Assembly: GCF_016132445.1 (NCBI RefSeq)
Contig: NZ_CP046056.1
Span: 682,001 to 746,000 of the forward strand
DNA from: Venatoribacter cucullus
GTDB taxonomy: Bacteria; Pseudomonadota; Gammaproteobacteria; Pseudomonadales; Oceanobacteraceae
Length of the DNA stretch: 64,000 nt
Direction of reading: 5' to 3'
A program made the position numbers and the translations under genes. The notes under the pieces were generated by a model that worked only from the letters and a program-made list of their open reading frames with translations, was not told where the DNA came from and ran no database searches. Positions 1 to 64,000 of this stretch are shown here, one piece after another. Every line of letters starts with the position of its first letter. Position 1 is the stretch's first letter.

Positions 1-1140
1 CATATTGGGCAGGTTCTCGAACATCACCCCGCGGTAGCTCATGCTCTGGTTTGGCACGAACGGCTGACCATCCACGCTCACCTGCATTTTGCCCAGCATC
101 TGCACCTTCAGGCCGGTGGCGGTAATAATAATATCGGCCTCCAGCGTTTTACCGGATTTCAGCAGAATGCCGTTTTCGACAAAACGGTCGATATGGTCTG
201 TCACCACCGAGGCTTTACCGGCGGAAATGGCTTTAAACATATCGCCCTCCGGTACCGCGCACAGACGCTCGTCCCAGGGATTATATTTCGGCGTAAAGTG
301 CTGCATATCGAAACCGGCCGGTAATTGTTTTTTTACCGTCCACTGCAGTAATTTCCGGGCGGCATTGGGAAAGCCTTTGCAGAAGCGGAACAGGCCCAGG
401 GTAATAGAAACGTTGCGACCGCGGATAATGCGGTAGGCCCATTTCTGCGGCAACAGCGCGCGTAATACCTTCACCATGGCATCCTGTTGCGGCACGGTTA
501 ATACATAAGAGGGTGAGCGCTGCAGCATGGTAATGTGCGCGGCTTTGTCGGTCATGGCCGGCACCAGGGTGACGGCGGTGGCACCACTGCCGATGACCAC
601 GACTTTTTTATTCTGGTAATCGAGATTTTCCGGCCAGAATTGCGGGTGAATAACCTGGCCGTTGAAATCGTCGCGGCCAGCGAATTCCGGTGTAAAACCT
701 TCCTCATAGCTGTAATAACCGGTGCAGCTGAGTAAAAAGTGGCAGCTGTATTCTTTCGTGCTGCCATCGGCCTGCTGTACGTCGACCGTCCACAGTGAGG
801 TGCTGCTGTTAAAGCGTGCCGCGGTGACTTTTTGCTGGTAACGGATGTGCGGTTCGACGTTATTTTCGGCGGCGGCTTCGCGGATGTAATTGCGGATATC
901 GGCACCATCGGCGATGCCTTTTTTGTTGTTCCAGGGCTTAAATTCATAGCCCAGGGTAAACATATCGGAATCGGAGCGGATGCCGGGGTAACGGAACAAA
1001 TCCCAGGTGCCACCGCTGGCGTTGCGGCCTTCCAGAATCGCAAAGGTTTTATGCGGTAATTCTTTTTTCAGGTGACAGGCGGCACCAATACCGGACAGGC
1101 CGGCGCCGATAATAAGAACGTCAAAATATTCAGTTGCCAT
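1..1140 (-). CDS. almA: AlmA-like flavin-dependent alkane monooxygenase, C-terminus cut by window edge
   Basis: This reading frame is open from an ATG at 1140 to the window edge (380 codons), so the C-terminus lies outside. Residues 8-19 carry an FAD-binding GxGxxG (VLIIGAGLSGIG). A GSGAT NADPH site sits in the middle, preceded by the flavin monooxygenase/Baeyer-Villiger fingerprint FxGxxxHxxxW (FNGQVIHPQFW). Long blocks such as LFRYPGIRSDSDM and FDMQHFTPKYNPWDERLC match my memory of Acinetobacter AlmA, a long-chain n-alkane monooxygenase. The beta-oxidation genes nearby fit use of the resulting fatty acids. A general class B flavin monooxygenase is the alternative; the substrate cannot be read from the sequence. 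Confidence 0.85.
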   Translation of the reverse strand, partial: MATEYFDVLIIGAGLSGIGAACHLKKELPHKTFAILEGRNASGGTWDLFRYPGIRSDSDMFTLGYEFKPWNNKKGIADGADIRNYIREAAAENNVEPHIRYQQKVTAARFNSSTSLWTVDVQQADGSTKEYSCHFLLSCTGYYSYEEGFTPEFAGRDDFNGQVIHPQFWPENLDYQNKKVVVIGSGATAVTLVPAMTDKAAHITMLQRSPSYVLTVPQQDAMVKVLRALLPQKWAYRIIRGRNVSITLGLFRFCKGFPNAARKLLQWTVKKQLPAGFDMQHFTPKYNPWDERLCAVPEGDMFKAISAGKASVVTDHIDRFVENGILLKSGKTLEADIIITATGLKVQMLGKMQVSVDGQPFVPNQSMSYRGVMFENLPNM

Positions 1141-1327
1141 AATCTGTTCCGCTGCTGTGTGGTCGTTATTGTTGTCACTGCGCTGAGCTGAGTAAGTCTC
1201 TGAGCGTTACTGTCGGGCAGGCGGCTGTAAAAAAACAGGTGCGGCCCTGACATCTTTTACCGGTGTGGGTAGGGCGGAAGCGCGGATGGGGTAGTAAAGC
1301 CCGTGGAATCTGGGTTTTGGCAGGGGG

Positions 1328-1663
1328 TTAGTTCAGGCCATGACGCTGCAGAGCGATGCGTCCGCTGGGGGAAATGACCACGCCTTCGGCGCGCAGTAAT
1401 TGCAGTTGGCGGGCATAAGCCGGGCTGGCGGGCGGAAAACTGCTGCGCCCCTGGGCGTTAATCACCCGGTGCCAGGGCAGGCGGCTGCCTTCCGGCAACC
1501 GTTGCAGCATTTGCCCCACCCAGCGGGCGCGGCGCGGAAAACCGGCTAAGGCGGCCAGCTGTCCGTAAGTAACCACCGTACCGGCGGGAATGGCCGCCAG
1601 CACGGTGTACAGCCGTTCGGCCGCACTGACGGCGGCCGTATCAGGCTGGTGGCTATTCGTCAT
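1328..1663 (-). CDS. atl: alkyltransferase-like protein (ATL, MGMT fold, no active cysteine)
   Basis: This 111-residue protein has the DNA-binding domain of O6-alkylguanine-DNA alkyltransferases, including IPAGTVVTYGQLA and RVINAQGR. The acceptor motif PCHR reads PWHR, so the alkyl-accepting Cys is replaced by Trp. That substitution defines ATL proteins such as E. coli Atl (YbaZ), which bind O6-alkylguanine and flag it for nucleotide excision repair rather than removing the alkyl group. The length is normal for the family. Its start codon overlaps the stop of the upstream SDR gene by one base (TAATG), so the two are probably co-transcribed and translationally coupled. Confidence 0.9.
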   Translation of the reverse strand: MTNSHQPDTAAVSAAERLYTVLAAIPAGTVVTYGQLAALAGFPRRARWVGQMLQRLPEGSRLPWHRVINAQGRSSFPPASPAYARQLQLLRAEGVVISPSGRIALQRHGLN

Positions 1664-2421
1664 TACAGACGCAGACCACCGTCGACTTCGACCACGCGGC
1701 CCGACATATAGTCGTTTTCCAGCAGGAAAGACACGGCGTGGGCAATTTCATCCGGTACACCCATGCGCTTGGCCGGAATGCCGGCAGTCATTTTTTCCAG
1801 CGCTTCCGGTTTCATGCTGGCGGTCATTTCGGTCGCGATAAAGCCCGGCGCAATGGCGTTGGCGCGGATGCCGTAACGGGCCAGTTCTTTCGCCCACACC
1901 ACGGCCATGCTGGCGACACCGGCTTTGGCGGCCGAGTAGTTGCTCTGGCCCATGTTGCCGGCGCGGGAAATGCTGGAAATATTGATGATGCAGCCGCCTT
2001 CGCCGCCCTTGATCATCTGCACCGCCGCTTCCCGGCCGCACAGGAATACACCGGTTAAGTTCACATCGATCACCGACTGCCACTGCGCCAGGCTCATCTT
2101 GGTGACTTCACCGTCTTTCACTTTCACCATCAGACCGTCGCGCAGAATACCGGCGTTATTCACCAGGCCATGCAGGCCACCGAGGTCAGCGCTGATAGCG
2201 GCGAAAGTGGCCTCCACCTGATCTTCTTTGGCCACGTTGCAAACGTAGCTGCGGCCGGTGCTGCCGGCCGCTTCGACCTGACGCAGGGTTTCCGCCATGT
2301 GGCTTTCGTCCAGATCGATAATGGCCAGACGCGCGCCCTTGCTGGCCAGATACACGGCCATAGCACGACCCAGACCCTGGCCTGCGCCGGTAACAGCAAT
2401 AACTTTATTGTGCAGATTCAT
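1663..2421 (-). CDS. short-chain dehydrogenase/reductase (FabG-like)
   Basis: This 252-residue classical SDR has a [11 protein letters not shown](P)-binding motif at residues 11-18, NNAG near residue 90, the catalytic Ser in the INISS region and YSAAK as the Tyr/Lys pair, and it ends with VDGGLRL. The start at 2421 is preferred because AGGAG lies about 8 bases upstream; the frame runs further upstream but the extra 48 residues look non-coding. Such enzymes act on 3-oxoacyl or 3-hydroxyacyl thioesters or on alcohols. With AlmA and the divergent beta-oxidation genes nearby, a role in fatty-acyl or alkane metabolism is likely; the exact substrate is unknown. Confidence 0.85.
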
Positions 2422-2525
2422 AGCAAAACTCCTGAAGGATGTGAGGCACCGGTTGGCACAAAACGCGGCGATTATAAGGAATGCCGGCCTGATTTGCCCT
2501 GTCTGGATTAATGTCGCGCAGAAAA

Positions 2526-2550
2526 ATGACCATTTTGTTGCTCTGGTCAT
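2526..2550. promoter_or_regulatory. inverted repeat ATGACCA-N11-TGGTCAT, candidate operator
   Basis: Perfect 7-bp arms separated by 11 bp lie in the middle of the 242-bp divergent gap between the SDR (start 2421) and the CaiB-family gene (start 2664). The placement fits a dimeric regulator controlling both directions. It does not match a regulator site I can name. Confidence 0.45.
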
Positions 2551-2663
2551 AATTTTAATGTGCATTTATGCCAATGATTGTGCGCGCTTTGCACATTGCC
2601 GCGGGCTGCCGGCAGGGGTAGCCTGAGGTTCGTCACGTCCTATAACAATAACGAGGACCCCGC

Positions 2664-3863
2664 ATGACTCTGCCATTAGCCGGTTTAACCGTGCTGGATT
2701 TGTCGCGCTTATTGCCTGGCCCAATGTGCTCATTGCACCTGCAGGATATGGGCGCGCGGGTAATAAAAATAGAAGACACCCACGCCGGGGATTACACCCG
2801 CAGTCTGGGCATGCCGAAAGGGCTGACCAGCCCGGTGTTTCATATTCTGAACCGTGGCAAAGAATCGGTGAGCCTTGATCTCAGCCATCCGGACGGGCAT
2901 CAGTTGCTGCTGCAGCTGGTGGCCCGCGCCGACATTCTGCTGGAAAGCTTTCGCCCCGGGGTGATGAAAAAACTCGGCCTCGGCTACGAACGTCTGTGCG
3001 CGGTGAACCCGCAGCTGGTGATGTGCTCCATCACCGGCTTTGGCCAGACCGGCCCCTGGGCCAATAACGCCGGCCACGATATGAATTACTGCGCCACCGC
3101 CGGCATTCTCGACCAGAGCGGTGAAGCCGGCGGGCCACCGGCGCTGGGTAATTTTCAGATTGCCGATCTCGCCGGTGGCTCACTGAGTGCGGCCATGGCC
3201 ATTCTGGCGGCGGTGGTGGGGCGCTTTCGCCACGGCGAGGGAAGTTATCTGGATATTTCCATGACCGACTGCGCCTTTGCCAATAACGTTATTCCGCTGG
3301 CCGCCATGAATTTAATGGGCAAAGCCATGCCGCGCGGGCAGGACATGCTCACCGGTGCGCGCCCCTGTTACAGCCTTTATAAAACCGCCGATAACCGCTA
3401 TATGGCGGTGGGCGCGCTGGAACAGAAATTCTGGCATCAGCTGTGCGACGTTTTGGCACAACCTGACTGGAAAACCCGTTACCACGATATGGGGCCGCTG
3501 GCCGAACAATTACGCGCGGAAGTAGCAGCAGTTTTTGCTGCTCAGCCTCAGGCGCACTGGCGTGAAGTATTTGCCGCCACCGACTGCTGTGTTACTCCGG
3601 TATTAACGCCGCAACAGGCCTTTGAACATCCGCAATTACTGGCGCGGGAAATGGTGCAAACCCTGACCACGCCACAGGGGCAAACCCTGCGCTGCCCGGC
3701 GACGCCTTTCTGTTTTAATGAACCAAAACCCCAGCATCTCCGGCCTGGCCCGCAGCAGGGTGAACACAGCGTCAGCATCCTGCAGAACCTGGGGATTACG
3801 GATACTCAAATTCAGCAATGGCAGCAGGTCGGTGTTATCCGGACGGCGTCTGAACATTCTTAA
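2664..3863 (+). CDS. CaiB/BaiF family CoA-transferase or alpha-methylacyl-CoA racemase
   Basis: This 399-residue protein is a family III CoA-transferase. It opens with LAGLTVLDLSRLLPGP and has GARVIKIE, the LNRGKESVSLDL block and a GHDMNY..AGIL segment. His and Asp in GHDMNY and Asp in QIADLAGG match the catalytic His and Asp of alpha-methylacyl-CoA racemase, so racemase activity is more likely than CaiB-type transfer. A racemase would let methyl-branched acyl-CoAs (from isoprenoid alkanes) enter beta-oxidation. It is the first gene of a plus-strand run, 35 bp before the acyl-CoA dehydrogenase. The start has GAGG about 9 bases upstream. Confidence 0.8.
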   Translation: MTLPLAGLTVLDLSRLLPGPMCSLHLQDMGARVIKIEDTHAGDYTRSLGMPKGLTSPVFHILNRGKESVSLDLSHPDGHQLLLQLVARADILLESFRPGVMKKLGLGYERLCAVNPQLVMCSITGFGQTGPWANNAGHDMNYCATAGILDQSGEAGGPPALGNFQIADLAGGSLSAAMAILAAVVGRFRHGEGSYLDISMTDCAFANNVIPLAAMNLMGKAMPRGQDMLTGARPCYSLYKTADNRYMAVGALEQKFWHQLCDVLAQPDWKTRYHDMGPLAEQLRAEVAAVFAAQPQAHWREVFAATDCCVTPVLTPQQAFEHPQLLAREMVQTLTTPQGQTLRCPATPFCFNEPKPQHLRPGPQQGEHSVSILQNLGITDTQIQQWQQVGVIRTASEHS

Positions 3864-3898
3864 CCCGTAAATTCAAATAATAAATCAGGAGCAACAAT

Positions 3899-5035
3899 AT
3901 GATTCCACGTCACGTCTACACCGAAGAACACGATTTATTCCGCGACAATGTGCGCAAGTTTATGCAGCGTGAAATTCAGCCGCACTGGGAAGAGTGGGAA
4001 GCGCAGGGGCATATTTCCCGCGAAGCCTGGCACAAAGCCGGTGAGACCGGTTTATTGTGTACCCACCTGCCGGTGGAATACGGCGGTTCCGGGGTGGATT
4101 TTCGTTATTCCTCCATCGTTATTGAAGAACAGGCCTATGTGTTTTCATCCGGCCCGGGTTTTTCCCTGCACTCCGACATTGCCGCGCCCTATATTCTGCA
4201 TTACGGCAGTGAAGAACAAAAACAACACTGGTTGCCCAAACTCTGTACCGGTGAAGTAATTACCGCCATTGCCATGACCGAACCGGGCACCGGTTCTGAC
4301 CTGGCGGGGGTGCGTACCACCGCCGTAGCGGATGGCGACGACTACATTATTAACGGCTCCAAAACCTTTATTACCAACGGCCAGATGGCCGATCTGTATA
4401 TTGTGGTGTGTAAAACCGACACCAGCGCTGGCGCTAAAGGCGTGAGTTTATTTCTGGTTGAAGGCACCCGTGCCGGTTTCAGCCGCGGTAAAAACCTGAA
4501 TAAGGTGGGAATGAAAGCGCAGGATACTTCGGAACTGTTTTTCGACAATGTACGGGTACCGAAAGAGAACCTGCTGGGCCAGAAAAATGCCGGTTTTATT
4601 TATTTAATGCAGGAACTGGCGCAGGAACGTTTAAGTGTGGCCATCGGTGGCGTAGCGTCAGCCCGTGCCTGCTACGACGAAACGGTTAAATACGTAAAAG
4701 AGCGTCAGGCCTTCGGTAAGCCGATTGCGGCGCTGCAGAATACCCGCTTTAAACTGGCGGAATTACGCACCGAACTGGATGTAACCCAGTGTTATGTGGA
4801 TCGCTGTCTGGAACTGCACTGCGAAGGCAAGCTGAGTGTCGACGATGCCGCCGCGGTAAAACTCTGGGCCACGGAAGCGCAGTTCCGCATTATTGACGCC
4901 TGCGTGCAGCTGCACGGTGGTTACGGTTATATGTGGGAATACCCGGTGGCGCGCGCCTGGGCTGATTCGCGCGTACAGCGGATTTATGCCGGTACCTCAG
5001 AAATTATGAAAGAGATTATTTCGCGGACGATTTAA
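3899..5035 (+). CDS. acyl-CoA dehydrogenase, long-chain (LCAD) type
   Basis: This 378-residue FAD enzyme carries out the first step of beta-oxidation. AMTEPGTGSDL (flavin-binding region), RQAFGKPI and QLHGGYGYMWEYP are diagnostic. At the position where MCAD-type enzymes carry the catalytic Glu (YEGT) this one has YAGT. A Glu instead lies in MQELAQER (residues 237-244, probably E243), as in long-chain and isovaleryl-CoA dehydrogenases. Together with YMWEYP this places it in the LCAD-like class, which also accepts branched chains and so suits the racemase upstream. AGGAG lies about 7 bases before the ATG. Confidence 0.92.
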   Translation: MIPRHVYTEEHDLFRDNVRKFMQREIQPHWEEWEAQGHISREAWHKAGETGLLCTHLPVEYGGSGVDFRYSSIVIEEQAYVFSSGPGFSLHSDIAAPYILHYGSEEQKQHWLPKLCTGEVITAIAMTEPGTGSDLAGVRTTAVADGDDYIINGSKTFITNGQMADLYIVVCKTDTSAGAKGVSLFLVEGTRAGFSRGKNLNKVGMKAQDTSELFFDNVRVPKENLLGQKNAGFIYLMQELAQERLSVAIGGVASARACYDETVKYVKERQAFGKPIAALQNTRFKLAELRTELDVTQCYVDRCLELHCEGKLSVDDAAAVKLWATEAQFRIIDACVQLHGGYGYMWEYPVARAWADSRVQRIYAGTSEIMKEIISRTI

Positions 5036-5151
5036 ACCATCTCAGTCAGAACAGTATGCCACCATGATGGTGCATTATTCTGCTGCCAGACACGCCGTGA
5101 ATGCATCCATGCAGGCTCCGCTGCCGCATCGATCCCCACGACGGGGTGAAT

Positions 5152-5180
5152 GCCTGATTTTATCGGGAATAAAATCAGGC
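5152..5180. repeat. 10-bp inverted repeat between acyl-CoA dehydrogenase and thiolase
   Basis: GCCTGATTTT and AAAATCAGGC form perfect 10-bp arms around a 9-base loop in the 240-bp gap between 5035 and 5276. No T-tract follows, so it is a weak terminator candidate. An operator or mRNA-processing hairpin is equally possible. Nothing else recognisable lies in this gap. Confidence 0.4.
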
Positions 5181-5275
5181 CCGCGGCAGAGGGTCTGTCA
5201 GCAAAACAATACACCCGGTGGCAATATGAAAAGTCGCTGATGGTTCAGTCTTGATGGTTAACAAGGGATATAAAA

Positions 5276-6481
5276 ATGACTGATGCTTATATATTTGACG
5301 CCGTCCGAACCCCGCGCGGCAAAGGTAAGAAAGATGGCAGTCTGCATGTGGTAACCCCGGTCAATTTAATGGCCGGCTTATTGCGCGATTTACAGCAGCG
5401 ACACCAGCTGGATACCCGTCTGCTGGACGATGTGGTGCTGGGTTGTGTGGAACCGGCGATGGAGCAGGGCGCTGATATTGCCCGCACTGCGGTATTAATG
5501 GCCGATTACGCGCAAACCTGTGCCGGTACGGTGGTCAGCCGTTTCTGTGCCTCGGGGCTGGAAGCGGTGAATATGGCGGCGGCCAAAGTGAAGGCCGGTG
5601 AAGCGCAATTAACCATTGGCGGTGGGGTGGAATGTATGTCACGGGTGCCGATGGGTGCCAGTGGCGGTGCGTATTACACCGACCCGTCGGTGACTAATAA
5701 ATTATCCTTCGTGCCGCAGGGGATTTCTGCCGATTTAATTGCCACACTGCACGGATTTTCCCGTACCGATGTAGACGCCTACGCGGTGGAATCCCAGCGG
5801 CGCGCCAAGCACGCCTGGGACAATGGTTATTTTAAAAATTCCGTTATGCCGGTTAAAGACCAGTTTGGTTTAACCCTGCTGGCGCACGACGAACTGATGC
5901 GCCCGGACGCCACACTGGAATCGCTGGCGACGCTTAAACCTTCCTTTGAGGTGCCGGGCAATATGGGCTTTGATGCCATTGCCCAGCAGGTGTATCCGCA
6001 GGTAGAGCGTATTCATCATGTGCACCACGCCGGTAATTCATCCGGCATTGTGGATGGCGCTTCTGCGGTATTAATCGGTACCAAAGAAATGGGCCAGGCG
6101 CTGGGTTTAAAACCCCGCGCACGCATCCGTGCCGCCGCCTCGGTGGGTTCCGAACCTACCATTATGCTCACCGGCCCGGCGCCGTCAGCGCGTAAAGCAC
6201 TGAAAAACGGCGCCATGCAGGCCAGCGATATTGATTTATGGGAACTGAACGAAGCTTTTGCCTCGGTCGTGCTGTTGTTTATGCAAGAACTGAACATCGA
6301 CCACAGCAAAATCAACGTTAATGGTGGTGCCATCGCCATGGGTCATCCGCTGGGTGCCACGGGGGCGATGATTTTAGGCACCGTGCTGGATGAGCTGGAA
6401 CGCCGGGATCTGAATACGGCCCTTATCAATCTCTGTGTCGGCGGCGGCATGGGGACGGCCACGATTATTGAGCGCGTTTAA
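5276..6481 (+). CDS. acetyl-CoA acyltransferase (beta-ketothiolase, FadA/FadI type)
   Basis: This 401-residue thiolase has the nucleophilic Cys at residue 91 in [14 protein letters not shown], the catalytic His in [11 protein letters not shown] and the second Cys in CVGGGMGTA near the C-terminus. It performs the thiolytic cleavage that ends each beta-oxidation round. AAGGGA lies about 8 bases before the ATG. It is followed 32 bp later by the hydratase/dehydrogenase fusion, so the pair forms a complete FadAB- or FadIJ-like module. The order thiolase-then-FadB is the reverse of E. coli fadBA. Confidence 0.92.
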
Positions 6482-6513
6482 AAGCATTGGCTTTTACGAT
6501 TTGAGGAAAGATT

Positions 6514-8652
6514 ATGAGTACTTTTACACAGGAAATCGACGCTCAGGGCCTGGCCGTTCTTACCTGGAACGATCCCAATGGTCCGGTCAATTCACTGGCC
6601 CAGAGTGCGGTGCTGGCACTGGGCAAAGCCATCGATGATTTACTGGCCAATGATGCGGTAAAAGGCATTGTATTAACATCCGGTAAAGCCGATTTTGTCG
6701 TTGGTGCCAATTTAAAAGAAATTCAGACCATGCCGCAGAATGCGGAAACAGTGCTGAATTTTGTCCGCAGTCTGCATGCCATTACCCGACGCATGGAGCA
6801 GGGCGGTAAACCCATTGTCGCGGCCATGAACGGCACCGCATTGGGTGGTGGTATGGAAGTGGCGCTGGCCTGCCACCATCGTATTGCGGCCGACAACCCG
6901 AAAGCGGTGTTTGGTTTTCCGGAAGTCAATCTCGGCCTGCTGCCCGGGGGTGGCGGTACGCAGCGGCTGGCGCGCATGCTGGGCATTCAGGCGGCGATGC
7001 CCTGGTTGTTGCAGGCCACACAGGCGAAAGCCAAAGAAGCCCAGGCGGCCGGTTTCATTAATGCCGTTGTACCGGCCGAGCAGTTAATCAGTGCCGCCAA
7101 AGAGTGGCTGCTGGCCAATCCGGCGGCCTGCGTCCAGCCCTGGGACGAGAAGAAATTTAAACTGCCAAATGGCGAAGTACAGTCAGCAAAAGTGGCACAG
7201 GTCTTTATGGGTGCCGAAGCCATGCTGCGCCAAAAAGGCATGGGTAATTACCGCGCGCCGCAATTAATTCTGCAGGCCCTGTACGAAGGCTGTCAGGTGC
7301 CCTTTGATGCTTCACTGGAAATTGAAGCGCGGTATTTTACGGAATTACTGCTGTCGGACCAGGCCAAAGCCATGATCCGCACCTTCTTTGTGGCGTTGCA
7401 GGATGCCAATAAACTGAAAAACCGCCCTCAGGGCGTGGATAAAAAACAGTTTCAGAAAATCGGTATTTTAGGTGCCGGCATGATGGGTGCGGGTATTGCC
7501 TATGCTGCGGCCATCAGCGGTATGCAGGTGGTGTTACTGGATAGCACTCAGACCGCCGCGGATAAGGGTAAGGCGTATTCAGATGAGTTGCTGAAAAAGC
7601 GTGTCGCGCGCGGCAAAATGACGGCTGAAAAAGCCACCATTACTCTGGCGCATATTCTGCCTACTACGGATTTTAAGGATCTGAAAGGCTGCGAGCTGGT
7701 GATTGAAGCGGTATTTGAAGAGCGCACCATTAAAGCCGAGGTTACCGCCAGGGCCGAAGCGGTGCTGGCAGACGACGCAATTTTTGCTTCCAATACTTCC
7801 ACGCTGCCGATTACCGGGCTGGCCGAAGCGAGTAAACGTCCGGCGCAGTTTATTGGCCTGCACTTCTTTTCACCGGTCGATAAAATGCCGCTGGTGGAAA
7901 TTATTCTGGGCCAGCAAACCAACCAGCAAACCCTGGCCTGGGCGCTGGATTTTGTTCAGCAAATTAAGAAAACCCCCATTACCGTAAACGACAGCCGCGG
8001 TTTTTATACCTCGCGGGTATTTAAAACCTATGTGTTGGAAGGCATGGCGTTATTGCAGGAAGGGGTGGCGCCGGCGCTGATTGAAAATGCCGGTAAACTG
8101 GCCGGTATGCCGGTCGGGCCGCTGACCCTAAGCGATGAGGTGTCACTGGAACTCATGGACCGCATCGGCCGCCAGACCCAGCAGGATCTTGGCGCTGCCT
8201 ATGTACCGCATCCGGGCGATGCCGTGGTGCAAACCATGGTGCATGAGTTAAAGCGTATCGGTAAAAAAGCCGGCGTTGGTTTTTATACCTACCCAACTGA
8301 GCCAGGCGCGAAAAAAACGCTGTGGACTGGACTGGCCGAACATTTTCCGGTCGCAACACAACAACCGGACGTGGAGACTGTCAAGCAACGCCTGTTGTAC
8401 GCGCAGGCGGTGGAAGCACTGCATTGCCGTGCCGAAGGGGTTATTACCCGCGCCCATGAAATGGATATTGGTTCCATTTTTGGCTGGGGTTTTGCCGCCC
8501 ATACCGGTGGGGTGATTTCCTTTATTGAAACCATTGAAGGGCTGGCGTCGTTTATTGCTAATGCCGATGCTCTGGCTGAGCGTTGCGGTAACCGCTTCCG
8601 CATACCGGAAAGTGTGCGGGATATGGCGGCCGCCGGACGGTCTTTTTATTAA
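6514..8652 (+). CDS. FadB/FadJ-like enoyl-CoA hydratase / 3-hydroxyacyl-CoA dehydrogenase fusion
   Basis: This 712-residue multifunctional enzyme has an N-terminal crotonase domain (about 1-190; ALGGGMEVALACHHRIA oxyanion-hole region and PEVNLGLLPGGGGTQR with catalytic Glu). A linker leads to an NAD-binding 3-hydroxyacyl-CoA dehydrogenase domain starting near residue 315 (IGILGAGMMGAGIAYAAA). HFFSPVDKMPLVEII and GRxFY at the extreme C-terminus are typical. It hydrates enoyl-CoA and oxidises the product to 3-ketoacyl-CoA for the adjacent thiolase. RBS GAGGAAAG lies about 6 bases upstream. FadB and FadJ cannot be separated with certainty by eye. Confidence 0.93.
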   Translation: MSTFTQEIDAQGLAVLTWNDPNGPVNSLAQSAVLALGKAIDDLLANDAVKGIVLTSGKADFVVGANLKEIQTMPQNAETVLNFVRSLHAITRRMEQGGKPIVAAMNGTALGGGMEVALACHHRIAADNPKAVFGFPEVNLGLLPGGGGTQRLARMLGIQAAMPWLLQATQAKAKEAQAAGFINAVVPAEQLISAAKEWLLANPAACVQPWDEKKFKLPNGEVQSAKVAQVFMGAEAMLRQKGMGNYRAPQLILQALYEGCQVPFDASLEIEARYFTELLLSDQAKAMIRTFFVALQDANKLKNRPQGVDKKQFQKIGILGAGMMGAGIAYAAAISGMQVVLLDSTQTAADKGKAYSDELLKKRVARGKMTAEKATITLAHILPTTDFKDLKGCELVIEAVFEERTIKAEVTARAEAVLADDAIFASNTSTLPITGLAEASKRPAQFIGLHFFSPVDKMPLVEIILGQQTNQQTLAWALDFVQQIKKTPITVNDSRGFYTSRVFKTYVLEGMALLQEGVAPALIENAGKLAGMPVGPLTLSDEVSLELMDRIGRQTQQDLGAAYVPHPGDAVVQTMVHELKRIGKKAGVGFYTYPTEPGAKKTLWTGLAEHFPVATQQPDVETVKQRLLYAQAVEALHCRAEGVITRAHEMDIGSIFGWGFAAHTGGVISFIETIEGLASFIANADALAERCGNRFRIPESVRDMAAAGRSFY

Positions 8653-8671
8653 GGAGTGTAAATGCGGGAGC

Positions 8672-8694
8672 AGAGCGGGCTTCAGGCCCGCTCT
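8672..8694. terminator. G+C-rich hairpin between convergent genes
   Basis: AGAGCGGGC and GCCCGCTCT form a 9-bp stem with a 5-base loop just after the FadB/J-like gene. The hairpin overlaps the stop codon of the convergent HD-GYP remnant at 8682-8684. No clear T-tract is present on either strand, so terminator function is uncertain. Confidence 0.35.
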
Positions 8695-9486
8695 TCCGCC
8701 CACTGTTCTTTTATTTGCAGAACCTGCGGCAGCAATTCAATAAACAGCGGTACCAGTTCCGGATCAAAATGTTTACCCGCTTCGTCGCGCAATAACTGCA
8801 CCGCTTGTTCTACCGGCCAGGCTTTTTTGTAAGGCCGCTCGCTGGTCAGGGCATCGAACACATCGGCAATGGCCACTATGCGGCCTTCCAGCGGAATATC
8901 GGTACCGGCTAAACCGGCCGGGTAGCCACTGCCGTCCCATTTTTCATGGTGGCTGACCGCAATATCATGCGCCATTTTCAGTAACCCGCTGCTGTGCTGG
9001 CCAATAATACGGCCGCCAATGGCGGCGTGGGTTTGCATAACCTGCCATTCGTCTGCATCCAGCTTGCCGGGCTTGCGCAAAATGGCATCGGGGATACCGA
9101 TTTTTCCCACATCGTGCATGGGCGCGGCGTGCAGAATACGTTCAGCATCGGCGTCACTGAAACCCGCAGCCCGGGCTAACAATTGTGTGTAACGGCTCAT
9201 GCGGATAACGTGCAAACCGGTTTCGTTATCTTTGTATTCCGCCGCCAGCCCCGGCAGCATGGACAACAGGGTCAGCAGCGGGTCGTAGTGAAATTGCACC
9301 GGTTGCGATGGCCAGGTGCCGGGTGCTGCGGGTGCGGCTCAGGCGTGCCAGACCAGCGATCTGCAGCGCCATGGCCGATGTCAGGATGGCGATCAGTACT
9401 GACAACAGCACAATGCCGTGGTTATGTTCCATGGGCAGTAAGTGGTTGATGGTGCCGGGCGGAACAAACCAGTCATTCAGTGTCAT
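8682..9486 (-). pseudogene. broken MHYT / HD-GYP signalling gene (internal deletions and frameshift)
   Basis: A good start (ATG at 9486, AGGAG about 9 bases upstream) opens an MHYT-type membrane sensor (HNHGIVLLSVLIAILTSAMALQ cut to its first helix). After GAIS the frame is wrong and soon stops at 9226. The other frame continues with HYDPLLTLLSMLPGLAA, which resembles the second MHYT helix. It runs straight into EYKDNETGLHVIRMSRY and a complete HD-GYP domain (HAAPMHDVGKIGIP, HHEKWDGSGYP). The MHYT motif itself and most of the sensor are missing, so at least two deletions are inferred. HD-GYP proteins hydrolyse c-di-GMP. A GTG at 9299 could start a free HD-GYP protein of 205 residues, but no ribosome-binding site precedes it. 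Confidence 0.7.
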
Positions 9487-9632
9487 CAAGATATCTCCTG
9501 TCTGTTTTATAGGTCGCAGTATACAGAGGGCAGCGGTACTGTTCAGTGTTGGCGGTATTGGGGCTACCTAACCTGAAGTATGGCAGGCGGTTGTGGCTCT
9601 TCTACGCTGTCGGCACAAACCGGAGGCCTGTT

Positions 9633-11621
9633 ATGAAGTTTATTCAGAATTTATCCATGCGGCATAAGCTGCTGATTCTTATTTTGCCAGCCATGCTGGT
9701 GTTGCTGATGCTGTTTGTGGAGCGTACCCACGGTTATCTGGGGCAGTATCAGGCGATGCAGCATCTGCAGCAGCAGGCCGCGTTATTACAGCTGCTCGAC
9801 CCGGTGGTAACGGAATTGCAGAAAGAGCGTGGCCGCTCGGCGGTGTTTTTATCCAGCCGGCAGGCCCCGGCAGAGGCCACGGCCGCCCTGCAGGCGCAGT
9901 ACCAGAGCAGTGACCGGGTGTTGTCTGGCTGGCAGCAGGGGTTAACCCAATGGCTGCAGAACAACGAGGCGCTGTCAGCGTTAACCGATTTTCAGCAACA
10001 GCTGCAGAAGCTCAGCCAGGTGCGCAATCAGGTGCTGGCTCATGCCATCAGCGGCGCAGAAGCGCTGCGCATCTATACCGATCTGGTTCATCAGGGGATG
10101 GCCTTTACCGGCCGTACATTACGGTCGGTGCAGGAGCCGGATATTCAGCGCCGGATGAGTGCCTATGCCGCCATTTCCAACCTGACAGAAGTAGCAGGAC
10201 TGGAACGTGCACGGGGTGCTGCCTACCTCCGAATGGGTACATTCGAGCGGGCGGATTTATTACCGGTTACCCGCCTGCAGGGGCAACAGGAATCACTGCA
10301 GGCACAGGTGCCCTTGTTTTTGTATGAACAGGAAATGACCGACTGGAACAGCGCACTCAACAGCGCCGATAACCGCCAGTTTGAGGGTTTCCGTCAGCGT
10401 CTGAATGATCCCCAGGCGGCCGCCGCGATTACGCCGGCACAATGGTTTCAGCAAGCCACCGTGCGTATCAGCGTGCTGAATAACAGCAAAGAACAGCTGG
10501 TGCAGATTATTGCGGCTGATGCCGTCCAGCTGCAGCAGGCCGCTGCCACGGATTTATGGACGGAAACCGCGTTAATGGCTCTGGTGGTGTTGCTGGTGGT
10601 GGTGATGTCGGTGGTTATTTCGGCGCAGGTCAACGGCCAGGTGGGTGGGTTATTAAAGGTTATCCGCACCTCGATGCAGGAAAAGGATTTGTCGGTGCGG
10701 GTGCCGGTATCGTCACTGGATGAAATTGGTGAAGTGGCGGCGGCAGTGCAGGAATTATTTCTGGCTTTTTCCCGCGCCCTGGACCAGCTCGATAATGCCA
10801 GCCTGCAACTGGCGGCGGCGATGGAAGAAAGTGCAATGACCGCCGGTAAAAATGCCCTGCAGCTGGAACACCAGCAACAGCAGGTCGAGCAGGTAGCAAC
10901 GGCGACGGAAGAAATGTCGGCCACTTCCGAACAGATTTCCCAGCATACCCAGCGGGTGGCGGATGCGGCCGTGAGTGTGCGCTCAAAGAGCGAAGCGGGG
11001 GAAGAAACCGTTAAACAGAGTGTCAATCAGGTGCAGCGTCTGGCCGGATCGGTACAGGGTGTGGACCAGTTAATGCAGGATCTGCAGCACCGCAGCGATT
11101 CAATGATTGAAGTGATTGATGTTATCCGTAACGTTGCTGACCAGACCAATCTGCTGGCGCTGAATGCGGCGATTGAAGCCGCCCGGGCCGGTGAGCATGG
11201 CCGCGGTTTTGCAGTGGTTGCTGATGAGGTACGCACGCTGGCCCAGCAAACCCACAGTTCCACCCAGAAAATTCAGGAGATTATCGAAAGCTTTACCGAA
11301 CTGGCCGCAACGGCAACCCATTCCATTGAAAGCAGCCATAAAATTGCTGATGAAGCACTGCTGCAGTCGAAAGAGCTGGAACGCACCTTTGACGATATTC
11401 TTAACGATGTAAAAGGCATTTCTGATATGGCGTCGGAAATTGCCACAGCCTCGGAAGAGCAGGTGGCGGTAAGCCGGGAAGTGGCCCGCAGTATGGAAAT
11501 GATCCGTGATGATTCGGCCCAGACGTATCAGGGCGCGATGGAAATACGTTCGGTTACCCAGAATCAGTCGGCACTGGCAACGGAATTAAAAGATCTGGCG
11601 GGTGAATTCAAAACTCATTGA
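9633..11621 (+). CDS. methyl-accepting chemotaxis protein with NIT-type sensor domain
   Basis: This 662-residue chemoreceptor has a first membrane helix at about 13-30. A periplasmic helical domain follows ([19 protein letters not shown] resembles the nitrate/nitrite-sensing NIT domain). A second helix lies near 310-330 ([16 protein letters not shown]), then HAMP and a signalling domain with the invariant hairpin [20 protein letters not shown]. It relays ligand binding to CheA/CheW. The start at 9633 is chosen over upstream in-frame starts because GGAGG lies about 8 bases before it and the membrane anchor begins there. No che genes are in the window. The ligand is not known; nitrate is only suggested by the domain. 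Confidence 0.9.
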
Positions 11622-11635
11622 TGTCTTTGCGGAAT

Positions 11636-11670
11636 AAAAAAACGGCGGTAAAAACCGCCGTTTTTTTTAT
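11636..11670. terminator. bidirectional terminator between chemoreceptor and ychF
   Basis: AACGGCGG and CCGCCGTT pair around TAAAAA. A run of eight T follows on the plus strand and a run of A precedes, so it can stop transcription from both convergent genes. Confidence 0.9.
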
Positions 11671-11685
11671 AGCGTTAGCAACACT

Positions 11686-12777
11686 TCAGACGTTAAAGCG
11701 GAAATGCACGACGTCACCGTCCTGAACGATGTAGTCCTTGCCTTCCAGACGCCATTTACCGGCTTCTTTGGCGCCGTTTTCACCCTTGTACTGAATAAAA
11801 TCGTTATAGCTGATGACTTCGGCGCGGATAAAACCACGTTCAAAGTCGGTGTGAATAGCGGCGGCGGCGCGCGGTGCGGTATCACCCACTTTAATGGTCC
11901 AGGCGCGCACTTCTTTTACGCCGGCGGTAAAGTAAGTTTGCAGGCCCAGAAGCTGGTAACCGGAGCGGATAACCCGGTCCAGGCCGGCTTCTTCCATGCC
12001 CATTTCCTGCAGGAATTCCAGTTTGTCTTCGTCGTCCAGCTCGGCAATTTCCGCTTCGATTTTATTGCAAACGGCTACGACGGAAGCGCCTTCGGAAGCG
12101 GCAATCGCCGTTACGGTATCCAGGTGCGGGTTGTTCTCAAAACCGTCTTCGGCCACGTTGGCAATATACATGGTCGGTTTAATGGTCAGCAGATGAAAGG
12201 TGCGGGCGAACTTACGCTCGTCATCGTTCAGCTCCAGCATGCGCGCGGTTTTACCCGCTTCAAAATGCGGAATCAGACGTTCCAGCAGCGCTTTCTGTGC
12301 CACCGCATCTTTGTCACCGCCTTTGGCGATACGGACAATGCGCTGGTACTGTTTTTCGCAGGATTCGAGATCGGCCAGAATCAGCTCGGTATTGATAATG
12401 TCGATGTCGTCGGCCGGATTAACGCGGTTGGCCACGTGGATTACGTTGTCGTCTTCAAAGCAACGCACGACGTGGGCAATGGCATCGGTTTCACGGATAT
12501 TGGCCAGGAACTGGTTACCCAGGCCTTCGCCCTTGGAGGCGCCTGCCACCAGACCGGCGATATCCACAAATTCCATGGCGGTCGGCACCACGCGCTCGGG
12601 TTTTACAATGGCCGCCAGTTCATCCAGCCGCTTGTCGGGCATTGGTACGATGCCGGAGTTCGGTTCAATGGTACAGAACGGGAAGTTTTCGGCCGCAATG
12701 CCGGATTTGGTCAGGGCGTTGAAGAGGGTGGATTTACCCACGTTGGGCAGGCCCACGATACCGCATTTGAATCCCAT
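11686..12777 (-). CDS. ychF: YchF/OLA1 family redox-responsive ATPase
   Basis: This 363-residue Obg-family P-loop protein binds ribosomes and 70S complexes. G1 is [15 protein letters not shown] (residues 8-22) and G3 is DIAGLV. The G4 position reads NKIE instead of NKxD, the change that makes YchF prefer ATP over GTP. A C-terminal TGS-like domain ends in [11 protein letters not shown]. Length is standard. It lies 52 bp downstream of pth on the same strand, the common pth-ychF arrangement of gammaproteobacteria. Confidence 0.96.
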
Positions 12778-12828
12778 AACAGGTCCTGTATATGTTCGTA
12801 AAAAATTTGCCGGGTAGTTTACCCGATT

Positions 12829-13416
12829 TCAGCCTTTAAAGGAGTGCAGACGGTTCATGGCTTTGGCCAGATCACCGCCCAGGGCCTGCGGCAGCACACA
12901 GAGTGCTTCGTCGATAACATCCTGCATGGCTTTCAGTTCGGCCTGTGAGGGTTTGCCCAGTACATGGCCGGTCACTTTGCTTTTATCGCCAGGGTGGCCG
13001 ATACCTATGCGCAGACGGTGAAAATTCTGGTTATTACCCAGTTTGCTGATAATGTCGCGCAGCCCGTTCTGACCACCATGGCCACCGCCGAATTTGAATT
13101 TGGCCTGGCCGGCGGGCAAATCCAGCTCGTCATGCACCACCAGAATCTGGGCCGGGGCCAGCTTATAAAAATTCGCCAACGCCTGTACCGCATTACCGCT
13201 TAAATTCATAAAGGTGGTGGGAATCAGCAGCCAGCAATCCTGTCCGCCAATACGGCCTTTGCCATACAAACCGTGAAATTTTCGTTCCGGCAGAAGTTGG
13301 ATGCCTTCCTGACGGGCCAGTTTTTCAACCAGCCAGGCACCGGCATTGTGGCGCGTGTGTTGGTATTCGGCTCCGGGGTTTCCGAGGCCGACAATCAGCT
13401 GAATAGAGTCGCTCAT
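12829..13416 (-). CDS. pth: peptidyl-tRNA hydrolase
   Basis: This 195-residue enzyme releases tRNA from peptidyl-tRNA dropped by ribosomes. [20 protein letters not shown] contains the conserved Asn and the catalytic His of the HNAG motif. HDELDLP and [13 protein letters not shown] are further family blocks with the catalytic Asp and substrate-binding Asn. It is followed by ychF and preceded by rplY, with a terminator between rplY and pth. Its own promoter would therefore lie within about 50 bp of its start or depend on read-through. Confidence 0.97.
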
Positions 13417-13470
13417 AACGGGTCGGCTCCCTGCAGAATGATGTCAGATAGATCAATGCGACCAGACATA

Positions 13471-13499
13471 AAAAAAGCGGGGACCAGCCCCGCTTTTTT
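13471..13499 (-). terminator. terminator downstream of rplY
   Basis: AGCGGGG and CCCCGCT pair around ACCA and are flanked by A- and T-runs. On the minus strand a T-run follows the stem immediately after rplY and before pth. Confidence 0.85.
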
Positions 13500-13518
13500 G
13501 TTACCACCGGAGCAGAAA

Positions 13519-14142
13519 TTACTCGGCGGCGGCTTCTTCGTCGTCACCGCCTTTAACGGCCAGAACAGACACAACGGCGTCGTCGTGGTCAGCACCGTGT
13601 GCCAGTTCCACAGACTCAACGCCTTTCGGCAGTTTCAGGCCAGACAGGTAAACAACGTCACCAACATTCAGCGCAGCCATATCGACTTCGATGAACTCCG
13701 GCAGGTCGCCGGCAGAGCACAGAACGTCGATGCTGGTCAGGTGGTGAGCAATTTTGCCACCGCCGGTTTTCACGCCCACGCAGACGTCTTCGTTGATGAA
13801 GTGCAGCGGGATGTGCGCTTTGATCTTGGTGGATTTGTTCACGCGCAGGAAGTCAGCGTGCCATACCATCGGCTTGGCCGGGTGACGCTGCAGGTCCTGC
13901 AGTACAACCTGTTCGGCTTTGTCGCCGATGGTCAGGGTGATGATGCTGTTGTAGAACGCTTCGTTTTCCAGAGCTTTGTTCAGCTCGTTCACTTTCAGAG
14001 TGATGGAAACTGGCTTGCGGTCGTTACCGCCGGCTTTACCACCGTAAACTACGGCTGGTACGCCATTTTCGCGACGCAGGCGGCGGCTCGCACCTTTCCC
14101 TTCGTCTTCGCGAAGTACTGCAGACAGAGTAAATTCTGACAT
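13519..14142 (-). CDS. rplY: 50S ribosomal protein L25, long (Ctc/TL5) form
   Basis: This 207-residue protein has the N-terminal 5S-rRNA-binding L25 domain (about 1-95; LREDEGKGASRRLRR) followed by the C-terminal beta domain found in Ctc/TL5 proteins. It is therefore the long form rather than the 94-residue E. coli form. The C-terminus is acidic and Ala-rich (GGDDEEAAAE). It lies 113 bp after prs; a terminator-like hairpin sits in that gap, so it may have its own promoter. The order prs-rplY-pth-ychF is common in Pseudomonas-like genomes. Confidence 0.96.
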   Translation of the reverse strand: MSEFTLSAVLREDEGKGASRRLRRENGVPAVVYGGKAGGNDRKPVSITLKVNELNKALENEAFYNSIITLTIGDKAEQVVLQDLQRHPAKPMVWHADFLRVNKSTKIKAHIPLHFINEDVCVGVKTGGGKIAHHLTSIDVLCSAGDLPEFIEVDMAALNVGDVVYLSGLKLPKGVESVELAHGADHDDAVVSVLAVKGGDDEEAAAE

Positions 14143-14165
14143 GGTCTTTCCTCATGGTTTTGACA

Positions 14166-14201
14166 TAAAAGCCGCCAGAGCTTGCGACCAGCTCGGGCGG
14201 C
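14166..14201 (-). terminator. terminator-like hairpin between prs and rplY
   Basis: GCCGCCAGAGCT (14171-14182) pairs with AGCTCGGGCGGC (14190-14201) with one mismatch. On the minus strand TTTTATGT follows. It may end prs transcripts or act as a leaky attenuator ahead of rplY. Confidence 0.6.
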
Positions 14202-14255
14202 CCGGATAAAAACGGTTATTTCAGCGGGTTCGGTAAGAACCTTTACAGCCGTTCC

Positions 14256-15197
14256 TCAGCGGAACATCGCACTGATGGATTCTTCGTTGTTAACGCGGCG
14301 TACGGCTTCGGCCAACAGACCAGCAATGGTCAGCTGACGGATTTTACCGATGGCTTTGGCGGCTTCAGACAACGGAATAGTGTCGGTAACAACCAGCTCA
14401 TCCAGTTCAGCCATAGCCAGACGCTCAACAGCGGGGCCGGATAATACAGGATGGGTACAATAAGCGACAACTTTTTTGGCACCGAATTCTTTCAGTGCTT
14501 TAGCGGCCTGACACAGGGTGCCGGCGGTATCGACCATGTCGTCAACCAGTACACAGGTACGGCCGTTCACATCACCGATAATGTTCATCACTTCAGACAC
14601 GTTGGCTTTCGGACGACGCTTGTCGATGATGGCCAGATCAACGTTCAGCTGTTTGGCGATGGCGCGGGCACGAACCACACCGCCGATATCCGGGGATACC
14701 ACCACCAGGTTTTCGTAATTCTGACGTTCCAGATCGTCAATCAGTACCGGAGAGCCGTACACGTTATCCACCGGCACATCGAAGAACCCCTGAATCTGGT
14801 CGGCGTGCAGGTCAACAGTCAGTACGCGGTCAATACCGGCGCCAGACATCATGTCGGCAACGGCACGGGCACTGATCGGTACCCGGGCTGAGCGCGGACG
14901 GCGATCCTGACGGGCATAACCAAAGTAGGGAACCACGGCGGTAATACGGCTGGCTGACGCGCGACGCAAGCCGTCGGCCATCAGCAGAATTTCCATCAGA
15001 TTATCATTAGTCGGTGCGCAGGTCGGCTGCATGATGAACACATCTTTGCCGCGCACGTTTTCATGAATTTCGATGGTAATTTCACCATCACTGAATTTGC
15101 CAACAGTGGCTTCACCAAGGGGGATATCCAGGCGCTCAACAACGAGTTTCGCCAGTTCCGGATTTGCATTTCCGGAAAAAACCATCAATTTAGACAC
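14256..15197 (-). CDS. prs: ribose-phosphate pyrophosphokinase
   Basis: This 313-residue enzyme makes PRPP from ribose 5-phosphate and ATP for nucleotide, His and Trp synthesis. Visible family blocks are [30 protein letters not shown], the catalytic-loop region [10 protein letters not shown], and the PRPP-binding loop [11 protein letters not shown]. Length is standard for class I Prs. It is transcribed after ispE and tRNA-Gln on the same strand, as in Pseudomonas. Confidence 0.97.
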
Positions 15198-15243
15198 AGT
15201 TGTCCCCTTTGATGCACATTTTCAATGATGGAAAGAAGAGATT

Positions 15244-15318
15244 TGGCTGGGGTGGTAGGACTCGAACCTACGAGTGGCGGGATCAAAACCCGCTGCCTTA
15301 CCACTTGGCGACACCCCA
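15244..15318 (-). tRNA. tRNA-Gln (anticodon UUG)
   Basis: The minus strand folds as a 75-base tRNA with an encoded CCA end. The acceptor stem starts TGGGGTG and pairs with CACCCCA. The anticodon stem GCGGG/CCCGC encloses loop TTTTGAT, giving anticodon TTG. The T-arm has GGTTCGAGTCC. It lies between ispE and prs on the same strand, so it may be processed from their transcript. Confidence 0.97.
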
Positions 15319-15325
15319 GCATCTT

Positions 15326-16183
15326 TTAAGACGGTCTGAATAATACCCTATGGGCCGGTGATTGGTTAACACCTTTAGCCACAAAGGCCACATATTCAGC
15401 CGGTAACTGGTCAGAAACTCTGATAGCTTCTGCCTCAGAACCGAAGCTTGAAAATATGCAAGCTCCAGTGCCCGTCATCTTAGCAGGGGATAATTTATTT
15501 AGCAAATTCAATGCGTTACCGATTTCCGGGTAAAGCACTGTGACAACTTGCTGGCAGTCATTTCTGCCCCCTTGCCTCAACGCGGTGCGAATATTAATGG
15601 GGGCCGTATCACGGGTCAAGCCCTCATGTGAAAAAATTTTCCCAGTATTAACATGCACTTGTGGGCACACCACCAGATACCAGGGTTCCGGCAGTTCCGG
15701 CACGGCCGTCAGCTGCTCTCCCACGCCTTCGGCGAAGGCCGCCGCACCCCGTACAAACACCGGTACGTCGGCGCCCAGGGTCAGGCCCAGAGTGGCCAGT
15801 TCGTCCGGGCTCAGCTGCAGTTGCCAGAGTTCGTTCAGCGCCAGCAGGGTAGTAGCGGCATCGGAACTGCCGCCGCCCAGACCGCCGCCCATGGGTAATG
15901 TTTTATCCAGCCGGATATCAGCCCCGCAGGTTTTGCCGGCCCGTTGTTGTAACAAGCGGGCGGCGCGGATAATCAGGTTGTCTTCAAACGGCACGCCATC
16001 AATGGCCGGCACCAGGGTCAGTTCATTGTCGTCCCGGCGGCGGAAATGCAGGGTGTCGCCATAATCCAGAAACTGAAACAGGGTTTGCAGGTTGTGGTAA
16101 CCATCCGGCCGGCGGCCGGTAATGTGCAGCATCAGGTTGAGTTTGGCCGGTGCCGGTACACTCAGCCAGCGGGTGTCAGTCAT
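15326..16183 (-). CDS. ispE: 4-diphosphocytidyl-2-C-methyl-D-erythritol kinase
   Basis: This 285-residue GHMP kinase acts in the MEP isoprenoid pathway. [21 protein letters not shown] at the N-terminus contains the catalytic Lys, and the ATP-binding glycine loop is [23 protein letters not shown] near the C-terminus is the third GHMP motif. I use the start at 16183 (MTDTRW), which overlaps the end of lolB by 8 bases. An in-frame ATG eight codons earlier lies inside lolB and adds residues not typical of the family. The overlap implies translational coupling to lolB. Confidence 0.95.
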
Positions 16184-16766
16184 TGAGGGTCCATTCCTGA
16201 ATGGCAAAGGTAAAACGGAAATCGTAGCCGCTGATGCGGATTAACCCCGGCAGCCAGTAACCACCACGCTGCTGGTAACGGGAATAACGGATCTCCCAGC
16301 CGTGCTGCTGTAATTGGGTCAGTAACCCCTGGTCACTGTATTGGCTGGTAACACGACCGTTGGGGCTGGGCTGGCCTTTTACCCAATAGCGGATATCCGA
16401 GACCGGAAAATTCCAGCCCAGATGCGTCAGCATCAGTTGTTCCGGGCTGCGCGCCTGTTGGGGTTGTGGCCAGCCGGGCAGGCTGAGTTCGGCCTGTTGG
16501 CGGTTGCCTTGCAGACGGGAGGAGCCACTGCCGAACGGTCCGGCAATAAATAAATCGTACTGATCCTGCTGCTGCTGCCAGGTTAAATAACCGGTAACGC
16601 TGTCGTCCGGAGTGACGACGGATAATTTCCCCCGCACCTGCCAGTTGTGCAATTCATTCAGCCGGGTCAGCTGGCCTTCTTTGCCGCCCTGGGGCAGCAG
16701 TGCGGCACAGCCACCAAGCAGCAATAAGGCCAGGGCCAGCGCCGTTAAACGGGTAATGCGTAACAT
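16176..16766 (-). CDS. lolB: outer-membrane lipoprotein LolB
   Basis: This 196-residue lipoprotein receives lipoproteins from LolA and inserts them into the outer membrane. It has a signal peptide and lipobox LLGGC with the lipidated Cys near residue 20. It then shows the LolB pattern [16 protein letters not shown] and ends with [17 protein letters not shown]. It sits 6 bp after the TPR lipoprotein gene and overlaps ispE, the order seen in Pseudomonas (TPR-lolB-ispE). Confidence 0.92.
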
Positions 16767-16772
16767 AGAACC

Positions 16773-18581
16773 TCAGAAGCCGGATGAGCCGGAAGCGCCC
16801 GGATTAACCTGCAGGCGCTCCAGTGTACGGTCGATGATGGGGCTGTCGGGGGTTTGTTCATAGCCCTGCTGCCAGACCTCAAGGGCCCGTTCGCGGTCAC
16901 CGGTCAGCCACAATACTTCGCCCAGATGGGCGGCGATTTCGTGGTCAGGCATCAGGCTGAAGGCCTGCTCCAGCAGGGGCAGGGCTTTATCAATATCGCC
17001 CATACGGAAATAGACCCAGCCCAGGCTGTCGATGACCGCCGGATTATCCGGGGAAATTTCCAGCGCGCGTTCAATAAACGGCAGGGCTTCGGCCCAGCGT
17101 TCGGTGCGGTCGGCCAGGGCGTAACCCAGTGCGTTCAGGGCTTCGGCATGCTGTGGCTGGCGCTCAATAATATGGCGTAAATCCGCTTCCATTAAGGGCA
17201 GATTATCCGTACGTTCGGCCAGCATGGCGCGGGTATAGCGCAGATCAATATGCTCTGGCTGCTGTTGCAGTTCGTCGCTCAGCAGGTTCAGCGCGGTCTG
17301 GTATTCACCGGCGCTGCTGAGCAGTTCAATTTCGATGCGTAATAAATCTGTCTGATGCTGTGGGTGTTGTTGCTGCTGTTCCTGCAGAAAATCCCGCGCG
17401 GCTGCCAGGCCATGTTCCTGTTCCATCAGTTGTGCTGCCCGCAGCTGGGCCGGCAAAAACTCGCGACCGCTGTCAACCTGGCTGAAATGATTGATGGCCT
17501 GATCCGGGCGCCCTTCTTTGTCGGCGATGCGGCCCAGATAAAAGTGCGCTTCGTTAACATGCGCCTGGCTGGCCAGCAGTTGGTAAAAACAGGCGCTGGC
17601 CTGCTCGTACTGGCCGGCTTCCTCGTACAACAGTGCCAGCGACAGCAGAATGGCGGCGTCTTCCGGAAAGTTTTTATGCAGCTCGCTGAAGGCGTTCAGG
17701 GCATCCTCCATGCGCCGTTGTTCCAGCAGAATACGCGCCTGTAATACCTGAATGCCCTTGTTCTGCGGATGTTGGCGGCGCAGTTTCTGTAACCACTGCA
17801 GGGCGTCATCCGGACGTTTCAATAACACCAGAATACGGGCTTTCTGAATGCCGGCGCTCAGGTGCTGCGGGTCTTTTTGCAGGGCTTTTTCGGTGCTGTG
17901 GAGTGCCTCGTCATACCGGGCCAGATGCTGCTGCATAATGGCGCAGGCGTACCAGAGCGAAGCATTATCGGGCTGCTGCTGTAACAATTGCTGCAAATGC
18001 TGCAGCAGTTCCTGTTGCTGCTCTGCTGGCAGGTGGCCGGCATTGGCGGCCAGATAATCGTACTGGCTGATGCCGGTAAGACGCTGCAATTCCTCAAGAT
18101 GTTGCAACGCCTGCTGGTGCTGGCCTTGCTCCATCAGCAGCTGCGCTGCGGCCTGATGCGGCGCCGGGTTGTCCGGCTCGGACTGCAGCCAGATATCAAC
18201 CGCTTCGCTGGCATGCGGTGGGCTGCCGACAAATTGCGCAATGCGGGCAGCCCGCTCGGCAATCGCCGGGTCGCCGGTGGTGCGGGCCTGATCCATATAG
18301 TGGTAGAGCGCAATATCGAAACGCTGGCGCTGGCCGGCCATTTCGGCAACCAGCAGGGAATACAGTGTTGCAGCTGGAATGGGCCTGGCCGCTGTGGTTG
18401 CTGCTCCGGTTGCGGGGGCAGCGACAGTGGCGTTGGTAATCGGTGCCGCAGCCGGTGCAGCTGGCGCTGCGGCAGGGGGCGTGGTCAGCGTGGTGCAGCC
18501 ACTGAGTAATAACAGCAGCCAGCCCGCCGGTATGAAAAACGCCGGCCGGCGCAAAGAAAACCCACAACACACTGACAACAT
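16773..18581 (-). CDS. tetratricopeptide-repeat lipoprotein
   Basis: This 602-residue protein has a hydrophobic N-terminus ending in a lipobox (LLLLSGC, Cys near residue 29), an Ala/Pro/Thr-rich linker to about 60, then TPR motifs over most of its length (for example NPAVIDSLGWVYFRMGDIDKAL near 510-530). Gln-rich segments are frequent. TPR proteins are docking scaffolds; a homologue occupies the same place (between lolB and hemA, divergent from hemA) in Pseudomonas. The function is not established. The start at 18581 has only a weak ribosome-binding site. Confidence 0.85.
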   Translation of the reverse strand: MLSVCCGFSLRRPAFFIPAGWLLLLLSGCTTLTTPPAAAPAAPAAAPITNATVAAPATGAATTAARPIPAATLYSLLVAEMAGQRQRFDIALYHYMDQARTTGDPAIAERAARIAQFVGSPPHASEAVDIWLQSEPDNPAPHQAAAQLLMEQGQHQQALQHLEELQRLTGISQYDYLAANAGHLPAEQQQELLQHLQQLLQQQPDNASLWYACAIMQQHLARYDEALHSTEKALQKDPQHLSAGIQKARILVLLKRPDDALQWLQKLRRQHPQNKGIQVLQARILLEQRRMEDALNAFSELHKNFPEDAAILLSLALLYEEAGQYEQASACFYQLLASQAHVNEAHFYLGRIADKEGRPDQAINHFSQVDSGREFLPAQLRAAQLMEQEHGLAAARDFLQEQQQQHPQHQTDLLRIEIELLSSAGEYQTALNLLSDELQQQPEHIDLRYTRAMLAERTDNLPLMEADLRHIIERQPQHAEALNALGYALADRTERWAEALPFIERALEISPDNPAVIDSLGWVYFRMGDIDKALPLLEQAFSLMPDHEIAAHLGEVLWLTGDRERALEVWQQGYEQTPDSPIIDRTLERLQVNPGASGSSGF

Positions 18582-18744
18582 AAGACAACAATCCGGTGAT
18601 TCAGGCCCACTATTTAGGGTCAGACCCGCAGTTAAGTCAAAGATTTCAGCGGCAAAGCCCGGCGCAGATGTTTATAATCCCCGCTTTTATCGGATCCGGG
18701 CTCTGGCATGCAGAGCCGCCAACCAAGAGGCAGTTTCTGTCAGT

Positions 18745-20043
18745 ATGGGTATCTGGACACTGGGCATTAACCACAAAACAGCACCGGTCGCGGTACGGGA
18801 GCGGGTCTCTTTCGACCCGGCCAGTATGCCCGTGGTGCTGAATGAGGTGCAGGCGCTGGACCCGGTGGCTGAAGTCGTGATTCTGTCGACCTGTAACCGT
18901 ACCGAAATTTATTGCTCTTCCGATCAGTTGCCGGAACAAACGCTGGTGGATTGGTTGTCGCAGCATCATCAGATTGACCGCCAGCAGCTGAACGGCGCGC
19001 TCTATTATCTGCAGGAAGATAAAGCCGTGCAGCATGCTATGCGGGTCGCCAGTGGGCTGGATTCGCTGGTGCTGGGCGAGCCGCAGATTCTCGGCCAGAT
19101 GAAATCCGCTTATGCCGTGGCGCAGGAGGCGGGCACCGTCGGGGCCGAACTGGGCCGTTTATTCCGCCAGACCTTTGCCATCGCCAAGCGGGTGCGTACC
19201 AATACCGCTATTGGTGAAAATCCGGTATCGGTGGCCTTTGCCGCGGTGCGCATGGCGCAGCATATTTTTGCCGATATGCAGCAGAGCACAGCATTGCTGA
19301 TTGGTGCCGGTGAAACCATAGAGCTGGTGGCGCGGCATCTGAAACAGGCCGGTGTTGGCAGCATTATTGTCGCCAACCGCACGCTGGCGCGGGCACAGCA
19401 TCTGGCGCAGGAATTTCATGCTGAAGCGGTGCTGCTGGAAGATATTCCGGAAGTGTTGCCGCGCGCCGATATTGTTATTTCTTCCACCGCCAGCCCGCTG
19501 CCCATTCTGGGGAAAGGGATGGTGGAAAAAGCACAGAAAAAACGCCGCCATAAACCCATGTTTATGGTGGATATTGCGGTGCCGCGCGATATTGAAGCCG
19601 AAGTAGCGGAATTATCCGATGTGTATCTGTACACCGTTGATGATTTGCGCAGCATTATCGAAGAAAACGTCCGCTCCCGCGAAGATGCTGCCCGTCAGGC
19701 CGAAGAATTAATTCTGGCCGGGGTCGACCATTTTATGCGCGAATTAAAAGCGCTGGATGCGGTGCGTACCGTCACCGATTTACGCGCCAGTGTGGATGCC
19801 CTGCGCGAAGAACAATTACAGAAAGCCCTAAAACAATTACAGGCCGGTACCGACCCGGAAAAAGTGCTGCGCTATTTTGCCCACACCTTCAGTAACAAGG
19901 TGCTGCATGCGCCCACCACTTCCTTACGCCGCGCGGGTTCTGAAAGCCGGCTGGAAGTGCTGGACTGGACCCGGGAATTGTTCAACCTGAACAGTCATCG
20001 CATTCCGGATGCCGCCACCGACGACGACTCTGCCTCCTCATGA
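18745..20043 (+). CDS. hemA: glutamyl-tRNA reductase
   Basis: This 432-residue enzyme reduces glutamyl-tRNA to glutamate-1-semialdehyde, the first committed step of tetrapyrrole synthesis. It begins [19 protein letters not shown] and carries the catalytic Cys in STCNRTEIY near residue 50, [10 protein letters not shown], and the NADPH-binding [13 protein letters not shown]. The frame stays open far upstream, but residues before MGIWTLG are unrelated to HemA, so the start is 18745; its ribosome-binding site is weak (GAGG about 14 bases away). It diverges from the TPR lipoprotein across 163 bp and overlaps prfA. Confidence 0.96.
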
Positions 20044-21125
20044 AAAGCTCCATCCTGCAAAAACTGGAACACCTGCGCGACCGCTATGAAGAAGTCGGTC
20101 ATCTGCTGTCCGAACCCGATGCTGCTAATGATCAGGAGCGCTTCCGTAAACTGTCGAAAGAATACGCCGAGCTGGAAACCATCGCCCGCACTTTCAGTGC
20201 CTACGAGCAGGCCGGCGCCGATCTGGCCGAAGCGCAGTTACTGGCGCAGGACAGCGATGCCGATATGCGCGCCATGGGTGAAGAAGAAGAAGAAGCGGCC
20301 CGCGAACGCCTGCAGCAGTTGCAGCTGGAACTGGAAATTCTGCTGCTGCCGCAGGACCCGGACGACAGCCGCAACGTGATTCTGGAAATCCGCGCCGGTA
20401 CCGGTGGTGACGAAGCGGCGATTTTTGCCGGTGATCTGTACCGCATGTACAGCCGTTATGCGGAACTGCGTGGCTGGCGTACCGAGCTGCTCAGCGCCAG
20501 CGAGGGCGAGCACGGTGGCTTTAAAGAAGTGATTACCCGTATTTCCGGTACCGATGTGTACTCGCAGCTGAAGTTTGAATCCGGCGCCCACCGGGTACAG
20601 CGCGTACCGGCCACCGAAAGCCAGGGCCGTATTCATACCTCGGCCTGCACCGTGGCGGTGATGCCGGAAGTGAGCGAAGAAGAAGAGCTCGATATCAACA
20701 AAAACGACCTGCGTATTGATACCTTCCGCGCCTCCGGCGCCGGTGGTCAGCACATTAACAAAACCGATTCCGCCATTCGTGTAACCCACTTACCGACCGG
20801 CCTGGTGGTGGAATGTCAGGACGAGCGCTCGCAGCATAAAAACCGCGCCAAGGCGCTGGCGGTGCTGGCCACGCGCCTGCGCGATGCTCAACGGCAGGCG
20901 GCGCAGGCGGAACAGGCCGCCACGCGCAAAAGTCTGGTCGGCAGTGGTGACCGTTCCGAGCGTATCCGCACCTACAACTACCCGCAGGGGCGTATTACCG
21001 ACCACCGCATCAACCTTACTTTATATAAGCTGGATGAAGTGGTGCAGGGCGACCTGAACCCGGTGATTGAACCGCTGATCCGCGAGCATCAGGCCAACCT
21101 GCTGGCAGATATGGCCGGCCAATAA
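20040..21125 (+). CDS. prfA: peptide chain release factor 1
   Basis: This 361-residue factor terminates translation at UAA and UAG. The codon-recognition motif PAT appears in [14 protein letters not shown] and the catalytic GGQ in [17 protein letters not shown] is the substrate of the methyltransferase encoded next. The start codon overlaps the hemA stop (ATGA). An acidic run EEEEEAARE occurs in the N-terminal coiled region. Confidence 0.98.
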
Positions 21126-21970
21126 TGCGTATCGACGCCTGGCTGGCACAGGCCCGGGAACGGCTGGCAGCGGTCAGTGACAGCGCCCGGCTGGATGCTG
21201 AATTATTACTGGCCGGCGCCCTGCAGAAAGACCGCACCTGGCTGTATACCTGGGCCGACCGCGAACTGAGCAGCGCCGAACTGGCCCTGGCGGAACCCTT
21301 GTTACAACGCCGTGCCGCCGGTGAACCGGTGGCCTATATTCTGGGCTGGCGCGATTTCTGGTCGCTGCGGCTGCAGACTGAACCCTCTACCTTAATTCCC
21401 CGTCCGGATACCGAAACCCTGATCGAGTGGGCGCTGGAATTGCCCTTGCCGGCCAACAGTCACGTGCTGGACCTGGGCACCGGCACCGGTGCCATTGCAC
21501 TGGCGCTGGCCAGCGAGCAACCGTCGTGGCAGGTCAGCGGGGTAGATCAATCGGCCGCTGCCGTGGCCCTGGCGCAGCGCAATGCTTTGGCGAATGGCCT
21601 GCCAGAAGTCAGTTTTCAGGCTTCTGACTGGTTCAGCACGGTGCAGGGGCAGTTTGATCTGATCGTCAGTAACCCGCCTTATATTGATGCCGCCGACCCG
21701 CACCTGCAGCAGGGCGATGTGCGCTTTGAGCCGGCCTCTGCACTGGTAGCAGGCCAGCAAGGGCTGCAGGATCTGGCCACCATTATTGAGCAGGCGCCGG
21801 TGTATCTGCGCGCCGGTGGCTGGTTATTGCTGGAGCATGGCTGGCAGCAGGCTGACGCTGTCTGCACCTTGCTGCAGGCGCGGGGCTTTGTGCAGGTGGC
21901 CAACCGCCGGGATATGGGTAGCCAGCCCCGCATCAGCGGAGGATGCTGGCCGCAACAGGCCATTGCCTGA
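21125..21970 (+). CDS. prmC: release factor glutamine methyltransferase
   Basis: This 281-residue SAM-dependent enzyme methylates the Gln of GGQ in RF1 and RF2. The N-terminal helical domain is followed by the SAM motif LDLGTGTGAIALALA and the catalytic SNPPYID. PRPDTETLIE is the substrate-contacting block. It overlaps prfA by one base (TAATG), completing the hemA-prfA-prmC operon. Confidence 0.96.
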   Translation: MRIDAWLAQARERLAAVSDSARLDAELLLAGALQKDRTWLYTWADRELSSAELALAEPLLQRRAAGEPVAYILGWRDFWSLRLQTEPSTLIPRPDTETLIEWALELPLPANSHVLDLGTGTGAIALALASEQPSWQVSGVDQSAAAVALAQRNALANGLPEVSFQASDWFSTVQGQFDLIVSNPPYIDAADPHLQQGDVRFEPASALVAGQQGLQDLATIIEQAPVYLRAGGWLLLEHGWQQADAVCTLLQARGFVQVANRRDMGSQPRISGGCWPQQAIA

Positions 21971-22199
21971 GTGGTTGTGCCGTATATGACAGGCTGATGC
22001 TTGCTTGTCTGCCATAATTGGCAGTGTGAGTTTCGCATCTGATCCGTACCCCGCTGACGGCCCGGCCTGCAGGCCACTTATTCCGCCACCTCCGGCGCTT
22101 AAATTGCTACTTTATTACTATATGGTTATATCTGGCCCTGGTTTTGCTGTGTATGGTCAATAACTGATCTCAAACGGTAATAACAACAGCGAGGTAATT

Positions 22200-23477
22200 A
22201 TGGCCAGAGTCATTATCCTGGGCGCCGGTACCGGCGGTATGGCAGGGGCTTACGAAATCCGCGAAGCCTTAAGCAATCAGCATCAGGTCACGGTGATTAA
22301 CGAGCGGGAAGACTTCCAGTTCGTACCGTCCAACCCCTGGATTGCGGTGGGCTGGCGTGAGCGCCCGGAAATCAGCTTCCCCATTCGTCCGCATCTGGAA
22401 AAGAAAGGCATTGAATTTATTGCCGCCGCTGTCACCGAAATTGATCCGCACCATAACCAGCTGAAGCTGGTCAACGGCAACACCGAAGCTTATGACTATC
22501 TGGTGATCTGTACCGGCCCGAAACTGAATTTTGCGGCCATTGAAGGGGCTGGTCCGCACGGTGGTTATACCCAGTCGGTGTGTTCACTGGACCATGCTGA
22601 AACCTGCCGGGACGATGTGAAAGCCCTTATTGCCGAGCCCGGCCATGCCATTGTCGGCGCCATGCCGGGGGCTTCCTGTTTTGGCCCGGCCTACGAATAC
22701 GCCTTTATTCTGGATAAAGAACTGCGTAACAAAAAAGTGCGCGACCGGGTGCCCATGACTTACGTTACCAGCGAGCCTTATATCGGCCATTTAGGCCTGG
22801 GCGGCGTGGGCGATTCCAAGTCCATGCTGGAAAGCGAACTGCGTAACCGCCACATTAAATGGATTACCAACGCCAAGGTCACCAAAGTGGGCGACGGTGT
22901 GATGTATGTGGATGAGCTGAACGACGATGGCTCGCTGAAAAAACAGCATGAATTACCGTTCAAACACTCCATGATGTTGCCGTCCTTTGCCGGGGTAGAT
23001 CCGGTGGCGGCGGTTCCCGAGCTGGTGAACCCGAAAGGCTTTGTGAAAATTGATGAGTTCCAGCGCAGCCCGGCGTTTAAAAATATTTATTCGGCCGGTG
23101 TCTGTGTGGCCATTCCGCCGGTGGAGGAAACCCCGGTGCCGACCGGCACACCGAAAACCGGTTATATGATTGAATCCATGATGACCGCCATTGCCCATAA
23201 CCTGGCCGCTGATCTGGATGGCAAAGGCCAGCCCGATGCCCGCGGCACCTGGAGCGCCATCTGTTTAGCCGACATGGGCGATACCGGCGCGGCCTTTGTG
23301 GCCATTCCACAGATTCCGCCGCGCAACGTGACCTGGTTCAAAAAAGGTAAGTGGGTGCATCTGGCCAAAATCGCCTTCGAGAAGTATTTCATTCACAAAA
23401 TGAAAACCGGCTCCAGCGAGCCGATTTATGAGAAGTACACGCTTAAAGCACTGGGGATTAATCGTCTGAAAGACTGA
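22200..23477 (+). CDS. sqr: sulfide:quinone oxidoreductase, type I
   Basis: This 425-residue FAD enzyme oxidises sulfide to sulfane sulfur and passes electrons to quinone at the inner membrane. The FAD site is ILGAGTGGMAGAYEIRE. The three redox Cys of Acidithiobacillus-type SQR are present at 128 (QSVCSLDHA), 160 (GASCFGPAYEYAF) and 355 (SAICLADMGDTGAAF). TPVPTGTPKTGYMIESM and the amphipathic C-terminus are also typical. GAGGTAATT precedes the ATG. No other sulfur-oxidation gene lies nearby, so it may serve sulfide detoxification. The 229-bp upstream gap holds a short hairpin CTGCCA-TAAT-TGGCAG but no site I can name. Confidence 0.93.
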   Translation: MARVIILGAGTGGMAGAYEIREALSNQHQVTVINEREDFQFVPSNPWIAVGWRERPEISFPIRPHLEKKGIEFIAAAVTEIDPHHNQLKLVNGNTEAYDYLVICTGPKLNFAAIEGAGPHGGYTQSVCSLDHAETCRDDVKALIAEPGHAIVGAMPGASCFGPAYEYAFILDKELRNKKVRDRVPMTYVTSEPYIGHLGLGGVGDSKSMLESELRNRHIKWITNAKVTKVGDGVMYVDELNDDGSLKKQHELPFKHSMMLPSFAGVDPVAAVPELVNPKGFVKIDEFQRSPAFKNIYSAGVCVAIPPVEETPVPTGTPKTGYMIESMMTAIAHNLAADLDGKGQPDARGTWSAICLADMGDTGAAFVAIPQIPPRNVTWFKKGKWVHLAKIAFEKYFIHKMKTGSSEPIYEKYTLKALGINRLKD

Positions 23478-23494
23478 GAAGAAAGCAAACCAAC

Positions 23495-23526
23495 ACACCC
23501 GCCATGGCGGGTGTATTAGTTTTTAA
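23495..23526. terminator. bidirectional terminator between sqr and diaA
   Basis: The perfect palindrome ACACCCGCCATGGCGGGTGT is followed by ATTAGTTTTT and lies between two convergent genes. Confidence 0.8.
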
Positions 23527-23537
23527 AGGCAGGAAAA

Positions 23538-24134
<597 letters not shown>

Positions 24135-24171
24135 TTACAGTAAGGCGGTTATCATAATGAAAGCGTGCCGG

Positions 24172-24549
24172 TCAGGCAAAAGCGTTCTGAATCCAGTCAA
24201 AGATAATTGGTTCCCCGCTGCCGGACAGCACATCAATACGGCAGAACGGCGGCCGGTTGCCAAAGTGTTGCTGTAAATAAAACTCGGCGGTGCGGCGTAT
24301 TTTATTCTGCTTGGCGCGGGTAATGCTTTCGGCACCGCTGCCGTGGCCGCTGTCCTGGCGGTAACGCACTTCCACAAATACCAGCACGTCGTCCTGCCAC
24401 ATAATCAGATCAATTTCACCGCCGCGCAGGGTGAAGTTGCGCTCGACCAGCGTCAGCCCCTGCTGGCTCAGCCAGTGTTCGGCCAGTTGCTCAATGGCAT
24501 GGCCTTTATGGCGGTTACTTAAGGCTGGATCGTTCGGGTCGGTGGCCAT
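24172..24549 (-). CDS. yraN: UPF0102 family protein YraN
   Basis: This 125-residue protein has a restriction-endonuclease-like fold typical of UPF0102. GHAIEQLAEHWLSQQGLTLV, GGEIDLIMWQDDVLVFVEVRYR and RRTAEFYL show the family's Glu and Asp/ExK active-site pattern (GEIDLI ... FVEVRYR). No function is firmly assigned, though a DNA-processing role is often suggested. It lies between lpoA and diaA, 39 bp after lpoA. Confidence 0.93.
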   Translation of the reverse strand: MATDPNDPALSNRHKGHAIEQLAEHWLSQQGLTLVERNFTLRGGEIDLIMWQDDVLVFVEVRYRQDSGHGSGAESITRAKQNKIRRTAEFYLQQHFGNRPPFCRIDVLSGSGEPIIFDWIQNAFA

Positions 24550-24588
24550 CCGTGCCTCCTGTGTATGGGTGAATTTCAGCCGCTGGTA

Positions 24589-26361
24589 TCAGCGGTTGGC
24601 AATCCGTACCGGCCGGCCGTTTTCAAAAACCGTGCATTCGGTGCGGCGCACAATCCGGCGCTCGGCGTTCAGCATCAGGGCGCCGGTGCTGCCGAACACC
24701 TGGCTGTGCGGTAACACTTCCAGCTGCTTCAGGCGCGGTAATAAGCGGAATGCATCCACGCCCATGGCGTACAGGCGGGCATAGCTGCCCTGGCCACCGG
24801 GAATGGCTTTCTCCACGGTCTCCTGCAAACTGCCGGACTGCAGCAGCCAGGGCATATCGCAGAACTGAATGCCGTTCAGGTCGCGGTCGCGGGCGCTGTT
24901 GGGTTCACCGGTATACAGGTGCGAGGTGGCGTACACCGGCAGGTCGGCGGCAAAGTTAAACGCCAGCGTGGGTTTTATCTGACGCGCCTGCTGCGGCAGC
25001 GCCACCATAAAAATCCAGTCGGCATCTTGGCGGCGGCGCGGTTCAAATTCGGTGCTCTGGCGCAGTAAGCGGCGCACGGCCTGATAGCGGCGCTGGCTTT
25101 CATCCACGTTCAGCAGGGCGCGCACATCGGGGTTGTAGTCCTGGCGGTTGGGGTAATAACGCTGCTCGCTGATATCACCACCCAGTGCCAGCCAGTGCTC
25201 GCGGAAAGCGTTGTAAATGCGCTCCCCCCAGTCACCCTGCGGCACCAGTACCAGGGCCCGGCGCTTGCCATCGGCCCAGGCTTTTTCGGCAATCTGCACT
25301 GCTTCATCTTCAGCAGCCAGCCCATACTGATAGAGGTTGGCGGGGCTGCTTTCGTTATCGGTGCGGTCGCCGTAATTCAGCGCCAGCGTTGGCAGCGGCA
25401 GGCTGTCGCGTTGCTGCAAAGCCTGTACCTGCAGTTTATTCACCGGGCCAATCAGCCATTCGGCGCCGTCAAACTGAGCCTGGGCGTAGGCGGCATTCAC
25501 ATCGGCCAGTTGCTGGTTGTCGTAAATACGCACCCGCGGTACCGGGAAGCCTTTGTTCAGAGATTCATAATAGGCAGCCATAAAACCATCGCGGATGGCG
25601 CGGCCGGTTTTTTCCAGCGGGCCACTCAGTGGCAGCAACAACGCTACCTGTTGCGGACGTTCATTGGCGATTTCCTGCAGCATGGCCAAGCCACCGGGCA
25701 GGCTGAGTGCGGCCGGATGGCGGTTGTGCTGTTGCTGCCATTGGCTGACGGCGGCCACCTGTTCATCCAGCGTCAGGCGGGAATTACGTGCCACGGCGGC
25801 CAGCTGCAGCCAGTGGCCGAACTGGGTATCGGGGCTGCGTTCGGCCCATTCCAGCAGTTCCGCTTCCGGCATCAGCATCAGGTTTTGCCAGATGCGTTCA
25901 TGGTTGGTTTTAGCAGCGTCGCCACTGAGCAGCGGCGCCTGAAAATCGCGCTCGCGGGCTGCGGCCAGATACTGGCCGGTGGCTTCATACCAGCGCGCTT
26001 TTAACAGGCTGGCCTGAATTTCCTGCGCGCTGCTGGCTTGCGGCAACAGATCGTTCAGTTCGGTTAAATAAGGCGCACTGAGGTCCGGCTCCTGCAGCAT
26101 CAGATACAGCTCGGCGGATAACAGCAGAAAATCAATACGTTCACGGGCGCTCAGGTTGCGCTCGCCCAGAGGTTGCAATTGCGCGGCGGCGTTGCCAAAC
26201 TCGCCGGCATCCAGCGCGCGCCGGGCCTGTTGCAACAAACTGGCCGTACCTTGTTGGTCACCCGCTATCGTTGCTGCGGTATCCACCGGGCCGGGTTTAC
26301 TGGCGCAGCCGCTGAGGGCGGCACAACCGGCCAGCAGCAACCATAATGACGCGCGCGCCAT
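24589..26361 (-). CDS. lpoA: penicillin-binding-protein activator LpoA
   Basis: This outer-membrane lipoprotein activates PBP1A for peptidoglycan synthesis. The chosen start at 26361 gives 590 residues and a compact signal ending in the lipobox ALSGC. An ATG at 26397 would add 12 residues and overlap the rsmI start. The N-terminal TPR-like domain (to about 260) is followed by a periplasmic-binding-protein-like domain (VALLLPLSGPLEKTGRAIRDG, WLIGPVNKLQVQAL, RALVLVPQGDWGERIYNAF). Position and divergence from rsmI match E. coli. Confidence 0.92.
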   Translation of the reverse strand: MARASLWLLLAGCAALSGCASKPGPVDTAATIAGDQQGTASLLQQARRALDAGEFGNAAAQLQPLGERNLSARERIDFLLLSAELYLMLQEPDLSAPYLTELNDLLPQASSAQEIQASLLKARWYEATGQYLAAARERDFQAPLLSGDAAKTNHERIWQNLMLMPEAELLEWAERSPDTQFGHWLQLAAVARNSRLTLDEQVAAVSQWQQQHNRHPAALSLPGGLAMLQEIANERPQQVALLLPLSGPLEKTGRAIRDGFMAAYYESLNKGFPVPRVRIYDNQQLADVNAAYAQAQFDGAEWLIGPVNKLQVQALQQRDSLPLPTLALNYGDRTDNESSPANLYQYGLAAEDEAVQIAEKAWADGKRRALVLVPQGDWGERIYNAFREHWLALGGDISEQRYYPNRQDYNPDVRALLNVDESQRRYQAVRRLLRQSTEFEPRRRQDADWIFMVALPQQARQIKPTLAFNFAADLPVYATSHLYTGEPNSARDRDLNGIQFCDMPWLLQSGSLQETVEKAIPGGQGSYARLYAMGVDAFRLLPRLKQLEVLPHSQVFGSTGALMLNAERRIVRRTECTVFENGRPVRIANR

Positions 26362-26395
26362 TCCGCTTAATCCAGATTCAGGTAACTTTTCCCGC

Positions 26396-27256
26396 ATGAC
26401 ATCCGATTCCAGAACTCAGGCCGGCACGCTCTACATTGTGGCGACACCGATTGGCAATTTGTCCGACCTGACCGTAAGAGCCCAGCAGGTGCTGGCCAGC
26501 GTCGATGTGATTGCGTGCGAGGATACCAGACATACCAGCAAATTACTCCAGCACCTGGGGCTGCATAAGCCGCTGTTGTCGGTGCATGAACACAACGAAC
26601 GCGACCGCATTGAACAGGTGGCGCAATTGCTCCGCAAAGGGCAGAGCATGGCGCTGGTTTCCGATGCCGGCACGCCGCTGATTTCCGACCCCGGCTACCC
26701 TCTGGTGCAGGGTTTGCGCCAGCTGGGCCTGCCGGTAACGCCCATTCCCGGTGTCAGTGCCATTATTACCGCCCTGAGTGCGGCGGGCTTACCCACCGAC
26801 CGTTTTACCTTTGAAGGCTTTCTGCCGCACAAAGCCGGCAGCAAACGTGAAAAACTGGAAGCCCAGGCGCAGGAACCGCGCACCCTGGTGTACTACGAAG
26901 CCAAACACCGCATTCTGGAAACTCTGCAGATGATGGCCGAGGTATTCGGCCCCGAACGCCCGGCCTGCGTGGCGCGCGAACTGACCAAAACTTTCGAGAC
27001 TTTTTACCACGGTACGCTGCCTGAGATTCTGGCGCAGATCAGCGCCGACGACGACCAGCAAAAAGGCGAGTTTGTGGTGATGATTGCCGGCAACCCAAAC
27101 CCGGCGCCAAGCAGCGAAGTGGACAGCGAAAAATTATTCCGCTTATTGCTGGCGGAATTACCGCCGAAAAAAGCCGCGGCGGTGATTGCCGAGCTGACGG
27201 GCGTGAATAAAAAAGAGTTGTACCAGAAAGCGCTGGAGATACAGGGGAAGGCGTGA
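26396..27256 (+). CDS. rsmI: 16S rRNA 2'-O-ribose C1402 methyltransferase
   Basis: This 286-residue SAM enzyme methylates the ribose of C1402 in the decoding centre. GTLYIVATPIGNLSDLTVRA, ACEDTRHTSKLL, LVSDAGTPLISDPGY and the tetrapyrrole-methylase fold pattern are unmistakable. I use the ATG at 26396; the open frame upstream is the shadow of lpoA. Only 34 bp separate its start from that of lpoA, so promoters of the two genes must overlap coding sequence. Confidence 0.96.
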   Translation: MTSDSRTQAGTLYIVATPIGNLSDLTVRAQQVLASVDVIACEDTRHTSKLLQHLGLHKPLLSVHEHNERDRIEQVAQLLRKGQSMALVSDAGTPLISDPGYPLVQGLRQLGLPVTPIPGVSAIITALSAAGLPTDRFTFEGFLPHKAGSKREKLEAQAQEPRTLVYYEAKHRILETLQMMAEVFGPERPACVARELTKTFETFYHGTLPEILAQISADDDQQKGEFVVMIAGNPNPAPSSEVDSEKLFRLLLAELPPKKAAAVIAELTGVNKKELYQKALEIQGKA

Positions 27257-27274
27257 TTTTTATGGATTAGGCGG

Positions 27275-27298
27275 CGGACACCTGGGTGTCCGGTTTAG
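27275..27298 (+). terminator. weak hairpin after rsmI
   Basis: CGGACACC-TG-GGTGTCCG follows rsmI by about 18 bp, with only GTTTAG behind it. It could be a weak terminator for rsmI and for the convergent gene at 27314. Confidence 0.4.
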
Positions 27299-27313
27299 CT
27301 TGGCAGAATTACC

Positions 27314-27796
27314 TTAATCTGCCTTCGACTTGTCATAAGCTTTCCTTGATTTAATACTTTTTATCAAAGAAATTATTGCAAGAAAAGACATGAAAAAAGT
27401 AAAAAAACTCTCAGTCATAGGAGACGATACTGAAATCGCGGCTATTACGAAATAGAGTGCAAAACTAAACAAGTATTCATTTGGCGAGTACCGGTAATTA
27501 TAGTCCAGTGATTTTCCTGCCAATGTGTCCGAAAAGAAAATGCTTAGCCCTCTTTGGGCAATGTTTTTACGAATATAGTTGTTAGCTTTTCGTCTTGAGA
27601 AGGACCAATACACAACATCGTTAGATGGAGCAGCTTTGACCTGAAAGGCTCTGGGTGAGTAAGGGAATTCAATTTTGTTTAATATAAGAGCTTGCGCATC
27701 GTTGATATCTTCGATGTTTATCGTTCCATTCAGAAAGCTTCGAGTTGGTCGCATTTTGCTCATTTCATATAACAGTTTCTTCGTAGGCATGCTCAT
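27314..27796 (-). CDS. hypothetical membrane protein, A+T-rich orphan
   Basis: I do not recognise this 160-residue protein. About 100 soluble residues (SMPTKKLLYEMSKMRPTRSF; an FPYSPRAFQV segment) are followed by two likely membrane helices near 108-122 and 128-146 and a basic tail ending KSRKAYDKSKAD. The DNA is clearly richer in A+T than the neighbouring genes (many ATA, AAA and TTT codons), which suggests recent acquisition. It lies alone between rsmI and the marR-hydrolase unit. A second ATG two codons downstream (27790) is an alternative start. Confidence 0.6.
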   Translation of the reverse strand: MSMPTKKLLYEMSKMRPTRSFLNGTINIEDINDAQALILNKIEFPYSPRAFQVKAAPSNDVVYWSFSRRKANNYIRKNIAQRGLSIFFSDTLAGKSLDYNYRYSPNEYLFSFALYFVIAAISVSSPMTESFFTFFMSFLAIISLIKSIKSRKAYDKSKAD

Positions 27797-28104
27797 TTAC
27801 ACACCTGTGTCCTTGTTTAAGTCCCGAGTCTAACCCACTGTTAACCAAGCGAAAAGCGCCGGTAATAACATCGTTATCAGGCTATAAACGCGCATGCACA
27901 CGATCACTCCGCAGTCGTCTTTACACGTTGCGCGCTATCACTTTGAGTAATCTCTTAACTCATTGATTTTAAAGGGGGGATTCTTCGGCATTGGAGGCAA
28001 TTCGCGCATCGCTATGCTGACACTGGCGCGTAAACGCGCACGATTCCGGCGGTTTCGCTCAATCATCTGGGGGGATATCCAGTACTTCGTGGTTCAATTG
28101 AAAG
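27797..28104. other. intergenic stretch without recognisable gene
   Basis: About 300 bp lie between the orphan membrane gene and the marR operators. I see no open frame with a ribosome-binding site, no RNA gene and no long repeat here. It may contain the promoter of the minus-strand orphan and the 5' part of the marR control region. Confidence 0.5.
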
Positions 28105-28140
28105 GTTTACATGTAAACTGAAAATTGTTTAGATGTGAAC
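28105..28140. promoter_or_regulatory. paired palindromic operators upstream of marR
   Basis: GTTTACATGTAAAC (28105-28118, a perfect palindrome) is followed 22 bp later by the near-copy GTTTAGATGTGAAC (28127-28140). Two sites two helical turns apart, 50 bp before the marR start, fit autoregulation. TTTACA within the first site and TTAGAT within the second are 17 bp apart and could be the -35 and -10, so bound protein would block the polymerase. Confidence 0.65.
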
Positions 28141-28190
28141 CATTGTGCTGCCTGTGCGGCAAACCCATTATCTGAGCGAGCCAACCCCGT

Positions 28191-28601
28191 ATGGATAAAC
28201 GTCTCTTCTTTTTACTGAACATGGCGCAGAAGAAGCTCTTCCGTCATGTCGATGCTCTGTGCGAGCGCGAGCTGGATGCATCCGTTACGCAGCTGGCGGC
28301 GCTGATGCTTATTTGCCAGCAGCCGGGTTGTTTGCAGAAGGATCTGGCGCAGGCGCTGGAGCTGAATAAATCGGCCGTTACCGGGCTGATTAGCCGTATG
28401 GAAAAGAACGGGCTGGTGCAGCGCGGCACTACCGATGATGCGCGTGCGGTGAGCCTGTTTCCGACGGAAGCCGGGCTGGCGAAAACCCGGCAACTGAAGC
28501 CGCTGATTACTCAGCTGAATAAGCGCTTTGCTGAGGAATTCAGCGACGACGAACTGCAGGTGGTGCTGCGTTTTCTTAATTTTATTTTGCAGACCTTCTG
28601 A
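28191..28601 (+). CDS. MarR-family transcriptional regulator
   Basis: This 136-residue winged-helix repressor has the MarR DNA-binding region at about 30-95 (QKDLAQALELNKSAVTGLISRMEKNGLVQR, followed by the wing TTDDARAVSLFPT). MarR proteins are dimers that usually respond to phenolic or lipophilic ligands and repress neighbouring genes. The alpha/beta hydrolase gene starts 10 bp after it, so the two form an operon. The paired palindromes upstream are the likely binding sites. Confidence 0.93.
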   Translation: MDKRLFFLLNMAQKKLFRHVDALCERELDASVTQLAALMLICQQPGCLQKDLAQALELNKSAVTGLISRMEKNGLVQRGTTDDARAVSLFPTEAGLAKTRQLKPLITQLNKRFAEEFSDDELQVVLRFLNFILQTF

Positions 28602-28611
28602 GGGGGCTGAT

Positions 28612-29532
28612 ATGACCGCATCTATAAATACAAAAACATCGGGACATTTGGCCAGCGCCGGGCAGAACACACTGCCTGCAGGCGAGACTATCCGTATCCG
28701 TACTAAAAACGGTGCTGAATTGGCGGCCAAGGTATTCGAGCCGCAGGGCGTGGCCAAAGGTGTGTGCATTATTGCCCCTGCCACGGGCGTGGCGCATTAC
28801 CTGTACGACGATTTTGCCCGCTGGCTGGCGGGGCAGGGGTATGTGGCGCTCAGCTTCGATTACGAGGGCATGGGCGATTCGGTGCGTGGGCATCTGAAGC
28901 ACTGCAAAAGCGACAAGCTGAGCTGGGCCAGTAACGATTGCCCGGTGGTGCTGGCGTATGTGAAAGAGCGTTTTGCGGGGCTGGAGCGCATCTGGATCGG
29001 CCACAGCGTGGGCGGCCATATGATTGGTTTTATGGGACATAACCCGGATATCGACCGCATTATTACCGTGGGTTCGGGGGTGGGTACCTGGTGGTATAAC
29101 TCAGCGCCGACCAAGCGTGTGGCCTGGTTTTTGTGGTATTTCCTGGTGCCGGCGGTGGTGCCGGTAGCGGGTTATTTCCCCGGTAAAAAGCTCGGCATTA
29201 TGACGGATATGCCCAAGGGCGTGATTCTGCAATGGCGGCGCTGGTGCCTGAAAAAAGAATACGCGGTGGGCGCGGAAGGCGATTGGTTGCGTCAGCGGTT
29301 TGCTTCGGTAAAAACGCCGATTACATCAGTGGAATTCAGCGACGATGAAATGATGTCGGCGCGCAGTGTGGCCATGCTGCACAGCTTTTTTACCGGCGCG
29401 CCCAAGAATCATATTCGCGTGACGCCGCAGGATATCGGCCAGAAGCGCATTGGTCATATCGGCTGGCATCGCCAGCGTTATGCCGCGCTGTGGGATCAGG
29501 TATTTGCGCCGGTGTTGAAGGGTGAATGCTGA
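28612..29532 (+). CDS. alpha/beta hydrolase
   Basis: This 306-residue serine hydrolase has its nucleophile elbow in IGHSVGGHM. CIIAPATGVAHYLYDDFARWLA provides the oxyanion region, SFDYEGMGDS follows, and a His near the C-terminus (GHIGWHRQR) is a candidate triad member. It resembles the COG4757-type predicted hydrolases; the substrate is unknown. An AGGGGG ribosome-binding site precedes the ATG at 28612. The last codons and stop (GAA TGC TGA) fall inside a 7-bp repeat array (29524-29568), so the original C-terminus may have been altered by repeat insertion. Confidence 0.85.
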   Translation: MTASINTKTSGHLASAGQNTLPAGETIRIRTKNGAELAAKVFEPQGVAKGVCIIAPATGVAHYLYDDFARWLAGQGYVALSFDYEGMGDSVRGHLKHCKSDKLSWASNDCPVVLAYVKERFAGLERIWIGHSVGGHMIGFMGHNPDIDRIITVGSGVGTWWYNSAPTKRVAWFLWYFLVPAVVPVAGYFPGKKLGIMTDMPKGVILQWRRWCLKKEYAVGAEGDWLRQRFASVKTPITSVEFSDDEMMSARSVAMLHSFFTGAPKNHIRVTPQDIGQKRIGHIGWHRQRYAALWDQVFAPVLKGEC

Positions 29533-29568
29533 ATGCTGGACGGGAGACGCTTTAAAAGCATGGCGCTG
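29524..29568. repeat. left inverted-repeat arm made of 7-bp repeats
   Basis: The arm starts with GAATGCT twice, then GGACGGGAGACGC and a unique tail ending AAGCATGGCGCTG. It is the reverse complement of 30754-30811 except that this copy has one GAATGCT and one CGGGAGA fewer and one mismatch. The two arms enclose the rnpB locus. Confidence 0.8.
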
Positions 29569-29590
29569 AATAATCCGCTTTGAATAAGCT

Positions 29591-29784
29591 GCGCCAAGAC
29601 AAGCGATGCCTGTTTGTGTGTGATCGGCGCTGAAGGTGGTTGCGCCAAGACAAGCGATGCCTGTTTGTGTGTGATCGGCGCTGAAGGTGGTTGCGCCAAG
29701 ACAAGCGATGCCTGTTTGTGTGTTATCGGCGCTGCAGATGGTTGCGCCAAGACAAGCGATGACTGTTTGTGTATGATCCGCGGC
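29591..29784 (+). repeat. 51-bp tandem repeat, four copies, ending in the rnpB promoter
   Basis: Copies start at 29591, 29642, 29693 and 29744 with the shared core GCGCCAAGACAAGCGATG. Each contains AAGACA, a 17-bp spacer and a -10-like hexamer (TGTGAT, TGTGAT, TGTTAT, TATGAT); only the last sits at the correct distance from rnpB. The core GCCAAGACAAGCGATGCC resembles the first bases of rnpB itself (GCCAAGACAGTCGCTGCC), so the units look like copies of promoter plus rnpB 5' end. The unit length is a multiple of three, which produces a spurious repetitive reading frame. Confidence 0.85.
29749..29777 (+). promoter_or_regulatory. rnpB promoter
   Basis: AAGACA (29749-29754), 17 bp and TATGAT (29772-29777) lie 7 bp before the predicted 5' end of RNase P RNA at 29785. 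Confidence 0.6.
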
Positions 29785-30148
<364 letters not shown>

Positions 30149-30156
30149 TTACATCT

Positions 30157-30196
30157 AAAAGCCCCTGCAAATGTGAATTTGCAGGGGCTTTTTCTT
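30157..30196 (+). terminator. rnpB terminator 1
   Basis: GCCCCTGCAAA (30161-30171) pairs perfectly with TTTGCAGGGGC (30178-30188) and is followed by TTTTTCTTT. Confidence 0.92.
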
Positions 30197-30220
30197 TGGA
30201 CCTGAAGCCGGTTTCTGCCA

Positions 30221-30407
30221 TGGACAGTGACTGTCCACGACGACTCTTCAGAACAACCGGGGCTTAGCGGCTGACTCCAATTATTTAAAAGCCCCTGCAA
30301 GTGTGAATTTGCTGGGGCTTTTTCTTTAGGCCTTAAGCCGATTCTGCCGTGGACAGTGACTGTCCACGACGACTCTTCAGAACAACCGGGGCTTAGCGGC
30401 TGACTCC
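30221..30407 (+). repeat. two partial copies of the rnpB 3' end
   Basis: 30221-30278 and 30350-30407 each repeat the rnpB 3' segment from TGACTGTCCACGAC to GGCTTAGCGGCTGACTCC. Compared with rnpB itself both contain the same small insertion (GACTCTTCA) and AACAACCGGGG in place of AACCCGG. In both, TGGACAGTGACTGTCCA precedes and forms an 8-bp hairpin absent from rnpB. Each copy is followed by its own terminator, giving a repeat unit of about 120-129 bp. E. coli rnpB is also followed by tandem 113-bp repeats with terminators, so this is an analogous arrangement. Confidence 0.9.
30287..30326 (+). terminator. rnpB repeat terminator 2
   Basis: This copy of the first terminator has GCCCCTGCAA pairing with TTGCTGGGGC, with one mismatch, followed by TTTTTCTTT. 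Confidence 0.85.
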
Positions 30408-30415
30408 ACTTATTT

Positions 30416-30453
30416 AAAAGCCCGCACAGAGCAATCTGAGCGGGCTTTTTCTT
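30416..30453 (+). terminator. rnpB repeat terminator 3
   Basis: GCCCGC (30420-30425) pairs with GCGGGC (30440-30445) followed by TTTTTCTTT. The loop sequence differs from the first two copies, so the array end has diverged. Confidence 0.8.
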
Positions 30454-30484
30454 TGCATCCAGCCTTAAGCATCCAGCGTTCATC

Positions 30485-30707
30485 GCATAAGCGGGCCGTT
30501 GGCCCGATTCGCGGACAAGGTCCGCTCCTACAATGATTTTGGCGACGCGTTATTGGTGGTTTTAGAGCGGCTTCCGTCTCCCGTCCAGCATCCAGCGTCT
30601 GCGCATAAGCGGGCCGTTGGCCCGATTCGCGGACAAGGTCCGCTCCTACAATGATTTTGGCGGCGCGTTATTGGTGGTTTTAGAGCGTCTTCCGTCTCCC
30701 GTCCAGC
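30485..30707. repeat. 118-bp tandem duplication of a REP-like palindromic element
   Basis: Two copies (30485-30602 and 30603-30707) are almost identical. Each contains GGGCCGTTGGCCC and GCGGACAAGGTCCGC hairpins followed by TCCTACA. Read on the minus strand this is TGTAGGAGCGGACCTTGTCC, the GTAG-plus-palindrome layout of REP elements common in Pseudomonas and relatives, which are mobilised by RAYT transposases. No RAYT gene is in the window. Each copy ends with CCGTCTCCCGTCCAGC, linking it to the 7-bp repeats that follow. Confidence 0.75.
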
Positions 30708-30727
30708 CACCAGCCTCAAGCGTCCAG

Positions 30728-30811
30728 CTTCCAGCTTCCAGCTTCCAGCTTCCAGCGCCATGCTTGTAAAGCGTCTCCCGTCTCCCGTCCAGCATTCAGC
30801 ATTCAGCATTC
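30728..30811. repeat. 7-bp repeat arrays and right inverted-repeat arm
   Basis: Four copies of CTTCCAG (30728-30755) are followed by the arm 30754-30811: AGCGCCATGCTTGTAAAGCG, two CGTCTCC-type heptamers and three CATTCAG-type heptamers. The arm is the reverse complement of 29524-29568. Three different 7-base units are each tandemly repeated here, which points to a 7-bp slippage or copying mechanism. The rest of the 30454-30879 gap holds only these repeats and the phnA promoter. Confidence 0.8.
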
Positions 30812-30845
30812 CGCACGCCGTTCCCCCAAAAAATGTCAATTTGTG

Positions 30846-30851
30846 TATAAT
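30846..30851 (+). promoter_or_regulatory. -10 element of the phnA-like gene
   Basis: A perfect TATAAT lies 28 bp before the ATG at 30880. No good -35 is visible at 16-18 bp. It abuts the end of the repeat region. Confidence 0.45.
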
Positions 30852-30879
30852 TCCCGAACTTTTTATAAGGGTTTTATCT

Positions 30880-31449
30880 ATGTCGATTGAGCAAAGTCTG
30901 CTGGCCCGGGCTGGCAACAAGTGTGAGTTATGCGGTTCTGAACAGGATCTGAGCGCGCAGCTGGTGTCGCCGCACAGTCAGTTGACCGTGGATACCGGTG
31001 TGGTGCTCTGTGGCACGTGCCAGCCGCAGGTAGCGGGCGCTGACGCCGATGCTAACCACTGGCGTTGTCTGAACGACAGTATGTGGAGCCAGGTGCCGGC
31101 GGTGCAGGTGGTGGCGTACCGGATGCTGAAGCGTTTAGGGGCGGCTGGTGAAGGTTGGGCGCAGGATCTGCTGGATGTCATGTATATGGAAGACGACACC
31201 CGCAAGTGGGCCGAAACCCGCAGTGCGGAAGAAGACCGTGAGCCCACCCGCGATTCCAACGGTGCCATTCTGCAGGCCGGCGACAACGTTACCCTGATCA
31301 AAGATCTGGATGTAAAAGGCGCCAACTTTACCGCCAAGCGCGGCACTACCGTGCGCGGTATTTCCCTGACCGATAACCCGGAGCACATCGAAGGCCGGGT
31401 AAACGGTGTGCGCATTGTGATCATCAGCGCTTACACCAAAAAAGCCTGA
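30880..31449 (+). CDS. PhnA/YjdM family zinc-ribbon protein
   Basis: This 189-residue protein has an N-terminal zinc ribbon with CELC (residues 15-18) and CGTC (45-48). Its C-terminal PhnA domain is recognisable from DSNGAILQAGDNVTLIKDLDVKGA. E. coli YjdM (PhnA) is of this type; despite its name it is not the phosphonoacetate hydrolase and its role is unsettled. The start at 30880 removes 40 upstream residues encoded by repeats. The gene is monocistronic, 103 bp before tpm. Confidence 0.88.
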   Translation: MSIEQSLLARAGNKCELCGSEQDLSAQLVSPHSQLTVDTGVVLCGTCQPQVAGADADANHWRCLNDSMWSQVPAVQVVAYRMLKRLGAAGEGWAQDLLDVMYMEDDTRKWAETRSAEEDREPTRDSNGAILQAGDNVTLIKDLDVKGANFTAKRGTTVRGISLTDNPEHIEGRVNGVRIVIISAYTKKA

Positions 31450-31552
31450 GTCAGAAACTGCATCGCTGCGGCTGCCGGCCTGCTTTCGTCGGGTTGGCAG
31501 CTGTATGCCATTTCGGTTATAAGGCGGTCTGCAGTTTTTACAGGTTTACTCT

Positions 31553-32233
31553 ATGCACAGCGATTTCTGGCACGACAAATGGGAACGGATGGAAATCGGT
31601 TTCCACCTCAACGAAGTGAATAAAATTCTGCTCAAATACTGGCCAACGCTGAAGGTTGCGCCCGGCAGCACTGTGCTGGTGCCGCTGTGCGGCAAAACGC
31701 TGGATCTGGTCTGGCTGCGCAGCAAGGGCTACGGTGTGGTGGGTATTGAGCTGAGTGAAATTGCCCTGGATGAGCTGGCGCAGCTGCTGCGCGACGAGCT
31801 GAATCTGAGCATTGAAAAAACCCGTACGCAACTGAACGGCGAAGATGCCGCGGTCTACCGTGGTGACGGCGTGCTGCTGATTGCCGGGGATTTCTTTGCC
31901 GTAACCCCAGAGCTGATCGGCCCGGTACATGCCGTATACGATCGTGCTGCGCTGGTGGCCCTGCCGGCAACCATGCGGATTGATTACTGCAACCAGATCC
32001 GCCGCCTCAGCGACCATGCTCCGCAACTGTTGGTTACCTTCGATTATGACCAGAACATCGCCAATGGCCCGCCGTTTGCGGTGCTGGACGACGAAGTGCG
32101 TACTCACTACGCGGTTCATTATGCGCAGCTGGAACGGCTGGATGATCGTGAATTGATTGAGCAGGAACCGAAGTTCCGCGCCAAGGGCTTAACCTCGTTC
32201 CGCCAGCTGGTGTACCACCTGCACCAGAACTGA
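31553..32233 (+). CDS. tpm: thiopurine S-methyltransferase
   Basis: This 226-residue SAM-dependent enzyme begins with the family signature DFWHDKWERMEIGFHLNEVN. VLVPLCGKTLDLVWL is the SAM-binding motif, GVVGIELSEIAL follows, and YDRAALVALP lies in the middle. Bacterial homologues methylate thiopurines, tellurite or selenite and often confer metalloid tolerance. Length matches the family. The native substrate is unknown. Confidence 0.93.
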   Translation: MHSDFWHDKWERMEIGFHLNEVNKILLKYWPTLKVAPGSTVLVPLCGKTLDLVWLRSKGYGVVGIELSEIALDELAQLLRDELNLSIEKTRTQLNGEDAAVYRGDGVLLIAGDFFAVTPELIGPVHAVYDRAALVALPATMRIDYCNQIRRLSDHAPQLLVTFDYDQNIANGPPFAVLDDEVRTHYAVHYAQLERLDDRELIEQEPKFRAKGLTSFRQLVYHLHQN

Positions 32234-32245
32234 TGTGCCGGCGGT

Positions 32246-32941
32246 TCAGGCCGCCGTAATCTCTAATACCCGGATGCGTTCTACCTCCGGGTAATGCCAC
32301 ACCACATTAATATCCCAGAAGCGCGCGCCGTAATGGCGTTCCGGCCCCGGCTGCTGATAGGCCGGTTTCGGGTCTTGTGCCAGGCATTGTTCAATTAAGC
32401 CCTGTACGTCTTCGCCCAGGCGTTGCCCCTGTTGGTGGGCGGCGGCCAGAGCCTGTGGCTGCCATTCCACCGTTACCGTGCCGGGCGCTGCACTGGCAAT
32501 GCCATTGCTGGCCTGCGGCAGGCTGTCGGCGTAAGGCACATAGGGTTTGATGTCGATAATGGGGGTGCCATCCAGCAGGTCGATGCCGCTGACAATCAGG
32601 CGGGTGCCTTCGATGCGCTCCAGTTTCACCACCGACTGCCCAATGCTGTTGGGGCGGTGGGTGCTGCGGGTGGCAAACACGCCCAGTTTGTCGTTACCGC
32701 CCAATCGCGGCGGGCGTACCCGCAGGCGCGGTGGTTCGCCGTCGGCCGGCAAGGCTTCATGGAAGATAAACAGCAGCCAGATATGGCTGACCTGTTCCAG
32801 CCCGGCCAGCGCCAGCGGGTCGTTAAAGGGGGGCTGCAATTCAATAACGCCACGCGCCGCCGGCGCCAGTTGCGGCTGGCGGGGAATGGCAAATTTTTCA
32901 GCGAATGGGGTGCGGGCAACAGCGACCGGGGTAATGTGCAT
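32246..32941 (-). CDS. trmO: tRNA m6t6A37 methyltransferase TrmO (TsaA)
   Basis: This 231-residue enzyme N6-methylates threonylcarbamoyl-adenosine 37 of tRNA-Thr. The N-terminal SAM-binding beta-barrel has TPFAEKFAIPRQP, ELQPPF, VSHIWLLFIFH and the diagnostic GVFATRSTHRPNSIGQSVV. LDGTPIIDIKPYVPYAD closes the domain. The C-terminal RVLE-type segment is shortened relative to some homologues. It converges with tpm, 12 bp apart. Confidence 0.93.
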   Translation of the reverse strand: MHITPVAVARTPFAEKFAIPRQPQLAPAARGVIELQPPFNDPLALAGLEQVSHIWLLFIFHEALPADGEPPRLRVRPPRLGGNDKLGVFATRSTHRPNSIGQSVVKLERIEGTRLIVSGIDLLDGTPIIDIKPYVPYADSLPQASNGIASAAPGTVTVEWQPQALAAAHQQGQRLGEDVQGLIEQCLAQDPKPAYQQPGPERHYGARFWDINVVWHYPEVERIRVLEITAA

Positions 32942-33037
32942 AAAAAAGCCGGAAATGCGGAAAGCGCCAGTATAGCGTGGTGACTGTGCCAGGGACGAGC
33001 CCGGCTGGTCAGGGCCTGCTGAAGGCCGGTTTTTCAG

Positions 33038-33059
33038 AATTGAACACCATTGTTCAATT
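33038..33059. promoter_or_regulatory. inverted repeat upstream of fadL
   Basis: AATTGAAC-ACCATT-GTTCAATT has perfect 8-bp arms and lies 172 bp before the FadL start in a 290-bp gap. The layout is that of a dimeric repressor site, perhaps for a fatty-acid-responsive TetR/PsrA-type regulator, but it does not match the PsrA or FadR consensus exactly. Confidence 0.5.
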
Positions 33060-33231
33060 TAATTTATTGATGCTCAAATAATTACAAATGGTTTCCGTTT
33101 GTTAACTAACAGTCACAAGTTGGCCTGTTCGGTGCTGGCATACTGCCGCCGTTTTTGACGGTTCCTGACCATGCCGTCGACCCTGTTGGCTGTTTTCTGG
33201 CCGCAACTGCGTTCTGCAAGGTGATTTCATA

Positions 33232-34596
33232 ATGAACAAACATATTCCGGTATTAGCTGCTGCTGTGGCAGCCGCTTCTTTATTCAGCGCTGGTGTTCAG
33301 GCTGGTGGTTTTAAAATCAACGAGCAAAGCGCCAGTGGCGCCGGCCGTGCCTTTGCCGGCAGTGCTGCCATTGCCAAGGATGCCTCGGTGGTGTTTTTTA
33401 ACCCGGCCGGTATGAGCCGCCTGGAACAGTCGCAGGCCAGCTTTGGTTTTACCTTTCTGAATCTGGAAGGTGAGTTTAAGAATGGTGAGCTCATCAATCC
33501 GGCAGGCGCCAGCAGTAATACCGCTGAAGCTGGTGTGTATAACGACGGTGGCGATTTTATGCCGGATAAAGTCATTCCGTTCGGTTACTACGTGCGCAAA
33601 CTGGATGAAAAAATGGCCGTTGGTCTGGGTATTTTTGCCCCCTTCGGTACCTCAACCGATTACGCGCAGGGCTCGCTGGCCAGCGGTTTTGCCGATGAAA
33701 CCATGCTGTCTGCCATTGATATTCAGCCGACCTTTTCCTACCAGCTGACCGATACCTTCTCGGTCGGTGTTGGTCTGGATATTGTTTATGCCAAGGGCGT
33801 GCTAAGCAAAGAGCTGGATTTAGCGCCATATAATCCATCAGTTCCTGCTTACAACGTTGAAGCTTATAAAGGTTATGAAAATACCTTTGAAGTATCCGGT
33901 GACGATATTGCCTTTGGCTGGAACTTCGGTCTGATGTGGGATGTTACCCCGGCGACCACGCTGGGCCTGGCCTACCGCTCTGAAATCGAATTTGAGTTGG
34001 AAGGGGATTCTGAACTAAAGCAACCTATCGGGGGCACGTTACCTAAACAAGCCTCGCGCGTACCGCTGACCGGCCCGCAATCCGCCACGTTGAGTGTTGC
34101 CCATCAGCTTAACGACCGTGTACTGCTGCTGGGCGGTGCGACCTGGACCGATTGGTCGAGCTTTAAATACTTCGACATTATCGGTACCGAGCCGGGTCTG
34201 ATTTCAGCGGTCAGCGGCTTGGGTGAGAACTACATCGGCCATATCGTCGAAAAATGGCGTGATACTGTGTCTGTGTCGTTCGGTGCGGAATATATGCTGA
34301 ACCAGAACTGGACCCTGCGTGCCGGTTACGCCTTTGATGAGTCACCGGTGAAAGAAGCCTACCGTACCGCCCGGGTGCCGGATAACGACCGTCAGTGGCT
34401 GACCGCCGGTGCCACCTATAACCTGAACCCGCGCTGGAGCTTTGATGCGGCGCTGGCTTACCTGTTTATCGGTACGTCCAAGCTGAATGAACAGAACAAA
34501 GGCCTGGATGATGAGGTAAAAGGAATCGATCGCCTGACCGGCGAATACGATATTAACGCTCTGGGTATCTCCTTCCAGGCCAACTACCGTATGTAA
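33232..34596 (+). CDS. fadL: FadL-family outer-membrane fatty-acid/hydrocarbon transporter
   Basis: This 454-residue beta-barrel has a cleaved signal (ends GVQA). The mature N-terminus GGFKINEQSASGAGRAFAGSAA forms the FadL hatch, and SVVFFNPAGMSRL is the NPA(G/A) motif of the family. The barrel ends in an aromatic-rich strand (SFQANYRM). FadL proteins take up long-chain fatty acids or hydrophobic aromatics and alkanes. It stands alone between the inverted-repeat operator and a strong terminator. It would supply the beta-oxidation enzymes at 2.7-8.7 kb. Confidence 0.93.
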   Translation: MNKHIPVLAAAVAAASLFSAGVQAGGFKINEQSASGAGRAFAGSAAIAKDASVVFFNPAGMSRLEQSQASFGFTFLNLEGEFKNGELINPAGASSNTAEAGVYNDGGDFMPDKVIPFGYYVRKLDEKMAVGLGIFAPFGTSTDYAQGSLASGFADETMLSAIDIQPTFSYQLTDTFSVGVGLDIVYAKGVLSKELDLAPYNPSVPAYNVEAYKGYENTFEVSGDDIAFGWNFGLMWDVTPATTLGLAYRSEIEFELEGDSELKQPIGGTLPKQASRVPLTGPQSATLSVAHQLNDRVLLLGGATWTDWSSFKYFDIIGTEPGLISAVSGLGENYIGHIVEKWRDTVSVSFGAEYMLNQNWTLRAGYAFDESPVKEAYRTARVPDNDRQWLTAGATYNLNPRWSFDAALAYLFIGTSKLNEQNKGLDDEVKGIDRLTGEYDINALGISFQANYRM

Positions 34597-34616
34597 TTTC
34601 CCCGGTAGTACCGAAA

Positions 34617-34644
34617 CCCGCCCGCTTCGGCGGGTTTTTTTATG
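34617..34644 (+). terminator. fadL terminator
   Basis: CCCGC-TTCG-GCGGG with a UUCG tetraloop is followed by eight T. Confidence 0.93.
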
Positions 34645-34750
34645 CCTGTTATTGGGGCTTCGTCAGCAAACTTGCGCTCTGTGCTTGTTCGCTGCGGGTG
34701 GCGGCGTTAGGCTTTAGCTCCGGATTTTTTAGTGGTACAGGAAGGAAAAA

Positions 34751-35809
34751 ATGACCGAATCTATCAGCACGCGTGAACGCTTAGCCGAGCAGGTGCAGTC
34801 GCTGCGTGACAACTGGCGAGAGGGTGGCCCGCTGCGTTCTTTGGTTTTGGCGTTGCTGGTGGTGTTATTGCTGGCGTCACTGGTGCTGGGTTTCTGGTGG
34901 AGCACCGAGCCGGATGCGTTTCCGGTGCGTGAGCGCGCCATGGTCCGGGCCGAGCAGATGGCGGTAGAGCCGGTACCGGGTTTTGTTACCACGGCCACGT
35001 TAATAGAAATGACCGAAACCCTGCTGAATAAGCGCGGTGGCTATTTAAGCAACGACATTCTGCCCCCCGGCTTATGGCTGGATAATATTCCCAACTGGGA
35101 ATTCGGCGTGCTGATTCAGGTACGCGATTTTACCCGCGCGCTGCGCCGCGATTTCAGTCGCTCACAAAGCCAGTCGACCGAAGATAAAGACCTGGCCGTA
35201 GCTGAACCGCAGCTCCATTTTGACAACAACAGCTGGGCGCTGCCTTCCACCGAAGCAGAATACAGCCGTGGTCTGGCGGCACTGGAAAGCTATCTGGGCC
35301 GGCTGGCCGACCCGCAGGATAGCAATGCCCAGTTCTATACCCGGGCTGACAACCTGCGCCGCTGGTTGACCGATGTGGAAAACCGTTTAGGCAGTTTATC
35401 GCAGCGTCTCAGTTCTTCGGTGGGGCGTCCGCGCCTGAATACCGATCTGGCCGGTGATACGGAAGCGCATCAGTCCACCCCGACCAGCACCGAGCAGGAA
35501 GTGAAAACCCCCTGGACCGAGCTAGACGACGTGTTTTACGAAGCCCGCGGCACTTCCTGGGCTTTAATGCACCTGCTGCGTGCTGTTGAGCATGATTTTC
35601 ACGATGTGCTTACCCGTAAGAATGCACTGGTCAGCCTGCGGCAGATTATCCGCGAGCTGGAAGCCACGCAGGAAGCGCTGTGGTCGCCCATGATTCTGAA
35701 CGGCGGCGGCTTCGGCATGTTCGCCAACCATTCATTGGTGATGGCCTCGTACATCTCCCGCGCCAATGCGGCGTTGAAAGACCTGAACGACCTGCTGGCG
35801 CAGGGCTGA
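34751..35809 (+). CDS. DUF2333 family membrane-anchored protein
   Basis: This 352-residue protein has one membrane helix at about residues 30-50 (LVLALLVVLLLASLVLGFWW) and a large, probably periplasmic domain. TLIEMTETLLNKRGGYLSND and NPNWEFGVL-type blocks (here IPNWEFGVLIQVRDFTRALR) identify DUF2333. A Ser/Thr-rich stretch near 230-255 is a likely linker. The function is unknown in the family. It is monocistronic. Confidence 0.88.
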   Translation: MTESISTRERLAEQVQSLRDNWREGGPLRSLVLALLVVLLLASLVLGFWWSTEPDAFPVRERAMVRAEQMAVEPVPGFVTTATLIEMTETLLNKRGGYLSNDILPPGLWLDNIPNWEFGVLIQVRDFTRALRRDFSRSQSQSTEDKDLAVAEPQLHFDNNSWALPSTEAEYSRGLAALESYLGRLADPQDSNAQFYTRADNLRRWLTDVENRLGSLSQRLSSSVGRPRLNTDLAGDTEAHQSTPTSTEQEVKTPWTELDDVFYEARGTSWALMHLLRAVEHDFHDVLTRKNALVSLRQIIRELEATQEALWSPMILNGGGFGMFANHSLVMASYISRANAALKDLNDLLAQG

Positions 35810-35816
35810 GCCTGTC

Positions 35817-35837
35817 GGGCGGACGTTCTGTCCGCCC
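35817..35837 (+). terminator. hairpin after DUF2333 gene
   Basis: GGGCGGAC-GTTCT-GTCCGCCC forms a perfect 8-bp stem 7 bp after the stop. It has no T-tract, so it may be a weak or Rho-aided terminator. Confidence 0.5.
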
Positions 35838-36113
35838 ATTGCTACGCCCCTTCCCGTCACCTCCCGGGCGGCGATAAAAAAATCTTTGTATCTTTATGTA
35901 ACTTTTTTGTCGTCGGCCGGATGGCCTTTACATAATGTTTATTTTGATCTAACTAATTGAAAATTAAGGGTATTTTGAAATTCATCTGAGCGTCGGCCGG
36001 AAACTGGCCCGATCCGCCAAGTAGCACGGACGTATGGCTTCTGGTATGTTCCGGTCTGTATCACCACAATCTGATAACAATACTTACAACAATAAGAAAT
36101 CAGGGAGAGTCAG
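35838..36113. promoter_or_regulatory. upstream region of the VTGQ/lectin cluster
   Basis: This 276-bp A+T-rich gap has a possible promoter TTGTCG (35907-35912), 18 bp, CATAAT (35931-35936) that would leave a leader of about 170 bases before the first gene. CGTCGGCCGGA occurs twice (35910-35920 and 35990-36000). No Pho-box-like repeat is visible here, unlike the two TonB-system promoters. GGGAGAG lies about 6 bases before the ATG at 36114. Confidence 0.35.
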
Positions 36114-37253
36114 ATGGCATCATTAGGCTGTCTTCGGCTGAGTGCATTGCTCGCAGGCTGTGTCGTTGCCTTCCCCATGCTGGCTATGCAGCCACTGGAC
36201 GAGCAAAGCTTGTCGGAAGTGACTGGTCAGGCTCAGGGTTTACGCTATACCTCCGAGTACGACGCCCGTATCGATTCCATCTCCTACATCGATGACGATG
36301 GTATGGGGGATGGCAATGTCGGCATGCTGACGCTTTCTCCTGTCCGCCTCTATACACAAACCAACCGCCCGGTGCAGATCGACTTGGAAGTTAAGGAAGT
36401 GAACGGCCGCAAAGCGCTGGTGTTCACCAATCGTGACCTGCCCATCGAGACCGAAGTGGGTTCGTTTGCCATTAATGGCTATTCGCTGGGTGGTATTGGC
36501 CATGGCAACTTTCAGATTGGTACCGGTGACGCGCTGGTTACTACGCTCTATGCCGGTGGTAATGAAGGCAATGGTATTACCATTGATCTGGATATTCCCG
36601 GTTCTATGTCCTTTGACACCTGGCTGGAAGATGACGGTGCCCGTCTGACCGCGACGCTGGATTTTGGTGATCCGCGCAACCCGCTGGGCGGTGGTATGGC
36701 GCTGAAAAATATCTCCTTCGACCTGGAAGGTGATGGCCTGCGCATCGGCTTACCGGAAATTACCGATGGCAATGTTAACTTTTACAACGTCCGTATCGGT
36801 GATGATGTGCTGAACAGTGCGGCGCTGCGTAATGTGAACCTGCAGCCGGGTGGTTATCTGCTGGTGAAAAACGCCCGTGGCGCGGATGAAATCGGTATGG
36901 AAATGGACCTGCTGGTTAAAAAAGATTCCTCCCTCGACTTTGTCTATATCACTGGTGCCATTGGTGAGAACTACCCGGGCCCGAACGTATTTGAAATGTC
37001 GGCCAATATCAGCCTGGTGGATGATCTCAGTGTCCGCGGTATGCGCATGAACGTCGATGGTGAGCGTGGCCTGGTGTTTGATTTTGATAAAACCAATGCC
37101 CAGAGCGGTGTCAGCGGTAATTTGCTGGTCTCTGATTTCACAATGCAGCGCAGCGATAAGGTCGGCGTGGTTACTGACCCGGTGGGCATTGGCAGCATGG
37201 ATATTCAGATGAATCTGACCAATAACACCTACATGCAGATTGAGGGCCATTAA
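36114..37253 (+). CDS. exported VTGQ-motif protein 1 (FilA/DUF6160-like)
   Basis: This 379-residue protein has a signal peptide ending near PMLA. The mature protein opens MQPLDEQSLSEVTGQAQG, the short motif shared by five proteins in this cluster. The rest is rich in Gly, Asp and Asn with many short beta-strand-like segments and almost no Cys. As I recall, this N-terminal type occurs in DUF6160 proteins and in FilA of the putative Fil pilus system of Acinetobacter; I could not verify this. It is the first gene of the cluster and lies 1 bp before the next gene, so an operon is likely. Confidence 0.75.
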   Translation: MASLGCLRLSALLAGCVVAFPMLAMQPLDEQSLSEVTGQAQGLRYTSEYDARIDSISYIDDDGMGDGNVGMLTLSPVRLYTQTNRPVQIDLEVKEVNGRKALVFTNRDLPIETEVGSFAINGYSLGGIGHGNFQIGTGDALVTTLYAGGNEGNGITIDLDIPGSMSFDTWLEDDGARLTATLDFGDPRNPLGGGMALKNISFDLEGDGLRIGLPEITDGNVNFYNVRIGDDVLNSAALRNVNLQPGGYLLVKNARGADEIGMEMDLLVKKDSSLDFVYITGAIGENYPGPNVFEMSANISLVDDLSVRGMRMNVDGERGLVFDFDKTNAQSGVSGNLLVSDFTMQRSDKVGVVTDPVGIGSMDIQMNLTNNTYMQIEGH

Positions 37254-37254
37254 G

Positions 37255-38742
37255 ATGAAAAAAATCTGTCTGTGGGCCGGGTTGCCGCTGCTGTTGTCGT
37301 CGCCTCTGCTGAATGCCATGCAGGTTCTGGATGACGCAGGTATGGCCGAAATTTCCGGTCAGTCCGGTATTACCATTGAATTAACCACCAGTGATGCGGA
37401 AGGGCGTCTGGTGCAGACGGGTGAAATTCGTTTTACCGAACAGGATAACGACGGTGAGGGGGAAGATTATTTATCCATTGGTGGTCTGACGCTGCGCACG
37501 TTGGTCACCGACAATAATGGCAACGTTACCGGCGTTGATACCATTAAAACCACTATCGATGTGGATGCGGGCGGTAACGTCAGTATTAAGAGCAGAGACA
37601 TTAATACGCTGGACCTGGAACTGGGCGAAATTTCTTTCAGCGGTCGCGCCATGTTTGGTGGTGTGCGTTTATCAGTTTGGCAGTTTATCGGAGACAGCTA
37701 TCTTGAAACCGCTCTGCTGAATGATCCGTCCGGTTCAAAAATTGCCTTCCGTACCGTAATGGAAGCGGGCAGTGGTTTAACGTATCAATTTGATGAAGAT
37801 GGTGTGACCTTCAGCTCGGATGTGGTGTTTACCCCAGCTACCGGCGAGACGGCGTTCCGCAGTGAAATGTTCCTTACTGGTGATAATGACGGCCTGAAAC
37901 TGCAGGTGGGTGAGATGGTTGGCACCATTGAAATTCAGAATATTTCCATTCTCGATGAAAATGGCAACAACATCTTTGGTGCCAATAACTTTGGTGATGT
38001 GGGTTTCGGTGATATCAGTGTAAATCCGGCTGTCAGCTACTTCACCTTGTCGGCCAGCAAAGATCTCAATCGTGATGGTATTGAAGGTAAATTCAGTTCC
38101 GACATGAATATCGGCACCGTGTTTTACCGCACCGGTGATGAGCGTCTGAATGCCCGTAATGTGCAGTTGAATACCAACGGTGAACTCAGCTACCGGATGG
38201 ATTTTACCGATAACGGCTTTATTACCGGCCTTGAGGCCAGCATCAGTGATATTAACGATCTGGATCTGATTATTGGGGCGCTGACGTTATCTTCTGGTGA
38301 TGGCAGCAACGAATCGCTGAGTATGGGCAGTTACGCCATTGAAAATATGAATGTGACGAAGGCTGGCAATCAACCTGGCTCTGTCAATCTTGGCGTTTAC
38401 ACCATGCCAGGCAGTGGTGCTCAGGGTATGCAGATTGATCTTTCCATTGATGGTACCGCCAGTTTTGATCTCACCATTAAAGATGACCCGGCCAAAGTGG
38501 CTGGCAACCCGGATCCGCAGCTGACGGCAGAAATTGTGATGAATAACGTATCGCTGTCACAAAGCATCGATCAGACCAAAAAAGGTCTGCATATTGGTGT
38601 GGTGGATGCCAGCATGGATATGAATATTAACGCCATTAAAATGGGTGATGGTCAGACTTATCAGGGTCAGACCGGCCGTTTGGTAATGAACAATATGACT
38701 CTGCAACCGGGAAGTTATTTCCGGATCGAACCGCTCCAGTAA
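37255..38742 (+). CDS. exported VTGQ-motif protein 2 (FilA/DUF6160-like)
   Basis: This 495-residue protein has a signal peptide ending SPLLNA and a mature N-terminus MQVLDDAGMAEISGQSGI. A long repetitive beta-rich body follows (LDLELGEISFSG, GTIEIQNISILDENG, ADLTIKDD-like strands) with an Asn/Asp/Gly bias and no Cys in the mature part. The start is 37255 rather than an in-frame TTG five codons earlier. It follows protein 1 by one base and precedes the giant lectin gene by 13 bases. The function is unknown; a fibre or surface-layer subunit is an inference. Confidence 0.75.
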   Translation: MKKICLWAGLPLLLSSPLLNAMQVLDDAGMAEISGQSGITIELTTSDAEGRLVQTGEIRFTEQDNDGEGEDYLSIGGLTLRTLVTDNNGNVTGVDTIKTTIDVDAGGNVSIKSRDINTLDLELGEISFSGRAMFGGVRLSVWQFIGDSYLETALLNDPSGSKIAFRTVMEAGSGLTYQFDEDGVTFSSDVVFTPATGETAFRSEMFLTGDNDGLKLQVGEMVGTIEIQNISILDENGNNIFGANNFGDVGFGDISVNPAVSYFTLSASKDLNRDGIEGKFSSDMNIGTVFYRTGDERLNARNVQLNTNGELSYRMDFTDNGFITGLEASISDINDLDLIIGALTLSSGDGSNESLSMGSYAIENMNVTKAGNQPGSVNLGVYTMPGSGAQGMQIDLSIDGTASFDLTIKDDPAKVAGNPDPQLTAEIVMNNVSLSQSIDQTKKGLHIGVVDASMDMNINAIKMGDGQTYQGQTGRLVMNNMTLQPGSYFRIEPLQ

Positions 38743-38755
38743 GGGCCAGCAGTTT

Positions 38756-41700
38756 ATGAAAAATAATTATAAAAATATCGTATTCACCATCGTTCTCACC
38801 GCTGCCTCAGTTGTTTCTGAGGCGGCTGTTCGTGCTGATGGAACCTCGGTCTGGTTTGCTGGTGCAACCACGGGTGGCTTAACTGCGCTGCAGGCGCAGC
38901 AGGTCAGTGCCGATACCGCCACCTTCTGGAATGGTGGGGAACCGAATGATTCCAGCAATGAAGATTGTGCCGTTCAGCAGGCATCCGGTGGCTGGAATGA
39001 CTTGTCCTGTACCAACAACACCAGTCGTCGTGCCGCCTGTTTTAACGGTTCTGACTGGGCTTTAACTGCCCCGGCAACCTCTATTCTGACCTCTGCCGCC
39101 AATTGTCCGGCCGGTTATTCTTATGCTGCACCCACAAACTTACAGCAACGCAATGCTCTGAGTGCACGTATCGTTGCTGCCGGTGCTGCTGATGTCTGGA
39201 TTAACGCTCTGGATAACGTTACGGAAGGTGTATGGGTATTTAATGCCGGTACAACGTCTGTCTTTGCTCCGTTCTGGAATGCTGGCGAGCCGAACAACTC
39301 CGGTTCAGCTGAACATTGTGCCGAGGTTCTTGCTTCAGGTCTTTGGAATGATCAGAGCTGCGGAGTAACCCGCCCGGTGGTGTGTGCCAACACGGATTTT
39401 ACCGCCTGGAACATTGCCAATAAAACCACTCCGGTTGCTTTCAATTCTCCCAATGAACTGCACGGTGTATGTCAGCAGGCGTTTGGTAATAACTGGAACT
39501 TTGCCGCTCCCCGCACGTTGGCAGAGCGTAATGCTTTGAGTGCTGCTTTAACCGCTGAAGCGGTTGCTTCTGCCTGGGTGAATGCCCGTGATTCTCAGGT
39601 AGAAGGTTACTGGATGCTGAACCATGGCCTGTTCAACTGGGCGGCCAGTCAGCCGGATTTTAACACCGGTATTTGTGCCACCATCCGTCAGACCGATGGC
39701 AAATGGATTTCTGCAGCCTGTGACAGCGAGGCCAAGCTGCTGTGCAGTGATGGTTATAACTGGGCGCTGCGTAATTTCGATCATCAGTTCAGCAATCAGG
39801 CGCTGGATGCCTGTAGCCGTCCGGATACTGAAACCCTGGACAATCCGTATGTAAATTACCGTCTGAAAACCCCGGTGACGGAAGGTGACCGCAGCCGTGC
39901 GGGTGCTCAGGTACAGGCAGCCGGTAACGGCATTGTGGCCTGGCTGAATATTAAACGCGTTACCGATGTTAACCGTTGGCTGATTAACGAAGACTACCGT
40001 GCGCCGGTAACGGCCGGTGGTGATCTGCGTAAAGTGGTTTGGTACGACCTGATTGAATCGGAAGGCGGTGGTTTATTTAATCCGAACCCAACGTTTTATG
40101 ACAACTGGCGCCGTTATGAAGATGGTGTAACCATCAACAGACAGCAAGCCGTAGAAGCCAACAAACAGTTACAGCCTTACTTTCGTGAAAGTGAGCCGAA
40201 TAATTCCGGCGCTTGTGTCCAGTTGTATATCAGCGATGGTTTATGGGACGACACCGAGTGTGACAACAGCAAGCGCGTTGCTTGTTTTAATGGTTCGCGC
40301 TGGGCCATTTCTCCCGACGCCACAGGACTGACAGAGACTAATGAAAATACCATCGTTGCCTCTGGTAATGCGGCTTGTGCACAAATTCCCAATGAAAATG
40401 GTGCGACCGGCGATTATAAATTTGCGGCACCGTTATCGTTCCAGCAAAGTCAGTTGCTGCAGGCTGTAGCTGCGGATGCCGGTGCTGGCGATGTCTGGAT
40501 TAATGCCAACGATAAAAAATACGCCAATACCTTTGTGTTCAACCTGGATATGGACGTTATGGCGCCGTTCTGGGGCGCGGGCGAACCCAATAATGCCGGT
40601 GGAAACGAAGATTGCGCCGTGCAGCGTAACGATGGTTTATGGAATGATCTGAATTGTGCCAGTGCACAACCTATCGCTTGTTATAACCCCTGGCTGGGTG
40701 CCAATGGCACCTGGAAAGTAACCGCAGCTAATTACACCTTTAGCAGCCCGGATCAGATGACTCTGCAATGTGAAGCGGAATTCGGTGGTCAGTATAAATT
40801 TTATGCCCCGGAAACCCTGAGCCAGCGCAATGCTCTGCAGGCGGCCAAACCAGCTGGTGTGAACGATGTATTTATCAATGCCGATGACCAGCAATCTGAA
40901 GGTACCTGGCAGTTAAACAAAGACATTAATAACTGGGCCGCCGGCCAGCCCAGCACCAGTACCAGCGAACTGTGTGTGGCAGCTTCCGCTACCGATTCCC
41001 AATGGCGTGCCCGCAACTGTACTCAGGCATTGCCGGTGGCCTGTACGTCCGGCGGTCGCTGGTATTTCACCAATGATCCCATCACGCTGAATGATTTTGC
41101 CAATGGTCAGGAAGCCTGCAGTGCTTTCGGTAATGGTTATTTATTCAATGCCCCGCGGTCGCTGAATGATGCCCGTATTATGCAACACCAGGCCAAGCTG
41201 GCTGGTATTGGTGGTGAGTACTGGATTAATGGTAACCGGCTGGAAAATTTTGCTACCTGGGAATGGAATCAGCGACGCCTGAAAACGCCTCTGTGGTCTT
41301 CCGTAGAGCCCAATGGCAGCACCAGCGAAAACTGTGCCGTGCTGACCAATAACCAGGAAGGCAGCTGGGCTGATGAACGCTGTAATACCGCCAGTAATTA
41401 TGCCTACCTGTGCCGTAATGGTAATAACTGGCAGGCATCGGTTATTACCGGTTCACTGGCTGATTTCTCTGCCGGTGTCAGCGCCTGTCAGGCCTTGGGT
41501 AACGGTTGGGTGTTTGCTGCCCCAGCCACATACAACGAGAACCTGGCCGCTAAAAATGCCATGGGCGGCGCGGCCAAGGTCTGGTTGAACGCCACCGATG
41601 CCATGAAAGAAGGCGCCTGGGTTCTTAATGCCGCGCCGATTGCAACCTACCCGGGCTGGGCCGCCGGTCAACCAGATAATGCCGGTATTAATGCCGCCGA

Positions 41701-44700
41701 TGAAACTGCATTGGTAACCGGTGAAGACTGTGTGTATCAGTCTGCTGATGGTTATTGGTATGACACTTCCTGTACTGCTGCTACCGAGTATCCCTGGGCC
41801 TGTACCGACGGCTACGTATGGAAGGTAACCCAGTCTCAGGGCCGGGCACAGAAACCGGCAGATGGCCACAAAGCCTGCTTCAGCGAATACGGTTCCACCT
41901 TCGTTTTTGCCGCCCCGTTAAATAAAAACGATTCTATTCAGATCGACTTTGCCCGTTTGCTAGCCGAAAGCGAACGCGCCAGCCCGATGAATGCCGTGTG
42001 GCTGAACATGAATGATGGCGCTTATGAAGATAACCGCAGTGGTGCTGCCGATGGCCGTCATTTCCGTAAAAATCAGCCCTATACCAATTGGGTTGATGCC
42101 TACCCGGGTGTCGAGCCAGTTAATACCTGTGCCTACAAATCCACCACCGCCGCTGGTACTAACAACCCCTGGCGCAGTGGCAGCTGCAGCAACTTTGCTG
42201 CCCATTATGCCTGTACCAACGGTGCCGGCTGGAAGGTGGCTACCTCTAAAGGCACGCTGGTCAATGGTTCACTGCAGATTACGCCGCAAGTGGGTGAAGA
42301 CTTCTGGTCTTACGAGCGCGGTACCCGTCTGTGTAAAGAACAATTCGGCGCAGAATATTATTTTGCCGCGCCGGTAACGGCAGCAGAAGATCTGGCGCTG
42401 GATGCGGCAATCCGCAACACCAATGCACAGGTTAAAAATACCTGGATTAACTATTACTTCGTTAATGCGATTAATCCGGAACATAACCCATGGTTCTCCA
42501 ATCGCATGAAAACCGGTATCTGGCAGAAACCGGAATTCCGCAACCTGAATAATTCCGACTGCGCAGTGCTGCACAATGACGGTTCCTGGACCGATGTGCC
42601 CTGCAACAGCACCTATGCCTTTGCCTGTTTCGATGGCAGCTGGAAAGTAACCGGTAACGGCCAGTGGAGTGAAGGGTTTGCCGCCTGTGACAATAATCTG
42701 GGTGGTAGCTTATTTGCTGTGCCGCGTACCCCGGATGAAATGGATCAGTTGCTGGCCAATATTGGTGCCGAGCCGGTATGGATTAACTTTACCGATACCG
42801 CGCTGGAATCGCAGTGGATTGCCAACCGTCTGCGCTTTACCTGGTGGAAAGCCGGCGAGCCCAGCAACAGCTTTAACCGCGATTGTGCCCGTATTGGTAC
42901 CGATGGCGAGTGGTACGCTGGTCGTTGTTCGATTGAACAGGCGGCGTTTGCCTGCCGTCGTATTGCCGGCAACAACATTGAATGGTTTGTAACCACCGGC
43001 AAAGGCACCTGGGCGGAAGGTTTTGGCTATTGCGCCAGTGAATTCCCGGGCAGTGAATTTTATACCCCGCAAGGTTTTGCCAATAACTCTGCCAAAGCGG
43101 ATCAGCTGGTACTGGCTGCGGCCGTCACCGCCGCTGGTCAGGATGCCTGGCTGAACCTGAGCGATCAGGAAGCCGAAGGCAGCTGGCGTTCGCATCAGGC
43201 TTATAACGACTGGGGCGTCAGCAGTCTTATTGATCAGAACAACGACTGTGCCTATCTGAGCCGGGTGGCCAGTGGTACCGGTACCTGGTATGCCGATAAC
43301 TGCAAATACACCGCATCGGCCCCGGTATCCCGTGGCTATGCCTGTACCGATGGCTATGAATGGAAACTGGTGAATACCGCTGCTGATACCAGCATGCGCT
43401 GGTCCGAAGGTTTCAGCGCCTGTCAGACCCTGGGTACCAACTGGCGCTATGCAGCGCCGGCGGATGCAGTTAACAACGCCAAGCTCAAGCTGGCCATGGA
43501 ACTTGGTGGTCTTGAGCAGGTGTGGGTTAACGCTCAGGACCGGACCAGTGAAGGTAACTGGCAGGTGAATGGCCCGGAAACCAACTTTGCACCGGCCGCC
43601 AATCTCAGTGCAGTAGCGACCGTGGTGGCGGAAAATACCAGCAATATTCAGCTGCTGGCCACCTTGGAAGACGATGAAGAAATGGGGGTTGCCAGTGCCA
43701 GCTGGACTCTGGTTTCTGACAGTCGCTTTGCCGATGTCGCCAGTTCCGACATTGTTGTAAGCAACAATAATCTGGTCGCTGGTGCGGCAGGCTCTGCCAC
43801 CGTTACCGCGAGCTACAGCACGCCGGTACTGCTGAAAGACGATGTGATTCTGACGTTCCGCTTAACCGCGACGGATATTCCGCCGGGTACCGCCGTGGCC
43901 GCAACCTCTGAAACCTTTGTCACCGTGCGCGTAAAAGCCCCGTTACTGGCTGGCTGGAATTTCAATAACAACGCTTTACCGCAGCAGGATTTCTCCGGCA
44001 ACAATCAGGATGCCCTGAATACCGTATCCAACCCGATGCCGCCGGTGGTTAATGGTGCTCTGTCTGTTAGTCCGGGTCAGCGTATGGTTGTTCCGGGTCT
44101 GGCGGCCAAGCCTAATGGCGGGCTGGATATTCCTGCTGATGAATACAGTGTGGCCTTCCGTATCAGCATTGAAGATGCACCGACCGGTAACTGGCGTGGC
44201 ATTCTGCAGAAAGGGGATGACGGTCTGGCTCGTCAGCCGGGGGTTTTCCTGTACCCCAATGACAATACTCTGCACAGCAGTAACAGCACCAGCGCCAGCT
44301 CTAATCAGGTGGTGAATATTCCTGGTCTGCTGGATCGTCAATGGCTGAATGTGGTGTACAACAAACGTGCTGATGGTTTCGATATTTATATCGATGGCGA
44401 TTTAACCGGCAGCTTTGATTTTGCTGCAGGTGAAACCTCGGTTGGTAACAACGGTAATTTCTACGTGGGCCAGGTTCCGGGTGCCGCAGAGTCGTTCACT
44501 GGCCTGATTGATGATATTCAGATCTTTAACCGCCAGTTGTCTGCCGCTGAAATTACCGCCGTATTGCCGCCACCGCCAGCTGGCGTGGTGCAGTTCAGCG
44601 GCAGCAGTGTGCAGGTTGATGAAGACAGTGGCAGTGTAACTGTTGCGTTGGAGCGCAGCCGTGGCAGTAAAGAACCGCTGACGGTGTATGTGGATCTGGA

Positions 44701-46999
44701 TACTGCCAACAGCACTGCCACGCTGGGAACCCAGGCCGATATGGCCACCGCCACCAATCCGGCTGATCTGGCTTTTGGTGCAGCCTATGTTAATGGCACA
44801 GGGATGCCGGTCAGCTGGCCTGCCAATACCCGTGGCACGCAGAATGTGGTGATTACCCTGGATAATGCCGACGACGAACAGCGTGAAGGTACGGAAATTG
44901 CCCGTCTGCGTCTGGCTGACCTGGCCAATGCCAGTGCCGGCCAAGCCAGCAATTTCAACCTGCGTCTGAATGACGTAACCCCTAACCCTTATGGCAACTT
45001 CTCGGTGGTTGCTCCGGATCCGGCGGTGGTACTGGAAACCAACTCTGCGGTACAGCAAATCTGTATTAAGCGCGAGTCTGGCTCTCAGGGTGAAGTGAAT
45101 GTGAACTACAGCACCAGCGGTTCAGCCCTTGCCGGTACTGACTTTAACTATCAGGCCAGCGGCATTGTACCGACAGCCAATACCGGCACCGTGGTCTTTG
45201 CCGATGGTGACAGTGCCGACCAGTGCTTCGATGTGGTGGTTACAAATGACACTGCCATTAATGGCGCCGATCGTACTCTGACCGTATCTCTGACGGGGTT
45301 GAATCACGCTGCGGGATTAGACCCGATTTTAACCATGCAGAATCAGGCCCAGCTGTTTATCCGTGACTATGCGCCCGGTGAGTTTGCCTTTGAAACGGAT
45401 AGCTACAGCTGCAAAGAACCAAACACCTCGGCAACCGTACCCGATGAATTACGGGCCAGCCCGAATGAGCTGGTCTGTGAAATCCGGGTTAAACGCAGTA
45501 ACACGTCCGTTTATGCACCGGCTGCGACCCTGAATGTGGTTGCCCCGGCATCTACGGGATACAGCTTCACCAGCCAGCTGCAGTGGCATGAAATTACACC
45601 GGTTACTCCGGCCACCACGGCGACTGAAACCCAGATTATTACCTTCACAATCGCTAACGACGATGTGCAGGAAAATAATGAAGTGGTGGGGATCAGCCTG
45701 ACGCCGACGAACGGTGACGGCCATGATGAGGTTATCGCTGCCACCAATGGTGTGGCTAACCTGACCATTGTCGACGTAACCAGCCCGGCGTTGGTCATTA
45801 TTAATGAAAATATTCCTCCGGTTTTTGAAGGACAGAAGCTGGTTGTCGACATACAGCGTAGTGGAAACCCTGCTACGGATTTTGATGTATCACGCTATGT
45901 TGAAGTGTTGAATAAAGCAGCGGGAAAAACAGATAGTGACTATCTGGCGTTTGAATATTCATCACCTGCTTTACAATCCGGAACGATTAATTTTGATCCG
46001 GTCGCTACAGTTCCTCAGAACAGCCAGTTGATAATTCGGACCAAAGATGTTCTGTTTAATAGTAATGACTATCAGGTACGGGTTACTTTGCAGAATCCGG
46101 CACCTTCACGTGTGGTTGGGCTTGGCTCATTAACCAGCGCTAATAAAGACAATGATGTTAATAAAACCTTCCGGGATTTTGTTATCAGTAACGACATCAG
46201 TGTGAATGACCTTATTTCACTGTCTTCAACAGCACTCAGTAATAATGCTGAAGCTGGCGGTAAGTTTTATCCGATTGACAACTTCCTGGGGGCACGAGCA
46301 AAAGCTCAGGTGAGTTTTACCGTGCCACCCCGTGAATCAGTGAATAAAAAACACAACATTATTAATTACCGTTGGGAATGGATTAATGCAAATGGTGCAG
46401 TGTTTACCACTGGCGCTACTACATCCGGTAACTTTGCATACACTGACGCAATGAATGAGTCAGCAAGGACGCGTTCGATCAGTGTTGATCTGCCATATAC
46501 CTCCAGTACCGATATTTTGTCGCAGTTACGTCTGACCGTATGGGGAGGAAACTCCACCAATATGGCTGAAGCCGATGAGGTTTATGTAACCCAGGAAAAT
46601 ATTATTACGACTCCGCGCTGGAGACGTTTGAAGTTTGGATCAGACCGATGTGTGGCGTTTGATTCGGGTGAAGGTCGCTATGAAGCCAATAATTGCGCCA
46701 ACTCAGTCGTTGCGGGTGAGCTTTGGACATATAATCCGATCAGTAATCAGATGATCAACAAAGGTGATAATGCCTGTGCTGATGGCACCGGAGATCTGGG
46801 TAAAAAGGCTTGTAATGAAAACCCGACCACCTGGACGTTGGTAAAAGATGGCGAAAGCCTTAATGTTAAACGTACTGCTAATGGCGAGAAGTGGTGTCGT
46901 ATGGGGACAAATCAACGTATTAACGTGCGTAATCTCCTCGATGATGTATTAGCTTGTACTGGTGGTGACGATCTGTTTGTATGGGGTGAAGACCAATGA
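38756..46999 (+). CDS. giant exported protein with about 12 tandem C-type-lectin-like units
   Basis: This 2747-residue protein starts with a signal peptide (about 1-23). Residues about 30-1610 consist of roughly 120-residue repeats of the type VW(I/L)NA.D...EG.W, W..GEPNN....EDCAV...G.WND..C...AC. EPN motifs stand at 62, 178, 480, 610 and 851 with variants QPD at 299, QPD at 972 and EPS at 1368. WND/WDD motifs occur at 80, 197, 497 and 629. These match the Ca2+/mannose-type EPN and WND signatures of C-type lectins. A LamG-like domain follows (about 1728-1935), then about four Calx-beta-like repeats (1942-2450) and a Cys-containing C-terminus (about 2620-2747, WRRLKFGSDRCVAFDSGEGR) like a ricin-B-type lectin. 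A surface or secreted glycan-binding adhesin is inferred. The last kilobase is visibly richer in A+T. Confidence 0.85.
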   Translation: MKNNYKNIVFTIVLTAASVVSEAAVRADGTSVWFAGATTGGLTALQAQQVSADTATFWNGGEPNDSSNEDCAVQQASGGWNDLSCTNNTSRRAACFNGSDWALTAPATSILTSAANCPAGYSYAAPTNLQQRNALSARIVAAGAADVWINALDNVTEGVWVFNAGTTSVFAPFWNAGEPNNSGSAEHCAEVLASGLWNDQSCGVTRPVVCANTDFTAWNIANKTTPVAFNSPNELHGVCQQAFGNNWNFAAPRTLAERNALSAALTAEAVASAWVNARDSQVEGYWMLNHGLFNWAASQPDFNTGICATIRQTDGKWISAACDSEAKLLCSDGYNWALRNFDHQFSNQALDACSRPDTETLDNPYVNYRLKTPVTEGDRSRAGAQVQAAGNGIVAWLNIKRVTDVNRWLINEDYRAPVTAGGDLRKVVWYDLIESEGGGLFNPNPTFYDNWRRYEDGVTINRQQAVEANKQLQPYFRESEPNNSGACVQLYISDGLWDDTECDNSKRVACFNGSRWAISPDATGLTETNENTIVASGNAACAQIPNENGATGDYKFAAPLSFQQSQLLQAVAADAGAGDVWINANDKKYANTFVFNLDMDVMAPFWGAGEPNNAGGNEDCAVQRNDGLWNDLNCASAQPIACYNPWLGANGTWKVTAANYTFSSPDQMTLQCEAEFGGQYKFYAPETLSQRNALQAAKPAGVNDVFINADDQQSEGTWQLNKDINNWAAGQPSTSTSELCVAASATDSQWRARNCTQALPVACTSGGRWYFTNDPITLNDFANGQEACSAFGNGYLFNAPRSLNDARIMQHQAKLAGIGGEYWINGNRLENFATWEWNQRRLKTPLWSSVEPNGSTSENCAVLTNNQEGSWADERCNTASNYAYLCRNGNNWQASVITGSLADFSAGVSACQALGNGWVFAAPATYNENLAAKNAMGGAAKVWLNATDAMKEGAWVLNAAPIATYPGWAAGQPDNAGINAADETALVTGEDCVYQSADGYWYDTSCTAATEYPWACTDGYVWKVTQSQGRAQKPADGHKACFSEYGSTFVFAAPLNKNDSIQIDFARLLAESERASPMNAVWLNMNDGAYEDNRSGAADGRHFRKNQPYTNWVDAYPGVEPVNTCAYKSTTAAGTNNPWRSGSCSNFAAHYACTNGAGWKVATSKGTLVNGSLQITPQVGEDFWSYERGTRLCKEQFGAEYYFAAPVTAAEDLALDAAIRNTNAQVKNTWINYYFVNAINPEHNPWFSNRMKTGIWQKPEFRNLNNSDCAVLHNDGSWTDVPCNSTYAFACFDGSWKVTGNGQWSEGFAACDNNLGGSLFAVPRTPDEMDQLLANIGAEPVWINFTDTALESQWIANRLRFTWWKAGEPSNSFNRDCARIGTDGEWYAGRCSIEQAAFACRRIAGNNIEWFVTTGKGTWAEGFGYCASEFPGSEFYTPQGFANNSAKADQLVLAAAVTAAGQDAWLNLSDQEAEGSWRSHQAYNDWGVSSLIDQNNDCAYLSRVASGTGTWYADNCKYTASAPVSRGYACTDGYEWKLVNTAADTSMRWSEGFSACQTLGTNWRYAAPADAVNNAKLKLAMELGGLEQVWVNAQDRTSEGNWQVNGPETNFAPAANLSAVATVVAENTSNIQLLATLEDDEEMGVASASWTLVSDSRFADVASSDIVVSNNNLVAGAAGSATVTASYSTPVLLKDDVILTFRLTATDIPPGTAVAATSETFVTVRVKAPLLAGWNFNNNALPQQDFSGNNQDALNTVSNPMPPVVNGALSVSPGQRMVVPGLAAKPNGGLDIPADEYSVAFRISIEDAPTGNWRGILQKGDDGLARQPGVFLYPNDNTLHSSNSTSASSNQVVNIPGLLDRQWLNVVYNKRADGFDIYIDGDLTGSFDFAAGETSVGNNGNFYVGQVPGAAESFTGLIDDIQIFNRQLSAAEITAVLPPPPAGVVQFSGSSVQVDEDSGSVTVALERSRGSKEPLTVYVDLDTANSTATLGTQADMATATNPADLAFGAAYVNGTGMPVSWPANTRGTQNVVITLDNADDEQREGTEIARLRLADLANASAGQASNFNLRLNDVTPNPYGNFSVVAPDPAVVLETNSAVQQICIKRESGSQGEVNVNYSTSGSALAGTDFNYQASGIVPTANTGTVVFADGDSADQCFDVVVTNDTAINGADRTLTVSLTGLNHAAGLDPILTMQNQAQLFIRDYAPGEFAFETDSYSCKEPNTSATVPDELRASPNELVCEIRVKRSNTSVYAPAATLNVVAPASTGYSFTSQLQWHEITPVTPATTATETQIITFTIANDDVQENNEVVGISLTPTNGDGHDEVIAATNGVANLTIVDVTSPALVIINENIPPVFEGQKLVVDIQRSGNPATDFDVSRYVEVLNKAAGKTDSDYLAFEYSSPALQSGTINFDPVATVPQNSQLIIRTKDVLFNSNDYQVRVTLQNPAPSRVVGLGSLTSANKDNDVNKTFRDFVISNDISVNDLISLSSTALSNNAEAGGKFYPIDNFLGARAKAQVSFTVPPRESVNKKHNIINYRWEWINANGAVFTTGATTSGNFAYTDAMNESARTRSISVDLPYTSSTDILSQLRLTVWGGNSTNMAEADEVYVTQENIITTPRWRRLKFGSDRCVAFDSGEGRYEANNCANSVVAGELWTYNPISNQMINKGDNACADGTGDLGKKACNENPTTWTLVKDGESLNVKRTANGEKWCRMGTNQRINVRNLLDDVLACTGGDDLFVWGEDQ

Positions 47000-48420
47000 G
47001 AAATGAAGTATCCATCGGCTTATTTTGTTTGCTGGTCAGCTCATCTGCCTTCGCCATGCAACCCCTGGATGAAACCCAGCTGGGTGAAGTCACCGGCGAG
47101 GGTATCGGTGCCACCTTTGATAGCGTAGTGATCTACTCCGGCGACTACGGTCAGCCGGATGATTTCCGCCTGCGTCTGCGCCTTACCGAAGGTTCAGATG
47201 CCGAGTCGGTGATTCTGAGTGAACTGCGCTTTAACCGCTCCGGTGCCACGCCGGGGAAGGCCAACAGCGGCGGTTTTTTCGGTACCTACGATGACCCTTT
47301 TGTTATTGGTGATCTGCGTGAGATTACCGAACGACATGTTGGTTTAATTGATCCGGAAGGTGACGGAACCTTTGTTACCGGCAGTCGTGTACACACGGCT
47401 TTTTATGCTGGTTTTCCGGCCGCTGATTTAACCCAGAAAGAACGGGGGTTCTACGATTGGTCTGGTAATCGCTTGGGCGTCGAGAATCGTGCAGACCGTT
47501 ATTCCAGTGAGTCGGTTTCATACTATCGGGGCTTGCCTAACGACTTCTTTGCCAATAAGCCCATCAGTATTGGTAGCTTGACCAGCCTTAGTCAGGAGTA
47601 CGCGGCGTATTTGCAGGAGCAGGAAGACCAGCTGGATCTGGCAACCAATAAGTTCGATCTGCATTTCCGTATTGATACCATTACCGATCAGAACCGTACG
47701 TTAAGCACAGATGATCAGTTTCTGGCTTATGCCGATCTGGAAGGTGTGCGCCTGTATGGTACCAGCGCCATGATCTGGGGCCACAGCAGCCAGGGTGAAA
47801 CCCTTTCCGCAGCCAATCTGGCGCGTTATGAAAATAACGGCCAGCCGGTGTATGCCGACCGTGGTCTGGCCATGGCCGTTAATATTGGTTTACGTGCCGA
47901 TGCTATTCGCTTAACCGCCGATCCGTCCGGTGCCGCTGCCAGTATGCTGGAGTTGCGTGGTGTGGATGCCTACTTGCCATTGGGGAGCGTTGATCAGCCG
48001 CTGACCATCAGTACCGTGCAGTTTGCGCAGATTCAGCGGGGAACCTGGAAAAATCCAACGTATTTACCGGCGACCACGCAGTTGCGCATGGAAATTGCCG
48101 GTTTGCCGCAAGACGTTGGGCAGGCACCGCAAGGCAATATTTTTATCCAGTCGATGGCCTTTGGTGACCCAAATGACCCTGAGCTGATTACCGGGGTTGA
48201 AGATATTTTCCTGCGTGATGCCAGTGGTAATATTGTAGCCACTTACGATAATGTTACTCACCGGGCCTTTGTGCCAAAAACGGTTATTTATAACGAACAG
48301 GTTGCGGTTTACAACGAGGCCAATCCGAATAATCAGATCCCCTTTATTCCGAATCAGAACGTTGTTGAGATCCGTGGTCTGGAAATCCAGCGTCTGGTTA
48401 TTACGACTCAGGACTTATAA
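46996..48420 (+). CDS. exported VTGQ-motif protein 3
   Basis: This 474-residue protein has a signal peptide ending SSAFA and mature N-terminus MQPLDETQLGEVTGEGIG. The body has long beta-rich segments and a short helical stretch (LSQEYAAYLQEQEDQLDLA, about 195-213). Its start overlaps the stop of the giant lectin gene (ATGA), so the two are translationally coupled and probably made in fixed ratio. I know no function. It may be the partner that anchors or exports the lectin. Confidence 0.7.
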   Translation: MRNEVSIGLFCLLVSSSAFAMQPLDETQLGEVTGEGIGATFDSVVIYSGDYGQPDDFRLRLRLTEGSDAESVILSELRFNRSGATPGKANSGGFFGTYDDPFVIGDLREITERHVGLIDPEGDGTFVTGSRVHTAFYAGFPAADLTQKERGFYDWSGNRLGVENRADRYSSESVSYYRGLPNDFFANKPISIGSLTSLSQEYAAYLQEQEDQLDLATNKFDLHFRIDTITDQNRTLSTDDQFLAYADLEGVRLYGTSAMIWGHSSQGETLSAANLARYENNGQPVYADRGLAMAVNIGLRADAIRLTADPSGAAASMLELRGVDAYLPLGSVDQPLTISTVQFAQIQRGTWKNPTYLPATTQLRMEIAGLPQDVGQAPQGNIFIQSMAFGDPNDPELITGVEDIFLRDASGNIVATYDNVTHRAFVPKTVIYNEQVAVYNEANPNNQIPFIPNQNVVEIRGLEIQRLVITTQDL

Positions 48421-48422
48421 CA

Positions 48423-48890
48423 ATGAAAAAAATTATCCTGATCAGCGCGTTACTATCCTCGGTTAGTTATGCCGGCATGAGTGAACTGAATGAAGCAGAA
48501 ATGCAGCAGGCTTCCGGGCAGGCAGGTATTACCCTGAGTGCTGGCATGGAGTTCGATACCGGAACCCGCATCAGCTACACCAACGAAGATGCCGAATACG
48601 ATGACAACACCAAGGAATACTGGCTGGTGCTGGATAATATGACCGGTGGGGTGGAGTTCAAAAACATGAAAATTGATCTGGTGAATAACTTTGGCCCGGC
48701 CGGTACCGCCGGTGCCATTCAGGTGACCTTACCGGAAGAAGTGAATTTTGATGAACTGTCGGTTGAAGGGGTTTATCTGGGGCCAGGTAAAACGGTTACT
48801 GAAAACCATCAGTTTATTATGGGGGTGGATGTCGACGGACAGTTACAGTTCCCGGCTGAAACCCGTATGAATATTTTTGCAATCAAGTAG
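48423..48890 (+). CDS. exported VTGQ-motif protein 4, short
   Basis: This 155-residue protein is the smallest member. The signal peptide ends SYA and the mature N-terminus is GMSELNEAEMQQASGQAGI. The remaining 110 residues show alternating hydrophobic strands (WLVLDNMTGGVEFKNMKIDL) and no Cys. Its start is 2 bp after the previous stop. Size and composition fit a minor subunit or a cap of the same assembly, which is an inference. Confidence 0.7.
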   Translation: MKKIILISALLSSVSYAGMSELNEAEMQQASGQAGITLSAGMEFDTGTRISYTNEDAEYDDNTKEYWLVLDNMTGGVEFKNMKIDLVNNFGPAGTAGAIQVTLPEEVNFDELSVEGVYLGPGKTVTENHQFIMGVDVDGQLQFPAETRMNIFAIK

Positions 48891-48898
48891 GTCGGGTT

Positions 48899-50071
48899 AT
48901 GAACAGAATAATAAAAATGACATTACCTGCGATACTGGCTTTCTGGTCTGCCATTGGTATTGCTGGTATGCAGCCAATGGATGAGGATGCCTTGGCTGAT
49001 ACCTACGGTCAGGCAATTTTTGAAGTAACCGATCAGGTCGTTAACCAGGATGGTGGTGCTGATCTGCGGATGTTGCGGATGACCATGGGTGCCCGTATTG
49101 AGATTAACGCCAACATTGAAGAGCTGGCGTTGGGTCGTTACTGGCGTCCGGAAGGCACCAACTGTATTGGCGGTGCTAACGGCCAGGTGTGTTACAACAA
49201 CATTATTCCTGCTTCATACAACGACAATATTAACTGGGCCTGTACGGGCAACCCCTGCGGTAACGTTGGTTTGTCGGATTCTGATTATCTGTCTTCAGAA
49301 AAGACGCATAACGTGGGTGAGATGAGTTTCTTTGACTACCCGGGTGGTTTTGAGCCGGATGGCGGTGTTGATATTAAACTGCGCGATGTCACCATGGGCC
49401 AAATCCGTGACAAGGGTAACGGACAGTATGAAATGCTGCCTATGGTGCAGGAAAACCCTTATTTCGAATTTGCTTTTGATGAAACTTCCGGCGCCCGTAA
49501 GCTGGTGGGCTTCCGGCTTGGTTTTGAAAATACGCTGGGGTATCAGGGGAATATCATTGACGTAATCAGTGGTTTTATCCGCCCGACCATTACTGCAGAT
49601 TCAAAGTTACTGGGTTTGAATGTCGGGGCTATTAAGCTGGAAGCATTCCTTGGTGGGGCGCGGACTATTGGTTTCCTGGATAAAAACACCATGACCCTGG
49701 ATGCAACCGGTGGCTTAACCGGTCTGCTGGTTTCTGACCGTGAATCGCTGATTGGCCAATCACCGCATGCACAGCTGTTTCCGGTGCAGTCCATTTTCCT
49801 GAATAATACCCCCAGCTTCTTTTTCAGTGTGGGTACCCGTTCTATTCAGTGGAGCCCGACTCAGGGTTTTTCACCTGAAATTACCCGTCCGGGCTTCTGG
49901 CTTAACCTGGGTGGTGATGGTGGTCTGATTGCAGAAACCCAGAAAGGCTCGCACCCGAATAACTACTTCCCGGGGCATCCGAACCATTCTGTTTACAGTG
50001 CTAACGAGAACTATGGTGACGTAGCTAATCTGCCCTCCTGGTCGCAAACCTACCGCAATAACGGTTACTGA
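48899..50071 (+). CDS. exported VTGQ-motif protein 5
   Basis: This 390-residue protein has a signal peptide ending near GIAG and mature N-terminus MQPMDEDALADTYGQAIF, the most divergent copy of the motif. It has four Cys close together (residues about 82-122: NCIGG, VCYNN, WACTGNPCGN), which could form two disulfides, unlike the other members. It is the last gene of the cluster, 8 bp after protein 4, and is followed by a strong terminator. Function unknown. Confidence 0.7.
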   Translation: MNRIIKMTLPAILAFWSAIGIAGMQPMDEDALADTYGQAIFEVTDQVVNQDGGADLRMLRMTMGARIEINANIEELALGRYWRPEGTNCIGGANGQVCYNNIIPASYNDNINWACTGNPCGNVGLSDSDYLSSEKTHNVGEMSFFDYPGGFEPDGGVDIKLRDVTMGQIRDKGNGQYEMLPMVQENPYFEFAFDETSGARKLVGFRLGFENTLGYQGNIIDVISGFIRPTITADSKLLGLNVGAIKLEAFLGGARTIGFLDKNTMTLDATGGLTGLLVSDRESLIGQSPHAQLFPVQSIFLNNTPSFFFSVGTRSIQWSPTQGFSPEITRPGFWLNLGGDGGLIAETQKGSHPNNYFPGHPNHSVYSANENYGDVANLPSWSQTYRNNGY

Positions 50072-50102
50072 GTTCTTGTTCTGGTCGTGGTGGTTTGATT
50101 TT

Positions 50103-50129
50103 AAAGAGGCCTTAGTGGCCTCTTTTTTA
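50103..50129 (+). terminator. terminator of the VTGQ/lectin cluster
   Basis: AAAGAGGCC-TTAGT-GGCCTCTTT followed by further T closes the 36.1-50.1 kb transcription unit. Confidence 0.92.
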
Positions 50130-50212
50130 TGTCTGTCTTACCCGTTTATAGCGATGCCGAAAGCACGACTCTGTAAGGGTAGTTCTGACCTATGCCACAG
50201 GATTTCCGGCAT

Positions 50213-50242
50213 AAAAAAAAACCTGCCGCAGCAGGTTTTTTA
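50213..50242. terminator. terminator of the LRR lipoprotein gene
   Basis: AACCTGC-CGCA-GCAGGTT is flanked by an A-run and a T-run, so it works on both strands. It lies just beyond the stop of the minus-strand LRR gene. Confidence 0.88.
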
Positions 50243-50256
50243 ACTAAGAAGAATCT

Positions 50257-50913
50257 TTAAATGCTGTAGGTTTTTATTCCTGCAGGCATGGCACTGGGAA
50301 AGCTGGCCTGGCTGTTATTGTTTTCAGCGGTCAGATGCTTCAGTGCCGGCATTCCATTCACAAATTCAAAGCTGTGCAGCTGATTGTGGCTGACATACAG
50401 CTTACTCAGCTCCGGTAATGCCAAAGCTTCCAGGGAGCGCAGCTCGTTGTGGCTGGCGTTCAGGCTGCTTAACTGCTGTAACGACTGCAGTGGACTGGCA
50501 TCCTGAATGCGGTTGTAGCTGATATCCAGCCAGCTCAGCCCGGCCAGCTCGCCCAGCCCGGCAACAGACTGGATGGCATTATTTCGCAGGTTCAGTACCC
50601 GCAGCGCCGTAAATTGTTCCAGGCCAGCCAAGCTGGTGATCTGACTGTGCGGGCATTCCAGTATTTGCAGCTGATTAACTGTACTGATCCCGGTGGCCTC
50701 AATACAGGCGCGCAGATTCGCATCGTCAATGAGCTGATAATCAGGCGCAACAAACAGGATTGCTTTGTCAGCCGTGTCAGATTCTGAGACAGAAGGAATA
50801 ACCGCTGCAGGGGCCGTAGCTTCTGCAGAAGATCCGGAACCACCGCCGCTGCAGCCGGTAAGGGCGGCACTGACGGCAATAGCCAATGTCAGTTGGGACA
50901 AGGACGCTTTCAT
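50257..50913 (-). CDS. leucine-rich-repeat lipoprotein
   Basis: This 218-residue protein has a lipobox ALTGC (Cys near 21) followed by a Gly/Ser linker (SGGGSGSSAEA). About six SDS22-like LRRs then span 85-205: LRVLNLRNNAIQSVAGLGEL, LSWLDISYNRIQDASPL, LSSLNASHNELRSLEAL. Such lipoproteins bind proteins or glycans at the cell surface or in the periplasm. Two Cys before the repeats (ACIEATG, LECPHS) could cap the solenoid by a disulfide. It diverges from the TonB-dependent receptor across 321 bp, so the two may share control. Confidence 0.85.
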   Translation of the reverse strand: MKASLSQLTLAIAVSAALTGCSGGGSGSSAEATAPAAVIPSVSESDTADKAILFVAPDYQLIDDANLRACIEATGISTVNQLQILECPHSQITSLAGLEQFTALRVLNLRNNAIQSVAGLGELAGLSWLDISYNRIQDASPLQSLQQLSSLNASHNELRSLEALALPELSKLYVSHNQLHSFEFVNGMPALKHLTAENNNSQASFPSAMPAGIKTYSI

Positions 50914-51133
50914 GGTGATGCCTGTTTATTATTCTTTTTTTAGTGGAAAACATCGTATCACAATCACCTTGACCCGGCCAGATCTGTAACATTTTGTACT
51001 ATGTATGTAACTGTCTGATTTTAAAGGGAAAAATAAAAAGTCAGCGCGCCTGTTTGTAAAGCCGGGGTAAGGACGAAGCTGGACACCAGGGGATGCGCAA
51101 GGCTCCATACTCTGCTCGTCATTACTCGCCATT

Positions 51134-51167
51134 CTGTCATCTGACTGCAACATATCCGCAACATACT
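51134..51167 (+). promoter_or_regulatory. Pho-box-like promoter upstream of the TonB-dependent receptor
   Basis: CTGTCAT (51134-51140), CTGA, CTGCAAC (51145-51151), ATAT, CCGCAAC (51156-51162) are 7-bp units at exact 11-bp spacing. From the second unit there are 10 bp to CATACT (51162-51167), a -10-like hexamer. This is the geometry of PhoB-activated promoters (7+4+7 bp, 10 bp, -10). The rest of the 321-bp gap between 50913 and 51235 shows no other site I recognise. Confidence 0.55.
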
Positions 51168-51234
51168 GCCGCCTGTTCATAAGGGTGGCCGTACCTCGGT
51201 TGCCTGAAGTTTGTGTATTCCTTCAGGGGGCAAG

Positions 51235-54231
51235 ATGAAAGCAACTAAAGTGCTGCTGGGTGCAGCCTCATACCTCGTCGCGGCGCAACTGCTGGCGGGT
51301 GAGGCGGTGTTTTACATAACTGAAGATGGCAGCGCCGTGCGTGACCTGGCTGTCTCGGTCAATGGCCAGAAAAAACTGATTGGTTCCTCCGGTTTTGTAA
51401 CCTTCGATATTGGTTCAGGTAATTACCGGGTTGAACTGTCCAAGTATGGTGAATACGTTGGTGAATTTGACTTCACTGCCAACAGCAGCAAGGAAAATGC
51501 TGAAATTCAGGTAGAGCTCATCGGTGGCGAAGCCATGGCCGATGTAAACCTCTATGTGCCGGGCGATGAAGCAACGCCGGCGCTGGGGCAGCTGTCTGGC
51601 TTTATTCAGTCGGATGAGACCGGTGGTGGTGTAGCGGGTGCCAGTGTAGTGGTGAATGGCACCGAGCAAGCCATCGTAACCGACGATAAAGGCTACTTCA
51701 GCCTGGAACTGCCGCGCGGTGATTATTCATTGGTTATTGCCCACCCCAACTACGGCAAGCGCGACGTTAAGTCAGTGCGGGTAATGGGTAATGTGAACAC
51801 CGGCCTGAATCTTACCCTCAGCATGTCCGGCGACGGCATGATCGAAGAAGTGGTAGCAGTGGGTTCTTATATTCCCTCTACTGCTACTGCGCAGCAGCGG
51901 GATTCCAGTGCGGTGCTGAATGCGATTGGGGCAGAGCAGTTAGCCCGCTTCGGTGATTCCAGTGCCGCGTCAGCATTAAAGCGTGTAGCCGGTGTGTCTG
52001 TTGTTGGTGGGCAATTTGCCGTGGTACGTGGCATGCAGGGGCGCTATATCTCATCCACCCTGAATGGCAGCTTAATGCCCAGTACGGATCCTATGCGCCG
52101 TGATGTCCCGCTGGATTTATTTCCGGCCAGCGTCTTAGGTGGCATTGAAATTCAGAAAACCTTTACACCGGATCTTCCAGGTGATTCAACCGGTGGCGCA
52201 ATCAGGATGAAAACGAAAGAGATGCCAACTGAGTCTTCTGGCAAAGTTGCTGTATCACTGGGAATGAATACCCGTACTACTTTTGAAGATTATGTGAGCT
52301 ATAAGGGTGGAGATCTGGATTGGCTCGGAATTGATGATGGTACCCGTGAGCAACCATCTTATGCTGAAAATATTACCAACGGCGGTATGGATTCCCCTCA
52401 GTTTGGTTGTAATTTCTCATTTTGTCGGCCTCTCTCTGAGCAGATCCGACTCGCAAATTCCTTTGAGAATATTTATAACCTGAAAACAAAGACCGCTGCA
52501 CCCGATACAGGATTTTCACTGGCTCTCAGTGATTACAATGAAAAAGATTTTGGTGGTACCGGCAGTTATTTTGCTTTGCAATATAAAAATGAAACAGATA
52601 GTCGTCATAAGGCAAGACTTAATGATGTCAGTGAGGTTGGTTCTTATGAACGAAGTCAGCAAAAAATAGATCTGACAGGCTATTTTGTTTATGGGTTGGA
52701 TTACGGCACTAATCATTACGAAAGCAAAACGATTCTTTTACGAAAAACTGATGATACCGTGCGGTTCGATAAGACGGTAGATGATAGTGCTGGCTATGAG
52801 GTTGAGAAAACACTGCTGCAGTGGGTTGAACGTCAATATATTGGCCAGCAGTTTTCTGGTAGTCACTATGTAAATTTACTGGGTGAGGATGAGGTATCGT
52901 GGCGCGTCGGTTTCAGCCAGACATCACGTTATGAGCCGGATCGCCGTTACTATGAATACGGTGCCAGTGAGGGCGCTGATAAACTGAACCTGTTGGGTTC
53001 CGTAGAAAGACGCTACTCAGATCTTACTGAGGATTCATTGGATTTTGGACTTGATTACACATCCGATATTACCTTTGGTAGCAGCTTATTTCGCTTAAAA
53101 ACAGGTGTGCTTTTAAACCAGAAAGATCGTACAGTGGATGTTGCTCGTTATGAGAACAAATCCATCACAACGTTAGATACAACTCAGTCTTTGGAAGATT
53201 TGCTTTCCAAAGAAAATATTGATGCTGGCGTTATTCAGATTAACGGATCGACTGCTGATACCGATGATTATGATGCAACGGATGAAACCCTGGCAGCCTA
53301 TGTGTCTGGTGAATTGGATTTCGGTTTAGTATCCGTTCTGGCTGGTGCGCGAGTCGAAGATTTTAAGCAAACGCTGGAGTATCCGGGTTCATCAGGTAGT
53401 GATAGTGAACTGTCCGAAACCAAAGTATTGCCGGTTTTATCGGCAGTTTTACGGCTCACAGATGATTTTCAGATTCGTGGTGGTGTAAGTCAGACGCTGT
53501 CAAAGCCTGGCCTTACAGAGCGCTCTGAATCGGCTCAGTATGACCCCGAAACAGAGAAGCTGATGGTTGGCAATCCCAATCTTAAAATTTCAGAAATTCT
53601 CAACGTTGATTTAAGAGCGGAATATTATTTCTCGGAAGATGAAAGTATTTCATTGGCCGCTTTCTATAAGGATGTTACTGATCCGATTGAGCGCTCTGTC
53701 CTTGATGGAAGTGGCAGTGCGGCGGATGGTTATACTTTTTCAAACGTACCCAGTGCCACTCTGCAAGGGCTGGAGTTGGATTTTCGAATCAATGCCTATA
53801 GCGGCGATTCTTGGTCATCATTTGTTGGCGGTAACTTCGCTTATATTGATTCGGAAGTTGACTTAAGTGGTACCGATGCTGAGCGTCTGGAAGGTATTTC
53901 AAAACGTCAGCTGCAGGGACAGTCTGAATATTTAGTGAATATTCAACTAGGTTTTGATCACTTGCCAACAGGTCAATCTTTAACCATCTTGTTTAATTAT
54001 TTTGATGATCGAATTTATGCTGCAAGTCGTGGTCAGTTGGCTTCTGAGGTTGAAGATGGCCGTTATTCTCTGGATCTGACCTATCAATACGACATCAGTG
54101 AAACGCTGAATATTAAGGCGAAGGCGTCGAATATTACTGACGAGAAAGTTAGCTACTCAAGAGATTCTACTGAGATTGAAAGCTATTACAACGGTGCCAA
54201 CATATCAGCATCGTTAGAGTATGTTTTTTAA
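51235..54231 (+). CDS. TonB-dependent outer-membrane receptor with CarboxypepD-like N-terminal domains
   Basis: This 998-residue receptor has a signal peptide (ends LLAG). An extra Ig/transthyretin-like domain (about 23-105) and a carboxypeptidase-regulatory-like domain (about 118-200; GASVVVNGTEQAIVTDDKGY) follow. The plug comes next (IEEVVAVGSYIPS; LKRVAGVSVVGGQFAVVRGM), then a 22-strand-type barrel ending in SASLEYVF with a terminal Phe. The start at 51235 has AGGGGGC about 4 bases upstream. From about 52.2 kb the DNA is richer in A+T. The substrate is unknown; the Pho-box-like promoter suggests a phosphorus compound. A hairpin separates it from the downstream lipoprotein. Confidence 0.92.
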   Translation: MKATKVLLGAASYLVAAQLLAGEAVFYITEDGSAVRDLAVSVNGQKKLIGSSGFVTFDIGSGNYRVELSKYGEYVGEFDFTANSSKENAEIQVELIGGEAMADVNLYVPGDEATPALGQLSGFIQSDETGGGVAGASVVVNGTEQAIVTDDKGYFSLELPRGDYSLVIAHPNYGKRDVKSVRVMGNVNTGLNLTLSMSGDGMIEEVVAVGSYIPSTATAQQRDSSAVLNAIGAEQLARFGDSSAASALKRVAGVSVVGGQFAVVRGMQGRYISSTLNGSLMPSTDPMRRDVPLDLFPASVLGGIEIQKTFTPDLPGDSTGGAIRMKTKEMPTESSGKVAVSLGMNTRTTFEDYVSYKGGDLDWLGIDDGTREQPSYAENITNGGMDSPQFGCNFSFCRPLSEQIRLANSFENIYNLKTKTAAPDTGFSLALSDYNEKDFGGTGSYFALQYKNETDSRHKARLNDVSEVGSYERSQQKIDLTGYFVYGLDYGTNHYESKTILLRKTDDTVRFDKTVDDSAGYEVEKTLLQWVERQYIGQQFSGSHYVNLLGEDEVSWRVGFSQTSRYEPDRRYYEYGASEGADKLNLLGSVERRYSDLTEDSLDFGLDYTSDITFGSSLFRLKTGVLLNQKDRTVDVARYENKSITTLDTTQSLEDLLSKENIDAGVIQINGSTADTDDYDATDETLAAYVSGELDFGLVSVLAGARVEDFKQTLEYPGSSGSDSELSETKVLPVLSAVLRLTDDFQIRGGVSQTLSKPGLTERSESAQYDPETEKLMVGNPNLKISEILNVDLRAEYYFSEDESISLAAFYKDVTDPIERSVLDGSGSAADGYTFSNVPSATLQGLELDFRINAYSGDSWSSFVGGNFAYIDSEVDLSGTDAERLEGISKRQLQGQSEYLVNIQLGFDHLPTGQSLTILFNYFDDRIYAASRGQLASEVEDGRYSLDLTYQYDISETLNIKAKASNITDEKVSYSRDSTEIESYYNGANISASLEYVF

Positions 54232-54247
54232 ATTCTGTAATAAAGAT

Positions 54248-54285
54248 GAAACATAGTTAGGGAAAACTATGTTTCGGGATTTTTA
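54248..54285 (+). terminator. terminator/attenuator between receptor and lipoprotein genes
   Basis: GAAACATAGTT (54248-54258) pairs perfectly with AACTATGTTTC (54265-54275) around AGGGAA, followed by GGGATTTTTAA. Position inside the probable operon suggests partial termination and unequal expression of the two genes. Confidence 0.7.
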
Positions 54286-54318
54286 ATTAACTCTGATAAA
54301 ACCTATCGAGGAAGTACC

Positions 54319-55788
54319 ATGAAACTTAAGAAGAATTACTTGGCCATTGCTATTCTGTCGGCGTCTCTGGTTGCCTGCGGTGGCAGCGATGATGACGATG
54401 ATGATGTATCCGTAACGCCTACTCCGACACCGTCTGAGCAATCTTCATTTGTTACTTGCAGTGACGATGGTTGTACTCTGCAAGGTACTGTCAATGAGGA
54501 TTTCACCCTGACAGCAGATAAAACCTGGTTCCTGAAAGGTCAGGTTAAAGTGGGTGCAGGTAACGTTGGCGTTAACGCTGCTGACGTGGCGGCCTTGAAG
54601 GGTAAAGGGCCGGTATTGACCATTGAGCCGGGCACCAATGTTAAGGCACTGAATGACGGTGTGTTAATTATTACCCGTGGTTCGAAAATTATGGCTGAAG
54701 GCACCAAGACAGCCCCTATTACCTTCAGTTCTCTGGATGATGATTTCGATGGGTTGGGTGAATGGGGTGGCGTAATTGTGCAAGGCTTTGCACCTCACTA
54801 TGGTGCTGGTAATACCGGTGCGTGCTACGGCGACGGCACTGTTTGTAACGTAACCGGTGAAGGCGGTCCTGGTATTGGCTATTACGGTGGCAATGATCCG
54901 GCCGATAACAGTGGTGTTATTAAATACGTACGCATTGCCGAAGGTGGGAAGTCTGTTGGTCAGAATAACGAAATCAACGGTCTGACTCTGATGGGTGTGG
55001 GTCATGGTACTGAAATCGAGTATGTGCAGGTGCACAATAACCTGGATGATGCGGTGGAATGGTTCGGTGGTACCGTCAATGCCAAGTATCTGGTTCTGAC
55101 CGGTAATGACGATGACGATATCGATTTTGACGAAGGCTGGAAAGGCAACGTTCAATACGCCATTATTCGCAAAGATCCTAAGAAAACTTCTCCGAGTGGC
55201 AGCAACGATCCGCGCGGTATTGAGGCTAACTCTTCAGATGCAGATTATGTTCCGCAGACAGAAGGTGCCCTGGCGAATATCCTGATTGTTGGATCTGAAG
55301 TGAACAAAAACTATTTTGATGAAAAAAAGGGTAAGATTTCTGGCCAGCCGGGCATGCGTCTGCGCGGATCTGTTAATGTCTCGCTGTATAACTCAGCGGT
55401 GATTAACTTTACAGACTGTATTCGTATTGATGACTCTGATACTGATGGCAATGGAACCATTGTTGAATCTAAGGTAACTCTGGCTAACGTTATTGGTCAG
55501 TGCGATAGTGAGTTCTATGCCGAACGTGCTGCCAAAACTGTACAGTCCGGCACTATTACTGGAGCTAAAGCTGTAACGCTGGATGCGGCAGCGGCCTTGA
55601 CTGATGCGCACGCTAAGGGTGTAACCACGGCGATGACTGCTGTTGATAACGGTTCTGCTTTTGCCTTCGACAATACCGATTACATCGGTGCCGTTAAGCC
55701 AGGTACTGCAGCAGCAGATGCCTGGTGGGCTGACTGGATTATTCCGGGTACACTGGATGATATTAAAGATCAGGGTCAGGATAAGTAA
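54319..55788 (+). CDS. beta-helix-like surface lipoprotein, receptor partner
   Basis: This 489-residue protein has a lipobox SLVAC (Cys about 20) followed by GGSDDDDDDVS, an acidic run of the kind seen on surface-exposed lipoproteins. A Thr/Pro linker then leads to a repetitive Gly/Asn/Val-rich body. Segments such as GTEIEYVQVHNNLDDAVEWF and YLVLTGNDDDDIDFDEGW suggest a right-handed parallel beta-helix with acidic, possibly Ca2+-binding turns. Only a few Cys are present (TCSDDGC, ACYGDGTVC). Its place directly after the receptor suggests a substrate-binding partner. The function is not known. Confidence 0.8.
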   Translation: MKLKKNYLAIAILSASLVACGGSDDDDDDVSVTPTPTPSEQSSFVTCSDDGCTLQGTVNEDFTLTADKTWFLKGQVKVGAGNVGVNAADVAALKGKGPVLTIEPGTNVKALNDGVLIITRGSKIMAEGTKTAPITFSSLDDDFDGLGEWGGVIVQGFAPHYGAGNTGACYGDGTVCNVTGEGGPGIGYYGGNDPADNSGVIKYVRIAEGGKSVGQNNEINGLTLMGVGHGTEIEYVQVHNNLDDAVEWFGGTVNAKYLVLTGNDDDDIDFDEGWKGNVQYAIIRKDPKKTSPSGSNDPRGIEANSSDADYVPQTEGALANILIVGSEVNKNYFDEKKGKISGQPGMRLRGSVNVSLYNSAVINFTDCIRIDDSDTDGNGTIVESKVTLANVIGQCDSEFYAERAAKTVQSGTITGAKAVTLDAAAALTDAHAKGVTTAMTAVDNGSAFAFDNTDYIGAVKPGTAAADAWWADWIIPGTLDDIKDQGQDK

Positions 55789-55808
55789 TACAGACTCAGT
55801 TATATGAG

Positions 55809-55836
55809 ACGGCGCCTCCGGGCGCCGTTTTTTTTT
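55809..55836 (+). terminator. terminator of the receptor-lipoprotein unit
   Basis: ACGGCGCC-TCCG-GGCGCCGT is followed by nine T. Confidence 0.95.
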
Positions 55837-55860
55837 GCGGCTCTGGCGTCACAATTTCAG

Positions 55861-55922
55861 CGTCTCCCGTCTCCCGTCTCCCGTCTCCCGTCTCCCGTCT
55901 CCCGTCTCCCGTCTCCCGTCTC
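55861..55922. repeat. 7-bp tandem array (CGTCTCC), nearly nine copies
   Basis: Eight perfect CGTCTCC units plus a partial ninth lie between the terminator and the Pho-box-like promoter of the energiser operon. The same unit occurs in the repeat arms around rnpB (29524-29568 and 30754-30811). A perfect microsatellite of this length is likely to vary in copy number. Confidence 0.95.
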
Positions 55923-55926
55923 GCAC

Positions 55927-55987
55927 CTGTCACAAATCTGCAGTCATTCTGTCATGTCACAGAACTGTCACAGAAACGCCGTATTCT
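55927..55987 (+). promoter_or_regulatory. Pho-box-like promoter of the TonB2-type operon
   Basis: Two phased sets are visible. CTGTCAC (55927), CTGCAGT (55938) and CTGTCAT (55949) are spaced 11 bp. ATGTCAC (55954) and CTGTCAC (55965-55971) are also spaced 11 bp with an AGAA spacer. The last unit ends 10 bp before TATTCT (55982-55987), the position expected for the -10 of a PhoB-activated promoter. The first gene starts at 56047. Confidence 0.6.
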
Positions 55988-56046
55988 GAGCGCGAATTTA
56001 AGGTGCCTGGCAGTCAGGCGAACAATGAACAGAACGGGTAAAGGTT

Positions 56047-56823
56047 ATGCCGATGCAAGTGCGTACTCGCAATATTCTGGCGGCAGCCATCCTCGCAGGT
56101 GGTGTGGTTATGGGGGCTTCTGCGGCGGCCATTGATGGTGCACTGGATAAAGGTGTGCAGCGGGCCGGCAAGGCGCAGCAATCGCAGCAAAAAATTGATG
56201 CTGTGGATAACAGCATTCGTGCCGCTGAGCGCGAATACCGCGGCTTAATGAAAGAAGTCGATGGTCTGAATGTCTACATTGCACAGCTGGATCGTCAGCT
56301 GAATGCCCAGCAGGAAGAGCTGGTGGGTATTGAAGAAAGCATTAAAAACGTCACCTTGGTTGAGCGTCAGATTACCCCGCTGATGCTGCGCATGATCGAT
56401 GCCATTGATCAGTTTGTGGCGGTCGATGTGCCGTTTCTGAAAGACGATCGCACCAAACGTATGAATGCTCTGAAAGATCTGATGGGCCGTTCTGACGTTA
56501 CCGTGGCGGAAAAATACCGCAAGGTCATGGAAGCCTACCAAACCGAAATTAATTATGGCCGCACCATCGAATCGTACCGGGGCACGTTAAGCCTGAACGG
56601 TCTGGAGCGTGAGGTGGATTTCCTCCGTGTTGGGCGTATCGCGCTGATGTATCAGTCACTGGATGGTGAAGAACTGGGTGTCTGGAACACCGCCGCCAGT
56701 GAATGGCAGGCCCTGGATAAATCCTACAAAAGCAAATTAATGGCAGGCATCCGTATTGCCCGTGAACAGGCCGCACCGGCGTTAATTCAGGTGCCGGTTG
56801 CCGCTCCGCAGGAGGTTAAATAA
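56047..56823 (+). CDS. DUF3450 periplasmic coiled-coil protein
   Basis: This 258-residue protein has a signal peptide (ends GASAAA) and a long coiled coil at about 45-100 (IDAVDNSIRAAEREYRGLMK; YIAQLDRQLNAQQEELVGIE). The DUF3450 core VDVPFLKDDRTKRMNALKDL and a GLEREVDFLRVGRIALMYQS block follow. In Vibrio and other marine gammaproteobacteria DUF3450 genes open the TonB2-type operon. Its stop overlaps the next start (TAATG). A structural role in the TonB complex is inferred. The start at 56047 has AAAGG about 7 bases upstream. Confidence 0.92.
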   Translation: MPMQVRTRNILAAAILAGGVVMGASAAAIDGALDKGVQRAGKAQQSQQKIDAVDNSIRAAEREYRGLMKEVDGLNVYIAQLDRQLNAQQEELVGIEESIKNVTLVERQITPLMLRMIDAIDQFVAVDVPFLKDDRTKRMNALKDLMGRSDVTVAEKYRKVMEAYQTEINYGRTIESYRGTLSLNGLEREVDFLRVGRIALMYQSLDGEELGVWNTAASEWQALDKSYKSKLMAGIRIAREQAAPALIQVPVAAPQEVK

Positions 56824-58202
56824 TGAAATTGCAGTCTCTGTTGTTAGCCGCTGCGCTTACTCTGGGTGGGTTGCCAACCGTACAAGCCAACGAGCCGGTA
56901 TCGGTAAATGATCTGCTGAATCTGGTGCAGCAGGGTCAGGCCCGTGATGATCAGGAATTTAAACAGCGCATGGCGCGCTTTAATCAGTCCAAAGCCGAGC
57001 AGGACCGGATGGTGGCTGATGCGCAGGCTGAGCGCAGCCGCCTGGAACAATTAAGTGCGCAGAAAGAGCAGCAATTCCAGCAAAACGAAACCAGCATTGC
57101 CGAAGCGCAGGAGCGTCTGAACAACCGTCTGGGTAGTCTGAAAGAGTTGTTTGGTGTGCTGCAACAGGTTGCCGGTGATACCAAGGCGGTGTTTGAAGGT
57201 TCGGTCGTCAGCTCTGAATTACCAGGGCGTGAACAGTTTCTTACCGATTTAATCCGCGTCGCCGGCTCGTCATCCAGTTTGCCGTCTATTGGTCAGCTGG
57301 AGCGTCTGTGGTTTGAAATGCAGCGTGAAATGACCTTCAGTGGCCGTATCGCCAGCTACCCGGCGGAAGTGGTATTACCGTCCGGTGAAACCGTTGCCAA
57401 GCCGGTGATTCGTGTGGGTGGTTTTAATGCCGTGGCCGATGGCAAATACCTGAACTGGGATCTGGAAACCGGCCGTCTGGTCGAGCTGGATAAGCAACCG
57501 GCTGGTCGTTATACCGGCCCTATTAATGATCTGGCTGCCGCCACCGGCACTGAATTAACCGCGTTCTGGATTGATCCGGCCCGTGGTCAGCTGCTGAAAA
57601 TTATGGGGCAGTCGCCGGAGCTGGGTGACCGTGTCGACCAGGGTGGTGTGGTTGGCTATGTCATTCTGGTGCTGGGTGCTTTCGGTATTTTCCTGGCCGT
57701 GTGGCGCATGATCGTGCTGTACAGCGAAGCCGGCAAAATCCGCAAGCAAATGGGCAATGAAACCCCGGATGAAAACAACGCTCTGGGTCGGGTAATGGCA
57801 GTATTTAATGCCAATAAAAAAGCCGATACCGAAACGCTGGAATTGCACCTGGGTGAAGCCATTGCTGCGGAAATTCCGCGCCTTACCAAAGGCATCGGCT
57901 GGATCAAAATCATCTCGGTGGTGGCGCCACTGCTGGGTCTTCTGGGTACCGTAACCGGTATGATCGATGTGTTTGAAACCATGTCGCTGTTCGGTACCGG
58001 TGATCCGAAACTGATGGCCGGCGGTATTTCTCAGGCGCTGGTCACCACGGTTCAGGGTCTGGTGGCAGCAATCCCCTGTGTATTCCTGCACACCTTAACC
58101 AACAACCGTTCCCGTGAGCTGATTATGATTCTGGAAGAGCGTGCCACCGGCATTCTGGCGCGCCAGTCCGAACAGCAAACTTCTCAGACTAAAGCGGCGT
58201 AA
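56823..58202 (+). CDS. TtpC-like ExbB homologue with periplasmic coiled-coil domain
   Basis: This 459-residue protein has a signal-like N-terminus, a charged coiled coil at about 45-125 (QDRMVADAQAERSRLEQLSA), and a globular periplasmic domain. A MotA/TolQ/ExbB proton-channel domain lies in the last 200 residues (VVAPLLGLLGTVTGMIDVFE). This fusion architecture is that of TtpC, required for TonB2 function in Vibrio. It lies between the DUF3450 gene (1-bp overlap) and the short exbB (5 bp). Confidence 0.9.
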   Translation: MKLQSLLLAAALTLGGLPTVQANEPVSVNDLLNLVQQGQARDDQEFKQRMARFNQSKAEQDRMVADAQAERSRLEQLSAQKEQQFQQNETSIAEAQERLNNRLGSLKELFGVLQQVAGDTKAVFEGSVVSSELPGREQFLTDLIRVAGSSSSLPSIGQLERLWFEMQREMTFSGRIASYPAEVVLPSGETVAKPVIRVGGFNAVADGKYLNWDLETGRLVELDKQPAGRYTGPINDLAAATGTELTAFWIDPARGQLLKIMGQSPELGDRVDQGGVVGYVILVLGAFGIFLAVWRMIVLYSEAGKIRKQMGNETPDENNALGRVMAVFNANKKADTETLELHLGEAIAAEIPRLTKGIGWIKIISVVAPLLGLLGTVTGMIDVFETMSLFGTGDPKLMAGGISQALVTTVQGLVAAIPCVFLHTLTNNRSRELIMILEERATGILARQSEQQTSQTKAA

Positions 58203-58207
58203 GCACT

Positions 58208-58729
58208 ATGTTTGGTGAACTGTACGAACCGGTTTATCTGTTTATGGAGCGTGGCGGCGACGTCCTCTACGCCATCTGCGGATTGATCTTTATTTTGTGG
58301 TTACTGGTGATCGAACGCGTGGTGTATTTCGTGTTCCGTTATCGCAAGGATGTGGCCGAAGCGGTAGCGGAATGGGAGGGGCGCGCTGAGCGCCGCTCCT
58401 GGAGCGCGCATCAGATTCGTCAGGATCTGATTGGTAAATTATCCATCGACCTCACCGGCAATATGGGCACCATTAAAATGGTTATCGGTCTGGCTCCGTT
58501 ATTCGGTTTGCTGGGTACGGTATCGGGCATGATCGAAGTCTTTGATGTGATGGCATTTTTAGGCAACGGCAGCCCCAAGGCCATGGCGTCCGGTATTTCC
58601 AAAGCCACCATTCCGACCATGGCAGGTATGGTGGGTGCTATTACCGGGGTGTTTGCCCAGTCGCTGCTGGAAAAATTTATCCGCCGCGAAAAAACCCATC
58701 TGGAAGATCGTTTTACTTTCGATCATTGA
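58208..58729 (+). CDS. exbB: ExbB biopolymer transport protein
   Basis: This 173-residue protein has three membrane helices: about 16-36, then the pair in IKMVIGLAPLFGLLGTVSGM and MAGMVGAITGVFAQSLL. The conserved TVSGMIEVFD motif is present. It is shorter than E. coli ExbB, as usual for ExbB2. With ExbD it forms the proton-driven stator that energises TonB. Confidence 0.93.
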   Translation: MFGELYEPVYLFMERGGDVLYAICGLIFILWLLVIERVVYFVFRYRKDVAEAVAEWEGRAERRSWSAHQIRQDLIGKLSIDLTGNMGTIKMVIGLAPLFGLLGTVSGMIEVFDVMAFLGNGSPKAMASGISKATIPTMAGMVGAITGVFAQSLLEKFIRREKTHLEDRFTFDH

Positions 58730-58753
58730 GCAAAAAATTAGCGGAACTGAATT

Positions 58754-59164
58754 ATGAAACGTGGATTTTCCAACCTTACACCGCAGGCAGAAGAAGGCGA
58801 AATTGATATTACGCCAATGCTCGACGTGGTGTTTATTATGCTCATTTTCTTCATCGTCACCGCGTCATTTGTAAAAGAAACCGGTATTGACGTAAATCGC
58901 CCGGACGCCAGTACGTCCATGTCCAAACCACGCGCCAATATTCTGATTGCGGTGAATGACAAAGGCGAAATCTGGATTGATAAGCGCAAGGTCGAAGAAA
59001 GCCAGGTGCGCGCCAATATTGAACGGATGCACGCGGAAAACCCGCAGGGCACGGTGGTGATTCAGGCCGACGAAGAAGCCCGCACCAAGGTGCTGGTCGC
59101 GATAATGGATGCCGCCCGGGCCGCCGGTGTGTACGACGTGTCGCTGGCAACGGAGGCGCGTTGA
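58754..59164 (+). CDS. exbD: ExbD biopolymer transport protein
   Basis: This 136-residue protein has one membrane helix containing the essential protonatable Asp (D24 in ITPMLDVVFIMLIFFIV) and a periplasmic ExbD domain (IDKRKVEESQVRANIERMHA; VVIQADEEARTKVLVAIMDA). Its stop is one base before the tonB start, which implies coupled translation. Confidence 0.94.
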   Translation: MKRGFSNLTPQAEEGEIDITPMLDVVFIMLIFFIVTASFVKETGIDVNRPDASTSMSKPRANILIAVNDKGEIWIDKRKVEESQVRANIERMHAENPQGTVVIQADEEARTKVLVAIMDAARAAGVYDVSLATEAR

Positions 59165-59165
59165 T

Positions 59166-59792
59166 ATGCAATCCAGCCTGCCGCGTTTCGGCGTCGCATT
59201 GCTGGCCGCCGGGCTGGCAACTTTTGCCGTATTCTGGGTGATGCAAAGCCTGATCAGCAGTGGCGGGTCGGTACTGAATGATCAGACCACCGATCGTCTG
59301 CAAAGCTTTGTAATGGAAACCCCGGACGACGACGTACAAACCAAAGACCGCAAACCAGAAAAACCACCGGCGCCGCCGGAGGAGCCGCCAACGCCCGATC
59401 TGCCCAAACCAGAAATGGCCAAGGCCGATACCAGCGGCTTTGATGTCAGCGGCTTTGATATCGGTGCCGATCTGGCAGTGGATGCCGGCTTAAGTGGCGG
59501 CAGTGGCGATGGTGAATATTTACCCATTGTGAAAGTGGCGCCGAACTACCCCCGCCGTGCCGCTCAGCAGGGTATTGAAGGCTATGTGGTGGTGGAATTT
59601 ACCGTCACCACGCTGGGCACGGTTACTAACCCGCGGGTTATTGAAGCCAGCCCGCCAGGTATTTTCGACCGCGAAGCCATGGCCGCGGTAACCAAATTTA
59701 AATACAAGCCGAAAATCGACAACGGTAAACCCGTGCAGGTGGACGGCGTACGCAACATTATCCGCTTCGAGCTGGATAAAAGCGGCCGCTGA
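59166..59792 (+). CDS. tonB: TonB energy transducer (TonB2 type)
   Basis: This 208-residue protein has an N-terminal membrane anchor at about 9-30, a short Pro/Glu/Lys linker (KPEKPPAPPEEPPTPDLPKP) and the C-terminal TonB domain (NYPRRAAQQGIEGYVVVEFT; REAMAAVTKFKYKP). The short periplasmic linker is typical of TonB2. The start is 59166, one base after the exbD stop; the longer frame upstream overlaps exbD and is not supported. It probably drives the receptor at 51235. Confidence 0.93.
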   Translation: MQSSLPRFGVALLAAGLATFAVFWVMQSLISSGGSVLNDQTTDRLQSFVMETPDDDVQTKDRKPEKPPAPPEEPPTPDLPKPEMAKADTSGFDVSGFDIGADLAVDAGLSGGSGDGEYLPIVKVAPNYPRRAAQQGIEGYVVVEFTVTTLGTVTNPRVIEASPPGIFDREAMAAVTKFKYKPKIDNGKPVQVDGVRNIIRFELDKSGR

Positions 59793-59809
59793 GGCGGATG
59801 GAGGCAACC

Positions 59810-61105
59810 ATGAAACGTTTATGCTCAGTCTTATTAACCGGCGTGCTGGCGTATACCGGCACCAGTGCGGTGCCCCTGCTAACGCCTGAAACGCAGGCGC
59901 AGGAGCAATCTTCACAAGCCAGCAAGCCACGGGTTCGCCGTACGCAAACCCTGCGGCCGCAGATTTATCAGAAACTGGATGAAGTGCGGGCACTGGCCGA
60001 TGAAAAGAAATTTTCTGAAGCGCAGGATCGCCTGGATGCATTGGAAAAGATCCGCCGCAACAGTTATGAACAAGCGATGACGCATAATATGGCGGCCTAT
60101 CTGGCGTTTAATAAAGAAGACTATGCCGGTGCCATCAAAGCCTACGAGCAGGTCATTGCCATTGAGAATATTCCGGAAAGTCTGGAACAAACCACGCTGT
60201 ACAGTCTGGCCAAGCTGCAGATGATGCAGGAAAACTATAAAGCCGCGTTAAGTATGCTGAACAAATGGTTTTCCGTGGTCGAAAAGCCCAGCGCGGAGGC
60301 CTATATTCTGCGTGCCCAAATGCAGTTCCAGCTGGAACAATACGGCAAAGCACTGCCCGATGTTAAAAAAGCCATTGCTTTAACCAAAGAGCAGGGGCAG
60401 CAACCGAAAGAAAACTGGTTGTTGCTGGAGCGTGCGGTGTATTACCAGAACAAAGACTTCAACAGTCTGGCGCGTTGCCTGCAAGACCTGGCCACGCTGT
60501 ATCCGAAATCACAATACTGGGTGCAGCTGGCAGCGGTTTACAGCGAACTGGACAAACCGCTGAAAGAACTTTCCACGCTGGAAGCCGCTTACGATAAAGG
60601 CATGCTCGGCAAAGAAGCCGAACTGGTGAATCTGGCGCAGGCATTGCTGGCGCAGGAAATTCCCTTTAAAGCCGCCGTGGTACTCAGCAAAGGCATTCAG
60701 GATGAGATTGTGAAGTCCAGCGCCCGTAATCTGTCGTTACTGGGCGATGCCTGGATGCTGGCGAAAGAATACGATAAAGCCATTGTGGTGATGGGCAAAG
60801 CCGCAGAAGCGTCTCAGGCGGGTATGGATTTCTATAAGCTGGCACAAATTCATACCGAACGTCAGGAATGGGATCTGGCGCTTAACAATATTAATAAAGC
60901 CTTGCAGCTGGGTGAGCTGGCACAACCCTATCAGGCGCATATTCTGAAAGGACTGGTGTTGTTTAATCTGGATGATCTGGGTTCGGCGCGGAAAAGTTTC
61001 GAGCTGGCGCAGCAGGATGAAGACGGTGCCAAAGCCGCTGAGCAGTGGTTACGCTATATTGCCAGTGAACAGCAGCGCCGTGATTATATGGCGACTGCTG
61101 AATAA
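59810..61105 (+). CDS. TPR protein of the TonB2-type operon
   Basis: This 431-residue protein has a signal peptide (to about 35) and TPR-like helical repeats from about 50 to the end (AQDRLDALEKIRRNSYEQAM; YAGAIKAYEQVIAIENIPES; SLLGDAWMLAKEYDKAIVVM). The start at 59810 has GGAGG 6 bases upstream; an in-frame ATG 12 bases earlier contains that ribosome-binding site. A TPR gene at this place is typical of Vibrio-type TonB2 operons, where it assists the complex. The terminator at 61129 closes the operon. Confidence 0.9.
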   Translation: MKRLCSVLLTGVLAYTGTSAVPLLTPETQAQEQSSQASKPRVRRTQTLRPQIYQKLDEVRALADEKKFSEAQDRLDALEKIRRNSYEQAMTHNMAAYLAFNKEDYAGAIKAYEQVIAIENIPESLEQTTLYSLAKLQMMQENYKAALSMLNKWFSVVEKPSAEAYILRAQMQFQLEQYGKALPDVKKAIALTKEQGQQPKENWLLLERAVYYQNKDFNSLARCLQDLATLYPKSQYWVQLAAVYSELDKPLKELSTLEAAYDKGMLGKEAELVNLAQALLAQEIPFKAAVVLSKGIQDEIVKSSARNLSLLGDAWMLAKEYDKAIVVMGKAAEASQAGMDFYKLAQIHTERQEWDLALNNINKALQLGELAQPYQAHILKGLVLFNLDDLGSARKSFELAQQDEDGAKAAEQWLRYIASEQQRRDYMATAE

Positions 61106-61128
61106 ACCCTGACGGCTGAAATTGAGCA

Positions 61129-61160
61129 AAAAAACGGGGCGCAGTGCGCCCCATTTTTTT
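61129..61160. terminator. bidirectional terminator between TonB2 operon and cvfB
   Basis: GGGGCGC-AGT-GCGCCCC is flanked by an A-run and by TTTTTTT and lies between convergent genes. Confidence 0.92.
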
Positions 61161-61178
61161 ATGGCTTTGCTGCCGCCA

Positions 61179-62201
61179 TTATTTTTTCAGGCCCAGCGTG
61201 TTGCTGCTTTTATGTTTGGGATTGCGCAGCACTTTTTTCGCCGGTTTGGTGTTAACCCCGGTGGTTATTTCTGCCCGCTGTTCTGCACGGTGTTCAATAT
61301 CGGCTACAGGTGTTTTGGGCGGACGTTGTATTTCGGCAGGCTGGTCAGTGGTTGTCAGGCGAATGCCATTTTCTTCAATAGCAATACGGCGCTCTTTCAG
61401 TAACTTACCAATGGCCATTTTGAACGTGCGCTTGCTCACGGCAAAATGCAGCTCAATTAAATCGGCCGGTGAATGGTCGCCCATGGGCAGGAAACCCTGG
61501 TTATCTTCCAGTTTTTTCAGAATGCGTTTAGCCAGCGGGTCGGCTTTTTCATGGCCGGCCGGTTCCAGCATTAAATCCAGTCGCTTATCTTCCCGAACCC
61601 GCTTGATAAACCCATCCAGCTTCTGGCCAACCCGTATCGCGCTGCGGATATCGGTATTGTATAAAATGCCCCAGTATTCGTTGTTCACCACCGCTTTGTA
61701 GCCCAGTTCGGTACGCTGGGCGATAAACAATTTCACCGCATCGCCATTTTTCAGCGGCAGGGGTTCGCCGGGCCAGATGGAGGTTACTTCATCTTTAATA
61801 AAGCGGTTCAGCTTGGTACTGGCGACAATGCGTCCGGTGTTGTCCAGATACAGGTACACAGCGCAGGATTTACCCGGCTCCAGCCGTTGCTTTTGTTCGC
61901 TGAAGGGCACAAATAAATCTTTCGCCAGCCCCCAGTCGAGAAAGGCGCCGGTCTTATTCACATCCACCACGTTCAGCCAGGCCACCTGATGCAGCTGGGC
62001 TTTCGGCCGCAGCGTGGTGGCAATAGGGCGATCATCGGAATCCAGATAGACAAAGACTTTCAGCACATCGCCGATGGCGGTATTGGCCGGAATCTGTTTG
62101 CGCGGCAGCAACACTTTGCCGCCTTCCGCGTCGTCCAGATACAGGCCGTGTGGCTGTTCTTCCACAACAGTCAGGTGATGATAGCGTCCGGGTTCGGCCA
62201 T
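61179..62201 (-). CDS. CvfB-family S1-like RNA-binding protein
   Basis: This 340-residue protein has tandem S1-like OB folds (HGLYLDDAEGGKVLLPRKQI; NVVDVNKTGAFLDWGLAKDL; VVNNEYWGILYNTDIRSAI). A winged-helix segment near 245-290 (SPADLIELHFAVSKRTFKMA) follows. This is the CvfB/YitL pattern; Staphylococcus CvfB influences virulence-gene expression. The C-terminal 45 residues are basic and unstructured (KPAKKVLRNPKHKSSN), longer than in many homologues. The gene is monocistronic. Confidence 0.9.
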   Translation of the reverse strand: MAEPGRYHHLTVVEEQPHGLYLDDAEGGKVLLPRKQIPANTAIGDVLKVFVYLDSDDRPIATTLRPKAQLHQVAWLNVVDVNKTGAFLDWGLAKDLFVPFSEQKQRLEPGKSCAVYLYLDNTGRIVASTKLNRFIKDEVTSIWPGEPLPLKNGDAVKLFIAQRTELGYKAVVNNEYWGILYNTDIRSAIRVGQKLDGFIKRVREDKRLDLMLEPAGHEKADPLAKRILKKLEDNQGFLPMGDHSPADLIELHFAVSKRTFKMAIGKLLKERRIAIEENGIRLTTTDQPAEIQRPPKTPVADIEHRAEQRAEITTGVNTKPAKKVLRNPKHKSSNTLGLKK

Positions 62202-62388
62202 GGTTGGGTACCGTGCAAAGGGGTAAAAGAGGGCGCCAGTGTAGCACAGCGGCAGGGGGTGTTACCCGGCCTGTCAGTTGTTATACTGACCGGCCTTTCG
62301 TAGAGACCGGTCGTGCTGGAACGTTCGCATCGCCTTTGCGGAACTTCATTTTTCCCCCGTCAGGGGCGTAGCTACAAGGACAACCGAC

Positions 62389-62874
62389 ATGACCATCAGC
62401 CAGAACAAAGTCGTTACCATTCACTATAAAGTTGTTGATACCGCCAGCGGTGAAACCATCGACAGCTCTGAAGGCGGTCAGCCGATGACTTACCTGCATG
62501 GCGCGCAGAACATTATCCCGGGTCTGGAGCAGGCTCTGGAAGGTAAAACTGTGGGTGATGAATTCGAAGTGACCATCGCCGCCGGCGATGCGTACGGTGA
62601 ATACAGCGAAGATCGTGTACAGCAGGTACCGATGGAAGCCTTCCAGGGCGTTGAGCAGGTTGAGCCGGGTATGGCCTTTACCGCCCAGACCCCGAACGGC
62701 CCGGTGAACCTGATCGTGACCGAAGTCGACGAAGCCATGGTGACTGTCGATGCCAACCACCCGCTGGCGGGTAAATCACTGAGCTTCAGCGTGAAGGTAG
62801 AATCCATCCGTGAAGCCAGCGATGAAGAAATGGCCCATGGCCATGTGCACGGTGAAGGCGGTCATCACCACTGA
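62389..62874 (+). CDS. SlyD-like FKBP-type peptidyl-prolyl isomerase
   Basis: This 161-residue protein has the FKBP half-domain (TYLHGAQNIIPGLEQALEGK) and an IF insertion (AGDAYGEYSEDRVQQVPMEA), then LSFSVKVESIREA. It ends in a His-rich tail HGHVHGEGGHHH that would bind Ni2+ or other metals, as in SlyD. It is shorter than E. coli SlyD. It acts as a cytosolic folding helper and possibly in metal delivery. AAGGA lies about 8 bases before the ATG. Confidence 0.93.
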   Translation: MTISQNKVVTIHYKVVDTASGETIDSSEGGQPMTYLHGAQNIIPGLEQALEGKTVGDEFEVTIAAGDAYGEYSEDRVQQVPMEAFQGVEQVEPGMAFTAQTPNGPVNLIVTEVDEAMVTVDANHPLAGKSLSFSVKVESIREASDEEMAHGHVHGEGGHHH

Positions 62875-62925
62875 GTGATAACCCCGGTGCGGTTAACGCC
62901 GCATCGTTGCACAATAAAGCGTGAT

Positions 62926-62956
62926 AAAAATGCCGGCTCTGAGCCGGCATTTTTTA
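62926..62956. terminator. bidirectional terminator between SlyD-like gene and plsB
   Basis: AATGCCGGCTC and GAGCCGGCATT pair with a minimal loop and are flanked by A- and T-runs. Confidence 0.9.
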
Positions 62957-63007
62957 TATCTGCTTTTTTATATCAGTTTTTTTACCTGCAACAGAGGCAG
63001 CCAATGC

Positions 63008-64000
63008 TCAGACCAGGCTGCGCAAAATGCTCTGACGCAAGCCGCCATCCAGCAGTGCTTCCAGCATCTGGGCCAGGGGTTCCAGCTGGTCGCTGTGGCA
63101 CAGCTGGTCATCGTTATGCTGCAGTACGCCTTGTTTCAGTAATTGCTGAATTAATGTACGGAACAGCGATTTATCGAAAAACTCCGGCGCATTAATGCCA
63201 TACAGCAGGCTGATACGCTGTGCCAGCAAGGTGCATTGTTCTTCCAGCGAAGCGGTGCTGAGGGTGCAGGCCTGACGACTGCGCAGCACGCTTAAGGTCA
63301 GGTAATAACGCTGCAGGGTCTGCATCACGTTATCGGCCAGCCCCTGCAGGAACGCGTGTTCGTTGCTGCTGGATGGGGTGGAATGGTAGCCCTTGTCGTT
63401 CAGCAATAAGTAGCCGCGCTGCACCATAATATCCAGCCACTGCTGTACTTCGGTGGCCAGTTCCTCTGCCTGCCAGTGCAGGAAGAGTTCTGCCTGCAAA
63501 TAAGGATAGAGCTGCTGCACAATGTTCTGTACCTGGGCGGCCGTATAACGCTGATTATTCACAAATAAGCAGGCCAGTAACGACGGCAGGGCCAGCAGAT
63601 GCAGCACGTTATTGCGGTAATAGGTGAGAATGACCGCCTGGCGGTCGCTGGTCTGAATTAAATCCCCCAGCGGGTGTTTGCTGCGGGAAACGGAATCCAG
63701 TTTTTCGGCGTAGTGCAGCCATTCCTGGCCCTGACCTTCCGGCAACACCGTAATGTCGGTGTAGGGGTTGGCGGCCAGCAGGTCGCGGTAGGCTTCCATC
63801 TGCTGCACCAGCTGCTGTTCGTCCATGGCCTGACGGGGCGCACTCAGAATGCTTAATGCCAGCAGGTTGATCGGGTTAACCGAGGCGGCGGCATTAATGC
63901 CGGTTACGACCTGGTTGGCGAGTTTATCCACCACCACCGGTGCCCAGTCGGGGCGGTATTCACAGTCGCTGTAATCCTGTTCACGCCAGCCCGGTTGCTG
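63008..64000 (-). CDS. plsB: glycerol-3-phosphate acyltransferase, C-terminal part only
   Basis: The frame is open from the window edge (331 codons visible) to the stop at 63008, so the N-terminal catalytic part with its HX4D motif lies outside. The visible part has the PlsB C-terminal pattern VVVDKLANQVVTGINAAASV and NPINLLALSILSAPRQAMDE, and residues upstream of the GTG at 63937 (CEYRPDWAP) continue the match. PlsB acylates glycerol 3-phosphate at sn-1 at the inner membrane, the first step of phospholipid synthesis. An internal GTG start is not needed. Confidence 0.9.
   Translation of the reverse strand, partial: QQPGWREQDYSDCEYRPDWAPVVVDKLANQVVTGINAAASVNPINLLALSILSAPRQAMDEQQLVQQMEAYRDLLAANPYTDITVLPEGQGQEWLHYAEKLDSVSRSKHPLGDLIQTSDRQAVILTYYRNNVLHLLALPSLLACLFVNNQRYTAAQVQNIVQQLYPYLQAELFLHWQAEELATEVQQWLDIMVQRGYLLLNDKGYHSTPSSSNEHAFLQGLADNVMQTLQRYYLTLSVLRSRQACTLSTASLEEQCTLLAQRISLLYGINAPEFFDKSLFRTLIQQLLKQGVLQHNDDQLCHSDQLEPLAQMLEALLDGGLRQSILRSLV

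Follow-up and report, generated by a model that had tools for sequence, protein, structure and literature searches.

The tandem repeats of a giant protein in Venatoribacter cucullus are very probably circularly permuted C-type lectin-like domains

C-type lectin-like domains in described systems

The chain of an ordinary C-type lectin-like domain (CTLD) comprises strand b1, helices a1 and a2, strand b2, a long loop with the EPN motif, strand b3, strand b4 with the WND motif, and strand b5. In long-form CTLDs such as that of mannose-binding protein (MBP), the cysteines are spaced as C1, approximately 70 residues, C2, 14 residues, C3, 8 residues, and C4. Here, we analysed a stretch of 64,000 nucleotides of the V. 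cucullus genome (the window), in which an open reading frame (38756–46999, + strand, ATG start) encodes a giant protein of 2747 aa. Its repeats contain the same two halves as the CRD of MBP and the collectins (PF00059), with the four cysteines near-identically spaced (C2–C3 ca. 14 and C3–C4 ca. 8 residues) and, in units 1, 2, and 5, the EPN, E, and WND ligand residues; however, the halves are swapped in the giant and its domains end in the long loop. Furthermore, collectins are collagen-stalked trimers, whereas the giant is a bacterial tandem array. In the mannose receptor family (MR, Endo180, PLA2R, and IgY receptor), a single chain carries CTLDs in tandem, of which only a subset have working Ca2+ sites, and the profile of the giant matches Endo180, PLA2R, and the IgY receptor; the domains of this family are nevertheless in canonical order, whereas the inter-domain linker of the giant is the long loop.

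The CTLD fold has been described as extremely robust, with its two ends adjacent to each other (PMC6468738). In snaclecs, the long loop serves as a hinge for the exchange of parts between CTLDs (PMC6468738), although this swap takes place between two chains with unchanged order, whereas the order in the giant is permuted in the gene itself. Intimin and invasin are also bacterial adhesins of the CTLD fold, but their CTLD-like domains are compact, with the long loop replaced or missing (PMC6468738), and are not permuted. No description of a circularly permuted CTLD was found in the open-access papers searched. The units of the giant are homologous to CTLDs but fail the canonical chain-order feature (b1-a1-a2-b2-long loop-b3-b4-b5), and we interpret them with high confidence as naturally circularly permuted CTLDs with new ends in the long loop.

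With respect to its operon, the giant resembles Fil of Acinetobacter (FilA–F) and the Fap amyloid of Pseudomonas in that its partners are of the FilA/DUF6160 type, and the genome has FilA, FilB (a C39 peptidase), and the outer-membrane proteins FilC and FilD elsewhere. It differs from both in that FilB, FilC, and FilD are located outside the operon, and the Fil and Fap literature cited here mentions no CTLD protein. FapD, the C39 peptidase of Fap, acts in the periplasm on a target that is unclear (PMC5557850).

The giant protein and its putative calcium sites

The order of gene neighbours around the giant is kept in relatives at approximately 26%–76% protein identity, and the protein starts with a Sec-type signal peptide (residues ~1–23, judged by eye). 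A C-type lectin relationship, proposed in an earlier note on this DNA, was confirmed by seven stretches matching Pfam Lectin_C (E 2.4e-62), and homology was also evident from matches of the A4 profile to human MBP (E 1.7e-14) and SP-D (E 3.7e-14). Every Lectin_C match of the whole 2.83 Mb genome fell inside this ORF alone, and none of 14 control genomes had any match; an NCBIfam search of the giant gave no match. The array is followed, as the same note had described, by a Laminin_G_3/concanavalin A-like domain (LamG; 44126–44554, residues 1791–1933, E 1e-15) and a Calx-beta domain (45017–45367, residues 2088–2204, E 3.5e-12), both recognised by Pfam, and by a Cys-rich C-terminal domain (46649–46996) with six Cys and WTYNP and WxW-like motifs. 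The Cys/W pattern of this last domain had raised the suspicion of a ricin-type beta-trefoil, which was rejected: Pfam gave no match and BLAST matches to ricin domains were insignificant. The giant gene was broken in one MAG (L033/L064), with an ORF of 1806 aa and the next operon gene approximately 2.9 kb further on, a frameshift or an assembly error. One Oleispira MAG had array genes on two contigs (L069 and L070; frames of 1736 and 1338 aa), representing a duplicate or a mixed bin.

When units were framed in the permuted order, that is, with the half bearing C2–C4 (B half) ahead of the half bearing C1 (A half), the corresponding profile gave exactly twelve matches to the giant (residues 52–1616, each E 1.5e-16 or better), in agreement with the approximately 12 repeats counted previously. 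A full Ca2+ ligand set, defined as EPN + E + WND (site-2 ligands), was found in only three of these units: unit 1 (38909–39259, residues 52–168), the first half of which lies directly after the signal peptide, unit 2 (39263–39625, residues 170–290), and unit 5 (40550–40927, residues 599–724), the centre of the AF2 model described below. The sites of unit 7 (41270–41659, residues 839–968; EPN/E/WAD) and unit 8 (41645–42055, residues 964–1100; QPD/E/WYD, a galactose-type motif) are near-complete. The other seven units fail: unit 3 (39632–39997, residues 293–414; QPD/G/WIS, a degenerate site), unit 4 (40160–40552, residues 469–599; EPN/G/WDD), unit 6 (40919–41278, residues 722–841; QPS/E/WRA), unit 9 (42062–42460, residues 1103–1235; no Ca2+ motif), unit 10 (42497–42826, residues 1248–1357; no EPN), unit 11 (42821–43195, residues 1356–1480; EPS/R/WYA), and unit 12 (43184–43603, residues 1477–1616), which ends in a C1/helix/WVN half with no C2–C4 after it. 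All lie on the + strand. The motifs are located at residues 62, 178, 480, 610, and 851 (EPN), 299 and 972 (QPD), 731 (QPS), and 1368 (EPS), and the EPN positions listed in the earlier note were correct and its QPD and QPS motifs were confirmed; an extra EPN at residue 2221 is beyond the array. Binding and structural units had been suggested to alternate, an idea that we abandon because the full ligand sets are clustered towards the N-terminus.

Because all ligands sit in the B half, the permutation leaves the Ca2+ site intact. Unit 1 has EPN/E/WND in each of the eight 12-unit arrays and in one of the two 10-unit arrays, and unit 5 keeps it in most 12-unit arrays. The full set was absent everywhere from units 9–12, the block common to the giant and Oleispira, and none of the corresponding four-unit Oleispira arrays had it. 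The multivalent Ca2+-dependent lectin proposed previously is thus retained for at most units 1, 2, and 5, and perhaps 7 and 8, and is given up for units 9–12 and all four Oleispira units, which are siteless. Judging from these motifs, we read the array as a stalk that lacks sites, preceded by a region nearer the N-terminus that bears putative Ca2+ sites. With 9 of the 12 units lacking a full set and the Oleispira arrays having none, glycan binding may be neither the main nor the ancestral role, and the prospects that the giant functions as a Ca2+-dependent adhesin appear evenly balanced.

The permuted array could alternatively be purely structural, a disulfide-stapled spacer holding the LamG, Calx-beta, and Cys-rich tail off the cell, in which the Ca2+ sites of units 1, 2, and 5 would be loop stabilisers or remnants. 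This explanation fits the observation that siteless units 9–12 and all Oleispira units contain most of the columns that are invariant between genera, but it is at odds with the retention of EPN/E/WND in units 1 and 5 described above, and of EPN/Q/WDD in 12 of the 15 modules attached to PI-PLC-like proteins (see below). A spacer of this kind is possible, if somewhat doubtful.

Order of the halves in arrays, single units and a predicted model

The array of the giant contains 12 C2-C3-C4 triplets, the first of which (residues 71-85-95) has no preceding C1, and its last C1 (residue 1556) is without subsequent C2–C4. The Cys order per unit is C2-C3-C4-C1, in 12 sets of four with long-form CTLD spacing. 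In all 16 relatives fetched from the same family as the window organism, as in the giant, the signal peptide is immediately followed by a C2-C3-C4 half, and the last element of the array is an unpaired C1 half (C1 and two helices). Their triplet counts were 12, 10, 9, and 4; the swapped-frame profile gave 12, 10, 9, or 4 complete matches in the relatives and 12 in the giant, and only in the swapped frame do such whole-number unit counts arise. In a permuted CTLD, the old ends b5 and b1, which are neighbours in the fold, would be joined by a short ‘[ND]G’ turn, and the chain would be opened in the long loop, yielding a unit of the form EPN-C2-WND-C3-C4-turn-b1-C1-a1-a2-b2-‘EGxW’. Adjacent domains would then be linked via the long loop, the carrier of the Ca2+/sugar site in animal lectins. 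The linkers from C4 to the next b1 are approximately 4 residues in length, with turns such as TNG or FDG, and suit a hairpin. Since b1 and b5 are adjacent strands in CTLDs (PMC6468738) and a short turn joins C4 to b1, the permutation is physically plausible; it predicts C4–C1 disulfides 20–40 residues apart. The CTLD homology of the tandem units described in the earlier note was thus upheld, whereas their ordinary boundaries were not, each physical domain in all likelihood being a circular permutant.

In every array, each end half supplies what the other lacks, and ordinary CTLDs might be completed by these halves through ring closure or in a head-to-tail fibre, long-loop swapping between CTLDs being known in snake venom lectin-like proteins (PMC6468738). 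However, the number of units ranges from 4 to 12, and complementing ends leave both the single swapped units and the AF2 model presented below unexplained, making this arrangement very improbable.

A boundary inside the array is consistent with permuted units. The block-B cap (40019–40159, + strand, residues 422–468; GGDLRKVVWYD...) between units 3 and 4 is similar to the start of the mature chain in relatives (E 1e-7 to 7e-5 in a phmmer comparison with only 17 sequences), and a cap-like GGD[LI]..V[WY]YD segment opens the 9-unit arrays of L036 and L037. On this evidence, the 12-unit array is composite: blocks of three and nine units meet in the long loop, where the N-terminal cap is repeated, and the cap marks a boundary of whole permuted units within that loop. 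Human MBP (1HUP) matched the swapped profile in two pieces (profile 50–114 to chain 32–89 and profile 3–44 to chain 97–138), and at the level of sequence comparison such matching in exchanged order is the formal signature of circular permutation. Canonical tandem proteins, e.g., PLA2R, likewise give short profile matches across a domain boundary, and arrays alone would therefore not decide the frame. A Mantel test on the co-divergence of half-distances gave mixed results, favouring neither pairing. It is the single-unit proteins and the AF2 model, rather than the arrays by themselves, that decide the frame.

Short proteins matching only Lectin_C positions ~60–106 also surfaced in the family search, and most were PI-PLC-X-like enzymes of 404–768 aa. 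A single complete swapped unit (E 4e-31 to 5e-36) was located behind the enzyme in each of 15 PI-PLC-like or related proteins, and in many of the PI-PLC-like proteins the stop codon follows 0–11 residues past the unit; L044, for instance, ends in EGKWVAN. Because the lone unit is in swapped order and the stop codon is often immediate, an ordinary CTLD is impossible in these single-unit chains. In three genomes, two swapped units follow the signal peptide and precede a subtilase domain (Pfam was run on one of these proteins), and a protein of 1722 aa (L112) has three permuted CTLDs mid-protein and no other Pfam domain. Thus, counting the arrays and the PI-PLC-like, subtilase, and three-unit proteins, at least four architectures contain a whole number of swapped units.

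For structure prediction, three consecutive halves, B5-A5-B6 (residues 596–765), were submitted to AF2 with 46 aligned sequences, an input that is frame-neutral in leaving both pairings open. The model had a pLDDT of 91.1 and a pTM of 0.81; in ten-residue blocks, the pLDDT was 90–97 for B5-A5 (72 for the first ten residues) versus 87–90 for B6. The b5 strand in B5 lies beside b1 (model residues 45–48 and 58–60), and B6 is without b5. The best Foldseek matches in the PDB were CTLDs (SP-D, collectin-11, CD23, and MBP-C), none with E < 0.001, and in the long alignments the canonical pairing A5 + B6 superposed at only ~15 Å in sequential order. VIA-align also returned CTLDs throughout, each row spanning one half; the low score (best Z 4.4) is due to only half-domains being aligned. 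Model residues 51–129 matched CTLD N-terminal halves over 65–74 residues at 1.9–3.1 Å (e.g., 1rdi residues 114–178, 65 aligned, 1.9 Å), and residues 130–170 matched CTLD C-terminal halves over 41 residues at 1.0–1.6 Å (e.g., L-selectin 74–119, 1.0 Å). As these matches come half by half, both halves derive from the CTLD fold, and in this model A5 does not pack on B6. The earlier note had named an unrelated predicted fold as evidence against its proposal; the superposition of the halves on CTLD halves at 1.0–3.1 Å left that proposal standing. From the model confidence and the strands, we infer that A5 is packed on B5, i.e., that the two halves of one permuted unit form the domain. A second model, of the four units 9–12 (A3), had a pLDDT of 61.7 and no PDB match and carries little weight; its low-confidence stretches coincided with the long loops that separate permuted units, and b5 was missing from its last half. 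Ordinary tandem CTLDs resembling those of the mannose receptor family, with a disordered or degenerate orphan half at each end, would accord with the Pfam Lectin_C matches in the ordinary frame and with the fact that both frames read equally well in a continuous array, with co-divergence favouring neither, but they are scarcely credible given the orphan half found at either end of the array in every relative, whether of 12, 10, 9, or 4 units, PI-PLC-like single swapped units that are unable to form an ordinary domain, the failure of A5 and B6 to pack as a CTLD in the pLDDT-91 model, and ~4-residue C4-to-b1 linkers that suit a hairpin.

Operon, distribution and implications

The order of six genes (36114, 37240, giant, 46996, 48423, and 48899) is kept in Thalassolituus, Bacterioplanes, and Oleispira. 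The five partners, all on the + strand, are three DUF6160/FilA-type genes at 36114–37253 (leader-like motif LDEQSLSEVTGQ), 37240–38742 (LDDAGMAEISGQ), and 48423–48890 (LNEAEMQQASGQ), a gene with no Pfam match at 46996–48420 (LDETQLGEVTGE), and a gene with a sub-threshold DUF6160 match at 48899–50071 (MDEDALADTYGQ). DUF6160 was above the Pfam cut-off in three of the five and below it in one more, and NCBIfam FilA scores were far under the cut-off. In all five, the pattern [LM][DN][EDQ]xx[LM]xx[VIAT]xG[QE] stands immediately behind the Sec signal peptide, with no other match in the six-frame translation of the window; as the pattern was drawn from these five proteins, this reflects specificity and not significance. 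We take the spacing of this 12-residue motif to be like that of a double-glycine leader with G-Q, and periplasmic C39 peptidases (FilB/FapD) could recognise it. The FilA of the same genome (L126:3500-4360) also has the motif. The sole C39 peptidase match of the genome is FilB, encoded in a separate FilABCD locus at 1.377–1.393 Mb (L126). FilB is similar to FapD, and FilC to the Fap amyloid porin FapF, suggesting that Fil and Fap are related secretion systems. A search of the operon of the giant for FilB, FilC, and FilD, and for an anchor or dedicated secretion gene, found none. We would guess that the partners, and perhaps also the giant, are exported by the Fil machinery. A surface fibre, as previously suggested, would be consistent with the signal peptide and the operon of FilA-like proteins.

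Downstream of the operon, a leucine-rich-repeat lipoprotein-like gene (50257–50913, − strand) is kept in most relatives including Oleispira, and an adjoining TonB cluster (51211–61105) encodes a TonB-dependent receptor with a carboxypeptidase-like N-terminal domain, a 489-aa lipoprotein-like protein, DUF3450, two MotA/ExbB proteins, TonB_C, and a TPR protein.

Arrays were found in the family of Thalassolituus, and a three-unit protein in another family. Any swapped unit was detected in 23 of 294 genomes of the order (16 of 118 genera) and in 4 of 368 other genomes in the class sample; these included further single-unit members in other families of the order and of class Gammaproteobacteria. 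The profile found none in the 397 others of the phylum sample (398 genomes including that of the window) and gave no match in a search of plasmids. The secreted PI-PLC-X-like family (L044–L058, L073–L102, and L127–L130) has one C-terminal permuted CTLD, and some members add ricin-B, jacalin, or Mucin2_WxxW. The two-unit subtilase proteins (L113, L114, and L115) are secreted and come from large genomes (5.9–6.8 Mb) in another family of the order.

A permuted CTLD array acting as a secreted rod or adhesin made with FilA-like proteins is a likely joint explanation for these features. The twelve units would form the rod, with up to five Ca2+-site units in its N-terminal part (1, 2, and 5, and perhaps 7 and 8) and the four siteless units as a stalk, followed by LamG, Calx-beta, and the Cys-rich domain; the protein would most likely serve marine hydrocarbon degraders as an adhesin of the surface or matrix, co-made with the five FilA-like proteins. 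With the Ca2+/sugar loop as the connection between neighbouring domains, a pulling force on the array might act directly on the binding sites and render glycan binding by the rod force-dependent, although we regard this as unlikely.

A natural permutant cut in the long loop implies that the sugar-binding loop of a CTLD can act as a hinge between domains. It also implies that the topology in which the fold has spread among bacteria is one whose boundaries ordinary domain annotation places wrongly: Pfam domains on arrays straddle two physical domains, and single-unit proteins show only half a domain. Lectin engineering would gain a new scaffold in the permuted CTLD, which would also define a candidate family of adhesins among marine oil degraders.
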